DNA of 64,000 nucleotides, from the NCBI RefSeq assembly GCF_000248075.1, contig NZ_BAFB01000065.1, positions 1 to 64,000 on the forward strand, in the 5' to 3' direction. This DNA is from Gordonia otitidis NBRC 100426 (lineage in GTDB: Bacteria > Actinomycetota > Actinomycetes > Mycobacteriales > Mycobacteriaceae). The translations under genes were made by a program, and so were the position numbers. Shown in pieces: positions 1 to 64,000 of this stretch (position 1 is its first letter; each line of letters opens with the position of its first letter). The notes beneath the pieces were generated by a model. It was given only the letters and a program-made list of their open reading frames with translations. It did not search any database and was not told the origin of the DNA.

Positions 1-902
1 GCAACGACATGGCGGTACTCGAGGCCGAGGGATACATTGCGCAGCCACACACCAGTTCTGGTCGGGTTCCGACGGACAAGGGCTACCGCATGTTCGTCGA
101 CCGGATCAGCGAGATCAAGCCACTCTCGGCGGCGGAACGTCGCGCGATCCTGTCGGTGCTCGACCGCGGCGTCGATCTCGACGACGTCCTGCGCCGTTCG
201 GTCCGCCTGCTGGCACAACTCACCCGGCAGGTGGCGGTCATCCAGTATCCGGTGCTCTCCACGGCGACCGTGCGCCACCTGGAGGTGGTCACGCTGTCGC
301 CGTCGCGTCTGCTGCTCGTGGTCATCACCGACACCGGCCGCGTCGAGCAGCGCATGGTCGCTCTCGGTGACGATCGGTCGGAGGACGACATCGCCCGGCT
401 CCGCGACATGTTCTCGGCGGCGCTGCACGGCAAGCGACTCGAGGAGGCCTCGGCGGCCGTCGCCGAGTTGGCCAACGAAGCGCCCGACGACATCAGGGAC
501 GAGGTCATCAGGGTGGCCACCGTGCTCGTGGAGACCCTCGTCGAGCGTGGAGTCGACCGGCTGGTGCTCGGCGGAACGTCGAATCTCGCGCGGTCGGCTG
601 CCGACTTCGCCGTGCTCAACGGTGGGATGGACACGGTACTCGAAGCGCTCGAAGAGCAGGTCGTGGTGCTCAAACTGCTCGCGACCACCCAGCGTATGGG
701 CAGGGTCACAGTGCAGATCGGCGAGGAGACACAGGCGGAGAACCTGCGTGGAACATCGGTCGTGTCCACAGGGTACGGTGCTTCGGGAACGATTTTCGGC
801 AGTGTCGGCGTTGTCGGCCCGACCCGCATGGACTATCCGGGAACAATCGCCTCGGTCGCAGCCGTTGCGAAGTACGTGGGAGAGGTCCTCTCCGAGCGCT
901 GA
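1..902 (+). CDS. hrcA: Heat-inducible transcription repressor HrcA (5' partial)
   Basis: HrcA dimers repress heat-shock genes by binding CIRCE operators. The gene is cut by the window edge: the frame is open from base 3 and the methionine at base 9 is internal. The visible part starts in the N-terminal winged-helix domain, with the family motif [15 protein letters not shown], and continues through the dimerisation and inserted domains to a complete C-terminus. Roughly the first 40 residues are missing. dnaJ follows after 92 bases, as in mycobacteria where hrcA and dnaJ2 are paired. No CIRCE element is visible in the window, so autoregulation cannot be judged here. Confidence 0.95.
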
Positions 903-994
903 GCTGCGCCGAATCGCCTGCAGGACCCCCACCCGCAGGATCACTGACACACACGGGATCACTGACATACATATAGAGGACCAGGACGACAAGC

Positions 995-2140
995 GTGGCA
1001 ACTGACTACTACGGAATCCTGGGCGTGGCGAAGGGCGCCAGCGACCAGGAGATCAAGCGGGCCTACCGCAAGAAGGCTCGTGAACTGCACCCCGACGTGA
1101 ATCCCAACGAGGAGGAGCGTTTCAAGGAGGTCACCACCGCATACGAGGTGCTCAGTGACCCGGAGAAGCGACGCATCGTCGATGCGGGTGGCGATCCGCT
1201 CGCCGGCCCGGGTGCTGGTGGATTCGCCGGAGGTTTCGGTGGCGGCGGTCTCGGAGACGTGTTCGAAGCGTTCTTCGGAGGTGGCGCCGGGTTCGGCGGA
1301 GGGCGTGGACCGAAGGGGCGCGTACAACCCGGCGAGCCCGCACTCGTGTCGGTGGAACTCACACTCGAGGAGTGCGCGTCCGGGGTCAACAAGGAGATCA
1401 CCGTCGACACGGCAATCCTGTGCGACGTGTGCCACGGCTCGGGAACCAACGGCGACTCCAAGCCGGTGACCTGCGACATCTGCAAGGGTGCGGGCGAAAT
1501 CCAGGCGGTGCAACGCTCGATTCTGGGTCAGGTCATGACCGTTCGCGAGTGCCCGACGTGCCACGGTACCGGCGAGATCATCCCGGACCCGTGCCACAAG
1601 TGCGGTGGCGACGGGCGGGTGCGTTCGCGCCGCACCATGACCGTGCGCATTCCCGCCGGCATCGAAAGCGGAATGCGTGTCCGGTTGGCCGGACAGGGCG
1701 AGGTCGGAATGGGTGGCGGCCCCGCGGGCGACCTCTACGTCGAGGTCTCGGAACGACCCCATGACGTCTTCATCCGCGACAAGGACGATCTGCACTGCAC
1801 GCTTCGCGTACCGATGGCCGACGCCGCGCTCGGTGCCGAGTTCGCGGTCACGTCGATCCTCGGCGACGACATCACCGTCGCCATCGACCCGGGAACCCAA
1901 CCGGGTCAGGTCGTCAAGGTCCGGGGCCAGGGCATGCCGCACGTCAACAGCGGGGTGCGCGGCACCCTGCATGTCCACCTCGACGTGCACGTGCCCACCA
2001 AGCTCGACGCGGGTCAGTCAGCTGCGCTCTCGGCGTATCGCGAGACGTCGGGCGAGCAGATCGACCTGGTCACGACGGCTGCCGCAGCAGCACCCGGCGG
2101 CCTGTTCTCGCGGCTTCGCAACGCCTTCGCCGGACGCTGA
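995..2140 (+). CDS. dnaJ: Molecular chaperone DnaJ (DnaJ2 type)
   Basis: Hsp40 co-chaperone that delivers unfolded substrates to DnaK and stimulates its ATPase. The 381-residue protein has the full type I layout. There is a J domain (residues 1-65) with HPD at 33-35, and a Gly/Phe-rich linker (about 66-105). Four zinc-binding CxxCxGxG repeats lie at 143-150, 160-167, 186-193 and 200-207, followed by the C-terminal peptide-binding domains. The start is a GTG at 995, followed by [10 protein letters not shown], the normal DnaJ N-terminus. It lies directly downstream of hrcA, which suggests heat-shock control, although no operator is visible. Confidence 0.96.
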
Positions 2141-2182
2141 AAGACACAAGCGGATGAAGCGTGAACGCAGAGGTCCACGTCG

Positions 2183-2932
2183 GTGAGTCCTCCGCTGTTC
2201 TGGGTCGACGAGGTCCCGCGCGTCGGTGGTGAGGTCGTGCTGTCCGGGAGCGAGGGGCGTCACGCCGTGACGGTCACACGTCTGGGCGTCGGCGAACAGC
2301 TGATGGTCGGTGACGGACGGGGCTCGGTGACCGACTGCGTCGTCGAGGCGATCCGGTCGAAGGACACGCTCGTCGCACGCGCTCACGCCTACACCTTCAC
2401 CGACCGTCCACGTCCGACTGTGACCGTGATCCAGGCACTTCCGAAGGCCGAGCGCTCCGAACTCGCCGTCGACCTCGCGACCGAGGCAGGCGCGGATCGT
2501 ATCGTGCCATGGCAGTCCGCACGCTGTGTCGCGCGGTGGACAGGCAAGGCGGACAAGGGCATTGCGAAGTGGAAGGCTGCGGCATCGGCTGCCGCCAAGC
2601 AGAGCCGACGTCCCTGGGTTCCCGACATCGGCGACCTCGTGACAACGATGGACGTCCGCGCGATCTGCGCTGAGGTCGCCGCCGGCGGCGGTGTGGTCGC
2701 CGTGCTCCACGAAGACGGCGCCGTGCCCTTCGGTTCGCTACCACTGGCAGGTGCAACCGAGGTCGCGCTCGTCGTCGGACCCGAGGGCGGGCTCGACGAC
2801 TCCGAGGTCGCGGATCTGACCGCGTTGGGCGCGACATCGGTGGTGCTGGGGCCCGAGGTGCTGCGGACATCGGCAGCCGCGGCCGTCGCACTCGGTGCGA
2901 TCGGTGTCCTGACGGACCGGTGGGACCGGTGA
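2183..2932 (+). CDS. rsmE: 16S rRNA (uracil(1498)-N3)-methyltransferase RsmE
   Basis: SPOUT-family enzyme that methylates N3 of U1498 in 16S rRNA using S-adenosylmethionine. The 249-residue protein has an N-terminal PUA-like domain and a C-terminal trefoil-knot domain. The SAM-binding stretch VVGPEGGLDDSEV is followed by LGPEVLRTSAAA, the RsmE signature. The start is taken at the GTG at 2183, 42 bases after dnaJ. The 3' end overlaps the next open frame. The dnaJ-rsmE order is typical of Actinobacteria. Confidence 0.94.
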   Translation: MSPPLFWVDEVPRVGGEVVLSGSEGRHAVTVTRLGVGEQLMVGDGRGSVTDCVVEAIRSKDTLVARAHAYTFTDRPRPTVTVIQALPKAERSELAVDLATEAGADRIVPWQSARCVARWTGKADKGIAKWKAAASAAAKQSRRPWVPDIGDLVTTMDVRAICAEVAAGGGVVAVLHEDGAVPFGSLPLAGATEVALVVGPEGGLDDSEVADLTALGATSVVLGPEVLRTSAAAAVALGAIGVLTDRWDR

Positions 2933-3714
2933 AGCGGTGTGCTGTGCACCGCACGAAGATCGCCTACGGCACTCAGCCGTCGCAGTTCGGGCACCTCTAC
3001 CACGTCGCCGACCCCGCGGACCGTCCCGGCCGGATGCGTCCCGTCGTCCTCGTGCACGGCGGTTACTGGACGACCGAGTTCGGCCTGACCATCGAGTCGG
3101 CGATCGCGCGACAGTACGCCCAACGCGGCGCATTGGTCTGGAACGTCGAATATCGCCGGGTCGGTGAAGTGGGAGGCGGGTGGCCAGCCTCCGGAACCGA
3201 TGTCCGCTCAGCGGTGGAAGCACTTGACGGTGTCGTCCCCGACGCACTCGATGCCGACCTCAGGGCGTGCGTCGACTGGACCGACGTGGCCGTGGTCGGA
3301 CACTCCGCGGGCGGGCAACTCGCGATCTGGACAGTCGCGCAACTGGGCGCGAAGACCTCGTCGACGGTGATCACGACCGTGGTGGCGCAGGCGTCCGCGC
3401 TGGATCTCGTCGGAGCCGGCCGCGTCGCACGCCCGTCCGTCGAAGGGCTGATGGGGGCGCCCTACGCAGAGGCTCCCGAGCGGTACCGTCAGGCCTCACC
3501 GATCGAGCAGGACCCCTTCGACGCGCACGTCGTCGCGATCCACGGGACACTCGACACCGCGATTCCGGTCGACGTCAGCCGCCACTACGTCGACACGGTC
3601 AGTGCCCGCGGACAATCCGCGGAGCTCATTGTGGTGCCCGACGAAGGTCACGACGCCTTCGTCGATCCCCGGAGCGTTTGCAATCGGCAGACGCTGCGGG
3701 TGCTGGGGATCTGA
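2920..3714 (+). CDS. Alpha/beta hydrolase (esterase/lipase-like)
   Basis: Cytoplasmic serine hydrolase of the alpha/beta fold; the substrate is unknown. The oxyanion motif HGGYW, the nucleophile elbow GHSAGG, a late Asp (HGTLDTAIP) and the catalytic His in GHDAF form a complete triad. The pattern resembles the BD-FAE and kynurenine-formamidase-like esterases. No signal peptide is seen. The first possible start (2920) overlaps rsmE by 13 bases; a GTG near 2932 is an alternative. The tight spacing suggests co-transcription with rsmE. Confidence 0.88.
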   Translation: MGPVKRCAVHRTKIAYGTQPSQFGHLYHVADPADRPGRMRPVVLVHGGYWTTEFGLTIESAIARQYAQRGALVWNVEYRRVGEVGGGWPASGTDVRSAVEALDGVVPDALDADLRACVDWTDVAVVGHSAGGQLAIWTVAQLGAKTSSTVITTVVAQASALDLVGAGRVARPSVEGLMGAPYAEAPERYRQASPIEQDPFDAHVVAIHGTLDTAIPVDVSRHYVDTVSARGQSAELIVVPDEGHDAFVDPRSVCNRQTLRVLGI

Positions 3715-3839
3715 GGAGCCGTGCGCTGGGCCGGCCGGAATATTGCCTGCTGATGGGCCGTTGTGGCGCGATAGACTCGTAACGGACACGGTCTCATCCG
3801 TGTCCGCGGATCCCACCGAACCCAGGAGTGATTGCATAC

Positions 3840-4931
3840 GTGAGTGACGGCACCCCCGACGTGAACGCGCCGAACAGCGGAACATCAGGGGGCAGACCCG
3901 TGGTCACCTCCAACGTGGAAATCTCTCCCGAGGTGGTCTTCGGTCTGCTCGGGACCAGCGACATCAACCTGCGCACGCTGGAGAAACTCCTCCCCGCCGA
4001 CATTCACGTACGCGGCAACCAGTTCACGTTGACGGGCCAGCAGGCCGACGTCGCGGCGTCGGAAAGAGTTGTCGCCGAACTGGTCGACCTCGTCGGTCGT
4101 GGGACACCGCTGACCCCCGACCTGGTGCGTCACAGCGTCTCCATGATGAGTGAGGGAACCTCGGAGTCGCCTGCCGAGGTGTTGTCGCTCGACATCATCT
4201 CCCGGCGCGGAAAGACGATCCGACCCAAGACGCTCAACCAGAAGAAGTACGTCGACGCCATCGACAACAACACGATCGTGTTCGGACTCGGCCCGGCGGG
4301 CACCGGCAAGACGTACCTGGCGATGGCGAAAGCCGTTCAAGCGCTGCAGGCCAAGACCGTCAACCGCATCATCCTCACACGACCGGCCGTCGAGGCTGGG
4401 GAGCGCCTCGGCTTCCTACCCGGAACGCTCAGCGAGAAGATCGACCCCTACCTGCGCCCCCTGTACGACGCGCTGCACGACATGATCGATCCGGAGTCGA
4501 TCCCCAAGCTCATGGCGGCAGGCGTCATCGAGGTGGCGCCGCTCGCCTATATGCGTGGCCGCACGTTGAACGACGCCTTCATCATCCTCGACGAGGCGCA
4601 GAACACCACCAGCGAGCAGATGAAGATGTTTCTGACCCGACTCGGATTCGGGTCGAAGGTGGTCGTCACCGGCGACGTCACGCAGGTGGATCTGCCGGGC
4701 GGGGCACGGAGCGGCCTCAACGCGGCAACCCGCATTCTCGAGGGCATCGACGACATCCACTTCTCGCACCTCAACAGCTCCGACGTCGTTCGTCACCGCC
4801 TCGTGGCCGACATCGTCGATGCCTACGGACGCGACGACGAAGCGCATCGGTCGTCGGGACGGTTGCGCGATGCCGGAGCTCAGGGCAACCGCGCCGCCCG
4901 ACGCGCAGCAGGGCAGGGACGACGGTCATGA
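3840..4931 (+). CDS. phoH: PhoH-like ATPase (PhoH1)
   Basis: P-loop NTPase of the PhoH family. Actinobacterial versions are linked to RNA metabolism, because the gene is almost always next to ybeY. Visible motifs are an N-terminal KH-like region, Walker [11 protein letters not shown], Walker [10 protein letters not shown] and the sensor-like stretch [13 protein letters not shown]. The start is placed at the GTG at 3840, because the AGGAG at 3824-3828 is well spaced for it; an upstream in-frame GTG at 3828 overlaps that ribosome site. The stop overlaps the ybeY start by four bases (ATGA), implying translational coupling. Confidence 0.94.
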
Positions 4932-5521
4932 GTATCGAACTGGCCAACGAGTCGGGGGTCGACGCCCCGGCCGAGCTCATCATCGGAGCGGCTCGGTTCG
5001 CAGTCGCGGCCATGGACGTCAATCCGGCCGCCGAACTCTCGCTGCTCCTCGTCGACGAGGACACGATGGCCGACATGCACGTCCAGTGGATGGACCTGCC
5101 CGGCCCGACCGACGTCATGAGTTTCCCGATGGACGAACTGGTTCCGGGTGGGCGTCCCGACGCGGCCGAACCCGGTCCGGCGATCCTGGGCGACATCGTG
5201 ATCTGCCCGGAGTTCGCCAAACGACAGGCCAAGGAAGCCCGACGTTCCTATGACCACGAGCTCGCGATGCTGACCATCCACGGCGTCCTGCACCTCCTCG
5301 GCTACGACCACGCGGAACCCGACGAGGAGAAGGAGATGTTCGGACTGCAGAACAGCCTCCTCGAGGACTTCTACGCCGAGCGCCACCGGATCGCCCAGGC
5401 GCAGCGGCAGTCCGATCGCGACACCAAACTGCTGACCAACATCGGATTCTCTGACGTCGCGCCCGTCGACGCGGGACCTGAGGCGACCGGACCGACGCAA
5501 CCGCCCTCCGAGGACGAGTGA
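4928..5521 (+). CDS. ybeY: Endoribonuclease YbeY (rRNA maturation factor)
   Basis: Single-strand-specific metal-dependent endoribonuclease involved in 16S rRNA 3'-end maturation and ribosome quality control. The zinc-binding signature [11 protein letters not shown] has all three histidines. The N-terminal region carries [17 protein letters not shown], as in other YbeY proteins. At 197 residues it is longer than the E. coli protein, with a hydrophilic C-terminal tail, as is common in Actinobacteria. It overlaps phoH by four bases at its start and the CorC-like gene by four bases at its end. Confidence 0.95.
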
Positions 5522-6996
5522 CCTTGTCGCAGGACATCTGGTTTCTCGTTTTCGCTCTCGTACTACTAGCTGCCGCAGGTGTGTTCGCCGCCGTCGACAC
5601 CGCGGTGTCGACGGTGTCGATCGCACGCGTCGAGGACATGGTCAAGGAACAGCGCGCCGGAGCGCGCAGGCTCGTGGCGGTGTTGGACGAGCGTGCCACC
5701 TACGTCGGACTCGCGGTATTCCTCCGGGTGGCATGCGAGACCGCCGCGGTGGCACTGGCCGCGGTGGCGCTCGTGGATCTCCTCGGAATCGGGTGGGGTC
5801 TCGTCGTCGCGATCGCGGGGATGACAGTGCTGTCCTACATCGCGGCCGGGGTGGGACCGCGCACCCTCGGTCGGCAGCACGCCTACAGCGTTGCGCTCGC
5901 GTCTGCGGTGTTCTTGCAGGCGCTCGGCGTGCTGCTGACGCCGGTCACCCGACTGCTCATCCTCATCGGTAACGCGCTGACCCCCGGTCGGGGATACCGC
6001 AACGGGCCGTTCGCGACGGAGGTCGAGCTGCGTGAGGTCGTCGATCTCGCCGAAGCGAGTGGTGTCGTGGCTGCCGACGAGCGCCGCATGATCCAGTCGG
6101 TGTTCGATCTCGGGGACACCAACGCGCGCGAGGTGATGGTCCCACGTACGGAGATGGTCTGGATCGAAGAAGACAAGACTGTCGCGCAGGCGCTGAATCT
6201 CGCACTGCGGTCCGGGCATTCACGCATACCGGTGATCGGCGAGAACCCCGACGATGTGCTCGGTGTCGTCTACCTCAAAGACCTCGCATCGACGTTGAAC
6301 GCCGGCGACCCGATCACCGTCATCCGGGTGCGGGACCTGATGCGTCCGGCGGAGTTCGTCCCCGACTCGAAGCCCCTGGACAAGGTGCTTGCCGACATGC
6401 AGCGCACCCGTAACCACATGGCACTGCTCGTCGACGAGTACGGGGGCATCGCGGGACTGGTCACCATCGAGGATGTGCTCGAGGAGATCGTCGGCGAGAT
6501 CACAGACGAGTACGACACCGACGAGGTCGCGCCCATCGAAGACCTCGGCGACGGACGGATGCGTGTCTCGGCTCGCCTGCCCGTCGAGGACCTCGGGGAA
6601 CTCTTCGACATCGAGATCGACGACGACGACGTGGAAACCGTCGGCGGACTCGTCGGACTCGAACTCGGTCGGGTCCCATTGCCCGGCGCCGACGTGGAGT
6701 CCCATGGGCTGCGACTCGTCGCCGAGGGCGGGCCGAACCGCCAAGGGCGTCAGCGCATCACCACCGTGCTGGTCACGAAACTCGAGTCGCACGACGACGA
6801 GTCCGACGCCGACTCACGCGACGGGGCCGATACGCGGCGTGACCGACGCCGCAACGGTGACCGCAACGAGTCCGACGCCGCCGCGCGACGCGGGGTGCGT
6901 GACACCCAAGCCGACGCCGATGGGGAATACTCTGAGCCGAACGACGTCGACCGCAGCACCGCGGTCCACGCACGCAACGGCAAGGATCACAGGTGA
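5518..6996 (+). CDS. CNNM/CorC-family membrane protein (hemolysin-related, CBS domains)
   Basis: Membrane protein of the HlyC/CorC (CNNM) family, probably involved in Mg2+ or other divalent-cation transport. The N-terminal DUF21 region (about residues 1-130) has four hydrophobic segments. It is followed by [14 protein letters not shown], which leads into a pair of CBS domains (about 205-330), then a CorC_HlyC domain with the pattern [12 protein letters not shown]. The last 65 or so residues form a highly charged Asp/Arg-rich tail that is probably disordered. The 492-residue length is at the long end for the family because of this tail. The gene lies in the phoH-ybeY-era run, as in mycobacteria. 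Confidence 0.92.
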
Positions 6997-7331
6997 CGCA
7001 GACACTCGACGACGAGGATCACAAGCTCGTCGTACTGGCCAGGGGAGCACGGGCTCGGGCCGAGGTGGCATCGGGCGCAGCGGTCCGCGACGATGACGGG
7101 CGTACCTACGCCGGAGCTGATGTCGAGACCAGGTCACTGCAACTGACAGGTTTGCAGGTGGCGCTCGCCACGGCACTCGGTAGCGGTGCACGCGGGTTCG
7201 AGGCCGCCGTCGTCGTCGGAGGACGAGCTGACGATCCCGGTCTGGAGACGCTGCGTGAGATCAGCCCATCGGCGCCGCTGATCGTCGCCGACGGAAAGGG
7301 CGCCGTCGTCGATCGAGTCGAGTCGACGTGA
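6993..7331 (+). CDS. Degenerate cytidine deaminase-like protein (Rv2365c-like position)
   Basis: A 112-residue protein between the CorC-like gene and era, the position held by Rv2365c in M. tuberculosis. Its middle part ([20 protein letters not shown]) resembles the GxNxEN region of cytidine deaminases. The zinc ligands are absent, however: the CAE-type motif is replaced by [11 protein letters not shown], and the PCxxC region by [10 protein letters not shown]. Deaminase catalysis is therefore unlikely, and a structural or regulatory role is an inference. It overlaps both neighbours by four bases (GTGA), so its translation is probably coupled to theirs. Confidence 0.8.
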
Positions 7332-8272
7332 CCGAGGAGATGAACGGTGGCGACCACGGTTCGGCTGAGTTCCGATCAGGCTTCGTCTGTTTCGTCGGCA
7401 GGCCCAATACCGGCAAGTCGACGCTGACCAACGCGCTCGTCGGCGAGAAGATCGCGATCACGTCCAATCGCCCCCAGACGACCCGCCACACGATCCGCGG
7501 CATCGTCAATCGACCCGATGCTCAACTGATCATCGTCGACACCCCTGGCCTGCACCGACCGCGCACGCTGCTCGGGCAACGTCTCAATGATCTTGTCCGG
7601 GATACGTATTCAGAAGTCGACGTGATCGGAATCTGCATACCCGCTGACGAGGCGATAGGGCCGGGCGACCGGTGGATCGTGTCGCAGGTGCGCCAGATGG
7701 CCCCGAAGACCACCGTCGTCGGCGTCGTCACCAAGATCGATCGTGTGACACCGGACAAGGTCGCCGCGCAGTTGCTCGCGCTGAGCGAACTGCTGGGCGC
7801 TGACTCCGAAGTGGTGCCGGTGTCGGCGACGAGCGGCCAGCAACTCGACGTGCTCACCGACGTCCTGGTGTCGTTGATGGAACCCGGGCCGGCGTTCTAC
7901 CCGGACGGTGAACTGACCGACGAGCCCGAACAGGTGCTGATGGCGGAGTTCATCCGCGAGGCCGCCCTCGAGGGAGTGCACGACGAACTACCACACTCGC
8001 TGGCGGTGGTGATCGAGGAGATCATCCCGCGAGAGGATCGCCGCCCCGATCAGGCGCCCATGGTCGACGTCCACGCCATCCTCTACGTGGAGCGCGACAG
8101 CCAGAAGGGCATCATCATCGGACACAAGGGCGCGCGGCTCAAGCAGGTGGGTACCACTGCTCGTGCCCAGATCGAGCGCCTGTTGGGGGTGAAGGTGTAT
8201 CTGGATCTGCATGTGAAGGTGGCCAAGGACTGGCAGCGAGACCCCAAACAGTTGGGACGAATGGGCTTCTGA
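7328..8272 (+). CDS. era: GTPase Era
   Basis: Essential GTPase that binds 16S rRNA and assists 30S subunit assembly. GTP-binding motifs are present in order: G1 GRPNTGKST, G3 DTPGL and G4 TKID. The C-terminal KH domain contains GIIIGHKGARLKQVGT. The length of 314 residues is normal. The GTG start at 7328 overlaps the previous stop (GTGA); an ATG at 7340 is possible. Its association with ybeY is functionally sensible, since both act in 16S rRNA maturation. Confidence 0.96.
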   Translation: MTEEMNGGDHGSAEFRSGFVCFVGRPNTGKSTLTNALVGEKIAITSNRPQTTRHTIRGIVNRPDAQLIIVDTPGLHRPRTLLGQRLNDLVRDTYSEVDVIGICIPADEAIGPGDRWIVSQVRQMAPKTTVVGVVTKIDRVTPDKVAAQLLALSELLGADSEVVPVSATSGQQLDVLTDVLVSLMEPGPAFYPDGELTDEPEQVLMAEFIREAALEGVHDELPHSLAVVIEEIIPREDRRPDQAPMVDVHAILYVERDSQKGIIIGHKGARLKQVGTTARAQIERLLGVKVYLDLHVKVAKDWQRDPKQLGRMGF

Positions 8273-8302
8273 CCGCCGATCTCTCGAAGGAGGTACGACG
8301 CA

Positions 8303-9964
8303 GTGGGTAAGCACGAAGAAACGACTGATGGGGCCGGCTCCGCCGACGATGCCGACGTCACGCACGAAGAGTCGACGAGCAGTGATCCGGTGGATCCGGA
8401 GAGCAGCATCGGGACGGAGACGACCGACCGCTCTGCCGACGTCGCACACGAAGAGTCGACGCCGGTGGACAAGTCGCCTCACGAGGAACAGGCAGTCGGC
8501 ACGATCTCGGAGGTCCTCGGCGCCCCCAAGTTCTGGCTGGCCCCGCTGCTTCTCGTCGTGGTCATCATGTCGTTCATGTCGGCGCTCTACATGGGTGCGA
8601 TCGCCGACCCCGAGGGCAACCTGCACGACTTCCCGATCGCCCTGTCGAACCAGGACAACGGCGGTGAGGTCCCCAACGCCGACGGCGGCAGCGACAAACA
8701 GAACTACGGTGACCAGATCGCCAAGGGCATCACCGACGAGGCGGCCAAGAGTGGCATCGCCGTCCACCAAACCGATCGGACCACCGCTCTCAACGAGTTG
8801 AACAGTGGCAAGGTCTACGGGGTCGTCCTCATCAGCCCGAACTTCACCAATCGTGCTGTGGCTCTGGGGCAGGCGGCTGTGCTGCAGGCGAAGCCGGAGA
8901 AGCTCTCGATCGACATCTACATCAATCGCGGGTCGGGTACGTTCGCCTCCGCGATCACGACGACGTTCTCGCAGCGGGTGTCATCGCAGGTCAACAAACA
9001 GGTCGGCGATCAGTTGACGGCGTCGGTGCGCGAACAGCTCGCGAAGGCGAACGTGCCGTTCACCGGCGCCGCTCAGCTGGCGCTGTCGCAGCCCGTCGAC
9101 GTGCAGACCGTCGAACCCAATCCGCTACCCGACGGATCGGGCAACGGACTGTCGGCCTTCTATTTCACGCTGTTGCTGATCCTCGCCGGATTCACCGGCG
9201 CCATGATGGTGAGCATCGTCGTCGACGCCGCACTGGGCCAGACGCCGATCGAGTTCGGCCCGTTCTACCAACTGCGGGTTCGGCTGGCCATTTCCCGCTG
9301 GGGCACACTCGCCGCCAAATGGACGATCATGCTGCTGATCGCGTTCATCCAATCGGCTCTCTACATAGGTGTGTGCACCGCAGTGGGGACGTCGCTACCG
9401 AATGCGTTCGTGCTGTGGACCTATTCGGTGCTGGTGATCTTCGCCGTCGGTGTGTCCTCCGCATCGGCCATGGCCGTGTTCGGCAATCCCGGGCTGATCC
9501 TCAACCTGGTGTTCTTCGTGATCCTCGGTCTGCCGTCGTCGGGTGGAACAGTCCCGTTGGAGGCCAGTCCACGCATCTTCGCGTGGATCGCCGCGTTCGA
9601 GCCGATGCACCTGGTCTATCTCGGTGTCCGCGCGATTCTGTACTTCGACGCGGACTGGGATGCAGGTCTGGGACGTGCGGTGATCCAGACCTTCGTCGGA
9701 CTGGCAGTGGGACTTCTGCTCGGATGGGGCGGAACCAGGTATTACGACCACAAGGGATGGCACCGGTTCCCCGGCGGCATGCGGCTGAGCCCGCGAATGG
9801 CGAAGTTGTTGGACGGCGGCAGCGGTAGCCTGCCGACGATCACCACCCCTGCACCGCAGCACGTCGCAGGCGTCGTCGGCGTGAGTGAGCGTAGTCGGAA
9901 CTCGGTGGCCACCGCGACGACAGCGCGGCACAGTCGGGACGGCACGGAGGCCGGCGGGGACTAG
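8303..9964 (+). CDS. YhgE/Pip-like membrane protein (ABC-2 type / DUF3533-like)
   Basis: Multi-pass membrane protein of 553 residues. It has an acidic cytoplasmic N-terminus, one hydrophobic segment (about residues 75-95), and a long extracytoplasmic domain (LSNQDNGGEVPNADGG; SGKVYGVVLISPNFT) typical of YhgE/Pip and DUF3533 proteins. About five further membrane segments follow in residues 285-490, then a polar tail. YhgE was first known as a phage-infection protein in lactococci; related actinobacterial proteins resemble ABC-2 permeases without an ATPase. A clear ribosome site (AAGGAGG) lies about 10 bases before the GTG start. The cellular role is unknown. Confidence 0.75.
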   Translation: MGKHEETTDGAGSADDADVTHEESTSSDPVDPESSIGTETTDRSADVAHEESTPVDKSPHEEQAVGTISEVLGAPKFWLAPLLLVVVIMSFMSALYMGAIADPEGNLHDFPIALSNQDNGGEVPNADGGSDKQNYGDQIAKGITDEAAKSGIAVHQTDRTTALNELNSGKVYGVVLISPNFTNRAVALGQAAVLQAKPEKLSIDIYINRGSGTFASAITTTFSQRVSSQVNKQVGDQLTASVREQLAKANVPFTGAAQLALSQPVDVQTVEPNPLPDGSGNGLSAFYFTLLLILAGFTGAMMVSIVVDAALGQTPIEFGPFYQLRVRLAISRWGTLAAKWTIMLLIAFIQSALYIGVCTAVGTSLPNAFVLWTYSVLVIFAVGVSSASAMAVFGNPGLILNLVFFVILGLPSSGGTVPLEASPRIFAWIAAFEPMHLVYLGVRAILYFDADWDAGLGRAVIQTFVGLAVGLLLGWGGTRYYDHKGWHRFPGGMRLSPRMAKLLDGGSGSLPTITTPAPQHVAGVVGVSERSRNSVATATTARHSRDGTEAGGD

Positions 9965-10037
9965 ATCGACACCCGCGGACGTCCCATCAGCGGCATGTCA
10001 CGTCGGTGTTGTCGGTACCCGGTGGAAGAATGGCGCG

Positions 10038-10841
10038 GTGAGGTTTTACCAGGATGAGGCGGTGGTCCTGCGCCAGCACAAGCTCGGTGAGGCCGATCGC
10101 ATCATCACGTTGTTGACCGCGGAGCACGGATTGGTGCGCGCGGTCGCCAAGGGTGTGCGGCGGACGCGGTCGAAGTTCGGCGCCCGGCTCGAACCGTTCG
10201 CCCACGTCGACATCCACCTCTATCCGGGGCGCAATCTCGACGTCGTCACCCAGGTCCACTCGATCCACGCGTTTGCCGACGCGATCGTCGCCGACTACGC
10301 GCGCTATACCACCGCGTGCGCCGTCCTCGAGACCGCGGAACGACTTGCCGGTGAAGAACGTGCGCCCGCGGCACAGTTGCACCGCCTCACAGTCGGTGCT
10401 CTCGAAGCGCTCGCCGACGATCGACGGCCGGGTGGATTGATCCTCGACGCCTTCCTGCTCAGGGCGATGCAGTGTGCGGGCTGGATGCCCGCGTTGGATG
10501 TGTGCGCGCGGTGCGCACAGCCGGGACCACATCGGGCCTTCCACGTCGCCGCGGGCGGAGCAGTGTGCCTGTATTGCCGTCCACCGGGCGCCGCGACGCC
10601 GTCACCTGGTGTGCTCGACCTGATGGATGCGCTGTATCGGGGACAGTGGGAACACACCACCGACGCGACGGAGTCGTTACGACGCCAGGCCAGTGGACTG
10701 GTCGCCGCGCATCTGCAGTGGCATCTCGAGCGGCAGTTGCGCACCCTGCCGCTCATCGAACGCACCGCCCCTCATAGTCTGGTTTCACCGAATGTGAGAG
10801 GAGTCGGCGATGGCGCTACGGCCGCGGTCAGCTCGGGATGA
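10038..10841 (+). CDS. recO: DNA repair protein RecO
   Basis: Recombination mediator that, with RecR, loads RecA onto SSB-coated DNA. The N-terminal OB fold begins [21 protein letters not shown] zinc-binding stretch with two CxxC pairs (CARC and CLYC) lies in the C-terminal half. The frame is open further upstream, but the GTG at 10038 gives the conserved N-terminus and a 267-residue protein, the usual length. The 3' end overlaps the start of uppS by 32 bases. Confidence 0.94.
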
Positions 10842-11646
10842 ACGTGTCAGGGCGGCTGCCGCGCAGGATCGTCGACGCGACATCCGGCCGCCTGACCCGC
10901 ACCCCAGCGGAGCGACGCCGCCCGCGCTTCCCGCGGAGTTGATTCCTCGGCATGTCGCGCTGGTGATGGACGGCAATGGGCGGTGGGCCACCGAGCGGGG
11001 CCTTCCCCGCACCGAGGGCCACAAACGCGGCGAAGCAGTCCTCATGGACACCGTCTGCGGCTGTATCGAAATGGGAGTCACATGGTTGTCGGCGTACGCC
11101 TTCTCGACGGAGAACTGGTCGCGTAGCCCCGACGAGGTCCGATTTCTGATGGGTTTCAATCGCGATGTGATCCGACGCCGTCGCGACGAGATGAACGAAA
11201 TGGGTGTGCGGGTCCGCTGGGCCGGTCGCCGACCCCGCTTGTGGCGCAGCGTGATCAAAGAACTCGAGGTCGCCGAGGAGCTGACCGCCGACAACACGGT
11301 CATGACTCTCACCATGTGCGTCAACTACGGCGGGCGGGCCGAAATCGCTGATGCGGCAAAAGAAATCGCACGGCGCGCTCTCGCAGGTGAGATCGACCCG
11401 GAACGGATCAGCGAAGCGTCGTTCGCGAAATACCTCGACGAACCCGACATGCCCGACGTCGACCTGTTCCTCCGGCCTTCGGGGGAGAAGCGTATCTCCA
11501 ACTTCTTGCTGTGGCAGTCGGCCTACGCCGAGATGGTGTACCAGGAGAAGCTCTTTCCCGACTTCGATCGACGCGACCTGTGGGCCGCATGCGTCGAGTA
11601 CGCGTCGCGTGACCGCCGGTTCGGCGGAGTGATGACGACGGAGTGA
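10810..11646 (+). CDS. uppS: Isoprenyl (decaprenyl) diphosphate synthase, UppS family
   Basis: cis-Prenyltransferase that adds isopentenyl units to make long-chain polyprenyl diphosphate, the lipid carrier for peptidoglycan and arabinogalactan. Family motifs are present: MDGNGRWA with the catalytic Asp, STENWSR, and [20 protein letters not shown] near the C-terminus. The 278-residue length is normal. A GAGAGGA ribosome site precedes the ATG at 10810. In M. tuberculosis the equivalent gene next to recO encodes the long-chain decaprenyl synthase (Rv2361c). Confidence 0.94.
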
Positions 11647-11650
11647 TCGG

Positions 11651-12085
11651 ATGATGAGTGCTGAGGAAGGCGCGGACTCGGTTGACGCGCAGCACGAGCT
11701 GCTGGCCAGGGTTGCCGCACTGCTGGACGAGATCGGCGACGTCGGCGACACCGACGACGAATCGGCGGTTGTGCAGGTCGGGGTGACGCGCGCTTCTGTT
11801 CGGGTGATAGCGCTCGCCGAGGACCTGCGCGTGGTCTCGGTGACGCAGTTGCTGGCTCTCAACCTGCCCAACACCGAGGCGCTCCGGGATGACGTCGAGG
11901 AACTCGACGCGACGCTGAGCTTCGGAAATCTGCGTCGTTCCGATCCGACTGGCGTGACGACAGATGTGTTGCAGTACTACACGTTTCCGGTCGGCGGACT
12001 CGCAGACATCCCGTTGCTGACAGTGCTGCACATCGTGTTGTCCGCGGGGGACGACATCGCCCGCAAGCTGGTCGACGCGAGCTGA
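11651..12085 (+). CDS. Conserved hypothetical protein (Rv2360c-like)
   Basis: A 144-residue soluble acidic protein of unknown function, four bases after uppS. It occupies the place of Rv2360c (142 residues) between uppS and the zur/smtB pair in M. tuberculosis. No membrane segment or catalytic motif stands out. The alternation of strands and helices, and stretches such as DLRVVSVTQLLALNLP, loosely recall YbjN/type III-chaperone-like folds, but this is not firm. It is the last gene of the long + strand cluster. Confidence 0.8.
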   Translation: MMSAEEGADSVDAQHELLARVAALLDEIGDVGDTDDESAVVQVGVTRASVRVIALAEDLRVVSVTQLLALNLPNTEALRDDVEELDATLSFGNLRRSDPTGVTTDVLQYYTFPVGGLADIPLLTVLHIVLSAGDDIARKLVDAS

Positions 12086-12115
12086 AACCGCCGAACATCC
12101 GAGCTCGGACAACGG

Positions 12116-12145
12116 TGCGAGGTCAGGGAGTGCGAGGTCAGGGAG
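12116..12145. repeat. Two direct copies of a 15-bp unit between convergent genes
   Basis: The 15-base unit beginning TGCGAGGTCA occurs twice head to tail, directly before the zur stop codon at 12146. Just upstream, at 12098-12109, is the perfect 12-base palindrome TCCGAGCTCGGA. The region separates convergent genes and may help termination, but there is no T-run. Confidence 0.6.
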
Positions 12146-12610
12146 TCAGTCGGTGGCGCGGCACCCGGCGCACACCCCGAACACCTCGACAGTGTGGTGG
12201 ATCTCGCTGAAGCCGTGTTCGGCGGCGATGGCGGCTGCCCAGCGCTCCACGGGTTCGGCCTGCACCTCGACAGTCGTGCCACAGACGCGACACACGAGGT
12301 GGTGGTGATGCACAGACGAACAGTTGCGGTAGCGCATCTCGCCCGTACCGTCCCAGAGAGCGTCGATCTGGCCAGCCTGGCTCAGTGCCTGCAGGTTTCG
12401 GTAGACCGTGGTCAATCCGATCGACTCGCCACGTGCCTTGAGCTGCTCGTGCAGCTCCTGCGCCGACCTGAAGTCGTCTCCGTCGGAGAGCGCGTCGGCG
12501 ATCGCGGCCCGTTGGCGGGTCGAACGTACTCCCGTCACGGGCCGCACCCGGGCGGCGGAGTCCTCGACGTCGGTGACGTCATTGGGTGCTGTGGTCTCGG
12601 TGCTGCTCAT
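12146..12610 (-). CDS. zur: Zinc uptake regulator Zur (FurB)
   Basis: Fur-family repressor that, with zinc bound, shuts off zinc-uptake and alternative ribosomal-protein genes. The 154-residue protein has an N-terminal winged helix (STRQRAAIADAL; GLTTVYRNLQAL). It also has a metal-binding C-terminal half with a His cluster (SSVHHHHLVC) and two CxxC pairs (CRVC, CAGC) for structural zinc. Its start overlaps the smtB stop by four bases, so the two are an operon, as in mycobacteria where SmtB controls zur. Confidence 0.93.
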   Translation of the reverse strand: MSSTETTAPNDVTDVEDSAARVRPVTGVRSTRQRAAIADALSDGDDFRSAQELHEQLKARGESIGLTTVYRNLQALSQAGQIDALWDGTGEMRYRNCSSVHHHHLVCRVCGTTVEVQAEPVERWAAAIAAEHGFSEIHHTVEVFGVCAGCRATD

Positions 12611-13056
12611 CGGTTCACTTCGTCGTTGGGAGTATCGGCCCGTGGTGCAACCTCGTGTGCAGAGGCTTCTTCCGCAGTGGTGTCCTCTTCAGCGGTGTTT
12701 TCCGCGGTGACGCCGGGGCCTCGTGCGCTGTGCGGCTCGGTTGCGTGCGCGAGCGCGTCGGTGACGATATGGGCGAGGTGATCGTCGATCAGCGAATACA
12801 TGATCTCGCGACCATTGCGCTCGCCGCGCACGACGCCCGCGTCCTTGAGTACCCGGAGGTGCTGACTGACCAGTGGTTGGCTCAGGCCCAGCGAGCCGAC
12901 CAGCTCGTGGACGCAGCGGGCATTCTCCTGTAGCGACAGCACGATGGCGATGCGCGTCGGCGACGCGAGCGCTCTGAGCAGATCGCTTGCCGCTTCACGA
13001 GCATGAACATCGCGGGTGCCAACGCTCTGTGAACAGTGGCCGCGCGTTTCCATCAC
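12607..13056 (-). CDS. smtB: ArsR/SmtB-family zinc-responsive repressor
   Basis: Metal-sensing winged-helix repressor that leaves DNA when zinc binds. The HTH is NARCVHELVGSLGLSQPLVS followed by QHLRVLKDAGVV. The alpha-5 zinc site is intact: an Asp-x-His is followed 11 residues later by His and then x-x-Glu, matching the DxH-x10-HxxE pattern of SmtB/CzrA. A 45-residue acidic Glu/Ala tail after this site is unusual. The gene is the first of the smtB-zur operon and diverges from glyS across about 200 bases, which should hold the operator. Confidence 0.92.
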   Translation of the reverse strand: MMETRGHCSQSVGTRDVHAREAASDLLRALASPTRIAIVLSLQENARCVHELVGSLGLSQPLVSQHLRVLKDAGVVRGERNGREIMYSLIDDHLAHIVTDALAHATEPHSARGPGVTAENTAEEDTTAEEASAHEVAPRADTPNDEVNR

Positions 13057-13263
13057 TCCATCTTATGGGAAGTGGTTGTCATTTGTGATCGGCGCCCCGA
13101 GGTGTAGTGCCGCCGTGCGTCCTGATCGTCGACGCTCCAGGTGTCCAGCGCTCGACGGGGCCCCTCAGGCGTCGTGGGGCGACGGCTACGCTGTAGGGGT
13201 TGCCGGTCGAGTGCCGGTGAGATGCTCGTGACCTGTCCCAACGTCCGTGGAGAAACGATCCCT

Positions 13264-14667
13264 GTGGCCTCCCGCCCGTCGAATGCTGCCCCGTCCAAAG
13301 TCGAAGCCGTCGTCAACCTCGCCAAGCGTCGAGGTCTGGTGTACCCGAGTGGCGAGATCTACGGCGGCACACGGTCGGCATGGGACTATGGTCCGCTCGG
13401 CGTCGAGCTCAAGGAGAACATCAAGCGTCAGTGGTGGCGGAGCATGGTCACCAGCCGCGACGACGTCGTCGGCCTCGATTCGTCGGTCATCCTCCCGCGG
13501 CCGGTGTGGGAGGCCAGCGGCCACGTCGAGGTCTTCACCGATCCCCTCGTCGAATCGCTCTACACCCACAAGCGGTTCCGCGCCGACCATCTGATCGAGG
13601 CATACGAGGCCAAGCACGGGCATCCGCCGGAGAACGGCCTGGCCGATATCAACGACCCGGACACCGGTCAGCCGGGCAACTGGACCGAGCCGCGCGCGTT
13701 CAGCGGCTTGATGAAGACCTACCTCGGACCCGTCGACGACGAGGAGGGTCTGCACTACCTGCGCCCGGAGACGGCACAGGGCATCTTCGTCAATTTCAAG
13801 AACGTGATGACGACATCGCGCAAGAAGCCGCCGTTCGGCATCGCGCAGATCGGCAAGAGCTTCCGCAACGAGATCACCCCGGGCAACTTCATCTTCCGCA
13901 CCCGCGAGTTCGAGCAGATGGAGATGGAGTTCTTCGTCAAGCCGGGGGAGGACGAGGAGTGGCACAAGTACTGGATCGATCAGCGGTTCGCCTGGTACAC
14001 CGATCTCGGTATCGACCCGGACAACCTCCGGCTCTACGACCACCCGAAAGAGAAGCTGTCGCACTACTCCAAGCGCACCGTCGACGTCGAGTACAAGTTC
14101 GGCTTCTCCGGTAACCCGTGGGGCGAACTCGAGGGCGTGGCCAACCGGACCGACTTCGACCTGTCGACCCACGCCAAGCACTCGGGGGAAGATCTGTCGT
14201 TCTTCGACCAGGCGACCGGCGAGCGCTACACCCCCTACGTGATCGAACCCGCAGCAGGCCTGACCCGTTCGGTGATGGCATTCCTCTGCGACGCACTGAC
14301 CGAGGAGGAGGTGCCGAATGCCAAGGGCGGCACCGACACCCGCACAGTGTTGCGCCTCGATCGTCGCCTGGCCCCGGTCAAGGTCGCGGTGCTACCGCTC
14401 TCACGCAACGAGAAGCTCTCGCCGAAGGCCAAGGATCTCGCCGCGGAACTGCGCAAGTACTGGAACGTCGACTTCGACGACGCACAGGGAATCGGCAAGC
14501 GCTACCGCAGGCAGGACGAGGTGGGAACCCCGTTCTGCGTGACGGTCGATTTCGACACCCTCGACGACCAGGCCGTCACCATTCGCGAACGGGACACGAT
14601 GAGCCAGGAGCGGATCGCACTCGACCGTGTCGTCGAGTACCTGGGGAGCAAGCTGCTCGGGTCGTGA
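13264..14667 (+). CDS. glyS: Glycine--tRNA ligase (homodimeric)
   Basis: Class II aminoacyl-tRNA synthetase that charges tRNA-Gly. The conserved N-terminus [18 protein letters not shown] follows the GTG at 13264; the frame extends upstream, but this start gives 467 residues, the normal size for the alpha2 enzyme. Motif 2 ([10 protein letters not shown]) and motif 3 ([13 protein letters not shown]) are visible, and the C-terminal anticodon-binding domain is complete. It diverges from smtB-zur, as in M. tuberculosis. Confidence 0.95.
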
Positions 14668-14827
14668 CAACAGGCTCGACCGACATGTCGTCTGATCCGT
14701 CGTCGCGGGCGGTGACCGTCCGTCGTTGACTGGGCTTGACCTGCGGTGGTCTGTCACAATTGAGAAGAGTTGCCTTACGTGATCGGACACGGGGTCTGAG
14801 CAGGCGGCGAGGAGAGTGAGTGGAGTC

Positions 14828-15301
14828 GTGGCGGTCACCGGGAAAGTCGTGCATTACGACACGAACAGGGGATTCGGCTTTCTGGCCCCCGAGTCGGGTG
14901 GGGCCGACGTGTTCCTGCACATCAACGACATCGACATCGACGAGGACTCGCTGAAGCCGGGTGCCAAGGTCTCGTTCGACATCGAGGAGACAGACCGGGG
15001 AGCCAAAGCGGTCAACGTTGCGGTGACCGAGGAAGCACCCGCCGACGAGTCCGGGTCGTCGCGTCCGCATCGCCGTGACTCACACGACCACCACGGCCGT
15101 TCGCATGGCGCGGATCGATCGCATGGAACCGACCGGCGTCGGCCGCGCGGCAACGGCGGCTCATTGGACGCCGCAGCATTCACCGAGGAGATCACCGAGG
15201 TGCTCCTCGACGCCTCGGGCGATTTGACCGCCAAGCAGATCGTCGCCATCCGGCAGCGGGTCACCGACTTCGCGGTCGGCCGGGGCTGGGTGCTTGACTA
15301 G
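14828..15301 (+). CDS. Cold-shock-domain protein with C-terminal extension
   Basis: Probable RNA/DNA-binding protein of about 157 residues. The first 65 residues form a cold-shock domain with RNP1 (RGFGFL) and RNP2 (VFLHIN). A basic, His/Arg/Asp-rich linker (about residues 75-110) joins it to an alpha-helical C-terminal domain of about 45 residues that is not part of ordinary CspA. The GTG at 14828 gives the usual CSD N-terminus ([10 protein letters not shown]); an in-frame GTG at 14816 lies too close to GAGGAG to be preferred. It overlaps the start of the dGTPase gene by eight bases. Confidence 0.85.
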
Positions 15302-16601
15302 TACCCCGCTCACGGGTCGGACCGGCATCCCTCCGACAGCCGAATACGGCGAGGAGGCCATCGAGCGCATCGTCCGTGAGGGCGCCAAGACCGCCAGCCT
15401 GCCCGGTACGAGGACCGACCACCGAAGCGAGTACGCACGCGATCGCGCGCGCGTACTCCACTCGGCTGCGCTGCGTCGCCTCGCCGACAAGACACAGGTT
15501 GTCGGACCCCGCGAGGGCGACACCCCGCGCACGCGGCTCACGCATTCGCTCGAGGTGGGGCAGATAGGTCGGGGAATCGCGATCGGTCTCGGTTGTGAAC
15601 CCGACCTCGTCGAACTCGCCGGTCTGGCCCACGACATCGGGCATCCCCCATACGGTCACAACGGCGAACGCGCGCTCAACGAGGTAGCCGCGGACATCGG
15701 CGGATTCGAGGGCAACGCACAGAACCTTCGCATCCTGACCCGGCTCGAGCCCAAACTCCTCGACGCCGACGGGGCGTCCGCGGGTTTGAACCTGACCCGT
15801 GCGTCATTGGACGCCACGCTGAAATACCCCTGGCTGCGACGGCCGCCTGCTCGCAAGTTCGGCGCATACGACGACGACGCGGCCACGCTTGCGTGGGTTC
15901 GCCAGGGTGCGCCTGGTGATCGTCAGTGCATCGAGGCCCAGGTCATGGACTGGTCAGACGATGTCGCCTACTCCGTTCACGACCTCGAGGACGGGGTGAT
16001 CGCCAATCGAATCGATCTGCGGTCTCTCGGCGACCCCGACGACCAGCGGACTCTGGCCGCGATCGGCGTCGCGGAGTTCCCCGAACTCGAGCCGGAGCCG
16101 CTGATCGACGCTGCCGGGAGGTTGTCCCGTATGGATATCGTGCGGGCTGTCGGGGTGTTCGATGGGAGCCTGGACGCGTCGGTCCGGTTGAAACGCCTCA
16201 CCAGCGAACTCATCGGGAGGTTCGCGTCGGCGGCGATCACCGGTACCCGCGAGCACGTGGGCGGTAGATCCCTCTCCCGGTACGACGCCGACTTGACTGT
16301 GCCACCGCTGATCGCCGCCGAGGTCGCGATACTCAAGACTCTTGCTCTGCGGTTCATCTTCTCCAACGAGCGACACAAGTCGCACCAAGCCCGTCAGCGC
16401 GAACGCATTCATCGTGTTGCCGGCTGGCTGACAGTTGCGGCGCCGGGAGGACTCGATCCGATCTTCGTGCCCACGTGGCAGGCCGCGGAAACGGATGCCG
16501 CACGACTGCGCGTCGTCGTCGACCAGATCGCATCGATGACCGAAGGCCGCCTCGAACGGATGGACAAGCAGAACTCCGGCGCTCAGGCGCATCTGGGCTG
16601 A
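15294..16601 (+). CDS. dgt: Deoxyguanosinetriphosphate triphosphohydrolase-like protein (Dgt)
   Basis: HD-domain nucleotide hydrolase expected to remove triphosphate from dNTPs. The motifs [32 protein letters not shown] and [17 protein letters not shown] supply the metal-binding His/Asp set of the dGTPase family. The 435-residue length is normal. Translation appears to start at a TTG (15294) overlapping the previous gene. dnaG lies downstream beyond two inserted genes; dgt-dnaG linkage is common in Actinobacteria. Confidence 0.9.
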
Positions 16602-16732
16602 TCGGTTTCCATCGGCACGTTTTCGCGGATTCCTGAGCGCTTTTTCCGGCGGGCGGGTTTGGCGATTCCGGCGGTATCGAGAGGCAATCCCGGCCGGCTT
16701 CACCCGATGTTTCACTCATCGCGCTTGTGATG

Positions 16733-16746
16733 CACAGAACACTGTG
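16733..16746. promoter_or_regulatory. Short palindrome upstream of the secreted hydrolase
   Basis: CACAG-AACA-CTGTG, a 5-bp inverted repeat 55 bases before the start of the PE-PPE-type hydrolase. It could be an operator; no regulator family is recognised. Confidence 0.25.
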
Positions 16747-16800
16747 TATTGTCCTGTTTGGGAGGCAAACCGCCGGGGGCTTCGCGAAAGGCTCCACCGG

Positions 16801-18189
16801 ATGAGATCTCCCACTCGGTCGACTGCTCTGTCTCGCACGCCTTCCAGACGATCTGGGATGGTCGCTGCCCTCGCGTGCGCTGTCACCGCGGTGGCGCTCG
16901 TCCTGGGTAGCCCGCGCGCGGCGGCCTCGGTGTTGCCGGAACCGTCGTCGGGCACGCACATCTACACGCTGGAGCCCTTGGATTACAACATCTTTCCCGT
17001 GATGAAGACCCTGTTCCGGGGTGCATGTGCAAAGGCCGGTCCCGGGTGTACGGCGGTCTGGACGCCGGCAGCACTCGACCCGTCTCATCTGCGCGGGGTG
17101 ATCGGGGAAGTCGGTCCGATCTCGATCGGCGCCGGTTCGTTGGACAAGACGCTACGCACCGACGGCGACAAGCGGGTCGTCGTATTCGGATACTCACAGG
17201 GTGCGCAGGTCGCAGCATTCTGGCTGCGGAATCTTGGGGAGAATGCGTCGTCGTATGCGCCTGCTGCGAGTACCTCATTCGTGTTCGTCGGTAATCCGGA
17301 AAACACTTACAGTGCGCCGTGGCTGCCGAAAACTCCCACGGACTCGGGATATGCGGTCACCGAGATCTGGCGGCAGTACGACGGTTGGGCCGACTGGCCG
17401 ACGCACGTCAATCTCCTCGCCTACGCGAATGCGATCGCCGGGATGATGTATGTCCACCCGATCGCTTACGTCGACGCCGATCCAGACGATCCGGCCAACG
17501 TCACCTGGACGATCGGGAACACCACGTACGTGATGATCCCGTCCGAGGATCTGCCCCTCCTGCAGCCATTGCGTGTGATGGGGCTGGGTGCTGTCGCGGA
17601 CGCCCTCAACGGCCCGCTGAAGAAGATCGTCGACGGCGCCTATGACCACCCCCAGACGAAGGCGGAGGCCGACGCGGTGAGTGGCAGTTCGGCCGCGTCG
17701 TCGACCGAAGCGGCCGGTGAAGCCCGTTGGGACGCAACTGAATCCACCGATTCGCGGTCAGCAAGAGACGACGGGAGTGCGCATGCGAGCGACGCGCAGG
17801 TGCCCGATACTTCGTCGGCCACGGAGGTGCCACCAGTCGTCACCCCGACCTCCACCGCACCGCAGACCGCGGCCACACCGTCGGTCCCGGCGCCCACCTC
17901 ACCGTCGGTTCCCGACAACAGTGCACCGTCGGTTCCCGACAACAGCGCACCGTCGGTTCCCGACAGCAGCGCACCGTCGGTACCCGACAACAGCGCACCG
18001 GACACGGCGACACCGGACGGCCCGACGGTCCAGGCGCCGACAAACACCACCCCGCAAGCGGGTGCGGCTGACGCATCCGCGACCGACACAGCGAAGGCCG
18101 GTGCGTCCGAGTCCGTCGCCCCGAAGGCGATCTCGCCCGGAGGCACCGGCGCCGCAACTGCGACAGGGGCGTCGACGTCAGCCGGCTGA
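16801..18189 (+). CDS. Secreted PE-PPE-domain alpha/beta hydrolase
   Basis: Predicted exported serine hydrolase of 462 residues. A twin-basic start (MRSPTRST) is followed by a hydrophobic stretch (VAALACAVTAVALVLGS) ending in an Ala-rich cleavage region, so a signal peptide is likely. The catalytic part (about residues 45-280) matches the PE-PPE/cutinase-like fold, with nucleophile elbow GYSQGAQVA. The C-terminal 150 residues are a Pro/Ser/Thr/Ala-rich low-complexity stalk with four perfect-length octapeptide repeats. This suggests wall spanning or display. An AAAGG ribosome site lies about 8 bases upstream of the ATG. Confidence 0.85.
   Translation: MRSPTRSTALSRTPSRRSGMVAALACAVTAVALVLGSPRAAASVLPEPSSGTHIYTLEPLDYNIFPVMKTLFRGACAKAGPGCTAVWTPAALDPSHLRGVIGEVGPISIGAGSLDKTLRTDGDKRVVVFGYSQGAQVAAFWLRNLGENASSYAPAASTSFVFVGNPENTYSAPWLPKTPTDSGYAVTEIWRQYDGWADWPTHVNLLAYANAIAGMMYVHPIAYVDADPDDPANVTWTIGNTTYVMIPSEDLPLLQPLRVMGLGAVADALNGPLKKIVDGAYDHPQTKAEADAVSGSSAASSTEAAGEARWDATESTDSRSARDDGSAHASDAQVPDTSSATEVPPVVTPTSTAPQTAATPSVPAPTSPSVPDNSAPSVPDNSAPSVPDSSAPSVPDNSAPDTATPDGPTVQAPTNTTPQAGAADASATDTAKAGASESVAPKAISPGGTGAATATGASTSAG
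17902..17997 (+). repeat. Four tandem 24-bp repeats encoding PSVPDNSA
   Basis: Four in-frame copies of a 24-base unit in the hydrolase stalk, encoding PSVPDNSA, with one copy reading PSVPDSSA. The near-identical codons indicate recent duplication or slippage. Confidence 0.85.
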
Positions 18190-20398
18190 GTTGTTGATCG
18201 CGTCGAGCTTCTCCGCCAACGCCTTCTTCGTGACCGTGCCAGTGGTGAACTCGGGCAGCCGGTCGACCGGAACCGAACCCACCATGGCCAGTAGTCCCGG
18301 TCCGTCGCCTTCGGTGGCATCGGGGAAGGAGCTCTTGACCAGCTCGGTCAGCGCATCCTTACCGTCGGGAACCGACACCACCTCGGCGATCGTCGAGTTC
18401 GTGGTGAGCGGAAGGTGGATCTCGTCCCCGTCGACGTCGACGTCGGCGTGCAGACGAATGTCGCGACTCGACGCACCGACGTCGATCCGATAGGTTCCGC
18501 CCTCGACGACGAACCTGTGGACGCGAACATCCCAGTACGCCAGAACATCCCGTGGCACCTCTATGCTGACGCGTTGTTCCCCGCCCGCCTTGACGTCGAT
18601 GCTCGCAAAAGCTTTCAGTTCTCGCACCGGTCGCGCGACGGATGACTTCTCTATGCCCGAATAGACCTGGACGACCTCGCGGCCGTCGACCTTCCCGACG
18701 TTCGCGATGGTCACCTCGACAGTCAGACCCTCGGTGGAGGCAGTAACCGAGAGGTCGCGGTAGTCGAAATCGGTGTAGGACAAGCCGTGTCCGAACGGGT
18801 AAGAGATGTTCATCTTGCGTGCGTCGTACCAGCGGTAGCCGATGAACAGTCCCTCGCCATAGGTGACGTGCTGGAACTCGCCGGGGAAGTTCAGGTAGCT
18901 GGGGTTGTCCTCGAGTTGCAGCGGGATCGTCTCCGAGAGTCTCCCCGACGGATTCACCACGCCGAACAGGACGTCGGCGATGGCACCCCCACCAGCCTGA
19001 CCGAGAAGAGCGCCGTCGAGGATCGCGGGCGCAAGTAACGGGGCGACCCGGAGCACACCGCCCCGGGAGAGCACGACGGCTGTGCGGGGGTTCGCGGCGA
19101 GGACGGCTTGTGCGAGTTCGATCTGATCGGACGGCAGGTCGATCGTGGTCCTGTCGAAACCTTCCGACTCCTGGTGCTCGTCGAGCCCGAGGAACAGCAC
19201 GACATTCGTCGCCGATCGCGCGGCTGCCACAGCGTCGGAGATCAGCTCGCTGCGCTGGTGCGAGTCGTTGTCGTCGGTGGTGTAGCCGGGCGCGTGGACC
19301 ACCTCCGAACCGGCATGGCTCTTGATCTCGTCGAGCGGGATGTCGACTTTGGTGGCGTTGACCTTCGACGAACCGCCGCCCTGATAGCGGGGTTCGGCGG
19401 CCAGTGTGCCGATGACGGCCAGTGACTCGGCGCTGTCGAAGGGGAGGAGATCGTCATCGTTACGCAGTAGCACGATCGCCTGCGCGGCTACGTCACGCGC
19501 GAGCGCGTGGTGGGCGTCGGTGTCGAACGTGCCGTTCTCCGACCGGATGTGCGGTGCCGCACGCTCGGCGAGCGCGATCATGCGGTTGGCCGACTCGGAC
19601 AACGCCTCCGGATCGAGACGCCCGTCGTCGACCGCCGCTACGACGTCGTCGTCGAGTTCGTCGCCACCGAACGGCATCATCAGATCGAGTCCTGCGGCCA
19701 CCGAGCGGACCCTGTCGACGACGGCTCCCCAGTCGCTGACGACCACACCGTCGAATTCCCATGTGTCACGCAGGATTCCGGTGAGCAGCTCATGACTCTC
19801 GCTCGCGTGGACGCCGTTGATGCGGTTGTACGAGCACATCACTGTCCATGGACGCGCCGTACGTACGATGTGGCCGAACGCGCGGAGATAGTTCGTGGAG
19901 GGTGCGTTCGTCGATTGCCGCGCTGACCCGCATGCGATCGGTTTCCTGATTGTTGGCGGCGAAGTGCTTCAGCGACGCCCCGACGTCGACGCTCTGGATT
20001 CCTCGCACCCATGCCTCCCCGAATGCGCCGGACAGCACCGGATCCTCCGAGTAGTACTCGAAGTTGCGGCCGCCGAGAGGGGAGCGCTTGAGGTTCACGC
20101 CGGGACCGAGCACGACCGACACCTGCCGGGCGAGCGCTTCGGTACCGATGGCCTCGCCGATACGCGCTGCGAGTTCGGGGTTCCATGTCTGGGACAGTCC
20201 GACCGCAGGCGGGAAGCACGTTGCGGGAACGCTCTGCGACAGACCCAGGGCATCGGCGGAGCCCTCTTGCTTGCGGAGTCCGTTGGGGCCGTCGGTCATC
20301 GCGATCGACGGCACTCCACCTTCTGATTTCGTCTGCCAGAAGTTCTTGCCACTGGTGAGCCGGGCTTGCTGCGCGGTGGACAACGACGGTGTAGCCAT
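18178..20398 (-). pseudogene. Glycoside hydrolase family 3 beta-glucosidase, frameshifted
   Basis: GH3 glycosidase, expected to release beta-linked glucose, in two overlapping frames. Residues 1-165 are read from 20398 down to about 19900: DGPNGLRKQ, GPGVNLKRSPLGGRNFEYY and KHFAANNQE are GH3 motifs. The rest is in another frame from about 19895 to 18178, with the nucleophile region VVSDWGAVVD, a GH3 C-terminal domain and a fibronectin-III-like end. The frame changes between DERTLHE and NYLRAFGH, so one base too many or two too few lies near 19896-19902. Everything else is intact, so this is either a very recent pseudogene or a sequencing error. No signal peptide is seen. The 3' end overlaps the convergent hydrolase gene by 12 bases. 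Confidence 0.85.
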
Positions 20399-20515
20399 GA
20401 GTACTCCTCGGTGCGACGACTCGTGCCCCCCTCACCATCGACGGTAGCCGATTCGACGTCGGAGGCCTGTGGACGTTGCGGACGCGGTCGATTGCCGGGT
20501 CACTACACTGAGTTC

Positions 20516-22435
20516 GTGGCAGGCCGAATTCCCGATCGTGACATCACGGCGATCCGTGAGCAGACACGCATCGAGGAAGTCATCGGCGACTACGTCGCAC
20601 TACGTCCGGCCGGTGCCGATCGACTCAAGGGATTGTGTCCCTTCCACGACGAGAAGACCCCCTCATTCCACGTCCGTCCACATCATGGGCACTTCCACTG
20701 CTTCGGGTGCGGGGAGGGCGGCGACGTCTACAGCTTCCTGCAGAAACAGGAACACGTCAGCTTCGTTGAGGCGGTCGAGCAACTCGCCGACCGGATCGGC
20801 TACCAGATCCACTACGAGGGCGGGGGAACGTCGGTCGCCCGAGATCGCGGCACCCGAGCGCGGTTGGTCGCCGCAAACGCCGCAGCACAGAAGTTCTACG
20901 CCGCCCAGTTGCGGTCGCCGGATGCACAGCCTGCGCGCGATTACCTCACCGACCGGAACTTCGATGCCGCCGCGGCCGCGACCTTCGGTTGCGGTTATGC
21001 GCCTGCGGGCTGGGACACCATGACCAAGGCGTTGCTCTCGGAGGGTTTCGAGTTCGCCGAGCTCGAGGCCGCCGGCCTGTCGAAACAGGGACGCAAGGGG
21101 CCCATCGACAGGTTCCATCGTCGCCTTCTGTGGCCCATCCGCAATCTCGGTGGAGACATCATCGGTTTCGGAGCTCGCAAGCTGTTCGACGACGACAACC
21201 TCGGCAAGTACATGAACACCCCGGAGACGATGCTGTATAAGAAGTCTCAGGTGCTGTTCGGGCTCGACCACGCCAAGAAGAACATCGCGAAAAGTCATCA
21301 GGTTGTCGTGGTCGAGGGCTACACCGACGTGATGGCCATGCACATGTCGGGCGTCACGACCGCCGTCGCGTCGTGCGGTACCGCGTTCGGTGAGGATCAC
21401 CTGGCGCTCATCCGCAGACTGATGATGGATGATTCCTACTTCCGGGGCGAGGTGATCTACACCTTCGACGGCGATGAGGCCGGAAAAGCCGCTGCTCTCA
21501 AGGCTTTCGAAGGAGAGCAGTCCATCGCGGGCCAGACCTTCGTCGCGATCGCGCCCGAGGGGATGGACCCGTGCGAATTGCGCCAGGAGCGTGGCGACGC
21601 GGCTGTCCGTGATCTCATCGCTCGCCGGGTTCCGATGTTCGAGTTCGCCATCAAGGCGGTTCTGGCGGGATTCGATCTCAACACCGCAGAGGGTCGCGTG
21701 CACGCGCTGCGCGACACCGTGCCGGTGGTGGCGCGGATCAAGGACGTGGCTCTACGCGACGAGTACGCGCGCCAACTCGCCGGTTGGGTCGGCTGGGAGG
21801 AAGTGGGACAGGTCCTGGCTCGGGTCCGTGAGGAGGGCGCGCGCGTCTCCCGTGCGCACGGCCGTCCGTCGGCTAGTGGTCGGGGACGACAGATGCGACG
21901 CGACCGGCCAGAGGCGCAGAAGGCGCCCGGTCCGGGTCGTCCGAGTCCCGACGATCCCCGGTTGTGGCCTCAGCGCGAGGCACTCAAGGCCGCGCTGCAG
22001 TACCCGGCTATCGCGGGGACCGTCTTCGACTCGCTTCCTGAGGAGTGCTTCACCGAGCCTGCCTACACCGTGGTCCGGAATGCGATGTCGGCGTTGGGCG
22101 GAACGTCATCGGGCATGGGCGGTACCGAATGGATCGACGCCGTCAACCACGAGATAGACAACCCTGTCGTCGGGCCGATCGTGACCGAACTCGCCGTCGA
22201 ACCGATGCCGGTCAGCGAGCAGAACATCCCGCGCTACATCGGCAGCGTCCTGGCACGTTTGCAGGAGGTCTGGGTCGGGTCGCAGATCGCCGACATCAAG
22301 TCCCGCTTGCGACGTATGGCGCCCTCGGACGACCCCGACGGATACCACGCGGTGTTCGGCGACCTCGTCGCCTTGGAAGCGTATCGGCGCAGCCTGCTCG
22401 AGCAGGCCGTCGATCCCGTCGTCGACGCCGGATGA
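20516..22435 (+). CDS. dnaG: DNA primase DnaG
   Basis: Synthesises RNA primers at the replication fork and binds DnaB helicase. The CHC2 zinc finger reads CPFHDEKTPSFHVRP with the later Cys pair in CFGCGEGGD. The catalytic core carries the TOPRIM motif VVVEGYTDVMAMH and an Asp-x-Asp region (YTFDGDEAGKAAAL). A C-terminal helicase-interaction domain completes the 639 residues. The frame is open further upstream, but the GTG at 20516 gives the standard N-terminus (AGRIPDRDITAIREQTRIEE). Confidence 0.95.
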   Translation: MAGRIPDRDITAIREQTRIEEVIGDYVALRPAGADRLKGLCPFHDEKTPSFHVRPHHGHFHCFGCGEGGDVYSFLQKQEHVSFVEAVEQLADRIGYQIHYEGGGTSVARDRGTRARLVAANAAAQKFYAAQLRSPDAQPARDYLTDRNFDAAAAATFGCGYAPAGWDTMTKALLSEGFEFAELEAAGLSKQGRKGPIDRFHRRLLWPIRNLGGDIIGFGARKLFDDDNLGKYMNTPETMLYKKSQVLFGLDHAKKNIAKSHQVVVVEGYTDVMAMHMSGVTTAVASCGTAFGEDHLALIRRLMMDDSYFRGEVIYTFDGDEAGKAAALKAFEGEQSIAGQTFVAIAPEGMDPCELRQERGDAAVRDLIARRVPMFEFAIKAVLAGFDLNTAEGRVHALRDTVPVVARIKDVALRDEYARQLAGWVGWEEVGQVLARVREEGARVSRAHGRPSASGRGRQMRRDRPEAQKAPGPGRPSPDDPRLWPQREALKAALQYPAIAGTVFDSLPEECFTEPAYTVVRNAMSALGGTSSGMGGTEWIDAVNHEIDNPVVGPIVTELAVEPMPVSEQNIPRYIGSVLARLQEVWVGSQIADIKSRLRRMAPSDDPDGYHAVFGDLVALEAYRRSLLEQAVDPVVDAG

Positions 22436-22441
22436 GCGTGG

Positions 22442-22600
22442 TCAGGCGGCGTTGAGCCTGCCGCCGGGGCGGAGTTCCTCGGGGAACATCGGCCGATGGG
22501 GATCCTCGGAGTTGTATCGGCAACCGCCGGAGTACGTGTGGGCGCCTGAGCAGCGGTCAGGTGTGGGTCGGGGACATCCCCAGATATGGTCTGCACTCAT
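22442..22600 (-). CDS. Small Cys-containing hypothetical protein (52 aa)
   Basis: Short frame with a strong ribosome site (GAGGAGG) about 8 bases before its ATG at 22600. It encodes 52 residues including three cysteines (WGCPRPTPDRCSGAHT...GGC), a pattern seen in small actinobacterial metal-binding or wall-associated proteins, but no family is recognised. It is convergent with dnaG, six bases from its stop. Confidence 0.5.
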   Translation of the reverse strand: MSADHIWGCPRPTPDRCSGAHTYSGGCRYNSEDPHRPMFPEELRPGGRLNAA

Positions 22601-22906
22601 CGTCTCGCCTCCTCGAGGCTCGGGCAGGTGGTGATGGCGCTGCAACGGCGAAGCGGCCTGGACAGGAGGCCTGACGGCCTACCGAAAGTATGGTGCGCTA
22701 CCTGACCGATCGGCCAGTTGACGGGAGGTTTTCCTCGACGCGGGCGAAAAGTGGCGTCAGTCACTCGATGGCGACCCGCGCGCGGTCGTCGATCCGGCGA
22801 CACCGGGAGGGGTGAGGCCGGGGCTCACCGACGACCTGCGGAGCGCTACCCGCGGACCCTCGCCGGCGGACATGTGCGGTACTCTGCTTCGGGCACATGC
22901 CCGATC
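22601..22906. other. Intergenic region upstream of the tRNA pair
   Basis: No convincing gene. It must hold the promoters for the small minus-strand gene and the first tRNA. A GGGCA-CA-TGCCC palindrome lies at 22891-22902, just before the tRNA. Confidence 0.6.
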
Positions 22907-22980
22907 GGGGCGGTAGCTCAGTTGGTTAGAGCCGCGGACTCATAATCCGTAGGTCGCGGGTTCGAGCCCCGCCCGCCCCA
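22907..22980 (+). tRNA. tRNA-Met (CAT anticodon; Ile2 not excluded)
   Basis: Complete 74-base cloverleaf: acceptor GGGGCGG pairs with CCGCCCC, followed by discriminator A. The anticodon loop CTCATAA has CAT at 22941-22943, and the T loop is TTCGAGC. CAT could also mark a lysidine-modified Ile tRNA; elongator Met is favoured by the general shape and by its place beside tRNA-Asn near dnaG. Confidence 0.9.
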
Positions 22981-22998
22981 CCGTTCTGACCTGGCGTT

Positions 22999-23028
22999 TT
23001 GTCCTTGTGTAACTCGATACGCTAGAGT
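22999..23028 (+). promoter_or_regulatory. Candidate promoter of tRNA-Asn
   Basis: TTGTCC (22999-23004) and TAGAGT (23023-23028) are separated by 18 bases and lie 46 bases before the tRNA. They are close to the sigma-A -35/-10 consensus. Confidence 0.4.
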
Positions 23029-23074
23029 CAGCGTTCGGTTCTGGTGCTCTTCGAGGCACCCGGATCGTGAGCAG

Positions 23075-23147
23075 TCCCCCATAGCTCAATTGGCAGAGCA
23101 TTCGACTGTTAATCGAACGGTTACTGGTTCGAGTCCAGTTGGGGGAG
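23075..23147 (+). tRNA. tRNA-Asn (GTT)
   Basis: Complete 73-base cloverleaf: acceptor TCCCCCA pairs with TGGGGGA, with discriminator G at 23147. The anticodon GTT is at 23108-23110 and the T loop is TTCGAGT. The last 25 bases, from the T arm to the discriminator, are duplicated at 33704-33728. The gene is the attachment site of the 10.6-kb element, which leaves it intact. Confidence 0.96.
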
Positions 23148-23148
23148 C
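23123..23148 (+). repeat. attL: 26-bp core in tRNA-Asn 3' end
   Basis: Begins ACTGGTTCGAGTCC and ends GGGGGAGC; identical to 33704-33729. The flanks differ (TT before, TT after, against AA before, AG after in attR), so the match is exactly 26 bases. Confidence 0.93.
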
Positions 23149-23150
23149 TT

Positions 23151-23179
23151 AAAAACCGCCTGGTCACAGGCGGTTTTTT
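23151..23179 (+). terminator. Rho-independent terminator just inside attL
   Basis: AAAAACCGCCT and AGGCGGTTTTTT pair as a perfect stem around the loop GGTCAC, followed by T-rich sequence. It lies on the element side of the crossover and now terminates tRNA-Asn. The reverse complement is also a good terminator. Confidence 0.85.
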
Positions 23180-23299
23180 GCTTTCAAGGGTGTAGTACGT
23201 GCAACTAGCGTGCAATACGCGGCTCGGTGTGGAAACAGATCGGCCCCGGTTGGTGCTTCCCACACCTTCCAGGGCCTCGACTCACCGGAGGCAATTCCG

Positions 23300-23416
23300 A
23301 TGCATCGTCATCACACCTTAGCTGCTGACTGCGTCACGATCATCGTGACGCTGGCCCTCTACTTCGTCCCCCTCGCTGTTCTGCGACTCTGCATGGATCT
23401 GGGGTGGCACGCATGA
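23300..23416 (+). CDS. Small single-pass membrane protein (38 aa)
   Basis: Very short frame with a good ribosome site (GGAGG, 8 bases upstream). It encodes MHRHHTLAADC followed by a hydrophobic segment (VTIIVTLALYFVPLAVL). The stop overlaps the next start (ATGA), suggesting coupled translation with the 155-residue gene. Function unknown; it is at the attL end of the element, where cargo genes are expected. Confidence 0.5.
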   Translation: MHRHHTLAADCVTIIVTLALYFVPLAVLRLCMDLGWHA

Positions 23417-23880
23417 GCCTCACAGTTGTCGCAGTTCGACGCTCGGAACCATCGGATCTGTCCCAGTTCGGCATCACCGTCAAGCAACGCAACGAGTCGC
23501 CGACCTACACGGCTGAGGACGGCGTCGTGTGGAAGTCTGCGTGCCTTATCTACGTCTGGGACGACGGGCGGATGACGGTAGTTGTGTTGACGGCGCTCAC
23601 TGAGCGGGAACTCGGTGTCGTGTACGGACTCGCAGAAGACGTGTTCAGTGCCGGCGTCGCGAAATGCAAATACGAGAAGTGGACGCGGCTGCGGAAGACC
23701 AATCGGCGTCGCATCGGCGGGTACCGGGTTCACTACTACGTGCGTGCCGACGACGCTGATCCCCATAAGAAGTGGATGTCGGCGGCGATGGGCGACGAGC
23801 CAGAGAAGCTGTTGAGCACGTTGAAGGAGTCGGTTGACACCGAGGTCTCCGAGCAAGACCGGGGCACTGTGCAGCACTGA
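23413..23880 (+). CDS. Hypothetical protein, element cargo (155 aa)
   Basis: Unrecognised soluble protein with a hydrophobic beta-rich core (ACLIYVWDDGRMTVVVLTAL) and a basic middle (KWTRLRKTNRRRIGGYRVHY). It has no membrane segment and no known catalytic motif. Translation is probably coupled to the small membrane protein in front. It lies on the + strand, opposite to the element's main operon, in the position of the forward-strand genes at the end of phiRv1. A role in host benefit or phage interference is only a guess. Confidence 0.7.
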   Translation: MSLTVVAVRRSEPSDLSQFGITVKQRNESPTYTAEDGVVWKSACLIYVWDDGRMTVVVLTALTERELGVVYGLAEDVFSAGVAKCKYEKWTRLRKTNRRRIGGYRVHYYVRADDADPHKKWMSAAMGDEPEKLLSTLKESVDTEVSEQDRGTVQH

Positions 23881-24409
23881 GTGCTCAGCACGGGGCTGCT
23901 CTTCACCAACAAGTGGATAAGAGCAGACCGACCTGACGACTACGCCGCAACCGTGGGCGTCATGTACACGGTTGGCCCCGCGCGGTGCTCATCACCGCGA
24001 CTGCATGGCGAATTTCACCACGCAGCTACCTCCTAACGCCCTGACGGGTTCAACCGTTGTGCTCATCTCAACGGTTGCCGGGTTCGACTCCCGGCAAGGG
24101 CACTCAGCGCACGCAACCACTCCAACCGCGTGCCCGTCGTCATCGACCCAGCCCGACGAAAACCAGCGGTCAGCACGTAGCCCAGTCCCTCACCGTGCTT
24201 GAGGGCCACCAGTCCCGACCTCGCGAACCGAGACCCGGTGCCATGACGATCACACCTGCCCATCGGGCACGGTGCTAGGAGTCGTGGCCGGACGCGATAG
24301 GGGCATGGTTGTCGTGGGTCGAACGGGATGGGGTTCAACGCGCGGCCACCCGTAGGGTGTCGATACAAACGGTAGCTGCATTGAGAGTTTCCCAACGCAG
24401 GCCCACGAC
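23881..24409. other. Non-coding stretch with tRNA-like fragment and twin hairpins
   Basis: No credible gene. At 23981-23999 a 7-bp perfect hairpin has the loop CTCAT. At 24051-24077 a 9-bp perfect hairpin (CAACCGTTG/CAACGGTTG) has the loop TGCTCATCT. Both present the motif GCTCATC. The second runs straight into a T-arm-like hairpin (CCGGG-TTCGACT-CCCGG, 24078-24094) and an acceptor-like CAAGGGCA. This looks like the 3' half of a tRNA with a long variable arm, but no matching 5' half is seen. Confidence 0.5.
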
Positions 24410-24586
24410 CTACTCCGAAGCCCTGAACGTGACATAGGCATCGCAGGACGTGATGAAACAACTCGGGCCACTCGTCTGCTCCAAATACGGCAGACCATCC
24501 GAGCCATTCACCCGAATGTGCTTGAGCTTCTCCGGCTCGCCACACGCCGCGCAATCGTTTCCAGTCAGTTCAAACCACGAGGCCAT
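24410..24586 (-). CDS. Possible small zinc-finger-like protein (58 aa)
   Basis: Frame starting MASWFELTGNDCAACGEPEK with later cysteines (GPSCFITSCDAY), giving two CxxC-type groups, so it may bind zinc. A GTG start at 24628 would add 14 residues. No strong ribosome site is seen. Composition is protein-like, but the call is uncertain. Confidence 0.4.
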   Translation of the reverse strand: MASWFELTGNDCAACGEPEKLKHIRVNGSDGLPYLEQTSGPSCFITSCDAYVTFRASE

Positions 24587-24718
24587 AAACGGACAATAGC
24601 CCCAAAATATCGAGACCGGGGGAACCACCTGACTGGCCGAGGTAGTCAGATTTCTCTCTCCCCCGGAGAAAATGCCCTAGGAAGAGGTCTGCCGGGTAAT
24701 GCCGGGGCCATAGAATCC

Positions 24719-25279
24719 GTGACCGTGAACCTATGGCAGGTTGTCCCAGTAGCAGCGCTCGTCTCGACGGTTGTAACGCTCGTACTCCGATGGTTCGACC
24801 GGCCTAGACCAGTAATCCGCCTCGAGGGTCGGCTCGTAAGCGACGCGCGCCTCGGCTCTGGCTTCAACGGCAGATATTGGCCTGCCCCCTGCACCCTAAT
24901 GAACATTGGCGACGGCGATGCCTACGACGTCAGACTTTTCGGATCGAACTGCGATCCAGGCGTTGAAACGGAAGGTGGACACTGGGCGTACTCCATGCCT
25001 GTCATTCACTCAGGTAGCACGGTCAGAATCCACCTAGGGCTTCCAGAAACATGGAGCGAGGCCGACGCTTCCGTCATTGTGACCTGGGCGCCACGGCCTG
25101 GCAGGTGGTTTCGTCGGCGTTCTACTTTTCCTATCCAGAACCTTCCAGTCGAGGAACTGCTTCCACCAGGCGCGTTGCCCATCGTGCAGATCCCGCACCG
25201 CGCGCGCTCAACGCGAGCACTCGAGGCACGCTCCATCCGTGCGCAACGCCAGAATGCGAGCCGAGAAGCCGATCAGTAG
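24719..25279 (+). CDS. Membrane-anchored hypothetical protein, element cargo (186 aa)
   Basis: Starts (GTG 24719; 24725 also possible) with a single N-terminal membrane segment (VVPVAALVSTVVTLVLRW). A beta-rich domain of about 130 residues follows (CTLMNIGDGDAYDVRLFGS; STVRIHLGLPETW) that looks immunoglobulin-like, then a basic Arg/Ala tail. No enzyme motif is visible. It is the last gene at the attL end before the capsid operon arriving from the other strand. Function unknown; surface exclusion would fit the topology but is not shown. Confidence 0.6.
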   Translation: MTVNLWQVVPVAALVSTVVTLVLRWFDRPRPVIRLEGRLVSDARLGSGFNGRYWPAPCTLMNIGDGDAYDVRLFGSNCDPGVETEGGHWAYSMPVIHSGSTVRIHLGLPETWSEADASVIVTWAPRPGRWFRRRSTFPIQNLPVEELLPPGALPIVQIPHRARSTRALEARSIRAQRQNASREADQ

Positions 25280-25320
25280 CCAGCCCCGGGCCATCGGAGC
25301 CGAAACCGCTGTGACCTGCG

Positions 25321-25354
25321 AAAAATAAAAAACCTGACTTACCTCGGCAGTCAG
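25321..25354 (-). terminator. Terminator of the leftward capsid operon
   Basis: Read on the minus strand, CTGACT and AGTCAG form a 6-bp stem, followed by a 13-base T-rich run (GTTTTTTATTTTT). It lies about 220 bases past the last capsid-operon stop. The rest of 25280-25575 shows no gene. Confidence 0.65.
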
Positions 25355-25575
25355 CGGTGTGTGGGGGTGTCGGATATTTCTGGGGTGCCGGGATGGGTAG
25401 ACCCCCGCTCGCCCGTGGTGGGTTTGCGGGGGTCTGGTGTCGGCGCGCTGGTCGGTCTGTGAGCCTGGAAAGTCCACTGGTGGGGACGGGGGCTCTCGCG
25501 GCCATGCATTCCCGGTCGGCTGGAACTGGAGCGTTACGGCCTTGGGTGAGTTTGACGCGCCGAACGTTGTGGGGG

Positions 25576-26058
25576 TTACCGGAACCAGGTTGCGGCGTCG
25601 GTCAGGTCGTCGGTGTCGGCGGAGTGCCCGATCTCGGTTCGGGGGACGGCGGTCTCGTCGGGGACTGACGCGAGGACGTCGGCCATGCCTGGGTCTGCGG
25701 TGATGAGTGTGACCCAGTGGTCACGTCGGGCGGGGGTGATCTTGCCCGCTCGGATCGCGTCGTTGACCTGGCCGTCGATCTTTGCTTTCGCGGCTGCGGC
25801 TTTGACCTGTCGGCCTTCGGCGGCTTCGGTGCGGAGCGCGGCGAGGCTGTGGCTGTCGATGACTTCCATGCCGATGCGCTTCGCTGCGGCGGCGACCGCG
25901 GAGGGCTTGGTGTCCTTGCTGTCGGTGTTGGCGGCTTGCTTGGCGAGGTCGTCGATGACGGCGAGGATTGCGTCGACGTCGGTGGGGTTGGTGTCGGCGG
26001 GCAGCCCGAGCAGTTCGAACAGTTGGCTGGTCTGGTCGTCGGTGAATGTCAGTGCCAT
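25576..26058 (-). CDS. Capsid scaffold-like protein (Mu I C-terminal-like)
   Basis: A 160-residue, helix-rich, highly charged protein. Its second half (QVNDAIRAGKITPARRDHWV) resembles the C-terminal scaffold part of Mu protein I and related phage protease/scaffold proteins (pattern AGKLTPAQR). The ATG at 26058 is preceded by AAAGGAG; the open frame further upstream is spurious. It is the last gene of the operon, after the capsid gene, which is the reverse of the usual scaffold-before-capsid order. Scaffold is a pattern-based inference; another capsid accessory is possible. Confidence 0.7.
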   Translation of the reverse strand: MALTFTDDQTSQLFELLGLPADTNPTDVDAILAVIDDLAKQAANTDSKDTKPSAVAAAAKRIGMEVIDSHSLAALRTEAAEGRQVKAAAAKAKIDGQVNDAIRAGKITPARRDHWVTLITADPGMADVLASVPDETAVPRTEIGHSADTDDLTDAATWFR

Positions 26059-26069
26059 GATCGTCTCCT

Positions 26070-26945
26070 TTATCCGGCGAGGCCGGTGATCTTCTTGGCG
26101 GCGTAGGGGCGGTCGACGGCGAACGCGGGCACACAGTAGGCCTGCACCCACGTGGAGCGCGTCGAGCGGTCGTCCCACTTGTCGACGGTCAGTGGGGCTT
26201 CGAATCCGACCGTGCCCACGGAACCGGCCTGCACTGCCCACCCGGTTCCGGCAGCGACGCGCGGGTTGGCGAACAGCGTCACGCCTGCACTCTTGAGCAT
26301 GGCGTCGAGTCCGTCACCGTAGGCGACGCGCAGGCTGTGCGCTTCGTTCGGGTGTACGACCAGCAGGTCGTGGGTGACGCCGAGTTCCTCGAGGTCTGCG
26401 GCCAACTGTGCGGCTGACAGGTCAGCGGTCGGTCGGGAGCCGGATGGGGTGAGTTGGGTTTCGGGTCCGACGAGCACGAGGTCTGACCAGTCGTGTCCGG
26501 TGACGGCTTCGATGGTGGCGTCGGCAATGGCGCCCATCGCGGCGACGTCGAGTTTCCGGGCAATCGTGTTCGACAGCTGCGTGGTCTGCTGGTCTAGGTA
26601 GCTGACATCGTTGCGGCTGATCTGTTCGTCGGTGATCTGGAACTTGCCGCCCCAGTCCTCGACGACGGCGAGCTTGGGTTCGGGGTCGACACCCTCAACC
26701 ACCCGGTATTCGTTGCCGGGGGAACGCTTCTCGACGTCAGTGGAGTAGAAGTCGGACGCCTGCACCACCGAATAGAGCATGCCGCCCCCGGTGACAGGTG
26801 CGCCGAGGTTGGAGAAAAACTTCGGCAGCAACAGTTGTTCGTCGGCGAGCTTGGCGATCTGGTTGCGGATGAGGTTGGGCTGTTTGAGTGCGACATCGAC
26901 GGTCAGTCGACGCCCGGTCAGTTCGGGGATCAAAGCGTTGGGCAT
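26070..26945 (-). CDS. Phage major capsid protein (HK97-fold)
   Basis: A 291-residue major head protein. Features shared with small actinophage and Mu-type capsid proteins are an N-terminal helical arm (RNQIAKLADEQLLLPKFFS), an E-loop/P-domain transition, EDWGGKFQITDEQISRND, and a C-terminal A-domain ending in a strand. No N-terminal delta domain is apparent, in keeping with a separate scaffold gene. It lies between the cement gene (13 bases) and the scaffold-like gene (11 bases). This is the strongest evidence that the element encodes a particle of its own. Confidence 0.85.
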   Translation of the reverse strand: MPNALIPELTGRRLTVDVALKQPNLIRNQIAKLADEQLLLPKFFSNLGAPVTGGGMLYSVVQASDFYSTDVEKRSPGNEYRVVEGVDPEPKLAVVEDWGGKFQITDEQISRNDVSYLDQQTTQLSNTIARKLDVAAMGAIADATIEAVTGHDWSDLVLVGPETQLTPSGSRPTADLSAAQLAADLEELGVTHDLLVVHPNEAHSLRVAYGDGLDAMLKSAGVTLFANPRVAAGTGWAVQAGSVGTVGFEAPLTVDKWDDRSTRSTWVQAYCVPAFAVDRPYAAKKITGLAG

Positions 26946-26958
26946 GGGTCAGTTCCTC

Positions 26959-27336
26959 TCAGAGAAGCGCGATTTCGGCGTCGGAGTTGTTGGTGGCGGC
27001 GGTGACGGCGTAGCCGACGACCTTGCCGCTGGTGGCGGTGATGACGCGGCCCGCGGTGCCGACCTCGACGTCCGCGCCTGCGGCGATCGCTGCTCCTGCG
27101 GTGACTTTGACAACGCCGTCACGTGCGACACCGACGAGCTCTCCGTTGTTGGCGTCGTGCTTGGCGACACCGAATGTGCGGGCACCTGCGGCGGCGGGTG
27201 CCACTGCAAGGTTGCCGTCCGCGGTGCGGTTGCCTGAGATTGCGACGAATCGGCGTGCGGTGATGGCGGCGGTCGCCTGGGCGGTGACATCACCACCGGG
27301 CGCGTACACGCGCGGGTTGGGAATAGAGGTCGACAT
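26959..27336 (-). CDS. Capsid cement/decoration protein (DUF2190-like)
   Basis: A 125-residue protein with the repeating Gly/Ala/Val beta pattern of DUF2190 capsid cement proteins: VYAPGGDVTAQATAAITARR, RTFGVAKHDANNGELVGVA and GAAIAAGADVEVGTAGRVI. These small proteins trimerise on the outside of HK97-type heads. The ATG at 27336 lies one base after the protease stop and has GGAAGGTG upstream. Confidence 0.8.
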   Translation of the reverse strand: MSTSIPNPRVYAPGGDVTAQATAAITARRFVAISGNRTADGNLAVAPAAAGARTFGVAKHDANNGELVGVARDGVVKVTAGAAIAAGADVEVGTAGRVITATSGKVVGYAVTAATNNSDAEIALL

Positions 27337-27337
27337 G

Positions 27338-27895
27338 TTAGAGCACCTTCCGTTGGTTGCGGCGACGTCGAGCCGCGGCGATGAGAATGGTTGTGCGGTA
27401 ACCGGTGTCGGGCCATCCGGCACCAGTGGTTGTGAGGGCGACGCGTTTGCGGGCTGACGCGACCACCAGATCCTGTAGCGAATCAAGGGACGTGATGGCG
27501 GGTGCGGCTTCGCCGAGCAGCGCGAGGCCGGTCAAAGCCAGCGGCCACACCGTGCCAGCACCGTCCTGAAAGTCGTAGGCAGCTTCCACGGAACGGTCCG
27601 GGTAGTGCAGTGGTGCGGCGTCGGCCAACCATGCCGGCATCACGAGATCACCGACCAGAGCGTCGCCGTTGTTGGTTGTGCGTAGTTTGTCGACGAAGCC
27701 GAAACTGGGTGTGCCGTCGAATCGTTCGTCGGTGTGGCCGAGTTTGATCGGGGGTTTGCGTACGGCTCCCGCTGTGAATGCGTCGATCATGGCGGCGATG
27801 TCGGCGCGGGTCACTGTCCACGGTCCGGTGGAAGCTTCCCAGGTGCCTACCTTCACCAACTCGACGCCGGTGATGCGTTTTTCAGCCACGGTCAC
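27338..27895 (-). CDS. Phage head maturation protease (Mu I-like N-terminal domain)
   Basis: A 185-residue protein with the pattern of Mu-I-type capsid proteases: KPPIKLGHTDERFDGTPSFG, then LVGDLVMPAWLADAAPLHYP and RSVEAAYDF. It lacks the scaffold extension usually fused to these proteases. The GTG at 27895 overlaps the preceding stop (GTGA). Expected to trim capsid or scaffold protein during head assembly. The exact catalytic residues cannot be assigned with confidence from sequence alone. Confidence 0.78.
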   Translation of the reverse strand: MTVAEKRITGVELVKVGTWEASTGPWTVTRADIAAMIDAFTAGAVRKPPIKLGHTDERFDGTPSFGFVDKLRTTNNGDALVGDLVMPAWLADAAPLHYPDRSVEAAYDFQDGAGTVWPLALTGLALLGEAAPAITSLDSLQDLVVASARKRVALTTTGAGWPDTGYRTTILIAAARRRRNQRKVL

Positions 27896-28290
27896 CCCTG
27901 TCGCTCGGCGCGGGCGACCACCGCTGCCGCTGGATATAGCCACCGCCCACCGGAACGTACAGCAGGGAGCCGACCGCGGCGCGCGAGGTCTCGGACGTTG
28001 CCGGGGGTGCATCCGAGGATGTTTGCGGCGCGTTCGGTGTCGACGAACTCATAGGCAGACAATGCGTCACGATCCGCCGAATCCTTTGCGCCACTGACGT
28101 ACCCGCTAGTGGTAGAGCGTGTCGCGTCAGAACTCGCGCGAGAAAGGCGGCGTTCGAGGTCGACCAGCCGAGGCGACGGACGTGAACCTTGCTTGGCCTC
28201 GAGTAGTGCGGCGAGTAGTTTCATCGCGCGTGCGAGGTAGTCGGCGTCGGCGGCATCGAGCAGCACACCGGAGACCTTCTCAATCGTCAT
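27892..28290 (-). CDS. Helix-turn-helix protein of the capsid operon (132 aa)
   Basis: A helical N-terminal half is followed by a C-terminal MerR/excisionase-like HTH (DTERAANILGCTPGNVRDLA then RRGRLPAVRSGGRWLYP). It lies immediately before the protease, where satellites and phages often carry a small terminase subunit or packaging adaptor. A small-terminase-like DNA-recognition role is possible, but regulator is equally plausible. It overlaps the previous gene by 11 bases and the protease by four. Confidence 0.7.
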   Translation of the reverse strand: MTIEKVSGVLLDAADADYLARAMKLLAALLEAKQGSRPSPRLVDLERRLSRASSDATRSTTSGYVSGAKDSADRDALSAYEFVDTERAANILGCTPGNVRDLARRGRLPAVRSGGRWLYPAAAVVARAERQG

Positions 28291-28555
28291 CAGACACCCC
28301 ATAGAGCACCGCGAGCCGATCCTGTAGCTGTGTGGGTTCCTCACCGTTGCGAGGCAGGCGAGACAGCGCCCAGAAAAGGGTGATGTTGACATCAACGGCG
28401 CTCGCCTGCTCGGTGACCCACAGATCGGTGATCGCGGCGTTGAAACCGTGATTGTCGGCGCGGTATCCGTGCAGCACCGCGCCGATCACCGCACGCTCGA
28501 TGCGCAGGCTACGGCGTACAGCCGTCACGTCCTGGTCGGGGAATTGGTCAGTCAT
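28280..28555 (-). CDS. Hypothetical protein, element operon (91 aa)
   Basis: A short helical protein beginning MTDQFPDQDV, with RRSLRIERAVIGAVLHGYRA and FWALSRLPRNGEEPTQLQDR. No recognised domain. The start overlaps the preceding stop (ATGA). It is well placed in the coupled operon, so it is likely a real gene. Confidence 0.65.
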   Translation of the reverse strand: MTDQFPDQDVTAVRRSLRIERAVIGAVLHGYRADNHGFNAAITDLWVTEQASAVDVNITLFWALSRLPRNGEEPTQLQDRLAVLYGVSDDD

Positions 28556-28731
28556 GCTTGTCTCCTGAGTTCGTCGAGTGCAGCGGCCAGGACGGTCGCG
28601 AGTTCGTATGCTTCCTCTGTGGTCATCCCGTACCGGTCGGGTCCGATCGCAAGGCAGATCGGGCGGGAGTCGTCTGCTGGCGATGACGTGACGATGACTG
28701 TGGCGGGACCGGTCCGCCCGTAGCGCTTCAC
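28552..28731 (-). CDS. Small hypothetical protein, element operon (59 aa)
   Basis: A 59-residue frame fitting exactly between whiB-like and the 91-residue gene, with GTGA at its start and ATGA at its end. It reads VKRYGRTGPATVIVTSSPAD, then GPDRYGMTTEEAYELATVLA. The amphipathic C-terminal helix and perfect fit support a real gene. Function unknown. Confidence 0.65.
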   Translation of the reverse strand: MKRYGRTGPATVIVTSSPADDSRPICLAIGPDRYGMTTEEAYELATVLAAALDELRRQA

Positions 28732-29027
28732 GCGACGCTCCGTGGTCGACCGGGAAGGCGTGGCACCTGGGCTGCGAGCACAGAGCCGTCAGTGCGCCGC
28801 TGTGCCGCCCAGTCCCGACAGCGATCGAGGGCCGGACAGCGGTGGCACAACGCTTCGGCGTTCGCGTGTCGGTACCGGGTGTCGGCGGCGTCCTCGTACG
28901 GGGCAGGAGGATCGAACAACTCCGGCGAGCCGACGCACGCGGCACCCGACAGGTCTGCGGTGCCGCGCAGTATCGCCTCGAGCAGATCAACCACGCCGCC
29001 CTCACGACGAGACACGTTGCGGCTCAT
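28728..29027 (-). CDS. WhiB-like iron-sulfur transcription factor (phage type)
   Basis: A 99-residue protein with the four-cysteine WhiB pattern: C31 in GAACVGSPELFDPP, and C61, C64 and C70 in LCHRCPALDRCRDWA. These should bind a 4Fe-4S cluster and contact the primary sigma factor. The G[VI]W beta-turn normal in host WhiB proteins is replaced by DGSVLAAQ, so sigma binding or DNA contact may differ. Mycobacteriophage TM4 encodes a WhiB that interferes with host WhiB2; a similar role here is inference. It overlaps both neighbours by four bases. Confidence 0.85.
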   Translation of the reverse strand: MSRNVSRREGGVVDLLEAILRGTADLSGAACVGSPELFDPPAPYEDAADTRYRHANAEALCHRCPALDRCRDWAAQRRTDGSVLAAQVPRLPGRPRSVA

Positions 29028-29434
29028 ATCGCCTCCAGCGGTCCGTATAGCTCGACACGCATAGTTGCCGCTGCGTCGTCGACATACACGCGGTAGTGGC
29101 CGCGGTCGGGTGTGCCGGGGTCACGCAACCTCCGATCGGTGAAGAGGAGTCGTTCGCCGCGTTGCTCGACGACGGCCGCGAACACATGCGAGATGTGAAT
29201 GCCGCCGTCGACGACCTCGGTGGCTCGGATTGGTCTGCCATCGGAGTAGTGGGTGAACTCGAAGGTGGCTCGGTGCAGATTGGCGACCGTCTCGGCGAGC
29301 GCATCGGTCTCGAACTGGTGGTCGTCGCAGACGCCGTGATCGCTGAGGGTGTCAATCACCCACGAGAAACAATCTGTCGTCTCGAGCGCGGCGTAAATCA
29401 ACACGTCGGTCTCGCGGTTTGGGGATTGGCTCAT
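29024..29434 (-). CDS. Hypothetical protein, element operon (136 aa)
   Basis: Starts MSQSPNRETDVLIYAALE with GAAGGAGA upstream; the longer frame is disregarded. An alpha/beta protein with a His-rich middle (LHRATFEFTHYSDGRPIRA) and a beta-rich C-terminus (RGHYRVYVDDAAATMRVELY). No family recognised. It overlaps WhiB-like by four bases (ATGA). Confidence 0.7.
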   Translation of the reverse strand: MSQSPNRETDVLIYAALETTDCFSWVIDTLSDHGVCDDHQFETDALAETVANLHRATFEFTHYSDGRPIRATEVVDGGIHISHVFAAVVEQRGERLLFTDRRLRDPGTPDRGHYRVYVDDAAATMRVELYGPLEAI

Positions 29435-29640
29435 CAGTGTGTCTCCTTCGTTGGGAAGTGGAATGGTCGTCGAATGCGGGCGCGTTGCACGGAGCCTCGA
29501 GGCCAGGCGATGGGCACGCATGTCAGGTGCTGGCCGCGCTCGATGTCCTCGTCGAAACTCATCGGGAACCGGCAGGCGCCACAGAGGGGGAGCCTCCGAG
29601 AGTTGTCCCAAACATGTAGGTAGGGGCGGGTAGGAGTCAC
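29434..29640 (-). CDS. Small Cys-containing protein, element operon (68 aa)
   Basis: GTG start overlapping the ATPase stop (GTGA), and stop overlapping the next start (TGATG). It contains LCGACRFPMSFDEDIERGQH followed by a third Cys, so it may bind zinc. The exact fit in the coupled operon argues that it is translated. Function unknown. Confidence 0.55.
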   Translation of the reverse strand: MTPTRPYLHVWDNSRRLPLCGACRFPMSFDEDIERGQHLTCVPIAWPRGSVQRARIRRPFHFPTKETH

Positions 29641-30881
29641 CTGGAATCACCGCTCTTTCCAGTAGTCCTACGCGCAGGTACTGACTTCTTTGGCACTACT
29701 AGGGCCTCGGGCGCGATGTCGTCGGCGAGGTAGTAGCGCCACACTGTGCGGATGTCTCCCTGCGGTTCCTCTTCGCACGTCAACACTCCGAGCATGTGCA
29801 GCGCCTGTAACTGTCGGTCGACGGTGTTGCGTGGCTTGTCGATACGCTTCCGTACCTCGGTCGTCGATGAGCCGGGATGCGCTGCGATGTCGTCGACTAT
29901 CGCCAGGCGCAGCGGAGGCATCGAGTCGCGCGCGCACCGGATCGCCAGCCGCAAGGCATGCTGGCGGTCCATTCCGAGCGCGACCGCGCCGCGCATCACC
30001 TGTGCGAGTTGCTTGGCGAAGCGGGTGGGCATCTCGGGCGCGTGTGCGTCGATGACGTCGCCGCGGTAGTCGAACTCGACACCCGTGCGTGCGAGCGTCA
30101 CCAGATCGGCAGCGGCGAGCACCTTGTCGGTCTCGTCCTCGGTGAGTGCGACGCCGACGAGATCTCGTCGCAGAAGCGCAGCCACAACATCAGCGAGGTC
30201 ACCGCGCATCGCAGCCTCGTGGCCGGTGTTGCCGATAGCCTGCCTGCCGGCCTTCTGGCGACCAGAACGGGAATCCATGCGCACCAGCACGAACCGGTCA
30301 CCCATCGACGCGATGGCCGCGTGCGCCTTGTCCCAGGCGGTCGTGACGGCTCCGACGACAACGATGCGGCCATGCCAGTCGAGCGTGCGGCCACCATCAG
30401 AACCGACGTTTCGCGACCAGTGGCCGTCGTAGACCTCGCGCAGCGCGGCGAGCACCTCGGCGCGAGCGTCCTTGTTCATCGAAAGAATGCTCGTGACGTC
30501 CTTGATGACCAGTACGCCGCGGTCACCGATCTTGCGCAGGAGTCCGCCCGTCGCGTCCTTGGCGCGGTCCTTCTGTGCGGTCGCCGATAACAGGGCACCT
30601 GGTGATGAGACTGTCGATGTGACGATTGCTCCGGCACCGGCGAGCGCCTGGGCTGTCTCGGTCTTGGCGTTGCCTGAACCGGAGATCAGTAGCAACCAGA
30701 GCGGGTCTCCGTCGAGTTGCTCGACAGCCGCAGCAGCGAGCACCGCGTCGAGCGCGTCGGTGTCGTAATCGTCACCGAGCCAGTCGGTGAACGCCGCGTG
30801 GACGTCAGCGAGAGTCGCTGTCTGACAGGGTAATCCGTTCTCGTCTAGTTCGGGCGCGTCGTAGAAATTGGGCACGCTCAT
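29637..30881 (-). CDS. AAA-type P-loop ATPase with C-terminal winged helix, element replication/partner candidate
   Basis: A 414-residue protein, the largest in the element. A P-loop variant ISGSGNAKTET lies at residues 66-76, with Ala in place of the usual Gly before Lys. A Walker B-like strand (GVLVIKDVTSI) is at about 120-130, with arginine-rich segments after it. The C-terminal 100 residues contain a winged helix (STTEVRKRIDKPRNTVDRQL). It occupies the place of Rv1582c in phiRv1. A replication-initiation or helicase-loading role is inferred. It overlaps both neighbours by four bases. Confidence 0.75.
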   Translation of the reverse strand: MSVPNFYDAPELDENGLPCQTATLADVHAAFTDWLGDDYDTDALDAVLAAAAVEQLDGDPLWLLLISGSGNAKTETAQALAGAGAIVTSTVSSPGALLSATAQKDRAKDATGGLLRKIGDRGVLVIKDVTSILSMNKDARAEVLAALREVYDGHWSRNVGSDGGRTLDWHGRIVVVGAVTTAWDKAHAAIASMGDRFVLVRMDSRSGRQKAGRQAIGNTGHEAAMRGDLADVVAALLRRDLVGVALTEDETDKVLAAADLVTLARTGVEFDYRGDVIDAHAPEMPTRFAKQLAQVMRGAVALGMDRQHALRLAIRCARDSMPPLRLAIVDDIAAHPGSSTTEVRKRIDKPRNTVDRQLQALHMLGVLTCEEEPQGDIRTVWRYYLADDIAPEALVVPKKSVPARRTTGKSGDSR

Positions 30882-31162
30882 GTGATCACCCGCTCAACGA
30901 AAGCGCCGGAACGAATTGCGGCGTCACGGTCACGGAGCCGCTTGGCGACGGCATTCCAGTCCGCAGCCTGCGAGATCGCCAGGGCCGCGTCTTTCATCGC
31001 ATTCCGATTGTCCTCCAGTGCGTCGAGCTCTTGCTCAAGACAGCCACGGACACCCGCAGTCAGCAACGCACAGAACATCGCCCGGTCGACGCCCTCGGGC
31101 AGTTCGACGTCGATGAGCTTGTATCGAAGATTGTTTGCGCGCTCATAAGTCAGTGACGTCAT
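30878..31162 (-). CDS. Hypothetical helical protein, element operon (94 aa)
   Basis: Begins MTSLTYERANNLRYKLIDVE and is nearly all helix (CLEQELDALEDNRNAMKDAA). No recognised domain. Four-base overlaps at both ends place it in the coupled operon before the ATPase. Confidence 0.68.
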   Translation of the reverse strand: MTSLTYERANNLRYKLIDVELPEGVDRAMFCALLTAGVRGCLEQELDALEDNRNAMKDAALAISQAADWNAVAKRLRDRDAAIRSGAFVERVIT

Positions 31163-31410
31163 GCGTCACCGTCCTTGCTCCGGCACACCGGGCCACGATG
31201 CAACGCAACGGATTTCGGAGCTACGAGCCACGACCCGCACGACGTGCACTGCACGGCAGGCCGATAGCCGAGTTCGACGACGACAGACACGGCAGCAACT
31301 TCGGAGCGTTCCTCGGTGGTGAGAGGTTCGCTATACTCGAGGAAGTCGCGCACCCACTCGACTGCTTGAGATTCCCCGGCTCGCCCGCCGGGGTTTTTCT
31401 TTGCAATCAT
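31159..31410 (-). CDS. Small zinc-finger-like protein, element operon (83 aa)
   Basis: Starts MIAKKNPGGRAGESQAVEWV. The C-terminal third has CTSCGSWLVAPKS then RGPVC, a three-Cys plus His (SVALHRG) pattern that could bind zinc. The ATG at 31410 overlaps the upstream stop (ATGA); the longer frame is disregarded. Function unknown. Confidence 0.66.
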   Translation of the reverse strand: MIAKKNPGGRAGESQAVEWVRDFLEYSEPLTTEERSEVAAVSVVVELGYRPAVQCTSCGSWLVAPKSVALHRGPVCRSKDGDA

Positions 31411-31622
31411 TCGACATCGCCGCCGATTGCGTCGTGGTCGACGTCGACGAGACCGAGGTCCGCGTGATCGGCCTGGGGTCGCTCGTAGTCGCACTCGACC
31501 TCATACATGTGATGGGCGGCGCGGATGGAATTGACCAGACGCTCAGCTGAATTCGATCCGGCAGGGGCAACGAGAGTGCGTTGCGCTGCTTGCCACTCGG
31601 CATCTTCGCGATAGTCGCTCAT
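31407..31622 (-). CDS. Hypothetical acidic protein, element operon (71 aa)
   Basis: Begins MSDYREDAEWQAAQRTLVAP; the C-terminal half is Asp/His-rich (RPQADHADLGLVDVDHDAIG). No recognised domain. ATGA overlaps join it to the excisionase before it and the zinc-finger-like gene after it. Confidence 0.65.
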   Translation of the reverse strand: MSDYREDAEWQAAQRTLVAPAGSNSAERLVNSIRAAHHMYEVECDYERPQADHADLGLVDVDHDAIGGDVE

Positions 31623-31819
31623 GCTGCACCGCCAAACGGCCGCATAGCTCCGTCGATCTCATTCAGGTCGACGCGAACTAGGCGCTTTCCGTTGCGGTAT
31701 CCCGTAATTCGGCCATCGGCGATCATCTGCCGGATGGTGCGATCGGTAACGCCGAGGTATTCCGCCGCCTCTGTCAGCTTTGCATAGCGACGTTGGCCAC
31801 GTGGAGAGTGATTTGACAT
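31619..31819 (-). CDS. xis: Excisionase / MerR-type HTH protein
   Basis: A 66-residue protein consisting of one winged HTH (KLTEAAEYLGVTDRTIRQMI then ADGRITGYRNGKRLVRVDL), the pattern of actinobacterial excisionases such as the one in phiRv2 (Rv2657c). Expected to bend attachment DNA and direct the integrase towards excision. It could also regulate the operon it heads. It sits 109 bases downstream of the integrase-linked gene; that gap should contain the operon promoter. Confidence 0.8.
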   Translation of the reverse strand: MSNHSPRGQRRYAKLTEAAEYLGVTDRTIRQMIADGRITGYRNGKRLVRVDLNEIDGAMRPFGGAA

Positions 31820-31896
31820 TTGCGCTCCGGGCAGGTTGAAGTGCCCGAACTCGCATTCGGTCGTGAAGGCTGACTTCCGAAGATGTCGCGAAAGCC

Positions 31897-31902
31897 ACTA
31901 TA
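31897..31902 (-). promoter_or_regulatory. Possible -10 element of the xis-to-capsid operon
   Basis: On the minus strand TATAGT lies about 78 bases before the xis ATG in an AT-richer stretch. No clear -35 is visible, so an activator could be needed. Confidence 0.25.
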
Positions 31903-31927
31903 ACACCGTGAGCTTCCGTCTAGGGAA

Positions 31928-32374
31928 CTATCGCCCTTTTGGGTTCATCAGTTGGCGCCTCAGTTTAAGGGCGTGTCTGAGGGCATCGAGTGTGATGTGA
32001 ACGCTTTTGTCGTTGCTCGTCATCACAAGCGTTGCTACGGCCTCTCGAAAACCCCTGCCGCATGGGTTCGGCTGGTTTTCGCTCTCCGACCATTGGCAAA
32101 GCATGGCGAATACCTCCAGGAGAGAGTGTTCGTCCGCAGAGACGGAGTTTCGACACCTGCATGCTGTTTCAAGATGCACACGCGTCGGTTCGCCGTGCGC
32201 TGCCGTTGACCAGAGATCAGAATTGCCGAGTAGGAGCCTCTGTCGAGTAGTGGAGTTCCGCGTTGGTACCCATTGCGCTTGACTCTCAACCCACCTGAAT
32301 CGCTGCACCACATCGAAGTCTTTCTTGCGGCCATGGTCACAGCGGATCACGATGTCCCTTCGGCTGCGGTCCAT
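31928..32374 (-). CDS. Hypothetical protein between integrase and excisionase (148 aa)
   Basis: A strong ribosome site (GGAGGGG) and an ATG at 32374, two bases after the integrase stop, define this gene. It starts MDRSRRDIVIRCDHGRKKDF, has Trp-containing beta regions, and ends in a helix (TLDALRHALKLRRQLMNPKG). No family recognised. By position, in satellites and phages, an immunity repressor or integration regulator is expected here, but no HTH is obvious. Base composition is less GC-rich than that of host genes. Confidence 0.65.
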   Translation of the reverse strand: MDRSRRDIVIRCDHGRKKDFDVVQRFRWVESQAQWVPTRNSTTRQRLLLGNSDLWSTAAHGEPTRVHLETACRCRNSVSADEHSLLEVFAMLCQWSESENQPNPCGRGFREAVATLVMTSNDKSVHITLDALRHALKLRRQLMNPKGR

Positions 32375-32376
32375 GT

Positions 32377-33552
32377 TCACCCCTCCGTATCCACTAGATT
32401 GGACAATGCCTCCGCGATTCTGCGGTCGCGTCCTTTCGCGGCGTGCTGGTAGCGCATTGCTGCCGCTACCGTCGAATGCCCAAGGCGTGCCTGTAGTTCC
32501 GCCAGGGTGGCACCGGTTGCAGCCGCGAGGACGGCACCGGTGTGCCTCAAGTCGTGGAACCGAAGGTCGCTGCGCTTCGCAGCGTCGCGTGCTGGATAGA
32601 AGTAGCTGTAAAGCGTTGTGGGAGTGAGATACCCGCCTTCCGGAGCAGGAAAGAGCAGTGCATCCTGCTTCGGCCCAGTGTGCTCGTTGAGGTGGGTCTC
32701 GACTGCTCCAAGCACATGCGGGGGAACGTGGACGGTTCGGGTACCAGCTTCGGACTTCGCCGAGTCTTGGGCAACGTAGGCGCTCTTCTCGGCATCCCAA
32801 ACGGCGCCGCGGGTCACCGACACCGCGCCGGCCATAAGGCGTCGTTCACCCGTGTCCTCGTCCGCCTCGTACTCGAGCGTGACGTCGCGGCGTCTAATTT
32901 CGATGAGTTCACCGAAGCGCAGCGCGCACCAGGCGGCCAACAACGTCATGAGCTGGTAGCGCGCAGGCATCGCGTTGACGATGGTCTGGAGCTCGTCGAT
33001 GGTGGCCGGGACCGTGCGCGATCGACGTCGTGACGATCCCGCGCCTTCGACGCGACAAGGATTCGCTGTGATCAGTTCGGCGTTGTAGGCGCTCGTCATG
33101 ATGGTGCGCAGGAGTGAGTAGGCGTGTGCGCGCATGGTCGGGGCGTCTGGGAGTAGTTGGTCGTGCCACTTGCGGACGTCGGCAGGCGTTATCTCGTCGA
33201 GGCGCTTGGCCTTGAACGTTGGCAGCACATGGAGGTCGAGCAGGCTGCGGTAGTGGTCGCGGGTGCGGATCTTCAAAGGGCGGCCACGCACTAGGCGCGT
33301 ACGTAGCCAGTCGTCGGCGTAAGGCTCGAACATCGGTGACTCTGCCTGGTCTGCGGTGGCGGGGTTCCAGAGCCCGCGATCGATCTCTCGGCGACGGTCG
33401 GTGAGCCAAGCTTCGGCGTCGACCTTCGCGGCGAACGTGTGCGGAGCGGTGTGCTTGGCACCATCGGGGCCGGTGTAGTGGGCTTGATGGCGACCACTGG
33501 GAAGCTTGCGAATTGCCCCGAACTCGCGTCGCTGTCGTCTCGGCTTCGCCAT
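32377..33552 (-). CDS. int: Tyrosine recombinase/integrase
   Basis: A 391-residue phage integrase. An arm-binding N-terminal region with RREFGAIRKLPSGRHQAHY is followed by the core-binding SAM-like domain (about 75-160). The catalytic domain carries Arg in LRFGELIEI, the HxxR box in RFHDLRHTG, a second His in ARLGHSTVAA and the Tyr nucleophile in AMRYQH. The start is taken at MAKPRRQ (33552). Its gene ends 152 bases inside attR and is transcribed away from it, the standard int-att arrangement. Related to the phiRv2 integrase type by architecture. Confidence 0.94.
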   Translation of the reverse strand: MAKPRRQRREFGAIRKLPSGRHQAHYTGPDGAKHTAPHTFAAKVDAEAWLTDRRREIDRGLWNPATADQAESPMFEPYADDWLRTRLVRGRPLKIRTRDHYRSLLDLHVLPTFKAKRLDEITPADVRKWHDQLLPDAPTMRAHAYSLLRTIMTSAYNAELITANPCRVEGAGSSRRRSRTVPATIDELQTIVNAMPARYQLMTLLAAWCALRFGELIEIRRRDVTLEYEADEDTGERRLMAGAVSVTRGAVWDAEKSAYVAQDSAKSEAGTRTVHVPPHVLGAVETHLNEHTGPKQDALLFPAPEGGYLTPTTLYSYFYPARDAAKRSDLRFHDLRHTGAVLAAATGATLAELQARLGHSTVAAAMRYQHAAKGRDRRIAEALSNLVDTEG

Positions 33553-33703
33553 CCCGCCCCTTGTTCTCGTGCAACAATCGTGCAATAAGAACTTACATCA
33601 CGTTCCGCTTGCCTCCGCAGTTTTCCACATGTACTGTCAGCCATGACCGCAGGTAAAGACCTAATTCCTGAGGTCACCCCTACAAAAGCATCACACCGGG
33701 CAA

Positions 33704-33729
33704 ACTGGTTCGAGTCCAGTTGGGGGAGC
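33704..33729 (+). repeat. attR: 26-bp copy of the tRNA-Asn 3' end
   Basis: Identical to 23123-23148. The bases upstream bear no tRNA structure, so this is only the duplicated att core. The 118 bases between the int ATG-side end and the core contain no gene. Confidence 0.93.
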
Positions 33730-33744
33730 AGAGAAGTAGCAGTT

Positions 33745-33780
33745 CAGAGGCGGTTTCCGAGGTAATCGGGACCGCCTCTG
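33745..33780. terminator. Hairpin terminator in the host arm of attR
   Basis: CAGAGGCGGT and ACCGCCTCTG form a perfect 10-bp stem with a 16-base loop. No T-run follows. In the uninfected chromosome this would be the hairpin downstream of tRNA-Asn; it also lies at the end of the minus-strand lipoprotein gene. Confidence 0.5.
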
Positions 33781-33830
33781 CTGCTGTCGGGAGCGCCACG
33801 GCGTGCACGGTCCAGACGATCAGTGCTCTC

Positions 33831-34382
33831 TCAGCACGTGTACTGGTCCGGAAACCGGACGCACAGCGGTGGCAGGGGCTGGTTGGGACCGTAACCATCA
33901 GCGGAGTTGGGATCGTAGGTCGGTTGCACCGACCTCCACTGCCCGTTCTCACACGTTGTGTAATTGCCTCCGCCGTTATTGATCGCGGCTCCATCGGTGC
34001 ACTGAGCTGTCGGCGTCGGTGACTGTGTCTGGTCGTCGGCCCAAGGATGTCGCGGAGCCTGCCCGTTGTCGACGGTCCACTCGTAGTTGTCGCACATGAT
34101 CGCGGTGCCGTTGGCGTCGGCGGTGCGACGGCCTATATCGGCTCCGATGCACGCATCACCGATCGCCGGTCCTGCTGCCTGTTGCGGAGCATCAGGGGTT
34201 GTCTGCGGCACCTCGACCGTTGTGGTGGTAACGGATCGCGAGGCGCCCAGCGCGCTGCTCGACGCAGCCGAAGAGGACGCAGACGAAGAGTACGCGGGCC
34301 CGGTCGAATCGGCGCCGGCACAACCGGTCAGCCAGAGAAGCGCCGACGTGACTCCGGCGACGAGGAGAGCGGGTCGTCTCAT
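33831..34382 (-). CDS. Putative lipoprotein
   Basis: A 183-residue protein starting MRRPALLVAGVTSALLWLTG, with a lipobox (LTGC) and a Ser/Thr-rich linker after the lipidated Cys. The C-terminal part has six cysteines spread over YEWT, DGAAINNGGGNYTTCENGQW and LCVRFPDQYTC, suggesting disulfides in an exported domain. Function unknown. The ATG at 34382 is chosen over an upstream in-frame start because it puts the signal peptide at the terminus. Confidence 0.75.
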   Translation of the reverse strand: MRRPALLVAGVTSALLWLTGCAGADSTGPAYSSSASSSAASSSALGASRSVTTTTVEVPQTTPDAPQQAAGPAIGDACIGADIGRRTADANGTAIMCDNYEWTVDNGQAPRHPWADDQTQSPTPTAQCTDGAAINNGGGNYTTCENGQWRSVQPTYDPNSADGYGPNQPLPPLCVRFPDQYTC

Positions 34383-34636
34383 GTCTGGGTCCTCTGACTC
34401 GCCGGTGGGGTTCGGCAAAGGGGAGAATTCTACGAATCTGTGGCGAATACTCTCACATCTCTCGTCCATCAGAAGGATATTTCGGGCATTGCCGGGAAGT
34501 GCGACGAAACATCTGTGACATACCCGCGGATTCGCGGGCCTTCTGGACGAAAGACCCTTTCTGGATGGTCAAGCAACTCCTAACGTCGTGTATGGAGGCG
34601 TCTCATCCGAAGAAGACACGTCAGGAGGTCGACACC

Positions 34637-34837
34637 ATGTCGTCGCATTCACCACTTTTCTATGTTCTGCCCGGACTGGCGATCGCGATGGGCCTTATCT
34701 TCGCTGCGGCGGGGATCGGCGACATCGCGAACTACGGTGGCGGAGTTGCGGCCTGGCTCTACACGATCGTCGGCCTGGTGGTCGTTCTCGTCGGCGCCGG
34801 AGTGATCGGTGTGAGTCGCGGAAGTTCATCGGAGTAA
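34637..34837 (+). CDS. Small two-helix membrane protein (66 aa)
   Basis: Preceded by AGGAGG at 34623-34628. Two hydrophobic helices (FYVLPGLAIAMGLIFAAAGI; WLYTIVGLVVVLVGAGVIGV) separated by a Gly-rich turn. No family recognised. The last codons run into the first copy of a short repeat. Confidence 0.65.
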   Translation: MSSHSPLFYVLPGLAIAMGLIFAAAGIGDIANYGGGVAAWLYTIVGLVVVLVGAGVIGVSRGSSSE

Positions 34838-34873
34838 GACAGTTCATCTGGGTAATACAGTTCATCTGGTAAC
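34821..34873. repeat. Three imperfect 18-bp repeats
   Basis: Three adjacent units share AGTTCATC(T/G)G(G)RGTAA: 34821-34838 (overlapping a gene end), 34839-34856 and 34857-34873. The last two are nearly identical. Function unknown; a regulatory or slippage origin is possible. Confidence 0.6.
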
Positions 34874-34930
34874 GCTCCGTCTTCGGCGAGCGGAAACGGG
34901 CCGTACCCCAACCGTGCGGCCGCGTACGCC

Positions 34931-34960
34931 GACATCTGGGAATACAAGATTTGCTACAAT
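34931..34960 (+). promoter_or_regulatory. Candidate promoter of the guanidine riboswitch-gdx transcript
   Basis: TACAAT (34955-34960) is a good -10, 18 bases after a weak -35 GACATC (34931-34936). Transcription would begin about 15 bases before the riboswitch. Confidence 0.45.
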
Positions 34961-34981
34961 CTTTGGTGTCAATGGTGACAT

Positions 34982-35025
34982 CCGGACGAGGCGCGCCGTA
35001 CCCGGCCAGCGACAAGACGGCGCTC
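34982..35025 (+). ncRNA. Guanidine-III riboswitch (ykkC-III)
   Basis: The sequence CCGGACGAGG, then GCGCCGTACCCGG, then GACAAGACGGCGC closely matches the guanidine-III riboswitch known from Thermobifida fusca and other Actinobacteria. CCGG (34982-34985) pairs with CCGG (35000-35003), and GCGCCG (34993-34998) with CGGCGC (35018-35023), giving the expected H-type pseudoknot. The GGAGG ribosome site at 35026-35030 abuts the 3' helix, so guanidinium binding can act directly on translation of the exporter downstream. Confidence 0.88.
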
Positions 35026-35041
35026 GGAGGTTTGACGTCTC

Positions 35042-35356
35042 GTGTCGTGGATCGTACTGATCATTTCCGGGGTTCTCGAAGCGGTGTGGGCAACTGCGCT
35101 CGGTAAATCCCATGGCTTCACACAGGTCGTTCCGACCATCATTTTCGCGGTGGCGTTATTCGGTTCGATGGCTGGTCTCGCATTTGCATTGCGCGAGTTG
35201 CCGACCGGTACCGCATATGCGATATGGGTCGGCATCGGCGCCGCACTGACTGTCACTTATGCGATGGTGACCGGCACGGAATCGGCGTCGTTGCTCAAGA
35301 TCGGACTGATCTTCCTCATTGTCGCGTCGGTCGTCGGTTTGAAACTCGCGCACTGA
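35042..35356 (+). CDS. gdx: Guanidinium exporter Gdx (SugE-type SMR protein)
   Basis: Four-helix small multidrug resistance protein of 104 residues that exports guanidinium in exchange for protons. It has the essential membrane Glu13 (SGVLEAVWA) and the Gdx/SugE subtype features GKSHGFT and ELPTGTAYAIWVGIGAALT. A guanidine-III riboswitch directly upstream fixes the subtype as a guanidinium exporter rather than a quaternary-ammonium EmrE. The GTG start is 11 bases after GGAGG. Confidence 0.92.
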   Translation: MSWIVLIISGVLEAVWATALGKSHGFTQVVPTIIFAVALFGSMAGLAFALRELPTGTAYAIWVGIGAALTVTYAMVTGTESASLLKIGLIFLIVASVVGLKLAH

Positions 35357-35397
35357 GTCGCCGACATGCGTCGGGAGTCGCAACTACTCTCGCGATC

Positions 35398-35823
35398 ATG
35401 GCGATGAACAGTGAACAACGGCAGGCATTCCTCGCGCAGCCGCATATCGGCGCGCTTTCGGTCGAGGCAGGCCCGGACCGGGCGCCACTCGTGGTGCCGA
35501 TCTGGTATCAGTACGAGCCCGGCGGCGATCTGTGGTTTCTGACCGGTGCGGAGTCGCGCAAGATCACGCTGCTTCGCGAGGCCGGACGCTGCACGATGAT
35601 GGCGGAAGTTGTCTCGCCGACAATCGCCTACGCCGCGGTGTCGGGGCCTGTCATCGACTATGTCGACGGCACGAAGGACGATCTCGTCGAGATGGCGACA
35701 CGATATCTGCCCGCCGAGAAAGTGGCGGGCTACGTCGAATTCGCCACGTCCGATCACGGCGCGCAGACAAAAGTCGTCGTGCGACCGCAACAGTGGGTCG
35801 CCTCAGACCTGGGTTCGGTCTGA
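35398..35823 (+). CDS. PPOX-class flavin/F420-binding split-barrel protein
   Basis: A 141-residue protein of the pyridoxamine-5'-phosphate-oxidase-like fold (pattern FLAQPHIGALSVEA, PLVVPIWYQYEPGGDLWFLT, KITLLREAGRCTMMAE). In Actinobacteria these bind F420 or FMN and reduce small molecules; the substrate is unknown. The start MAMNSEQRQ is chosen; the upstream open frame overlaps gdx. It converges on the GntR gene with a 21-base overlap. Confidence 0.82.
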   Translation: MAMNSEQRQAFLAQPHIGALSVEAGPDRAPLVVPIWYQYEPGGDLWFLTGAESRKITLLREAGRCTMMAEVVSPTIAYAAVSGPVIDYVDGTKDDLVEMATRYLPAEKVAGYVEFATSDHGAQTKVVVRPQQWVASDLGSV

Positions 35824-36558
35824 GGCGGGAGCGGTCCAGATACCGCTCCACTCGAGGTGGTGCGTCAAGCGCGCTGCGCCGTCGGTGAATTGGCGACGCG
35901 TTTGCGTCACGGCCTCATCGACGTCGCCGCGTCGGTAGGCGTCGACCAGCCGCTCATGGCTGTCGACGGCGGTGTTGCCCCACTCGGGGTCGGTCGCGTA
36001 GAGCCGCGCCGGTGTGTACCGCGTGGCCGCGAGAAGAAACCACGCCAACTTGGTGCCGCCGGCGATGACGTTGTGGGCGCGGTGGAATTCGAACTCGGCC
36101 TCCATCACCCGCTGCTCGTCGCCCGCCTCGACGGCTGCGCGGAGTTGTCGGATCCACCATTGGAGTTCGTCGAGGTCGGCGGGTGTCACCGCTGCCGCGG
36201 TGCGAAGCGCGAGTCGGACCGCGATCTCGCCCTGCAACCAGAACAGATCGTCGACGTCGACTCGATCGAGTGGACCCACGCGGTACCCGCGGTGCGGCTC
36301 GAGGTCGACCATGCCCTCGCCGCGGAGAGTCAACAGCGCTTCTCGTACCGGGGTGACGCTCACACCCAACTCGGCTGCGACGTCGTCGAGTCTGACGAAG
36401 TCGCCGGGTCGGATGTCGGCGGTCATGATGCGGTGCCGAATGTGGGCGGCCACTTCTTCGGACAGTTGAGGGCGCCGCGGGATCCGACGCGACGCCCTCG
36501 ACCCGTCAGAGCCCGAAGGTCTTGCCGATGTTGTCGCGCTGGATCTCATTCGTGCCAC
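35803..36558 (-). CDS. GntR-family regulator (FadR/FCD type)
   Basis: N-terminal GntR winged helix (LSEEVAAHIRHRIMTADIRP; ELGVSVTPVREALLTL) and a C-terminal all-helical FCD effector domain with metal-binding histidines (EFEFHRAHNVIAGG; DSHERLVDAYRRGD). It probably senses an organic acid and controls the adjacent acyl-CoA dehydrogenase gene, whose 3' end it overlaps by about 50 bases. The exact start is uncertain; 36549 is an alternative ATG. Confidence 0.88.
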   Translation of the reverse strand: MARMRSSATTSARPSGSDGSRASRRIPRRPQLSEEVAAHIRHRIMTADIRPGDFVRLDDVAAELGVSVTPVREALLTLRGEGMVDLEPHRGYRVGPLDRVDVDDLFWLQGEIAVRLALRTAAAVTPADLDELQWWIRQLRAAVEAGDEQRVMEAEFEFHRAHNVIAGGTKLAWFLLAATRYTPARLYATDPEWGNTAVDSHERLVDAYRRGDVDEAVTQTRRQFTDGAARLTHHLEWSGIWTAPASDRTQV

Positions 36559-37643
36559 CGTAGACCGTCGAGATGATCGCGCCGCGCATCAAGCGCTCGG
36601 CGTCGAATTCGGTTGCGTAACCGTAGCCTCCCATCATCTGCATTGCGTCGATGGTCATGCGTTTCGAGGTCTCGGTGGCCTTGAGCTTCGCCATCGACGC
36701 TTCGCGGGGGAGGAGCTTGGTGGGGTTGTCGTCGGCGAGTTGGGCCACCGAGTAGACGAGTTGTCTGGTGCACTCGATCTCCGTGGCGAGATCGGCCATG
36801 CGATGCCGCAGTGCCTGGAACGAGCCGATGGGACGCCCGAACTGCTTGCGCTCGGTGATGAAAGCCAGCGTGTCGCCGAACGACCGCTCTGCCACGCCCA
36901 GTTGCATGGCAGCGAGGATCAGACGCTCGGTGTTGAGTCCGGCCATCAGTTGATTCCAACCATTGCCGACCTCGCCGACGACCGCGGAGTCGGGTACTCG
37001 ACAGTCCGTGAAGTACAGGTCGTTGACCTCGCGGCCGCCGAGCGTGTCGATACCTTTGATGACCAAACCCGGTGTGTCGGCGGGGATGTGGAACTGCGTG
37101 ATGCCCTCGTGCTTCTTGCCGGTGTTCGAGGTGCGGGCGATCAGCAGGATCGACCGCGCGAAGTGCGCATTGGAACACCAGGTCTTCTGACCGTTGATGA
37201 TCCATCCGCCGTCGACCTTTTCCGCACGGCAGGTGAGATTCGCGACGTCGGAGCCCGCCTCGGGGTTCCGACATCGAGATCGAGAGTGCATCTCCGTTGA
37301 CGACGCCGGTGAGGACCTCCTTCTTGAGTTGATCGTCGGCGAAGCGGTTGTAGGCCAGTGCCGTGATGAAGGTGGGTCCGATGCCGCCGATGGGTGCCAT
37401 GCCGCGCATCGCCTCTTCGAGCAGGATGCACATCTCGACGTTGCCCGCGCCGGACCCGCCGTAGGTCTCCGGCAGCATGATGCCAGTCCAACCCAGGTCG
37501 GCCATCTTCTGATAGAGCTCGCGGGAGTGGAGCTCTCGTCCGCTTCTGGTGTAGCGATTGCGCTGCTCACGGGTACCGAGTTCGCGCTGGCAGAAATCGG
37601 CGACCGACGTCGCGAATGCCTGTTGTTCCTCTGTGAACTTCAC
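36506..37643 (-). pseudogene. Acyl-CoA dehydrogenase, frameshifted
   Basis: Flavoprotein that would introduce the alpha-beta double bond into acyl-CoA. The N-terminal third, read from 37643, has MKFTEEQQAFATSVADFCQR and ILLEEAMRGMAPIGGIG. The remainder, in another frame to 36506, has EAGSDVANLTC, NGQKTWCSNA, and QMMGGYGYATEFDAERLMR before TNEIQRDNIGKTFGL. The frames join at SISMSEP/EAGSD, exactly where a run of four G (37262-37265, plus strand) should be three. This is a single-base homopolymer insertion: either a sequencing slip or a very recent inactivation. It starts about 60 bases inside a region shared with a lipid-catabolism cluster. Confidence 0.88.
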
Positions 37644-37757
37644 TGGTGTCCTCTCGCTGGGGAACGGGCTGGGATGTGACCATCCTTACACAAGGTCATA
37701 TATTTGATATTTCGACCGGTGGTCTGGGCCACACCACCGGTGGCTACATTGGTTGCC

Positions 37758-38525
37758 ATGCCCAAATCGCGTGTCCCCTCTGACGACGTGCAGGCCGAGC
37801 AGACGCGCCCCGCAGACGAAGTGATCGAGTCGCCGGCGGGCCATCACCAGTCGCGTTCACGGTCCGACGCCGACGTCACGCCACTCGACGGTGAGGAGTT
37901 CCTTGCTGCCAATCGCGGCAGGCGCGAGAAACTGCGTGCCGAGGCGGCCGACCGCGTGCCCCGCAGACTCGACAAGACGAACGACGCCGGCGCGACGGGA
38001 CGAGCGCGGAGGCTTGTCCGTGGACGGACACTGGTCGGGATCCTGGGGTTGTTGGTGATTGCTCTCGCGATCTCGACCGGGGTGCTGGCCTACCTGTACG
38101 TGCGGGCCCACGATCGGGCGGCGAACGCCGGGCCGTCGGACGCCGACCGCGCCACGGTGCTCGACACCGCGCGCCGCTACGCCGTCGAACTGACCACCTA
38201 CGACCCGTCGAATTACGCCGACCTTGATCGGCGGATCACCGAGATCTCCACACCCGAATTCGGTAAGACCTACATCGCGTCATCGCAGGATGCGCGCAAG
38301 GGGAACTCCAACGCCAAGGGCGTGTCGACAGCGAAGGCGCAGCGCGCAGGTATCGAATCGATGAGCGCCGAGCGTGCGGTGGTTCTGGTGGCGTTGGACC
38401 AGACGGTCAAGTCGTCAGAGATCGCGGCGCAGGTGCCCGACGGTATCCCGTACCAGTCGCGTGTCGAGATCACCCTCGCCAAGCGCAACGGCACGTGGTT
38501 GCTCGACGACCTCGCAACCGTGTGA
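37758..38525 (+). CDS. Mce-associated membrane protein-like (Mas) protein
   Basis: A 255-residue protein. It has a charged cytoplasmic N-terminus (about 100 residues, rich in Arg/Asp), one membrane helix (LVGILGLLVIALAISTGVLA), then an extracytoplasmic alpha+beta domain (YVRAHDRAANAG; TYDPSNYADLDRRITEI; YQSRVEITLAKRNGTWLLDD). This is the architecture of the Mce-associated proteins that accompany lipid importers. No mce genes are in the window, so it is an orphan copy. The start MPKSRVPS is chosen over an upstream in-frame ATG at 37704. Confidence 0.78.
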   Translation: MPKSRVPSDDVQAEQTRPADEVIESPAGHHQSRSRSDADVTPLDGEEFLAANRGRREKLRAEAADRVPRRLDKTNDAGATGRARRLVRGRTLVGILGLLVIALAISTGVLAYLYVRAHDRAANAGPSDADRATVLDTARRYAVELTTYDPSNYADLDRRITEISTPEFGKTYIASSQDARKGNSNAKGVSTAKAQRAGIESMSAERAVVLVALDQTVKSSEIAAQVPDGIPYQSRVEITLAKRNGTWLLDDLATV

Positions 38526-38552
38526 GCGGTCCTGCGACGAACCGCGCGGGAG

Positions 38553-39737
38553 TCACGTCCGCTGCGGGCCGATGAGAATTGCGCAGCACAGATCGATGAC
38601 CTGCTCGGCCGACGGCGACCGCGGGAGTCGCAGCAGGTCGGAGGTGACACCGAGCGCCGCGTGAACCAGAAAACGCGCCTGCGCACGGCTGATGGCATCA
38701 CCGCGATCACGTGTGACCCACGCGGCCCATTCGTCGACGTTGGCGCGTTGTTGTCGACGCAGTGCGCTGCGTTCCGATGGCGGGAGGTGTCCGATCTCGC
38801 TCAGATACAACGACTGAAGTGCGTTGTCGCGCAGAAATAGTCGCACGTACCTGTCGACGAGCTCCGCGAGCGCGGCTCGACTGGTTGTCGCTGCCGCCAG
38901 TGCTTCGGAGTTTGCCGCGCTGACGCGGTCGGATGCGCGCCAGAAGGCTGCCGACAAGATCGCGGACTTGCCGTCGAAGTGCCGGTAGACACCGGATGCG
39001 GGGATCCCGGCAGCGGCGGCGATCTCGTCGATGGTGACCTCGCCGAAGCCCTTGGCGGCGAACAACGAGATCGATTCGGCAAGCACGAGTTCACGCTTGG
39101 ATGCCGGTGCGAGGCCCGATGGTGCGCTGCTGACCGGTAGGCCGGCGACGGTCGTCGGAGGAACGTCGGCCAGCGAGAGCGCGGTTGCCACGAGCAGTCG
39201 GCGGATCTCGCGGTCGGGCAGCGTTGTGCGATGTGTCGTCGGACTCGCGACGACGCTGATCATCGCGGCTGCCACGACGTCTGCGTGTGGTCGGGGAGTG
39301 TCGGGCCGCAGCGCGAGAAGTGCCGCACGGATGCGTCGGTGCTGGTCGACCAGAACCGATCTCACGGTCGCGGCGTCGTCGCCACGTAGGAAACGCTGGT
39401 CCCACCGGTAGAGGCCGCCGGTTCTGCGGTGATCGATGGCGGACTGTGCGAGGGCAGTCAGTGCCGACTCGAGGTCATCGTCGGCTGCGTCGAGTGCGTC
39501 GGTGAGTGCTTCGGCGAGGAGCGCGGTGGTTTCGGCGAACAGTGCATATTTCGTCGGGAAGTGGCGGTAGAGCGCGGGAGTGGAGATTCCGACGAGCTCG
39601 GCGATCTCCTCGAGGCGCACGGCGTGGTAGCCGCGATCGCTGAACTCCGTCGCCGCGGTCCGCAGTATCAATGCCCGACGGTCGGCGGGTCGTCGACGCG
39701 GCGGTGCGACGTCGTCACTCGCGGGCTGACTGCTCAT
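38553..39737 (-). CDS. Double TetR-domain transcriptional regulator
   Basis: A 394-residue protein containing two complete TetR-type HTH domains, at residues 21-67 (ALILRTAATEFSDRGYHAV; ISTPALYRHFPTKYALF) and 214-260 (RELVLAESISLFAAKGFGEV; IPASGVYRHFDGKSAIL). Each is followed by a ligand-binding helical region. This tandem layout occurs in mycolate-containing Actinobacteria next to fatty-acid genes. It is divergent from the enoyl-CoA hydratase and acyl-CoA synthetase genes, which it probably controls. The ATG at 39737 is preferred to the longer frame. Confidence 0.88.
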   Translation of the reverse strand: MSSQPASDDVAPPRRRPADRRALILRTAATEFSDRGYHAVRLEEIAELVGISTPALYRHFPTKYALFAETTALLAEALTDALDAADDDLESALTALAQSAIDHRRTGGLYRWDQRFLRGDDAATVRSVLVDQHRRIRAALLALRPDTPRPHADVVAAAMISVVASPTTHRTTLPDREIRRLLVATALSLADVPPTTVAGLPVSSAPSGLAPASKRELVLAESISLFAAKGFGEVTIDEIAAAAGIPASGVYRHFDGKSAILSAAFWRASDRVSAANSEALAAATTSRAALAELVDRYVRLFLRDNALQSLYLSEIGHLPPSERSALRRQQRANVDEWAAWVTRDRGDAISRAQARFLVHAALGVTSDLLRLPRSPSAEQVIDLCCAILIGPQRT

Positions 39738-39925
39738 CGGCCCAGAGTAGAGCGACCGCGTATTCGCCAGAGAGCAAATGGTGAAACCGTCTAAAACCGC
39801 TGGCTGTGACTGTGTGAGAGAACTGTAAGTTAATTGCGATTCCTGTGGTGCACATCTCATGTGCAGGTATGGTTGCGGCATGGATCACTCGACAGCCCGA
39901 CGCTGTGCCACTGAGGGAGCGGCCC

Positions 39926-40759
39926 ATGTCTGATACCCCGGCGGCTTTGGTCGCGGCGCCTGATCTCACGACGGGCACCGGCATCGTGACCGAGGTCGAT
40001 GATCGCGGCATCGCCCGCGTCACCATCGATCGCGCGGAACGGATGAACGCGCTCAACGGCACGGCGGCTGCTGCCCTCGTCGATTTCCTGACCACCCGAT
40101 GCGCGGCAGCGGACGTCCGGGCGGTGATCATCGACGGCGCGGGTGGGAACTTCAGCACCGGCGCCGACATCCGCGACATCGCTGCCGACTCGGCCAAGAA
40201 CGGAGGGATCGACGAGAGCAGTGCCGCGTCGGTGATCGGCGGCGGGTCGACGCTGGCCCGCGCGGTGCGCTCCGTGGCGGTTCCGGTGGTCGCCTCGGTC
40301 GACGGCGCCGCCGTCGGAATCGGGGCGTCGTTGGCCTTCGCGTCCGATCTCATCATCGCCACCAGGCGTTCGTACTTCCTTCTGGCGTTCACCAACATCG
40401 GTCTCATGCCAGACGGTGGTGCCACGCAGACGGTGGCGGCCGCTGTCGGTCGCGCACGCGCCAACAGACTTGTCCTGCTCGGGGAAAGGCTGCCCGCGAC
40501 AGAAGCTTTCGATGCCGGGTTGATCAGTGGACTCGTCGACGACAGGACCGCTCTCGACGCGGAGATCGCCGCCGTCTCCGCGCGCTTCGCGCAGAGCTCG
40601 AGCCAGGCGTTGCGACTGGCCAAGACCGCACTCGACGCCAACACCCTGGCGGGGTTCGAGGCGACACTCGAACGCGAGACCGACGGGCAGACCCTACTGC
40701 TGCAATCCGACGAATTCCAGGCGGCCATCGCCGCGTTCACCACCACACGCCGTCACTGA
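39926..40759 (+). CDS. Enoyl-CoA hydratase/isomerase family protein
   Basis: Crotonase-fold enzyme of 277 residues acting on acyl-CoA intermediates, probably in beta-oxidation. Visible features are the CoA-binding region RAERMNALNG, the oxyanion-hole sequence GNFSTGADI, and GAAVGIGASLAFASDL followed by AFTNIGLMPDGGATQ. The start MSDTPAAL is chosen over an upstream GTG. It forms a likely operon with the acyl-CoA synthetase 25 bases downstream. Confidence 0.88.
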   Translation: MSDTPAALVAAPDLTTGTGIVTEVDDRGIARVTIDRAERMNALNGTAAAALVDFLTTRCAAADVRAVIIDGAGGNFSTGADIRDIAADSAKNGGIDESSAASVIGGGSTLARAVRSVAVPVVASVDGAAVGIGASLAFASDLIIATRRSYFLLAFTNIGLMPDGGATQTVAAAVGRARANRLVLLGERLPATEAFDAGLISGLVDDRTALDAEIAAVSARFAQSSSQALRLAKTALDANTLAGFEATLERETDGQTLLLQSDEFQAAIAAFTTTRRH

Positions 40760-40784
40760 CGTCGAGAAACCGAGGAGAGTATCC

Positions 40785-42386
40785 ATGACCGCGACCGTCG
40801 ACTCCGGGCAAGATCTCAGCACCGAACCACTGCGGTCTCGCCGCAACCATTGGAACAACCAGGTCCGGCGGCACGCACTGATGCAGCCCGACGCCCCAGC
40901 ACTGAAATTCATGGGCGAGACGACGACGTGGAAGCAGCTCGACGAGCGAACCCGCGCGTTCGCCGCGGCGCTGAGTCGTCGGGGAGTGGGTTTCGGCGAC
41001 AGAGTGCTGATGGTGCTGCTCAACAGAACCGAGTACGTCGAAGCCATCCTCGGCGCCAACATCATCGGCGCGATCCCCGTGCCGGTGAACGTCAGGATGA
41101 GTCCGGCCGAGGTGGCCTACCTGGTGACCGACAGCGGTGCTCGCACGATCGTGACGGAGACGATGCTGGCGCCACTCGCCGACGCGGTCATCGCCGCAAC
41201 CGGAGACGTCGACCACGTGATCGTCGTCGGCGGCTCGGACAACGAGTCACATCTCGACTACGCCGACCTCGTCGCCGAGGACGCGGCGGACCTGCCCGAG
41301 ATCGACATCCCCGAAGAGACCGTGGCGCTGATCATGTACACCTCGGGCACCACGGGAAAACCCAAGGGCGCCATGCTCACCCACACGAACATGCAGTCGC
41401 AGGCGCTCACCTGTCTGCAGGCGCTGCGCACGAACCGTGCCGACATCGGCGCCGGTGTCGCGCCGCTGTTCCACATCGCGGGTATCGGTGCCATGGCGCC
41501 GCTGTTCTACATGGGTGCGACGTCGGTCATCCATCCGCTCGGGGCGTTCGACCCCGATGCGATGCTCGACATGTGTGAGCGGGAGGGCATCACGTCGATC
41601 TTCCTCGTGCCCGCGCAGTGGCAGGCGGTCTGCGCCGCGCAACAGGCGAAACCGCGCGACGTGAAGTTCCGCGTCATCAGTTGGGGCGCGGCACCCGCAT
41701 CGGACACTGTGCTGAGGGCGATGAACGAGACGTTTCCGGATGCGTTGAACGTCGCAGTGTTCGGACAAACCGAGATGTCGCCGATCACGTGTGTGCTCGA
41801 CGGCGTTGACGCGCTGCGCAAACTCGGGTCGATCGGCAGGGTGGTGCCCGCGGTCACCGCGCGCGTCGTCGATCCGATGATGAACGACGTGCCCGACGGG
41901 GAGGTCGGCGAGATCGTGTACCGCGGATCGAACATGATGCTCGGGTACTGGCAGAACCCACAGGGCACCGAGGACGCCTTCCGCGGGGGCTGGTTCCACT
42001 CCGGTGACCTCGTTCGACGCGACGATGAGGGTTTCCTCTACGTGGTCGACCGGGCCAAGGACATGATCATCTCCGGTGGAGAGAACGTGTACTGCGCCGA
42101 GGTCGAGAACGTGCTCTACGGCCACCCCAGGATCGCCGAGGCCGCGGTGATCGGCAGAGCGGACCCGAAGTGGGGCGAGGTCCCGGTCGCGGTGGTGGTG
42201 ACCGTCGACGGAGCCGACCTGACTCTCGACGAACTCGGACCGTATCTCGACGAGAACCTCGCGAGGTTCAAGCAGCCGAAGGACATCGTGCTCGTCGACG
42301 AATTGCCCCGAAACGCGGGTGGCAAGGTCGTCAAACCCCGCCTACGCGACACCTACGGAAGCAAAGACACGGGACTGGCGGACTGA
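40785..42386 (+). CDS. Long/medium-chain acyl-CoA synthetase (FadD-type)
   Basis: AMP-forming ligase that activates a carboxylic acid to acyl-AMP and then acyl-CoA. The 533-residue protein has the P-loop-like YTSGTTGKPKGAM, the A5-type motif FGQTEMSPIT, GWFHSGDLVRRDDEGFLYVV with the Asp that binds ribose, and the C-terminal catalytic Lys in NAGGKVVKPRLR. The ATG at 40785 has GAGGAGA upstream. Chain specificity cannot be told from sequence. Confidence 0.92.
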   Translation: MTATVDSGQDLSTEPLRSRRNHWNNQVRRHALMQPDAPALKFMGETTTWKQLDERTRAFAAALSRRGVGFGDRVLMVLLNRTEYVEAILGANIIGAIPVPVNVRMSPAEVAYLVTDSGARTIVTETMLAPLADAVIAATGDVDHVIVVGGSDNESHLDYADLVAEDAADLPEIDIPEETVALIMYTSGTTGKPKGAMLTHTNMQSQALTCLQALRTNRADIGAGVAPLFHIAGIGAMAPLFYMGATSVIHPLGAFDPDAMLDMCEREGITSIFLVPAQWQAVCAAQQAKPRDVKFRVISWGAAPASDTVLRAMNETFPDALNVAVFGQTEMSPITCVLDGVDALRKLGSIGRVVPAVTARVVDPMMNDVPDGEVGEIVYRGSNMMLGYWQNPQGTEDAFRGGWFHSGDLVRRDDEGFLYVVDRAKDMIISGGENVYCAEVENVLYGHPRIAEAAVIGRADPKWGEVPVAVVVTVDGADLTLDELGPYLDENLARFKQPKDIVLVDELPRNAGGKVVKPRLRDTYGSKDTGLAD

Positions 42387-42400
42387 TCGTCGAACAAAAG

Positions 42401-42414
42401 TAGAACACGTTTCA
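42401..42414. promoter_or_regulatory. KstR-like operator
   Basis: TAGAACACGTTTCA fits TNNAACNNGTTNNA, the binding motif of KstR, the TetR repressor of sterol catabolism in mycobacteria and rhodococci. It lies about 100 bases before the alcohol dehydrogenase start and 15 bases after the synthetase stop. Confidence 0.55.
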
Positions 42415-42512
42415 TTTTTGACGAAAAGTGACTATCGTCTCAGGAGGGCGCTCGGATGGCCTCATCGCGGAGGCGCAAACCCGGCGTGTACGACGACAAG
42501 CGGAGGACATGA

Positions 42513-43643
42513 ATGAAGACCAAGGGTGCGCTGCTGCGGGAACTCAACCAGCCGTGGGAGATCGAGGAGATCGAGATCGGCGATCCCAAAGCGCACGAGA
42601 TCAAGATCCGGATGGAAGCAGCCGGGATGTGTCACTCCGACCATCACCTCATGACCGGTGGCATCCCGATGGCGGGCTTCCCGATCCTCGGCGGTCACGA
42701 GGGTGCGGGCGTCATCGAGGAGCTCGGCGAGGGCGTGACCGACTTCGAGGTCGGCGACCACGTGGTCCTCTCGTTCATCCCGTCGTGCGGCAAGTGTCCG
42801 TCGTGTCGATCGGGTCTGGCGAACCTGTGCGACTTCGGCGCCATGCTCCTGCAGGGAGAAGCAGTCTCCGACAACACGTTCCGTATCCACACGGCGAAGG
42901 GTGAGAACGTCTATCCGATGACGCTCCTCGGTACGTTCGCTCCGTACATGGTGGTGCACGAGGCGTCGGTGGTGAAGATCGACAAGGACGTTCCGTTCGA
43001 GGTGGCGGCGCTGGTCGGGTGCGGTATCCCCACCGGCTACGGATCGGCCACCCGCAGCGGCGACGTGCGCCCGGGCGAGGACGTGGCAATCGTCGGTGTC
43101 GGCGGTGTCGGAACCGCGGCACTGCAGGGTGCGGTGATAGCGGGCGCGCGAAACGTCTTCGCGATCGATCCGGTCGAGTGGAAGCGCGAACAGGCGCTGA
43201 AGTTCGGTGCGACCGCCGCCTTCGCGTCGATCGAGGAGGCCGCGGGCGCGATCGCCGAGACCACGCACGGTGCCATGTGCCAGAAGGTCATCGTCACCGT
43301 CGGTGAGGTACACGGCAAGGACGTCGACAGCTGGATGGGTATCACCGCCAAAGCGGGTACGTGTGTGCTGACCGGCATGGGCAACATGCTCGAGACGGAC
43401 GTGACGCTCAACCTGTCGATGCTCACCCTGCTGCAGAAGAACCTGCAGGGCACCATCTTCGGTGGCGCGAACCCGAAACTCGACATCCCGCAACTTCTTT
43501 CGATGTACAAGATCGGCAAGCTCAACATCGACGACATGATCACCCGGCAGTACCGACTCGACCAGATCAACCAGGGCTACCAGGACATGCTCGACGGCAA
43601 GAACATTCGCGGCGTCATCCGCTACACCGACGAGGACCACTGA
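42513..43643 (+). CDS. Zinc-dependent alcohol dehydrogenase, NDMA-dependent type
   Basis: MDR-superfamily oxidoreductase of 376 residues. Catalytic zinc ligands are in GMCHSDHH and GHEGAG; the structural zinc site is CGKCPSCRSGLANLC. The Rossmann motif is VGVGGVGTAAL. The sequence style (IHTAKGENVYPMTLLGTFAP; GANPKLDIPQLL) is that of the NDMA-dependent/mycofactocin-linked alcohol dehydrogenases with tightly held nicotinamide. A mycofactocin partner is not in the window. A KstR-like site upstream suggests control by lipid or sterol supply. Confidence 0.88.
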   Translation: MKTKGALLRELNQPWEIEEIEIGDPKAHEIKIRMEAAGMCHSDHHLMTGGIPMAGFPILGGHEGAGVIEELGEGVTDFEVGDHVVLSFIPSCGKCPSCRSGLANLCDFGAMLLQGEAVSDNTFRIHTAKGENVYPMTLLGTFAPYMVVHEASVVKIDKDVPFEVAALVGCGIPTGYGSATRSGDVRPGEDVAIVGVGGVGTAALQGAVIAGARNVFAIDPVEWKREQALKFGATAAFASIEEAAGAIAETTHGAMCQKVIVTVGEVHGKDVDSWMGITAKAGTCVLTGMGNMLETDVTLNLSMLTLLQKNLQGTIFGGANPKLDIPQLLSMYKIGKLNIDDMITRQYRLDQINQGYQDMLDGKNIRGVIRYTDEDH

Positions 43644-43671
43644 ACTCGACGCAACGGTAACGTGGGATGTC

Positions 43672-44487
43672 GTGAGTGTTCTCGACGCCCTCGACTCCTG
43701 GCCGGTCGACAATGTCGCCGCCGCGATCATCACCACGGACGGAGTGGTCGCACACGGCGACACCGCTCAGGTCTTCGAACTCGCCTCGGTCACCAAGCTT
43801 CTGGTGGCCGAGGCGATTCTCGTTGCCGTCGAGGAGGGGGCCGTCGAACTCGACGACGCCGCGGGCCCTCCCGGTGCGACCATCGCGCATCTCCTCGCCC
43901 ATGCGTCAGGGCTCGCGTTCGACAAGCGTGAGGTCGAGGCCCCGGTGGGGGATAAGCGCATCTACTCCAGCGCCGGGTTCGAGGTGCTCGCCGAGGTCGT
44001 CGAAACGGCAACGGACATCCCCTTCGCCGACTACCTGGCCGAGGCGGTCTGTGCGCCGCTCGGACTCTCGTCGACGACGCTCGACGGACCCGCTGGGCAC
44101 GGTGCGCGATCGAGCGTCGACGACCTCGCCGTTTTTGCGGCAGATCTCTTACAACCGCGCCTGCTCTCGGCGGAACTCGCCGAGAGCGCGCACTCGGTGT
44201 GGTTTCCGGGGATCGACGGTTTCGTACCCGGATACGGCAAGCACAGGCCGAACGATTGGGGACTGGGCTTCGAGATCCGCGCGCACAAGTCGCCGCACTG
44301 GACCGGAACACGCAACTCGCCGTCGACCTTCGGTCACTTCGGCCAGTCGGGTACTTACTTGTGGGTCGATCCGGAACTGGCTGCCGCGTGCGTCGTACTG
44401 ACCGACCGGCCATTCGGTGCCTGGGCGAAACCGCTGTGGACGGAGTTCAACGACACGATCGTCGACACTCTCGTCGCCGACGAGTGA
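43672..44487 (+). CDS. Beta-lactamase-family serine hydrolase
   Basis: A 271-residue class C beta-lactamase/esterase-like protein with SxxK in ASVTKLL, a Tyr motif YSSAG, and HFGQSG in place of KTG. No signal peptide is seen, so it is probably cytoplasmic, as for EstB-like esterases. It starts with a GTG 28 bases after the dehydrogenase and may be co-transcribed. The substrate is unknown. Confidence 0.82.
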   Translation: MSVLDALDSWPVDNVAAAIITTDGVVAHGDTAQVFELASVTKLLVAEAILVAVEEGAVELDDAAGPPGATIAHLLAHASGLAFDKREVEAPVGDKRIYSSAGFEVLAEVVETATDIPFADYLAEAVCAPLGLSSTTLDGPAGHGARSSVDDLAVFAADLLQPRLLSAELAESAHSVWFPGIDGFVPGYGKHRPNDWGLGFEIRAHKSPHWTGTRNSPSTFGHFGQSGTYLWVDPELAAACVVLTDRPFGAWAKPLWTEFNDTIVDTLVADE

Positions 44488-44662
44488 GACGTCCGCCGAT
44501 GCGCCGACGGCCAAAGTTGTGAATCAGTAATTCACATCAATCATCTCCGGAAACTAGCGCAACACGTACAACATCAGGCACAATAAACAACACGAGTGTG
44601 ATATCCGCTGTCGTGAGGTGTGTTGGGGAAGACGTTCCTCGTCGACAACGGAGGTGAACAAG

Positions 44663-45181
44663 GTGCGCAATCTGAACCAGTTTGCGGACATGACGACCGG
44701 AGTGGTGTACATCCACTCAGCGCAGGCTGCGCTGTGCCCGCACGTGGAGTGGGCTCTGTCGTCAACCCTGAATGCGCGGGCCAACTTGAAGTGGTCCGCG
44801 CAAGAAGCCGACCCCGGCATGCAACGGGCGACCGTTGACTGGACGGGCCCGGTCGGCACTGCTGCGCGCCTGGCGAACGCCCTCCGCGAGTGGTCGTCGC
44901 TGCGCTTCGAGGTGACCGAGAATCCCAGTGAGGGCGTCGACGGAGAACGCTTCAGTTATGTACCCGGTCTGGGCTTGTGGCGGGGATCGACGAGCGCCAA
45001 CGGTGATGTGATCATCGGCGAGATGCAACTGCGCTCACTCATCGAGGCCCAGCCGGACAGCGCGGGACTCGCGGGTGAGCTCGAAGCCGCGCTCGGTACC
45101 GCCTGGGACGACGCACTCGAGGCCTACCGCATGGGCGGTGCGGGGGCAGAAGTGACCTGGCTGACGCAACGCGTCGGTTGA
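44663..45181 (+). CDS. DUF3145-family protein
   Basis: A conserved actinobacterial protein of 172 residues with the DUF3145 signature (TTGVVYIHSAQAALCPHVEW followed by ALSSTLNARANLKW). Function unknown. GGAGG eight bases upstream selects the GTG at 44663 rather than the GTG at 44654. The gene converges on accD6 across two strong hairpins. Confidence 0.85.
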   Translation: MRNLNQFADMTTGVVYIHSAQAALCPHVEWALSSTLNARANLKWSAQEADPGMQRATVDWTGPVGTAARLANALREWSSLRFEVTENPSEGVDGERFSYVPGLGLWRGSTSANGDVIIGEMQLRSLIEAQPDSAGLAGELEAALGTAWDDALEAYRMGGAGAEVTWLTQRVG

Positions 45182-45192
45182 CTCCACACGGC

Positions 45193-45266
45193 GGTTGGTG
45201 AGCAACCTCCGATCACCAACCCCGACACCGGATTCGGCCCCGGCAGATCACTGCCGGGGCCGAATC
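45193..45266. terminator. Pair of hairpins between convergent genes
   Basis: GGTTGGTG/CACCAACC (45193-45221) gives an 8-bp stem. At 45231-45266 a perfect 15-bp stem (arm GATTCGGCCCCGGCA) with a 6-base loop follows. Only a short T-rich tail is present. Together they probably terminate both the DUF3145 gene and the FAS-II operon. Confidence 0.7.
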
Positions 45267-45312
45267 GTGTTCGAGGGGTGCGCCGCCCGTCGGCGCGACG
45301 GACGAGCCGAGA

Positions 45313-46764
45313 CTAGAGCGGGATGTTCTTGTGGCGTCCGCGCCGAGCAGGTGCCGTCGCGAGGGCCTGTGTGATGATGCTCCTCGTCTTGGCGGGGTCG
45401 ATGACCTCGTCGACCACACCGATCGACTGGGCGCGGTCGAGTCCGCCCGCGATCTGTTCGTGCTCGACGGCGAGCCTGTCGTGGAGTGCGTCGCGTTCGT
45501 CTTCGGGAGCGGCTGCGAGAGCCTTCTTGTGGAGGATGCCGACGGCGGCCTTGGCGCCCATGACCGCGACCTCGGAACCCGGCCACGCGAAGACGGCGGT
45601 AGCGCCGAGTGAGCGCGAGTTCATCGCGATGTAGGCGCCGCCGTAGATCTTGCGTGTCACCAGGGTCACGCGGGGGACCGAGCATTCGGCGAACGCGTGC
45701 AACAGTTTTGCGCCGCGTCGAACCACGCCGTTCCATTCCTGACCGACGCCCGGAAGGTAGCCGGGAACGTCGGTGATGACGACGAGCGGGATGCCGAAGG
45801 CGTCGCAGAGACGTACGAATCGAGCGGCCTTCTCGGCACTCTCGGAGTTCAGGCAGCCGCCCATGCGCAGCGGGTTGTTCGCGACGACGCCGACGCTGCG
45901 TCCGGAGAGTCTGCCGAAGCCGACGACGATGTTGGGAGCCCACTTGGCTTGCAGCTCTTCGAAACTCGAGATCTCTGTATCGCCGTCGGCAGCACGCTGG
46001 GTGTCGAGGAGTGCGTGGACGATGGGGTGGACGTCGTAGGCGCGTCGCGGTGATTCTGGTAGCAGGGCCTGTAGGTCGGAATCGCCCGCCTCTGCCAGGT
46101 CACGATCGAAGAGTCCTTGCTTGCCGAACGTCGAGACGAGTCGTCGTGCGCGCCAGTACGCATCGGACTCGGAGTCGGCGGTGATGTGACTGACGCCCGA
46201 CTTCTTGCCGTGGGTGTGTGGGCCCCCGAGTGACTCCATGTCGACGGATTCGCCGGTCACGCTGCGGACGACGTCCGGGCCGGTCACGAAAACGCGACCC
46301 TCCGGCGCCATGATCACCACGTCGGTGAGCGCGGGTCCGTAGGCGGCCCCGCCCGCCGCGAACCCGACGACGACCGAGATCTGCGGAACATAACCCGACG
46401 CTCGGACCATGGCCTCGAACACGCCGCCGACAGCGTGCAGTGCCTCCACGCCCTCGGCGAGGCGAGCCCCACCCGAGTGCCAGATACCCACGACGGGAGC
46501 CTGTTCGGCGATCGCGGTGTCGATGGCGTTGACGATGTGCGCGCACCCGACGATCCCCATCGCTCCGCCCATGACCGTGCCGTCGGTGCAGTAGGAGACC
46601 GTACGGACCCCGTGAACGAGGCCGATGGCGGCCTGGACGCCGGACGTGTCTCGCGGATGGAGCAGCGTGAGAGTGCCCTCGTCGAAGAAGTTGGTCAGGC
46701 GCAGCATCGGATCGCGTGGATCGACGGAGTCCTGGTGGCCGGTGATCGGGGCCAGTGTGGTCAT
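45313..46764 (-). CDS. accD6: Acyl-CoA carboxylase carboxyltransferase beta subunit (AccD6-type)
   Basis: Carboxyltransferase subunit that makes malonyl-CoA (and perhaps methylmalonyl-CoA) for fatty-acid and mycolic-acid synthesis, together with a biotin-carrying alpha subunit encoded elsewhere. The 483-residue protein has the two-crotonase layout, with GIWHSGGARLAEGVE and GFAAGGAAYGPALTD in the N-terminal half and DVPGYLPGVGQEW in the C-terminal half. It closes the fabD-acpM-kas operon, as in mycobacteria, after a 107-base gap from kas. Confidence 0.93.
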   Translation of the reverse strand: MTTLAPITGHQDSVDPRDPMLRLTNFFDEGTLTLLHPRDTSGVQAAIGLVHGVRTVSYCTDGTVMGGAMGIVGCAHIVNAIDTAIAEQAPVVGIWHSGGARLAEGVEALHAVGGVFEAMVRASGYVPQISVVVGFAAGGAAYGPALTDVVIMAPEGRVFVTGPDVVRSVTGESVDMESLGGPHTHGKKSGVSHITADSESDAYWRARRLVSTFGKQGLFDRDLAEAGDSDLQALLPESPRRAYDVHPIVHALLDTQRAADGDTEISSFEELQAKWAPNIVVGFGRLSGRSVGVVANNPLRMGGCLNSESAEKAARFVRLCDAFGIPLVVITDVPGYLPGVGQEWNGVVRRGAKLLHAFAECSVPRVTLVTRKIYGGAYIAMNSRSLGATAVFAWPGSEVAVMGAKAAVGILHKKALAAAPEDERDALHDRLAVEHEQIAGGLDRAQSIGVVDEVIDPAKTRSIITQALATAPARRGRHKNIPL

Positions 46765-46871
46765 CGATGTCTCCTACTGCCGCGGTGCCGGGAAGACCGG
46801 CCGCGACGTCGACGACGGGAATGCCGGCTGGGACATGGTCGTCGTCGACGTCGCGGTCGTCGGAGTGGTGA

Positions 46872-48143
46872 TCAGTAACGCCCGATGGCGAGCGCCACGT
46901 TGTGGCCACCGAATCCGAACGAGTTGTTCAGGGCGTAGTCGATCTGCCCATAACGTGCCTCGCCGTGCACGACGTCGATGTCGCCGCACTCGGGATCGAG
47001 GTTCTCCAGGTTCAGCGTCGGCGGGATCACGCCCTCTTCCACGCTCTTGATGGTCAGCACCGACTCCAGCGCACCAACCGCACCGATCGAGTGACCGAGC
47101 GCGGACTTCGGCGCATAGATGGCGGCGTGATTGCCGACCGCCGCAGCGATCCCCGCAGCTTCGGCGGTGTCGCCGATGGGGGTCGAGGTGGCGTGAGCGT
47201 TGATGTGGGTGATGTCGGAGGGTTGCAGCCCCGCCGTCTGGATTGCACGGGCCATGGCTCGAGCGTTGCCCTGACCGCTCGGGTCGGGTGCGACCAGATG
47301 GAATCCGTCGGACGTGATACCCGAGCCCAGGATGCGTGCGTGGATGTGCACCCCGCGTGCCCTGGCGTGGTCTTCACGCTCGACGATCAGCATCGCCGCG
47401 GCTTCGCCGAAGACGAAGCCGTCACGATCTTTGTCGAACGGGCGCGACGCTGCTGCGGGGTCGTCGTTGCGGGTGCTCATCGCGCGCATCATCGAGAAAG
47501 CCGCGATCGGGATCGCATCGATGTGGCCTTCGACGCCGCCGGTGACCACCATGTCGGCATCGCCGAGCACGATGTGCCGCCACGCGTGGGCAATCGCCTC
47601 GGCCCCCGACGAGCACGCCGAGACCGGGGTGATGACACCGGCGCGGGCGCCGACGTTGAGACCGACAACTGCAGCGGGACCGTTCGGCATCGCCATCGAG
47701 ACGGCCAGCGGGGAGACCTTGCGGTAGTTGCCCGACTGCTCGATCGCCTTGACGGCGTCGACCATGGCGTCGCCGCCACCCTGGCCGGTGCCGATGACGA
47801 CGGCCAGGCGGTCGGGATCGACCTCGGGCTCGCCTGCCTGCGCCCAGAGCCGCTTGCTCATCACGTGAGCGATCCGCTCGACGTAGGCCATGCGGCGGGC
47901 CTTGACACGGGTCACCTCTTCTGCGGGGTCCTTGACCATGCGGCCACCGACGCGGCAGGGGAGCTCACCGTACTTCGTGACGAAATCGTCCGTGAGTTGC
48001 CGAATGCCCGTCTCGCCTGCGAGGAGACCTTTCCAGGTCGAATCGAGGTCCTCACCGAGGGAGGTCGACGCAACCATCGACGTGACCACCACGCTGGGGA
48101 AGTTGCCCCCCAGCGTGGAGTAGTCGCGGAGCGATGAGGTCAC
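46872..48143 (-). CDS. kasA: Beta-ketoacyl-ACP synthase II type (KasA)
   Basis: Condensing enzyme of FAS-II that extends acyl-AcpM with malonyl-AcpM. The catalytic Cys is in [11 protein letters not shown], and the two histidines are in [11 protein letters not shown] and [12 protein letters not shown]. The 423-residue length is normal. The start overlaps acpM by four bases. Mycobacteria carry a second copy (kasB) here; only one is present in this genome region. Confidence 0.94.
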
Positions 48144-48451
48144 GAGCCGGCTTTCTGATCCGCCTCGACCTGGGCCTGGATCGCTGCGGCAGCTTCGGGG
48201 TTCTCGGACTCCAGCTTCTGGATGTACGAGACGGCGTCACCCACGGTGCGCAGTCCGGCGAGATCCTCGTCGGGGATCTTCACGCCGTACTTGTCCTCGG
48301 TCTGCACGGCGATCTCGACCATCGACAGCGAGTCGATGTCGAGGTCGTCGACGAACGACTTCTCCATGGTCACCTCGGACGGCTCGATGCCGGTGACCTC
48401 TTCGATGATCTCGGCGATGCCGGCGATGAGTTGTTCCTGGGTGGCAGCCAC
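48140..48451 (-). CDS. acpM: Meromycolate extension acyl carrier protein (AcpM)
   Basis: Acyl carrier protein of FAS-II, carrying the growing chain on phosphopantetheine attached to Ser in [12 protein letters not shown]. The 103 residues include the C-terminal extension ([20 protein letters not shown]) that sets mycobacterial-type AcpM apart from ordinary 77-residue ACP. The GTG at 48451, with AAGGGA upstream, gives the right N-terminus ([14 protein letters not shown]). Confidence 0.93.
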
Positions 48452-48585
48452 TGTGTGGTTCCCTTCGTTGTACTGGTGAATGTGAATGACTCCGGAACAC
48501 CGCGAGCGTCGGCCCGCAGGTGTTTGGACCACCGGTCAATCCGGTTTCCGGGGGTCGCGGGGTGAGCGCGACCGCTATCCAAGCT

Positions 48586-49482
48586 CTAGATCTTGTCGAG
48601 GTCGGCGGGCACCTTGAGCGCGACGGACGGAACGCCCTTGAGTTCGCGCTTGGCGATGCCGACCAGAGTCCCCGCCGGGGTCAGCTCGACGATGCTGTCG
48701 GTGCCCGCTTCCCGGAGGTACGCCGAGCACAGATCCCACCGCACCGGTGAGGTCACCTGCTCGACCAGTTTGCGCAGTGCTTCAGCGCCTGTGGTGACCG
48801 GCTGTCCGTCCGAATTCGACAGCAGGGTACGGGTGGGATCACCCGGAGTGATGGACTCGGCAGCCTTGGCGACGGCGTCGCGGGCAGGCGCCATGAATCG
48901 CGTGTGGAACGCGCCGGCCACGGCGAGCTTGCGCGTCCGCGCCTTCTCCGGAGGGTTCGCGATGAGTTCGTCGATCGCCGCGACGTCGCCCGCGGCGACG
49001 ATCTGGCCCACGGCGTTGCGGTTCGCAGGCACCAGGTCTAGCTCGTCGAGACGAGCGAGCACCTCCTGCTCGTCGCCGCCGAGAACCGCTGCCATCGTGG
49101 TCGGTTGGAGCGAGCACGCCTTGGCCATCTCCGCGCCGCGGACCGCGGCCAGCGTGACCGCCTCGTCGAACGTGATGACGCCGGTGATGGCCGCTGCGGC
49201 GAGTTCGCCGACCGAGTGGCCTGCGACCACGGCGTCGGCGGACAACTCGCGGCTCTTGGCGTACTCGTTGTACGCGAGGAGCGCGCTCGCCACGACCAGC
49301 GGCTGGGTCACGGAGGTGTCGGTGATCTCGTCCGCAGTGGCCGTCGTGCCCAGGCGCTCGAGGTCGAGTCCTGCCAGTTTGGACCAGATGGCCAGCTGGT
49401 CACGCGCGCCGGGAAGCTCCAGCCAAGGAGTCAGCATGCCGGGTGTCTGTGAGCCCTGTCCGGGCGCTAGCAAGGAAAGCAC
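48586..49482 (-). CDS. fabD: Malonyl-CoA:ACP transacylase FabD
   Basis: Loads malonyl from CoA onto AcpM. The active-site Ser is in VAGHSVGELAAA; APGQGSQTPGM is the N-terminal signature; and GAFHTRFMAPA carries the catalytic His. The GTG at 49482 (LSLLAPGQGS) gives 298 residues; the longer frame is disregarded. First gene of the FAS-II operon, 195 bases after mabR; that gap should carry the operon promoter. Confidence 0.93.
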   Translation of the reverse strand: MLSLLAPGQGSQTPGMLTPWLELPGARDQLAIWSKLAGLDLERLGTTATADEITDTSVTQPLVVASALLAYNEYAKSRELSADAVVAGHSVGELAAAAITGVITFDEAVTLAAVRGAEMAKACSLQPTTMAAVLGGDEQEVLARLDELDLVPANRNAVGQIVAAGDVAAIDELIANPPEKARTRKLAVAGAFHTRFMAPARDAVAKAAESITPGDPTRTLLSNSDGQPVTTGAEALRKLVEQVTSPVRWDLCSAYLREAGTDSIVELTPAGTLVGIAKRELKGVPSVALKVPADLDKI

Positions 49483-49566
49483 GTGACCAGAGAACACCTT
49501 TTGCGGCGGAAGTGTGGGTGTCGAGGCCGATGAACCTTCACGGCAGATTTTGTAGGGTTCCCACAA

Positions 49567-49598
49567 TGGTGACCTGAGTGGCTATCCCATCGTCACCA
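49567..49598. promoter_or_regulatory. 7-bp inverted repeat upstream of fabD
   Basis: TGGTGAC (49567-49573) and GTCACCA (49592-49598) form an inverted repeat with an 18-base spacer, about 85 bases before the fabD start. It is a candidate operator for MabR, which in mycobacteria binds an inverted repeat in the fas-II promoter. The match to the known site was not checked. Confidence 0.35.
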
Positions 49599-49677
49599 CT
49601 CTGAGATTCGTTACACAAATGTGCCCATATGGCATCTGCCTGCGAAAACGGTACGGCAGTCCTGTTAACAGTGTTTC

Positions 49678-50943
49678 TCATGTGGCTCGTGACGACGTTT
49701 CGTTCTTGAAGTGTGTCAAACGACCTACTGTCGCTGCTATGCGAAGTACATAGCCATCTCGGGAGTGTGTTGGATCACGTCCGGTCAGTTCGGCGATCTT
49801 CTTGAGTCGATAGCGAACAGTATTTGGATGAATGAACAGTTCGCGTGCGCACGCTTCAACCGACCCGCCCGCATCGAGATAGGTCTCGAGTGTGGTGGCC
49901 AAAGTAGGGCCGCCCTTGGCAAGCGGTCGGACGAGCGTGTCGATGAGCGCAGTGATCGCCGAGTGGTCGCCGTTGAGCGCCCGTTCCGGCAGCAACTCGA
50001 CGCTGTGCACCGGACGGGGAGCGTTCGGCCAACCGTCCACCGCCGCCATCGCCGCCATGGCCTCGGTGGCGCTCGCGTGGGCGGCAGTGAGATTGGGCAT
50101 CGTGGGGCCGATCACCACGGGAGCGTCGGCGAAATGGCCGAGGAGTGCCAACCCGAAGTCGTCGCTCGTGACGATCGGACCGCTGACGATCGCAACCAGC
50201 ATCGATCCCTGCACCACCGAGAGTGCTGCACGGTCGTACTGCTTCGCGGTGTTGTGGATCGCGAGGGGCACCGACACGTTCTGTTCGGGCGGTGGTGCCC
50301 CGATGATGACTGTCGCGGGTGCATCCGAATCCCAGTTGAGCGCCGCCGCGCGCGACATCAGCTGAGGTCCGCTGTCACCGCGGACGACAGCGTCGACGAC
50401 GAGCGCTTCGAGCCGCGAATCCCAGGCACCTCGGGATTCGGCGGCCGACGCGTAGATGGACGCGGCAGCGAAGCCGATCTCACGCCCGTAGCGCAGCACC
50501 GATTCGGTCAGCGCGCGCAGCTGCGCATCGTTGCGGGCGAGCAACGGTAGCCACTTCTCGAAGAACTCCATCGCCACGCGGACCATCTCGACTGTCTGCA
50601 GCAGCGAGATACGTCGGGCGAGATCCTGCGGGACCACCTGGAACGCCTGCACCGTGAATTTGACGTTGCCTTCCGGGTCCTGAATCCACTCCACGAAGTT
50701 CACGACTGCGGTTTGAACGACCAACTGCACACTCGCGCGCTGCGCGGCGTCGAGATCGGAGAAGTACGGCAATTGGTCGGCCATGGAGTGCACGGCCTCG
50801 GTGGCCAGTCGTCCGCTGTACTGCTTGACGCGACGCAGCAGCGTGTCGGGTAGGGCGTCGTGGACAGTTGCCGGCGCGGGCACATGAGCACCCCGCGCGC
50901 CGAACACATCGGCGGGCGGGGGCGTCATGCTGGGCTCGGACAC
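49678..50943 (-). CDS. mabR: PucR/CdaR-family regulator, MabR-type
   Basis: A 421-residue regulator with a C-terminal PucR-type HTH (SVEACARELFIHPNTVRYRL then KKIAELTGRDPT) and a central ligand-binding region. Its position between aceE and fabD is that of Rv2242 (MabR), the regulator of FAS-II in M. tuberculosis. It probably senses acyl-CoA or an intermediate and controls fabD-acpM-kas-accD6 next to it. Start taken at the GTG at 50943 (SEPSMTPPP); the ATG at 50928 is possible. Confidence 0.85.
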   Translation of the reverse strand: MSEPSMTPPPADVFGARGAHVPAPATVHDALPDTLLRRVKQYSGRLATEAVHSMADQLPYFSDLDAAQRASVQLVVQTAVVNFVEWIQDPEGNVKFTVQAFQVVPQDLARRISLLQTVEMVRVAMEFFEKWLPLLARNDAQLRALTESVLRYGREIGFAAASIYASAAESRGAWDSRLEALVVDAVVRGDSGPQLMSRAAALNWDSDAPATVIIGAPPPEQNVSVPLAIHNTAKQYDRAALSVVQGSMLVAIVSGPIVTSDDFGLALLGHFADAPVVIGPTMPNLTAAHASATEAMAAMAAVDGWPNAPRPVHSVELLPERALNGDHSAITALIDTLVRPLAKGGPTLATTLETYLDAGGSVEACARELFIHPNTVRYRLKKIAELTGRDPTHSRDGYVLRIAATVGRLTHFKNETSSRAT

Positions 50944-51022
50944 ATTCTCAATGTAGTCACCGCCCGCGGTGATGTCGGCCCCCGACGGCGGACGGGTTGT
51001 CCGCCGTCGAGGCGGGCGACGC

Positions 51023-53863
51023 TCAGGCGCTGCCGGTGTCGGCGTAGGACACTGCGGCCGCGTGGACGTCGGTGATCTGGTACTTGTCCGCGGCTTGCGC
51101 GGCCGTCGAGAACGGTATGTTGCCGTCACGCGCCAGCCCGACCAGGGTCGCGACCACGATCGACTCGGCATCGACGTTGAACACCCGACGTGCTGCCGGC
51201 CGCGTGTCGGAGAATCCGAATCCGTCCGTGCCGAGTGTCAGATAGGTCCCTGGCACGTAAGCGCGGATCTGCTCCTGGACGCCGCGCATGTAGTCACTCA
51301 CCGCGATCGACGGGCCGACGGTATCTGCAAGCACCTCGGTCAGGTACGGCTGCGGGTGCGTGACGCCGGGTTCGCGAACGACGTTGCGGTCGAACGCGAT
51401 GCCGTCGCGGGCCAGTTCTCCCCACGACGTCACGGAGTAGACATTCGCTCCGACTCCCCACTCGTCGGCCAGGAGCTGAGCGGCCTTCAATGCGTCGGGC
51501 ATCGTCACGCCCGAGACCAGGATGTTGGCGTAGAGACTCTTGTCCGACGGTGCCTGCTGGTAGAGGTAGATGCCCTTGAGCACGCCGGCGACGTCGAGGT
51601 TCTCAGGTTGTGCCGGCTGCGAGATCGGCTCGTTGTAGACCGTCAGGTAGTAGTAGATGTTCTCCGGTTCCTCGCCGTACATCCGGCGCAAGCCGTCGTC
51701 GACGATGTGCGCGAGCTCGTAGGCGAACGCCGGATCGTAGGAGACCACCCCGGGGTTCGTGGCCGCGAGCAGCGGGGAATGCCCGTCGGCGTGTTGGAGT
51801 CCCTCGCCGGTCAGCGTCGTACGGCCTGCCGTCGCGCCGATGATGAACCCGCGGGCCATCTGATCGGCCGCCGCCCAGAAGCTGTCGCCGGTGCGCTGGA
51901 AACCGAACATCGAATAGAAGATGTACAGCGGGATCATCGGCTCGTTGTGCGTTGCATACGACGTGCCGACAGCAGTGAACGACGCCGCCGATCCGGCCTC
52001 GTTGATGCCCTCGTGCAGGATCTGACCTTCTGGGCTCTCCCGGTAGGCGAGCATCAGGTCGGCGTCGACAGAGGTGTAGAGCTGGCCGAACGGGTTGTAG
52101 ATCTTCAGTGTCGGGAACCAGGAGTCCATCCCGAACGTACGCGCCTCATCCGGGATGATCGGCACGATTCGGCCACCGATCTCTTTGTCGCGCAACAGAT
52201 CTTTGAAAACGCGGACCAGTGCCATCGTGGTGGCGACCTGCTGCTTGCCCGATCCCTTGGCCATCGTCTGCAGCATCCGTCCGGTATCGGCCTTGAGTGC
52301 CTTCGGCGCTGTGTGTCGGTTGGGCATGAACCCGCCGAGCGCGTTTCGTCGCTCGATCATGTACTCGATCTCGGGTGCGTCGGATCCCGGCGTGTAGTAC
52401 GGCGGCAGGTAGGGATCGGCTTCGAGTGTTTCGTCGCTGATCGGGATCTCGGTGTGGTCGCGGAACGCCTTGAGATCGTCGAGGGTCAGCTTCTTCATCT
52501 GGTGGGTGGCGTTACGGCCCTCGAAGTGCGGACCGAGCGTGTAGCCCTTGATCGTGTGCGCGAGGATGACGGTCGGTTGACCCTTGTGCGCCATCGCTGC
52601 CGCGTAAGCGGCGTACACCTTGCGGTAGTCGTGTCCGCCGCGGTGGAGATTCCAGATCTGATCGTCGGACCAGTCTTTGACCAGTTCCTTGGTGCGGGGA
52701 TCACGGTTGAAGAAGTGCTCGCGGATGTAGGCGCCGTCGTTGGCGCGGAATGTCTGGAAGTCGCCGTCTGCGGTCGCATTCATCAGATTGACCAGCGCGC
52801 CGTCCTTGTCGTTGTGGAACAGCGCATCCCACTCGCGGCCCCAGACGACCTTGATGACATTCCATCCCGCACCGCGGAAGAACGACTCGAGTTCCTGGAT
52901 GATCTTGCCGTTGCCGCGCACGGGACCGTCGAGTCGCTGCAGATTGCAGTTGACCACGAAGGTGAGGTTGTCCAGCGCATTGGTGGCGGCCAGCTGCAGG
53001 AGCCCGCGCGACTCCGGCTCGTCCATCTCACCGTCGCCGAGGAATGCCCAGACATGCTGGTCGGAGGTGTCCTTGATGCCGCGGTGGTGCAGATACTGGT
53101 TGAAACGAGCCTGGTAGATGGCGTTCATCGGACCCAGGCCCATGGAGACGGTCGGGAACTGCCAGAAGTCGGGCATGAGACGGGGGTGCGGATACGAGGG
53201 CAACCCGCCGCCGAGGCCTGCGTGACTGTGTTCCTGGCGGAAGCCGTCCAAGCGGTCGGCACTGATCCTGCCGACCAGGAAGGCGCGCGCGTAGATCCCG
53301 GGCGATGCATGTCCCTGGATGAAGACCTGGTCGCCGCCACCGGGATGGTCGAGTCCGCGGAAGAAGTGGTTGTAACCCACCTCGTAGAGCGACGCCGACG
53401 ATGCGTACGTCGAGATGTGACCGCCGACGCCCACACCCGGCCGCTGCGCCCGATGCACCATGATCGCGGCGTTCCAGCGAATGTAGTTGCGGAACCGTCG
53501 CTCGATCTCCTCGTCACCGGGGAAGTACGGCTCGTTCTCGGTCGCGATGGTGTTGACGTAGTCGGTCGAGGTCAGCGCCGGAATCGATACTCGGTTCTCA
53601 CCCGCGCGTTCGAGTAGGCGGAGCATCAGGTAGCGCGCGCGTGCAGGACCTTGTTCCTCGACGAGCTTGTCGAATGACTCCAGCCATTCGCTGGTTTCCT
53701 CGGGGTCGTTGTCGGGAAGATACGACGCGACGCCTTCACGGATGACGCGTACCCCGGCGTTCTGCTGGCTGCCCTGCTGGTTCGACTCTGGCCGGTCGGT
53801 CGGCGCGGCTTCGGTCGCGCTCGCGACGCCGGTGCTGTCGGTGCTGGCTGCCTGTTCGGTCAC
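51023..53863 (-). CDS. aceE: Pyruvate dehydrogenase E1 component (homodimeric AceE)
   Basis: Thiamine-diphosphate enzyme that decarboxylates pyruvate and passes the acetyl group to the E2 lipoyl subunit. The 946-residue protein starts [10 protein letters not shown] (GTG 53863, with AGGAG upstream). It contains the TPP site ([16 protein letters not shown] then [14 protein letters not shown]), [15 protein letters not shown] and the transketolase-like middle and C-terminal domains. A longer frame exists upstream but is not needed. It links central carbon flux to the neighbouring FAS-II genes, as in mycobacteria (Rv2241). Confidence 0.92.
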
Positions 53864-54103
53864 GGTGATGCCCACTCCTACGTTCGGCCGGGACACGGTG
53901 GTGCTCGGCATGACGACAATTGGCGACGAGGTGCGTTGGGTGTGTGCAGACTCCATCGTCCACCTCACATCGTGCCCCATGTCACGTGTATTGGCACCGG
54001 TCACCCACTGTCGTGTGGGGGATTCGCTTCCCACCTGCGGTAGCGTTTCGGTGTTTGGTGCCAGAAGGTGGAGCGGCGTCGGGGGAACGGCCGTAGGGGA
54101 GAC

Positions 54104-54796
54104 ATGACGAGACGAACGGCGCGACGGATGATCGGCGCGGGACACAGACGGGGTCGGCGTGGTCCGACAGAGGCCCCTCGTGGACCGATCGCCCGTGCGA
54201 CGGGGATGTCTCTGACGTTGATCGCGGCGACGACGCTGCTGATCCTGCAGGGCTGTTCTTCTGTGCAGGGCAGTGCCGGACCGGGCCCGGGCGAGGCGGC
54301 GGCCTACCAATCAGAACTGTCGACGTCGCGGGCGGCGCAATCGGCGAAGGCGGGTGCCGAACTCTGCGGCGAGTCGACGAAGGCGATGGTGGTGATGCTG
54401 CGCGGGTACAACGCGTTCATCGCGGGGTTGAACGCGAAGCAGTCCTACGACAAGATCGGCGATCTCGGCGACAGGGCCCGTGCCGCGCTCATCGCGGGAA
54501 CGGACATGGTCCGACCGAAACAGACCGCCGAGGTGCCGGATGATCTGGCAGGCGTCGTCGCGTCGTTCGTTGCGAGTAGTGGCGCCCTGGGGGATGTGAT
54601 CGGGCGTCGTCAGACCGCAGGACTCAATGCGGCATCGACGACGTGGACCGATGACAGGAGATCGGTTCTCGACGTGTGCCGCACCTACCTGCCCGCGCCG
54701 CCTGCGACCTCCGCCGTCCAGACGCCGACTTCGAGCTCGCCGAGTGACCCGAATCGCCAGACTCCGAGCGCGCCGTCGCCCACACCAACCCGGTGA
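54104..54796 (+). CDS. Putative lipoprotein (Rv2240c-like)
   Basis: A 230-residue exported protein with an Arg-rich start ([20 protein letters not shown]), a hydrophobic segment ([15 protein letters not shown]) and lipobox LLILQGC. A helical domain with two conserved-looking cysteines ([18 protein letters not shown]) follows, then a Pro/Ser/Thr tail. Its place before DUF3052-ahpE matches Rv2240c. The ATG at 54104 has TAGGGGAG upstream. Function unknown. Confidence 0.78.
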
Positions 54797-54932
54797 GTGT
54801 CACCACGTGCGTCGAACGTGTCGATGTTGGTGCGTAGAGTCTCCTCGTGTTGCACTGAGGTCCATTACGCTGTCCCCTAAGCTGAGAAGCGCAATGAGAT
54901 CTGACAACGTACCCGTAGGAGGTCGACACGCG

Positions 54933-55370
54933 GTGGTAGCCGCCACAGGGGGCAATGGCTCCGAGGGCAGCAACGCCCAGAAACTCGGGTTCGCGCCCGG
55001 AATGGTGGTGCAGGAGCTCGGTTGGGACGAGGACACCGACGACGATCTGCGCGCCGATATCGAGGACGCGATCGACGCCGAGATGCTCGATGAGGATGCG
55101 ATCGACGTGGTCGACGTCGTATGGCTGTGGTGGCGGGACGACGACGGCGATCTGGTGGATCGCCTGATGGACGCCATCACACCGCTCTCCGACGAGGGGT
55201 ACGTCTGGGTCGTGTCGCCCAAGACCGGCAATCCCGGGTACGTCGATCCGAGTGACATCGCCGAGGCCGCCCCGACAGCGGGACTCACCCAGACCAACGT
55301 CGTGAGTCTTGGTGAGTGGTCGGGTTCGCGACTGGTGCAACCGAAGGCCCGGCCCGGAAAGCGGGCATGA
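54933..55370 (+). CDS. DUF3052 family protein
   Basis: A conserved actinobacterial protein of 145 residues, very acidic in its middle (GWDEDTDDDLRADIEDAIDA), with WLWWRDDDGDLVDRLMDA and a basic C-terminus. Function unknown. The GTG at 54933 has TAGGAGG ten bases upstream; the ATG at 54894 would add 13 residues. It overlaps ahpE by four bases (ATGA), as in mycobacteria (Rv2239c-Rv2238c). Confidence 0.85.
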   Translation: MVAATGGNGSEGSNAQKLGFAPGMVVQELGWDEDTDDDLRADIEDAIDAEMLDEDAIDVVDVVWLWWRDDDGDLVDRLMDAITPLSDEGYVWVVSPKTGNPGYVDPSDIAEAAPTAGLTQTNVVSLGEWSGSRLVQPKARPGKRA

Positions 55371-55921
55371 GCGACGACTCGACCCCCGAGGTGTCGACGG
55401 TTACTCGTGCCTCGGATTCATCGGTCGCCGACCTTTCGTCCCAGCGATCGCGCTGCGTGTTGTCGGTCGGCTCTCTCGCACCGGATTTCGAGCTACGCGA
55501 CCAGAACAACCAGCGGGTCCGTCTGTCGCAGATGCTCGGCGACCGTCAGGTGTTGATCGTCTTCTTCCCACTCGCATTCACCGGCACCTGTCAGGGTGAG
55601 CTCGGGTTCATCCGCGACCACTATCACCGTTTCGTCAACGACGACGTCGCTGTCGTCACTATCTCGGTCGGACCACCACCGACCCACAAGGTGTGGTCGG
55701 CGGCGCAGGGCTTTCTGTTCCCGATCCTGTCCGACTTCTGGCCACATGGCGAGATCGCACGGGCCTACGGGGTGTTCGACGAGAAACGCGGGTTCGCGCA
55801 GCGCGGTACGTTCCTCGTCGGGCGCGACGGCCGAATCGTGTTCTGCGACATCGTCGGGCCCGGTGAGGCGAGAACCGAATCCCATTGGGAGATCGCACTC
55901 GGCGCGGTCGCTGCTCAGTGA
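55367..55921 (+). CDS. ahpE: Peroxiredoxin AhpE
   Basis: One-Cys peroxiredoxin that reduces peroxides and peroxynitrite. The peroxidatic Cys is in FPLAFTGTC, with the thioredoxin-fold core GSLAPDFELRDQNN and GTFLVGRDGRIVF. The 184-residue length includes a 30-residue N-terminal extension that shorter AhpE proteins lack. The gene overlaps DUF3052 by four bases. Reductant partners such as mycoredoxin are not in the window. Confidence 0.9.
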   Translation: MSDDSTPEVSTVTRASDSSVADLSSQRSRCVLSVGSLAPDFELRDQNNQRVRLSQMLGDRQVLIVFFPLAFTGTCQGELGFIRDHYHRFVNDDVAVVTISVGPPPTHKVWSAAQGFLFPILSDFWPHGEIARAYGVFDEKRGFAQRGTFLVGRDGRIVFCDIVGPGEARTESHWEIALGAVAAQ

Positions 55922-55941
55922 CCCGCGCCGCGCCCGCTTCA

Positions 55942-58062
55942 CTACGAGGTGGCGCTGCGCAGGACGACGACCGATCGTGCTCGCACGTGACACCGCTCGG
56001 CGACGAGGGTTGACGGTGCGTCGGGAGCGAAGGTGTCTACGACGACGCTCCACCGGTGTTGTGCGAGATGGGGTGCGAGGGTCACGTCGATTCCGTGCCA
56101 CCAGCCGTTGAACAGTACGACGAAGAGGTTGTCGGCCAGAGTTCTCGTCGCGCCCGAGGATTCGGGTGGTGCGACCGCCCACACGAGCGCTCGCGCGCGC
56201 GGGTTCCGCCAGTCGTCGTCGGTCATCGCCGTGCCGTCGGGTGTGAACCAGTCGGGAGTGTCGGCGCGTGCGACCGCTGCTCTGCACAGCGCGCTGTGCC
56301 CGTGGCGCAGCGCGATGAGGTCGCGTGTGAAAGCGATCAGGTTCTCGTCGCCCGAGGTCCAGTCGAACCAGCTGATCTCGTTGTCCTGGCAGTAGGGGTT
56401 GTTGTTGCCGCGTTGGGTGCGTCCGCGTTCGTCCCCACCGAGCAGCATCGGTGTGCCTGCGGAGAGCAACAGGGTTGCGAGCATCGCGCGTGCTTGCCGA
56501 CGGCGCAACGCGACGATCGCGGGGTCGCTGGCCGGTCCCTCGGCACCGCAGTTCCACGATCGATTGTCGTCAGTGCCGTCGGAGTTGTGGAAACCGTTGG
56601 CCTCGTTGTGTGTACGGTCGTAGGAGACGAGGTCGCGCAGCGTGAAGCCGTCGTGCGATGTCACATAGTTGACCGACGCCGCGCGGCGTCGGTCAACTAT
56701 GTGTGGGTCATGGGTGCGGCCACCGAACACGTCGGCCGAGCCGGTCAGGCGACGGGCCAGAGGGGCGAGCATGCCCTCGTGGCTGCGCCAGTAGTCACGA
56801 ACGCAGTCGCGGTAGCGGTCGTTCCACTCGCCCCACTCCGGACCGAACGCTCCGAGTTGGTGACTGTCGTTGCGGCCCACATCCCACGGCTCCGCGATCA
56901 ACCGCACCCGGGACAGGATCTCATCCTGGCCGAGCACCCGCAGGAACGTCGCCGCCGGGTCGAAGGTGCCGCCATCGTGCTCGACCCCGCGCCGGGCAAG
57001 CGTCGGCGCGAGGTCGAACCGGAAGCCGTCGACTCCCAGCGACACCCAGTAGCGCAGCGAGTCAGTGACCATACGCAACGTGGTCGGATGGGTCACCGCA
57101 ACGGAGTTGCGGCATCCGGTGGTGTCGACGTACGAACCGTCCTCGGGGTCGAGGACGTAGTACGCGCGATTGTCAAGTCCGCGGTGGCACAGGGTCGGGC
57201 CCGAGCCGTCGCCCTCGGCGGTGTGGTTGTAGACGACGTCGAGGATCACCTCGATCCCGCCCTCGTGCAGGGCGTCGACCATGTCGCGGAACTCGGCGAC
57301 CGTCTCGGCACCGCGCCCTGCGCGTTCGGCGGCCGAGTAGTCGTTGTGCGGTGCGAAGAAGCCGATGGTGTTGTAACCCCAGTAGTTCGTCAGATGGTGC
57401 GAGACGAGTTCGGGTTCGGCAACGCTGCGATGTACGGGCAGGAGTTCGACCGCATTCACGCCGAGCGAGCAGAGGTAGTCGATCGCCGCGGGATGTGCGA
57501 GCCCGGCGAACGTACCTCGCAGATCGTCGGGTATGTCCGGGTGCGTCATGGTGAATCCGCGTACGTGCAGCTCGTAGATCACCAGTTCGGACGCTGGCCG
57601 TCGCGGACCCGCAGTCACTGCGGGCCGGCGACGCGGGCCGGGTGGGAGTGGATCGACGACGACGCTGCGCGGGACGAACGGGGCCGAGTCGAGCGTGCTG
57701 GGCATCTCGGGGGCGTCGACGTCGTGGTCGAGGACTGCGTCGCAGTACTCCACCCCGCCGACGATGCGCCGGGCATAGGGATCGAGGAGGAGCTTGGTCG
57801 GGGTGTAGCGCAGCCCACGGTCGGGTGCAAAGGGACCGTCGACCCGGAACCCATAGCGGGTCCCTGCGCGCACACCCTCGACGAACCCGTGCCATACATC
57901 GACCTCGCGCCCGGGAAGCGCGAGGCGTGTCTCCGCACCGGCGTCGTCGAAGAGGCAGAGCCACACCGCGTCTCCGCCTGAGCTCACCGCGAAGTTGGTG
58001 CCCCGGTCGGTGACGGTTGCTCCGAGTGTCGACGGGTCCCCGGGTCGGATGGTCCCGGTCAT
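55942..58062 (-). CDS. glgX: Glycogen debranching enzyme GlgX
   Basis: GH13 enzyme that hydrolyses alpha-1,6 branches in limit-dextrin glycogen. The 706-residue protein has an N-terminal CBM48-like region, the GH13 boxes VVYNHTAEG, DGFRFDLAPTLAR (nucleophile Asp), RLIAEPWDVG (acid/base Glu) and NYVTSHDGFTL, and a C-terminal beta domain. A perfect 42-bp palindrome overlaps the last box (see separate entry). It is not obviously in an operon. Confidence 0.93.
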   Translation of the reverse strand: MTGTIRPGDPSTLGATVTDRGTNFAVSSGGDAVWLCLFDDAGAETRLALPGREVDVWHGFVEGVRAGTRYGFRVDGPFAPDRGLRYTPTKLLLDPYARRIVGGVEYCDAVLDHDVDAPEMPSTLDSAPFVPRSVVVDPLPPGPRRRPAVTAGPRRPASELVIYELHVRGFTMTHPDIPDDLRGTFAGLAHPAAIDYLCSLGVNAVELLPVHRSVAEPELVSHHLTNYWGYNTIGFFAPHNDYSAAERAGRGAETVAEFRDMVDALHEGGIEVILDVVYNHTAEGDGSGPTLCHRGLDNRAYYVLDPEDGSYVDTTGCRNSVAVTHPTTLRMVTDSLRYWVSLGVDGFRFDLAPTLARRGVEHDGGTFDPAATFLRVLGQDEILSRVRLIAEPWDVGRNDSHQLGAFGPEWGEWNDRYRDCVRDYWRSHEGMLAPLARRLTGSADVFGGRTHDPHIVDRRRAASVNYVTSHDGFTLRDLVSYDRTHNEANGFHNSDGTDDNRSWNCGAEGPASDPAIVALRRRQARAMLATLLLSAGTPMLLGGDERGRTQRGNNNPYCQDNEISWFDWTSGDENLIAFTRDLIALRHGHSALCRAAVARADTPDWFTPDGTAMTDDDWRNPRARALVWAVAPPESSGATRTLADNLFVVLFNGWWHGIDVTLAPHLAQHRWSVVVDTFAPDAPSTLVAERCHVRARSVVVLRSATS
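56662..56703. repeat. Perfect 42-bp palindrome inside glgX
   Basis: Two 21-base arms (CACATAGTTGACCGACGCCGC and its exact reverse complement) meet with no spacer at 56682/56683. The region encodes HIVDRRRAASVNYV. The rare ATA codon lies in the arm opposite the conserved SVNYV part. Confidence 0.9.
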
Positions 58063-58217
58063 CGGGATCCCTTCTCGTCGAATGAGCGCGGTGGGGGGCG
58101 CGTGCGCGGAAGTCGCTGACGGTGACGATACGTCAGACCGGCCTTGGTCGTGGTGCTCGCAGGTTGCGCCGCGACGAAGGCCCGCTGTGCCGGAGTGGTC
58201 TCTGGTACACCGGACAC

Positions 58218-59093
58218 ATGAGCGCTCCTCTGATCGAACTCAATTCAGGTGTCGAGATCCCGCAGCTCGGGTTGGGCGTATGGCAGGCGACGTCGGACGA
58301 GGCGGAGCAGGCGGTCCGTTTCGCGATCGACGAGGCCCACTATCGGCATATCGACACGGCGGCGGCCTACGGGAACGAGGCGGGTGTCGGAGAAGGTATC
58401 GCGTCGTCGTCGGTGCTGCGGGCGGACGTCTTCCTCACGACCAAACTGTGGAACGCCGACCACGGCTACGAGCGCGCGCTCGCGGCCGTCGACACCAGCC
58501 TGCGGACACTGGGCACCGACTACGTGGACCTGTATCTGATCCACTGGCCGCTGCAGGACCGAGATCAGCTGATGCGAACCTGGGACGCGATGGAGAAGAT
58601 CCTCGCCGACGGCAAAGCGCATTCGATCGGGGTGTGCAACTTCGAACCGCACCACCTGCAGGCGCTCATCGATCGAGGTGGGGTGCTCCCCGCTGTCGAC
58701 CAGGTGGAACTGCACCCGCACCTGCAGCAGCGTGAACTCCGGGAGTTCGCGGGGGAGCACGGAATTGCGATCGAGTCCTGGAGTCCGCTCGGTGGAACGT
58801 CCGGATCGGGGTGGGGGCCGAATTCCAAACCCAACACGGTCTTGTCGGATCCGACCATCGGCGACATCGCCGCCAAGTACGGGCGCTCACCCGCCCAGAT
58901 CGTCATCGCGTGGCACATCAGGTCAGGCCTGATCGTGATCCCCAAGTCGGTGCATGACGACCGGATCAAGCAGAACATCAGCGTGTTCGATTTCGAACTC
59001 GACGACGAGGACATGGAGCGGATCGCATCGCTCGACAGTGGTGAGCGGGTCGGTATGCATCCCGACGACATGAACCTCGACGCGCCGAGTTGA
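58218..59093 (+). CDS. Aldo/keto reductase
   Basis: NADPH-dependent carbonyl reductase of 291 residues with the (beta/alpha)8 AKR fold. It has GLGVWQATSDEAEQAV, the catalytic Tyr in DTAAAYGNEAGVG, Lys in TTKLWN, His in IHWPLQ, and the cofactor loop IPKSVHDDRIKQN. The pattern is the AKR5-like family that reduces 2,5-diketogluconate and small ketones. The ATG at 58218 is chosen over the longer frame. Substrate unknown. Confidence 0.9.
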   Translation: MSAPLIELNSGVEIPQLGLGVWQATSDEAEQAVRFAIDEAHYRHIDTAAAYGNEAGVGEGIASSSVLRADVFLTTKLWNADHGYERALAAVDTSLRTLGTDYVDLYLIHWPLQDRDQLMRTWDAMEKILADGKAHSIGVCNFEPHHLQALIDRGGVLPAVDQVELHPHLQQRELREFAGEHGIAIESWSPLGGTSGSGWGPNSKPNTVLSDPTIGDIAAKYGRSPAQIVIAWHIRSGLIVIPKSVHDDRIKQNISVFDFELDDEDMERIASLDSGERVGMHPDDMNLDAPS

Positions 59094-59157
59094 TTCGAGC
59101 GGTCGTCGAGCGTCTATCGCTGACGGAGCGGCCTGTGCGCTCAGCTGGTGTGCGAAC

Positions 59158-60069
59158 TCACTCGCACGCGATGCCGTCGCCGTCACGGTCGAGGCGCGTC
59201 GAGTACCCGGGCTGCCCGCGCCGAAGCGGGGCGGCGCCCGCGGCGCGTGCCTGTGAGCAGTTCGCATATGCCACGCTCGACGGCCCCGGTTGCGACTGCT
59301 GGGGAGCCGGGGCGATTGGCCGCGGCGCTGGGGTGGCGGGAGCGGCATCGGGTGCATCACAGTTCGACAGGATGCGGATCATCGCCTGTTTCTCGGCCGC
59401 AGTCACCCAGAGGTGATAGACGGCCTTGACCTGGATCTGCCGCTCGACGTAGGTGCATCGGTACGCCTTGTTCGGTGGCAGCCACGTCGCTGCGTCGCCT
59501 GCCCCCTTGGCCTGATTGGTCGGCCCGTCGGTGGCCTGCAGATTGCGCGGATCGTTCGCCAGATTCCGACGCTGCTCAGCCGAGAGTCGTTGCGCGCCCT
59601 TCTGCCACGCGTCGGACAGCGCCACGACATGGTCGATCTGCACCTTCGACGACGTGCTGGTGCCCCGCGTGAACGGAATCGACGTGCCCGTGTACGGATC
59701 GTCGAGCGTGCCGGACATCACGACGCAGCCGTGGGTGTTCGGTTTGAGTACGACGTCGGTCAGGTCTCGTCGGAGGATGTCGTTGCGGGTATCGCAGCCG
59801 TTGTGCCCATCGGCGACCGTGACGTCGTCGGACCATGCCTGTCCGAACTGCGAACGCGAGTACCCCGTCTTCGGTGCGCGTCCTTTCACCTGAAGAGTGT
59901 CGAGCGTCGTCCGTGCACTCGAGGCCGCGACCTGTGACGGGGCGGCTGGTGCCGGCGCAGCCCAGGCGGTCCCGGCCTCGGCGGCGGGCAGTACGGTCCC
60001 TGCCACGGCAACGGTCACCGCGACGGGCCATGCGAAGTCGATACGACGGGAACCGCGTCTGTTCAGCAT
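59158..60069 (-). CDS. Secreted HNH-type nuclease with excalibur domain
   Basis: A 303-residue exported protein. It has a signal peptide (VAVTVAVAGTVLPAAEAGTA with AWA cleavage), then a DUF1524/HNH domain with VQIDHVVALSDAWQKGA and RRNLANDPRNLQATDGPTN (His and Asn metal residues). A Pro-rich linker leads to a C-terminal excalibur Ca2+-binding repeat (CSQARAAGAAPL; DRDGDGIACE). It is expected to act on extracellular or surface nucleic acid. It ends close to the AKR gene on the opposite strand. Confidence 0.85.
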   Translation of the reverse strand: MLNRRGSRRIDFAWPVAVTVAVAGTVLPAAEAGTAWAAPAPAAPSQVAASSARTTLDTLQVKGRAPKTGYSRSQFGQAWSDDVTVADGHNGCDTRNDILRRDLTDVVLKPNTHGCVVMSGTLDDPYTGTSIPFTRGTSTSSKVQIDHVVALSDAWQKGAQRLSAEQRRNLANDPRNLQATDGPTNQAKGAGDAATWLPPNKAYRCTYVERQIQVKAVYHLWVTAAEKQAMIRILSNCDAPDAAPATPAPRPIAPAPQQSQPGPSSVAYANCSQARAAGAAPLRRGQPGYSTRLDRDGDGIACE

Positions 60070-60145
60070 GAGCGAAACGTATCAGGCCCCACCGACAGTC
60101 TTCGTGGTGCGCAGGAATTCCTATGCGGGGGAAGGAAGAGGTGAG

Positions 60146-60217
60146 TGCGCGCAAAGGGATTCGAACCCCTGACCGCTGGTGTGTAAGACCAGAGCTCTAC
60201 CGCTGAGCTATACGCGC
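60146..60217 (-). tRNA. tRNA-Val (TAC)
   Basis: A 72-base cloverleaf on the minus strand: acceptor GCGCGTA pairs with TGCGCGC (one G-T wobble), with discriminator A at 60146. The anticodon loop CTTACAC has anticodon TAC at 60183-60185 (plus-strand GTA). The T loop is TTCGAAT. Confidence 0.96.
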
Positions 60218-60364
60218 TCGACGCGTCACCATCGAGGCCGCGCGTCAACACACGAATCTAGCCGGTCGGTCGGTCGGAACCCAAACCGCGGCGGTGCCGA
60301 TGGTCTGCGACCCACATGTTCTCGCTGCCCGGCGACGTCAGTCCCGTTCGGTTGCGTCGCATAC

Positions 60365-61078
60365 TCAGTTGAAGATCGGCGGCAGTGCGAACAGCACGAT
60401 CGTCGACCACACGACATGGGTGCAGACCGGCGCGACGATGCCGCCCGTGCAGCGGCGCAGCACCGCGCACAGGCTGCCGAGCAGTATGGCCGCGAACCCG
60501 AGCATCACGTTTCCGCTGGCCAGTGTCGCGATGACGTAGACGACCGTCGACACGAGGATGGGATGGTAGGGCCGTACGGCCGAGTACACGGCGCCACGGA
60601 AGAACAGTTCCTCGGCTGCACCGTTGATGAGGGTGATCGCCGTGACGACGCCGATGCTGCCGTAGTCGGCGAACGCGAGGACCTGGCTGACGAGATCGCT
60701 GAGCGGGGGGATCAGGCGGGTGAGGAAAGCGCCGACGACGAAGACCGCACCCAGCGCGGCTCCGGCGATCACCCCGAGCCAGACCGCGTTCGACACCGAT
60801 CCCGCAGAGCCGTCGAGGGAGAACCGACCGGCGGGGAGCGGGCCGGTGACCACGGCGCCGACGATCCAGGTCGCGGCGAGGCCGAGTGTGAGCGGGTAGA
60901 ACGCGGTATCGCCCGGAGTGACCGACAGCGACACCCCGAGCAGGGCGGCGCCGAGGAGAACGAAGGCCAGTACGCCGAGACGACGTCGAGTCGAGTACAG
61001 CGGAGCGTCGATGTTGCGGTCGACGGAGACGGCGTCGCGGAGCCGCGCCACCGACGGCGGCAGGGACGTCGTCGCCAT
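60365..61078 (-). CDS. CPBP-family intramembrane metalloprotease
   Basis: A 237-residue membrane protein with about seven hydrophobic segments and the CPBP motif 1 in NGAAEELFFRGAVY (EExxxR), plus a His in VAPVCTHVVW. CPBP proteins are related to CAAX proteases and bacteriocin self-immunity proteins; the substrate here is unknown. It starts one base inside the SDR-type stop (TGATG), so the two are translationally coupled. Confidence 0.86.
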   Translation of the reverse strand: MATTSLPPSVARLRDAVSVDRNIDAPLYSTRRRLGVLAFVLLGAALLGVSLSVTPGDTAFYPLTLGLAATWIVGAVVTGPLPAGRFSLDGSAGSVSNAVWLGVIAGAALGAVFVVGAFLTRLIPPLSDLVSQVLAFADYGSIGVVTAITLINGAAEELFFRGAVYSAVRPYHPILVSTVVYVIATLASGNVMLGFAAILLGSLCAVLRRCTGGIVAPVCTHVVWSTIVLFALPPIFN

Positions 61079-62178
61079 CAGGTGAGAAGTCGTCCGAGTA
61101 TGCGGCGACCGATGAGCGCGACACCCGCGGCCGTCCCGACCACTCCCACGAGAGCGCCGACGGCTGTGCGGCGCGCGCGTAACCAGTCTCCGCCTGCCCA
61201 GTCGGGATCGGTGTCGGCGAGGTGGTGCAGATCGGCCAGTTCCGAGACCGGACGAGGGTACGGGGAACCGACGGCCGAGCGGATGGCCTCACGCATGGGC
61301 GTCAGTCCGCCCGCGGGAGCGGGCACGAACTCCTGGATGCGGTGCTCTGAGGCACGCATCGGGTAGCGCAGGGAGGTGACCAGCTCTTCGGTGAGAGATG
61401 CCGGGGCGGGAGTGACGATGCCCCCGACCTTACCTGCCAGCCGCGTGGGGATCGACGGGAGCGGGATGCGCGCACGTGGCATCCGGATCGCGCGCAGGTA
61501 CTCGTCGAGAATCGAGCGATAGACCCCGGTATCGGGGCCCGCGATGTCATACGAACCGGCGGGAAGCGAGGGATCGGCTGCCGCGACGAGGTAGTGGATC
61601 ACGTCGCGGATGGAGATCGGGTCCATCGGATTGTCCATCCACCCCGGCTCGGGGATCACCGGGAATCGGTCGGCGAGGTAGCGCAGGATCTCGAACGACG
61701 TCGAGCCTGCACCGAGGATGACCGCCGCGCGCAACCACACGAGTTCTGCGCCGTCGTCGATGGCGAGCCCTTCACCGACGTCGGCGCGGCTGCGCAGATG
61801 TGCCGACATCTCGTCACCGTCGGGTACGAAACCGCCGAGGTAGATGATGCGCTTCACGCCGAGGTTGCGTGCCGCCTGAGCGACATTGCGCGCTGCGGCA
61901 CGGTCGCCGTCGGCGAAATCGGCCTGCCCGATGCCGTGTACGAGGTAGTAGATCGCATCGACCGGCTGCCCGTCGGAGCTCGCGGCGTCGAGGGCGGCGC
62001 GCACCGAGTCGGCGTCGTTGACGTCCATGTCGACGGCGCTCACCTCGTCAGCCCATCCGTACTGCGCCAGTCGCTTCGGTGAGCGCGACGCGACGACGAC
62101 GCCGTGGCCTTCGTCGAGAAGTGCTTGAACGAGTCGTGAGCCGACGTATCCCGTGGCGCCGGTTACCAATAGCCGCAT
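61078..62178 (-). CDS. NAD(P)-binding SDR-extended family protein with C-terminal membrane segment
   Basis: A 366-residue Rossmann protein (VTGATGYVGSRLVQALL; GVKRIIYLGGFVPDGDEMS) of the atypical extended SDR/NmrA-like group found in mycobacteria. The active-site YxxxK is not obvious. The C-terminus carries a hydrophobic helix (ALVGVVGTAAGVALIG), so it is probably membrane-associated. A role in lipid or cofactor metabolism is likely but undefined. Coupled to the CPBP gene. Confidence 0.85.
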   Translation of the reverse strand: MRLLVTGATGYVGSRLVQALLDEGHGVVVASRSPKRLAQYGWADEVSAVDMDVNDADSVRAALDAASSDGQPVDAIYYLVHGIGQADFADGDRAAARNVAQAARNLGVKRIIYLGGFVPDGDEMSAHLRSRADVGEGLAIDDGAELVWLRAAVILGAGSTSFEILRYLADRFPVIPEPGWMDNPMDPISIRDVIHYLVAAADPSLPAGSYDIAGPDTGVYRSILDEYLRAIRMPRARIPLPSIPTRLAGKVGGIVTPAPASLTEELVTSLRYPMRASEHRIQEFVPAPAGGLTPMREAIRSAVGSPYPRPVSELADLHHLADTDPDWAGGDWLRARRTAVGALVGVVGTAAGVALIGRRILGRLLT

Positions 62179-62284
62179 TTGCGCAACGATAGCGAGCGCC
62201 GCAGGACGTGGCCCACTCGTGATTGCGTGGTCACGAGAACATCACGGTGATCTGTGCGTCGACGGGAGGGCACGCCGAGCGGCC

Positions 62285-63253
62285 TCAGGCGCGGCGGTAG
62301 CGCTCGGCCAGGTGCAGGTGTCGCTGGGCGACTGCGCGACACTCGTCACGCAGCGCGGGGGGCTCGAGAACGGAGAAGTCTGCGTCGAACGCATGCAGCC
62401 AGCGGGCGATGGAGGTGAGCGACGTGCTGTACAGGGTGAGATCACAACTCGATTGGTCGCCGAATTCTATTGTGCCCCAAGCATCGTCGACCATCGGCTC
62501 GACGACGTCGAGCGGTGCGTGCACCCGGACACGCGCGGTCGCTGCCCGGTAAGCCGCACCGAGACTGCGTGCCAGGTACGCGGCAGCGCCTCCTTCCGGC
62601 AGTTCGCGGGGTACGAAGCGCGCTCCGTTGGGGGTCTTCACCGTCATCCGGTCGACGCGAAATGAGCGCCAGTCGTCGCGATCGGGGTCCCAGGACACCA
62701 GATACCACCGAGAACCCCTGCGCACCAGACGGTATGGTTCCACCTCCCGGCGACTGACGGTGCCGTCGCGGCGCTGATACTCGAAGCGGAGGTGCTCGGC
62801 GCGATGGCATGCTGTCGCGATGTCGGACAGCACACCCGCGGCCACCTCCGTGTCGTTGCGTCCCAAGGGCAGGGAATCGAGGGTGAGGGCGTCGAGGCGG
62901 TGTCGCAGACGTGAGGGCATCACCTGTCGCAACTTGGCGAGCGCTCCGGCGGAGGCTTCCGTCATGTCGCTGACCGCGGCGCTGGTGATGGCATTGAGAC
63001 CCAGTGCGACAGCGAGGACCTCTTGGTCGTCGAGCAGCAGCGGAGGCATCTCCGCTCCCGGTCCCAACCGGTAGCCGCCTCCCACGCCCACCGTCGAGTC
63101 GACCGGATATCCGAGGTCGCGCAGCTTGTCGACGTCGCGGCGCACCGTCCGCGTCGTGATGTTCAGGCGTTGCGCGAGGTCGTCGCCAGACCACTCCCGA
63201 CGCAGCTGGAGCAGGGACAACAGTTGGAGGAGGCGAGCCGACGAATCGAGCAT
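62285..63253 (-). CDS. WYL-domain transcriptional regulator (DeoR-type HTH)
   Basis: A 322-residue protein with an N-terminal winged HTH (SGDDLAQRLNITTRTVRRDV), a WYL domain (SRREVEPYRLVRRGSRWYLV followed by SWDPDRDDWRSF) and a WCX-like C-terminus. WYL proteins bind nucleic-acid-related or nucleotide ligands and often regulate DNA-damage or defence genes. The start MLDSSARLL (63253) is preferred to the longer frame. It neighbours the CPBP-SDR pair. Confidence 0.88.
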   Translation of the reverse strand: MLDSSARLLQLLSLLQLRREWSGDDLAQRLNITTRTVRRDVDKLRDLGYPVDSTVGVGGGYRLGPGAEMPPLLLDDQEVLAVALGLNAITSAAVSDMTEASAGALAKLRQVMPSRLRHRLDALTLDSLPLGRNDTEVAAGVLSDIATACHRAEHLRFEYQRRDGTVSRREVEPYRLVRRGSRWYLVSWDPDRDDWRSFRVDRMTVKTPNGARFVPRELPEGGAAAYLARSLGAAYRAATARVRVHAPLDVVEPMVDDAWGTIEFGDQSSCDLTLYSTSLTSIARWLHAFDADFSVLEPPALRDECRAVAQRHLHLAERYRRA

Positions 63254-63311
63254 GTGCTCATTGTCGCGCGTATCGCGGACAATTACGGTCCGCAATCGCC
63301 ACCGCGTGGGA

Positions 63312-64000
63312 TCAGGCGGTGTGTCGGGTGAAGAACTGCCAGATCAGCGACGTAGCCGACAGCGAATTGCTCATGTATCCGCTCTCGGAGGGACTTCCCG
63401 TGGAGCCGGGCCACACGTGCGCGCCACCGTTGACGCGGTAGTGGGTGATCTCGTGACCCGACGCGGCACAGAACGGCCAGTCGACACGGGTGACGTACCT
63501 GGTCGCGGGGAATTCGAGCGGCGTCCCCACACAGCCGTCACGGGCCGCCCAGCCCGACAGCCAGTCCATCACCGGCAGGTACGCGCCGCCGTGGCGGACG
63601 CCGCCGTCGTAATGGATCGTCTGGTCAGCCGTCCCGTGAAAATCGATGATCGACGCGGGCGGCGCGCCGGCACAATCCGGTCGTCCGATGTCGTAGAACG
63701 CTCCACTCACGACCGCGTACGCGGCGAAGTCGCCGGACATGCGGCAGGCGAGCATGGCGACGAACCCGCCGCCGTTCGACCGACCGGCAGCATATGTGCG
63801 GTCCGGGTCCACGCACGCAGCAGCGCGCACCTCCCGCAGGATCGTCCTCGTGAACGCGATGTCGTCGGCGCGGGGCGACGAATACGGCGCGCCCTGCCAG
63901 GAGACGAGGTCGTCGGTGCCGCGCAGCCCGTCCGGATAGACGACGATCGCGGGAAGAGATGCCAGCCGCGTGAACCGGGCGAACGTCGCCGCAGGCTCGG
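63312..64000 (-). CDS. PHB-depolymerase-like/LpqC-type esterase (5' partial)
   Basis: Runs open to the window edge on its 5' side; the GTG near 63830 is internal, since the frame continues with SPRADDIAFTRTILREV. The visible part has the nucleophile elbow GRSNGGGF, the Asp in DFHGTADQTIHYDGG and the His in VNGGAHVWPG, a complete triad of the poly(3-hydroxybutyrate) depolymerase/feruloyl-esterase family. It is probably exported, but the N-terminus is missing. Confidence 0.85.
   Translation of the reverse strand, partial: EPAATFARFTRLASLPAIVVYPDGLRGTDDLVSWQGAPYSSPRADDIAFTRTILREVRAAACVDPDRTYAAGRSNGGGFVAMLACRMSGDFAAYAVVSGAFYDIGRPDCAGAPPASIIDFHGTADQTIHYDGGVRHGGAYLPVMDWLSGWAARDGCVGTPLEFPATRYVTRVDWPFCAASGHEITHYRVNGGAHVWPGSTGSPSESGYMSNSLSATSLIWQFFTRHTA

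What the first reader, a model, noticed from the sequence alone, without database searches (positions are those of the whole stretch)
23123..33729. Capsid-bearing satellite-like element in tRNA-Asn
A 10.6-kb element with exact 26-bp att repeats, an integrase, an excisionase, an ATPase, WhiB-like and a four-gene head set, but no portal, terminase, tail or lysis genes. This is too small for a phage and too complete to be random decay. It looks like a live phiRv1/phiRv2-type capsid-forming satellite that borrows packaging and tails from a helper, a group little described outside mycobacteria.
Basis: partly seen in the sequence, partly recalled or inferred. Interest (0 to 1): 0.85.

Follow-up and report, generated by a model that had tools for sequence, protein, structure and literature searches.

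The report
Portal-less capsid satellite with phage-type cos
A 10.6-kb mobile element in a Gordonia tRNA-Asn gene carries its own shell genes but no recognisable portal, terminase or tail genes, and has a phage-type DNA packaging site, so it most likely spreads by being packaged with a helper phage's machinery; about two dozen related loci share this plan.

Summary
In detail: exact 26-bp att repeats, tyrosine integrase, excisionase, AAA-type protein, WhiB, and protease, cement, capsid and scaffold genes, with no portal, large terminase or tail gene found. Simple decay is unlikely: the genes compared are under purifying selection, and nearly the same body sits in G. aichiensis (two inferred copies beside different serine recombinases, empty tRNA-Asn site) although host dnaG is far more diverged.

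Comparison adds: (1) in 27 of 27 phage loci the protease-scaffold gene is fused and upstream of the capsid gene; in 25 of 25 loci without terminase or portal the scaffold is downstream, separate in 23. (2) Satellite capsids form two groups plus one exception. (3) Sixteen of 17 bounded elements span 9.6-10.9 kb; one spans 12.7 kb. (4) In 12 of the 16 a dyad-plus-T-tract site follows the scaffold gene; the same motif spans the DNA ends of Gordonia phages Schnabeltier, MagicMan and Easley.

Best reading: a satellite that builds its own shell and borrows a helper's portal, terminase and tail through a helper-type cos. Mobilisation is not shown and no helper was found. Candidate Mycobacterium PICIs (integrase + capsid) are published, so this is a new variant of a known kind.

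The parts
23075..23148 (+). tRNA-Asn(GTT), integration target; its 3' end is one att copy
23123..23148 (+). att repeat copy 1 (26 bp)
33704..33729 (+). att repeat copy 2 (26 bp)
23413..23880 (+). 155-aa protein of unknown function, left end; identical in one G. aichiensis copy
24628..24650 (+). second cos-like dyad with TC tract, opposite orientation to the head operon
25313..25564 (-). cos region; cos-like dyad at 25333-25355 followed by T tract; region 92.5% identical over 255 bp to satellite L038
25576..26058 (-). scaffold (homologous to C-terminal part of phage protease-scaffold fusion), separate gene downstream of capsid gene
26070..26945 (-). major capsid protein (PF25209 / phrog_1650)
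26959..27336 (-). cement/decoration protein (PF09956 / phrog_673)
27338..27895 (-). head maturation protease, N-terminal part only
27892..28290 (-). helical N-part plus C-terminal MerR/Xis-type winged helix-turn-helix; sits just upstream of the protease, where phages carry TerS-TerL-portal
28280..28555 (-). 91-aa protein, conserved in several satellites
28552..28731 (-). 59-aa protein
28728..29027 (-). WhiB-like protein
29024..29521 (-). small protein of unknown function (start uncertain)
29637..30881 (-). 414-aa AAA-type protein with C-terminal HTH, replication module (inferred)
30878..31162 (-). DUF2742 protein
31159..31410 (-). DUF6011 protein
31407..31622 (-). 71-aa protein; similarity to the G. 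aichiensis copies ends inside it on the right
31619..31819 (-). excisionase-like HTH_17 protein
32377..33552 (-). tyrosine integrase, 391 aa, open frame

Best explanation
It is an integrated satellite of a tailed phage. Int and Xis move it in and out of tRNA-Asn. Its AAA-type protein is its replication module (inferred). It makes its own shell from its own capsid, cement, protease and detached scaffold, giving small heads that suit about 10 kb (inferred from the narrow size range). No portal, large terminase or tail gene was found, so it must take these from a helper of a related capsid lineage; the helper's terminase would recognise the satellite's cos-like site after the scaffold gene and cut unit-length DNA into satellite heads built on the helper's portal (inferred). 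Shown: gene content, order, size, selection, transfer between species and the cos-like site. Inferred: helper dependence, small heads, portal sharing, packaging at that site.
For: att and genes. No portal/TerL in the window element or, by profiles of the lineage's own TerL and portal, in the 25 loci (window included) that carry capsid and downstream scaffold; the largest other proteins of relatives are replication proteins, one unknown family, or without hit. Scaffold fused and upstream in 27 of 27 phage loci, downstream in 25 of 25 loci without TerL/portal. MCP tree of 55 rows: 2 label changes, 18.5 in shuffles; the window's clade of 18 satellite rows has support 97/83. Lengths of 16 elements 9,583-10,860, mean 10,183, SD 406. 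Cos-like motif: 12 of 16 satellites, same strand, after the scaffold gene; 10 of 23 phage loci, each once, 266-580 bp upstream of TerL, no hit elsewhere in their 420,331 bp; 0 in 192,226 bp of flanks; 10 in 3,268,500 bp simulated; physical ends of 3 of 8 phages fit. dN/dS 0.06-0.21 for 9 genes, two more genes identical; dS in MCP 0.11 against host dnaG 0.87. Empty tRNA-Asn site in G. aichiensis.
Against: No excised circle, particle or helper was seen. No helper prophage of this capsid lineage in the own genome: scaffold and capsid searches hit only the element and portal family PF04860 is absent. The exact cos core was not found in IMG/VR (first site only), and among 401 family genomes only in the element and its G. 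aichiensis copy. By the fixed rule 4 of 16 satellites and 13 of 23 phage loci lack the motif (one of the 13 is Schnabeltier, whose site is split by the record ends), and 4 of 8 phage records have other ends. A dyad with a T tract also resembles an intrinsic terminator. One bounded relative (L018) is 12.7 kb, outside the narrow range, with an extra tape-measure-like gene. A capsid set without a portal is unusual: portals normally start head assembly (recalled).
Confidence: 0.7

Rival explanations
1. Shell genes act against the helper: the element's capsid and scaffold co-assemble with helper capsid protein and redirect or poison helper heads (as SaPI and PLE size-determining proteins do), and the element's DNA travels in mixed heads or not at all.
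For: The capsid is homologous to those of phages (45% to Schnabeltier); a detached scaffold is the kind of part that can reset head size; no portal of its own found.
Against: The whole shell set (capsid, cement, protease, scaffold) is kept and, where it differs, under purifying selection, more than a size-redirector needs; the satellite capsids form long-lived groups. 45% identity makes mixed shells less likely.
Confidence: 0.13
2. The dyad plus T tract after the scaffold gene is only the transcription terminator of the head operon; packaging uses another site or headful packaging.
For: Structure and place are those of an intrinsic terminator; 4 of 16 satellites lack it by the fixed rule.
Against: The same dyad spans the physical DNA ends of Schnabeltier, MagicMan and Easley; in phage loci it occurs only upstream of TerL, not after other operons; 0 hits in 192,226 bp of flanks.
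Confidence: 0.12
3. Decaying prophage remnant that happens to keep head genes.
For: No portal, terminase, tail or lysis genes found; some relatives (L038, L132, L102) show shortened scaffold or protease.
Against: Same plan in 25 loci, 2 label changes on the capsid tree, 16 of 17 bounded elements 9.6-10.9 kb, dN/dS 0.06-0.21, transfer between species with different recombinases.
Confidence: 0.05

Closest known systems
Candidate PICIs of Mycobacterium with integrase and major capsid gene, including phiRv1/phiRv2 (PMC10654092; passages seen, supplements not)
   Same: Integrated; tyrosine integrase at tRNA genes or serine integrase elsewhere; capsid gene; replication genes; some with scaffold or terminase genes. 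The M. gordonae and M. kyorinense elements found here may be among them (not checked).
   Different: In that paper's text the whole words portal, helper and cos do not occur, and the passages seen say nothing of a moved scaffold or a narrow size. Here the host is Gordonia and the capsid family PF25209.
Capsid-forming PICIs (Alqurainy et al. 2023, recalled; described in PMC10690885, passages seen)
   Same: Own capsid and head protease; borrow tails.
   Different: cf-PICIs carry portal, connectors, both terminase subunits and HNH; none of these was found in this element.
SaPI-type and cos-type PICIs (described in PMC10690885, passages seen)
   Different: Those remodel the helper's capsid; this element brings its own capsid protein.
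Streptomyces satellites MulchRoom and MiniFlayer (PMC10690885, passages seen)
   Same: Actinobacterial satellites with own capsid; MulchRoom's tail is thought to be the helper's.
   Different: They carry terminase and portal, have direct terminal repeats and virulent helpers.
Gordonia phage Schnabeltier and relatives
   Same: Homologous protease, cement, capsid and scaffold; cos-like DNA ends.
   Different: 46.9-kb phage with TerS, TerL, portal and tail genes; protease-scaffold fused and upstream of capsid.

Membership tests
Capsid-forming PICI (cf-PICI) | Own major capsid and head protease | tested here: met
Capsid-forming PICI (cf-PICI) | Own portal, connectors, TerS, TerL, HNH | tested here: not met
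   definition from PMC10690885
Capsid-forming PICI (cf-PICI) | Takes tails from helper, mobilised in particles | not testable with these tools
   no experiment
Candidate PICI as used for Mycobacterium (PMC10654092) | Integration machinery plus major capsid gene in a phage-like region | tested here: met
   definition
phiRv1/phiRv2-type element | About 10 kb, integrase, capsid, protease, no portal or tail (recalled layout) | tested here: met
phiRv1/phiRv2-type element | Homologous capsid module | not tested
   phiRv proteins were not fetched; window capsid is PF25209, phiRv capsid recalled as PF05065
phiRv1/phiRv2-type element | DUF2742 protein (link to phiRv recalled; none of the 14 control genomes rang) | tested here: met
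cos-type PICI | Helper-type cos in the element | tested here: inconclusive
   cos-like motif present; cutting not shown; no helper with the exact core found
Defective prophage | Broken genes or relaxed selection | tested here: not met
   open frames; dN/dS 0.06-0.21 for the 9 genes that differ, of 11 compared

The most novel reading that the evidence does not exclude
A widespread class of satellites in Gordonia, Mycobacterium, Rhodococcus and relatives assembles its own small shell (about 10 kb, perhaps T=3) on a portal supplied by another virus, with the scaffold cut loose from the protease and moved behind the capsid gene as the size switch; cos sites and integration modules are exchanged like cartridges, and the window's element carries two cos-like sites of two tract classes in opposite directions, letting it use two kinds of helper.
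Probability: 0.3. Interest if true: 0.82.

Novelty: new variant of a known kind. Interest (0 to 1): 0.62.

Why it matters
The portal normally starts head assembly and defines the packaging vertex. A satellite lineage that keeps its shell genes but has no portal would show that a shell can be built on a foreign portal, and gives natural variants to ask what sets head size. PMC10654092 reports PICI-like elements as prevalent in slow-growing mycobacteria and says that induction and transduction remain to be determined; a recognisable cos offers a way to propose helpers from sequence. It also suggests how about 10 kb of DNA moves between Gordonia species.

Tried and rejected
HTH protein as small terminase: a weak PHROGs link (phrog_57, E 9e-5, through the HTH; the excisionase has E 1e-5 to the same family) did not hold. 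hhalign against nine phage TerS gave probability 0.3; the fold search gave BldC, RacA and Xis-type domains, best E 0.022, none at or below 0.001; BLASTP against the HTH protein that Schnabeltier carries beside HNH and cos gave no alignment. It stays a DNA-binding protein of unknown role.

Helper in the own genome: none of this capsid lineage. Helper by cos: exact core of the first site not found in IMG/VR; both cores in 401 family genomes only in the element and its G. aichiensis copy (L038 has the core one base off and so does not match). blastn of the cos region against phages gave one chance hit.

The DNA search with the Schnabeltier-type core (up to 3 mismatches) and with the strict dyad gave no window match: the window's first dyad has an 11-base loop and one changed arm base. 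My looser rule (one substitution per arm, loop 6-16, T or TC tract) was fixed after seeing examples, partly from satellites; the controls use the same rule.

The 414-aa ATPase as marker: found in 2 of 59 Gordonia genomes and 8 of 401 family genomes, mostly in other kinds of elements, so replication modules are exchanged and do not define the group.

One origin of all satellite capsids is neither shown nor rejected (AU p 0.103).

Rows dropped: L020 and L023 duplicate L098 and L018 and were left out of the tree and of the 27/25 count; short loci L003-L016 and L048-L085 were replaced by longer stretches. Weak scaffold hits whose stretches (L118, L123, L125, L127, L129, L133, L134, L136) gave no usable capsid-scaffold pair were not counted; L041-L043 (capsid, no scaffold match) and L135 (scaffold and portal, no capsid match) were not counted either. 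L041-L043 were labelled phage by hand in the tree. The 25 loci are not independent: L017 is a near copy of the window, and L094/L095 and L128/L130 are close pairs. The 25 satellite rows of the tree are not the same 25 loci (L037 in, L092 out). PHROGs/Pfam scan of relatives: 87 of 136 unlabelled proteins (those of at least 130 aa outside the window), and only the top 25 families of 102 and of 39 were shown.
Full report
WHAT IS THERE. The element runs exactly between two 26-bp repeats, 23123-23148 (3' end of tRNA-Asn) and 33704-33729, unit 10,581 bp. On the minus strand, from right to left: tyrosine integrase, excisionase-like protein, 71-aa protein, DUF6011, DUF2742, AAA-type 414-aa protein, a small protein, WhiB, two small proteins, a protein with C-terminal HTH, protease, cement, capsid, scaffold; then about 1.7 kb of mostly non-coding DNA and a 155-aa protein on the plus strand. 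None of the 18 ORFs scanned matched a portal, large terminase or lysis family; the one tail-family match is chance level.

SPLIT AND MOVED SCAFFOLD. The protease protein matches only the first third of phage head protease (phrog_3894 positions 5-155 of 458), and the last head gene matches the C-terminal part (324-437 of 458; phrog_2976 240-378 of 394). I fetched stretches around relatives found by capsid, scaffold and ATPase searches, called genes with a codon-based script, and searched them with profiles of the lineage's own TerL, portal, protease, scaffold, capsid and cement. Among loci with both capsid and scaffold matches: 27 of 27 with TerL or portal have scaffold fused to protease and upstream of capsid; 25 of 25 without TerL and portal have scaffold downstream, 23 as a separate gene and 2 (L117, L126) still fused. 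Some of the 25 are on short contigs or contig ends (for example L017, L021, L092, L097, L128), where absence of TerL/portal is weaker; the att-bounded ones do not have this weakness.

BOUNDED SET. For 21 loci I looked for exact repeats of at least 15 bp, 7-16 kb apart around the capsid gene. I accepted sixteen pairs: 14 overlap a tRNA (window included; that of L096 is only 15 bp), and L095 and L098 have repeats beside the integrase at the end of a protein gene. Start-to-start lengths: 9,583-10,860, mean 10,183, SD 406. Five gave none that I accepted at first (L018, L037, L117, L130, L132). One of them must be told: L018 (Mycobacterium gordonae) has an 18-bp pair at the end of a protein gene next to its integrase, which on second look is as good as those of L095 and L098 and gives 12,737 bp; it holds an extra tape-measure-like gene of 3.6 kb. 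L130 had a 16-bp pair 12.7 kb apart that does not enclose its integrase. So 16 of 17 lie between 9.6 and 10.9 kb. The listed phages with this capsid type are 40-56 kb. A shell of about T=3 would fit this ratio if the phages are T=7; that is inference, not computed.

NO HIDDEN PORTAL FOUND. Of 136 unlabelled proteins of at least 90 aa in the 16 elements, 87 (at least 130 aa, window excluded) were scanned: integrases, regulators, primase/helicase families, head-tail connector families in three, but no portal or terminase among the 25 families shown of 102 (PHROGs) and of 39 (Pfam). Ten of the largest were read one by one: seven replication proteins, one unknown family, two (L036 399 aa, L100 392 aa) without hit; L100's has no Pfam hit either, and one more (L102) is DUF3631.

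TREE. Fifty-five capsid rows (25 satellite, 30 phage): two label changes against 18.5 in shuffles; the window lies in a clade of 18 satellite rows (97/83); six further satellites form a second clade (100/99), and L101 sits with phages. One origin is not rejected (p 0.103). So satellite capsids look like old lineages, not repeated fresh decay.

TRANSFER. The body is 94.6% identical over 6.04 kb and 99.5% over 752 bp to a 7,424-bp contig of G. aichiensis NBRC 108223, while host dnaG is 84-85%. Synonymous divergence is uneven: cement and a 59-aa gene 0, capsid 0.11, scaffold 0.18, ATPase 0.22, WhiB 0.30, one small gene 0.58; dnaG 0.87. dN/dS is 0.06-0.21 for the nine genes that differ. In G. aichiensis four contig ends meet the two ends of that contig to within two bases (window positions 24095/24097 and 31424/31425-31426), two on each side, so I infer two copies with a collapsed body. 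Near each right-hand end lies a different serine recombinase gene (PF00239 + PF07508), not the tyrosine integrase; that these genes belong to the copies is inferred. One left end lies beside an FtsK/SpoIIIE-family gene. The G. aichiensis tRNA-Asn is empty: the window's right flank follows it collinearly (window 33883 is 154 bp after the att, its counterpart 168 bp after the tRNA) with nothing large between. In another genus (L093) a relative with 66% integrase and 78% capsid identity uses the same tRNA-Asn, 10,336 bp.

COS. The 255 bp after the window's scaffold gene are 92.5% identical to the same place in satellite L038, whose capsid is 43% identical. They end in a dyad with T tract, GCTGAC-TGCCGAGGTAA-GTCAGG-TTTTTTATTTTT, minus strand at 25333-25355. 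The DNA of phages Schnabeltier and MagicMan (close kin of each other) ends ..CCTGACCGCCGCGGTA and starts GTCAGG followed by a T tract; Easley ..CCTGACTGCCAAGGGGA / GTCAGGAAGTTTTTTTT; Rem711 is partly alike; GMA4, MalagasyRose, Juicebox and Poushou differ (eight phages that I picked from the 154 records). With one rule for all: 12 of 16 satellites have a same-strand intergenic hit 41-1503 bp after the scaffold gene (14 hits in the 16 elements, 163,425 bp); L094, L099, L102, L120 have none (L094 has a weaker one). Nine further loci gave hits in L130 (2), L128, L017 (opposite strand; its same-strand site deviates) and one coding hit in L117, probably chance; none in L018, L021, L092, L097, L132. 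Flanks: 0 in 192,226 bp; simulated DNA: 10 in 3,268,500 bp, i.e. 0.5 expected against 14. In 23 phage loci with TerL and portal (420,331 bp), 10 have exactly one hit, same strand, 266-580 bp upstream of TerL, and none elsewhere; 13 have none, Schnabeltier among them because the record ends split its site. The window also has a second dyad with TC tract on the plus strand at 24628-24650, conserved in G. aichiensis; L130 likewise has two in opposite directions. Phage loci show both tract types.

HOW IT WOULD WORK. Excision (Xis, Int), replication by its own module, late expression of the shell genes, helper portal and terminase bind the satellite's cos, unit-length DNA of about 10.6 kb fills small satellite heads, helper tails attach. 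All these steps are inferred from anatomy and known families; none was seen.

KNOWN WORK. PMC10654092 (passages) reports candidate PICIs with integrase and capsid in Mycobacterium, phiRv1/2 among them, says that induction and transduction remain to be determined, and has no occurrence of the whole words portal, helper or cos. PMC10690885 (passages) describes cf-PICIs and the Streptomyces satellites. PMC10023795 (passages) says small actinobacterial elements may be satellites and that experiments lag. Searches, as listed, showed no paper whose title or abstract start describes portal-less capsid satellites with cos, within the held library; most subscription papers are not held, and the SatelliteFinder paper could not be read.

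Noticed in passing
G000:C33 (L189) 7412-16260: A second satellite-like element in the same genome: tyrosine integrase at tRNA-Ser, 27-bp repeats 8,822 bp apart, DUF2742, DUF3631 protein, WhiB 76% identical to the window element's, and a PF05065 capsid; no cos-like hit by a relaxed rule.
   Followed up: partly
L018 11949-15569: The Mycobacterium gordonae relative (12.7 kb by its 18-bp repeats) carries, soon after its head genes, a 1,206-aa protein matching a tape measure family (PF20155, above cut-off); a satellite with its own tail-length ruler would be unusual.
   Followed up: partly
window 24050-24110: A stretch that to the eye resembles the 3' half of a tRNA (T-arm and acceptor end), not called by ARAGORN or Rfam; the G. 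aichiensis body contig breaks inside it.
   Followed up: partly
L037, L038, L132: Satellites with long capsid branches, no protease match and, in L038 and L132, a shortened scaffold (66-82 aa); perhaps decaying or changed in function (L037 ends near its contig end). Their grouping is unsure.
   Followed up: no
L086-L091, L025, L031: Homologues of the element's ATPase lie mostly in longer open frames (445-856 codons for the six other-genus hits, 50-74% identity) in other kinds of elements and phages.
   Followed up: no
L039, L099, L021: Some satellites have an HNH-like gene after the scaffold gene, as phages have beside cos.
   Followed up: no
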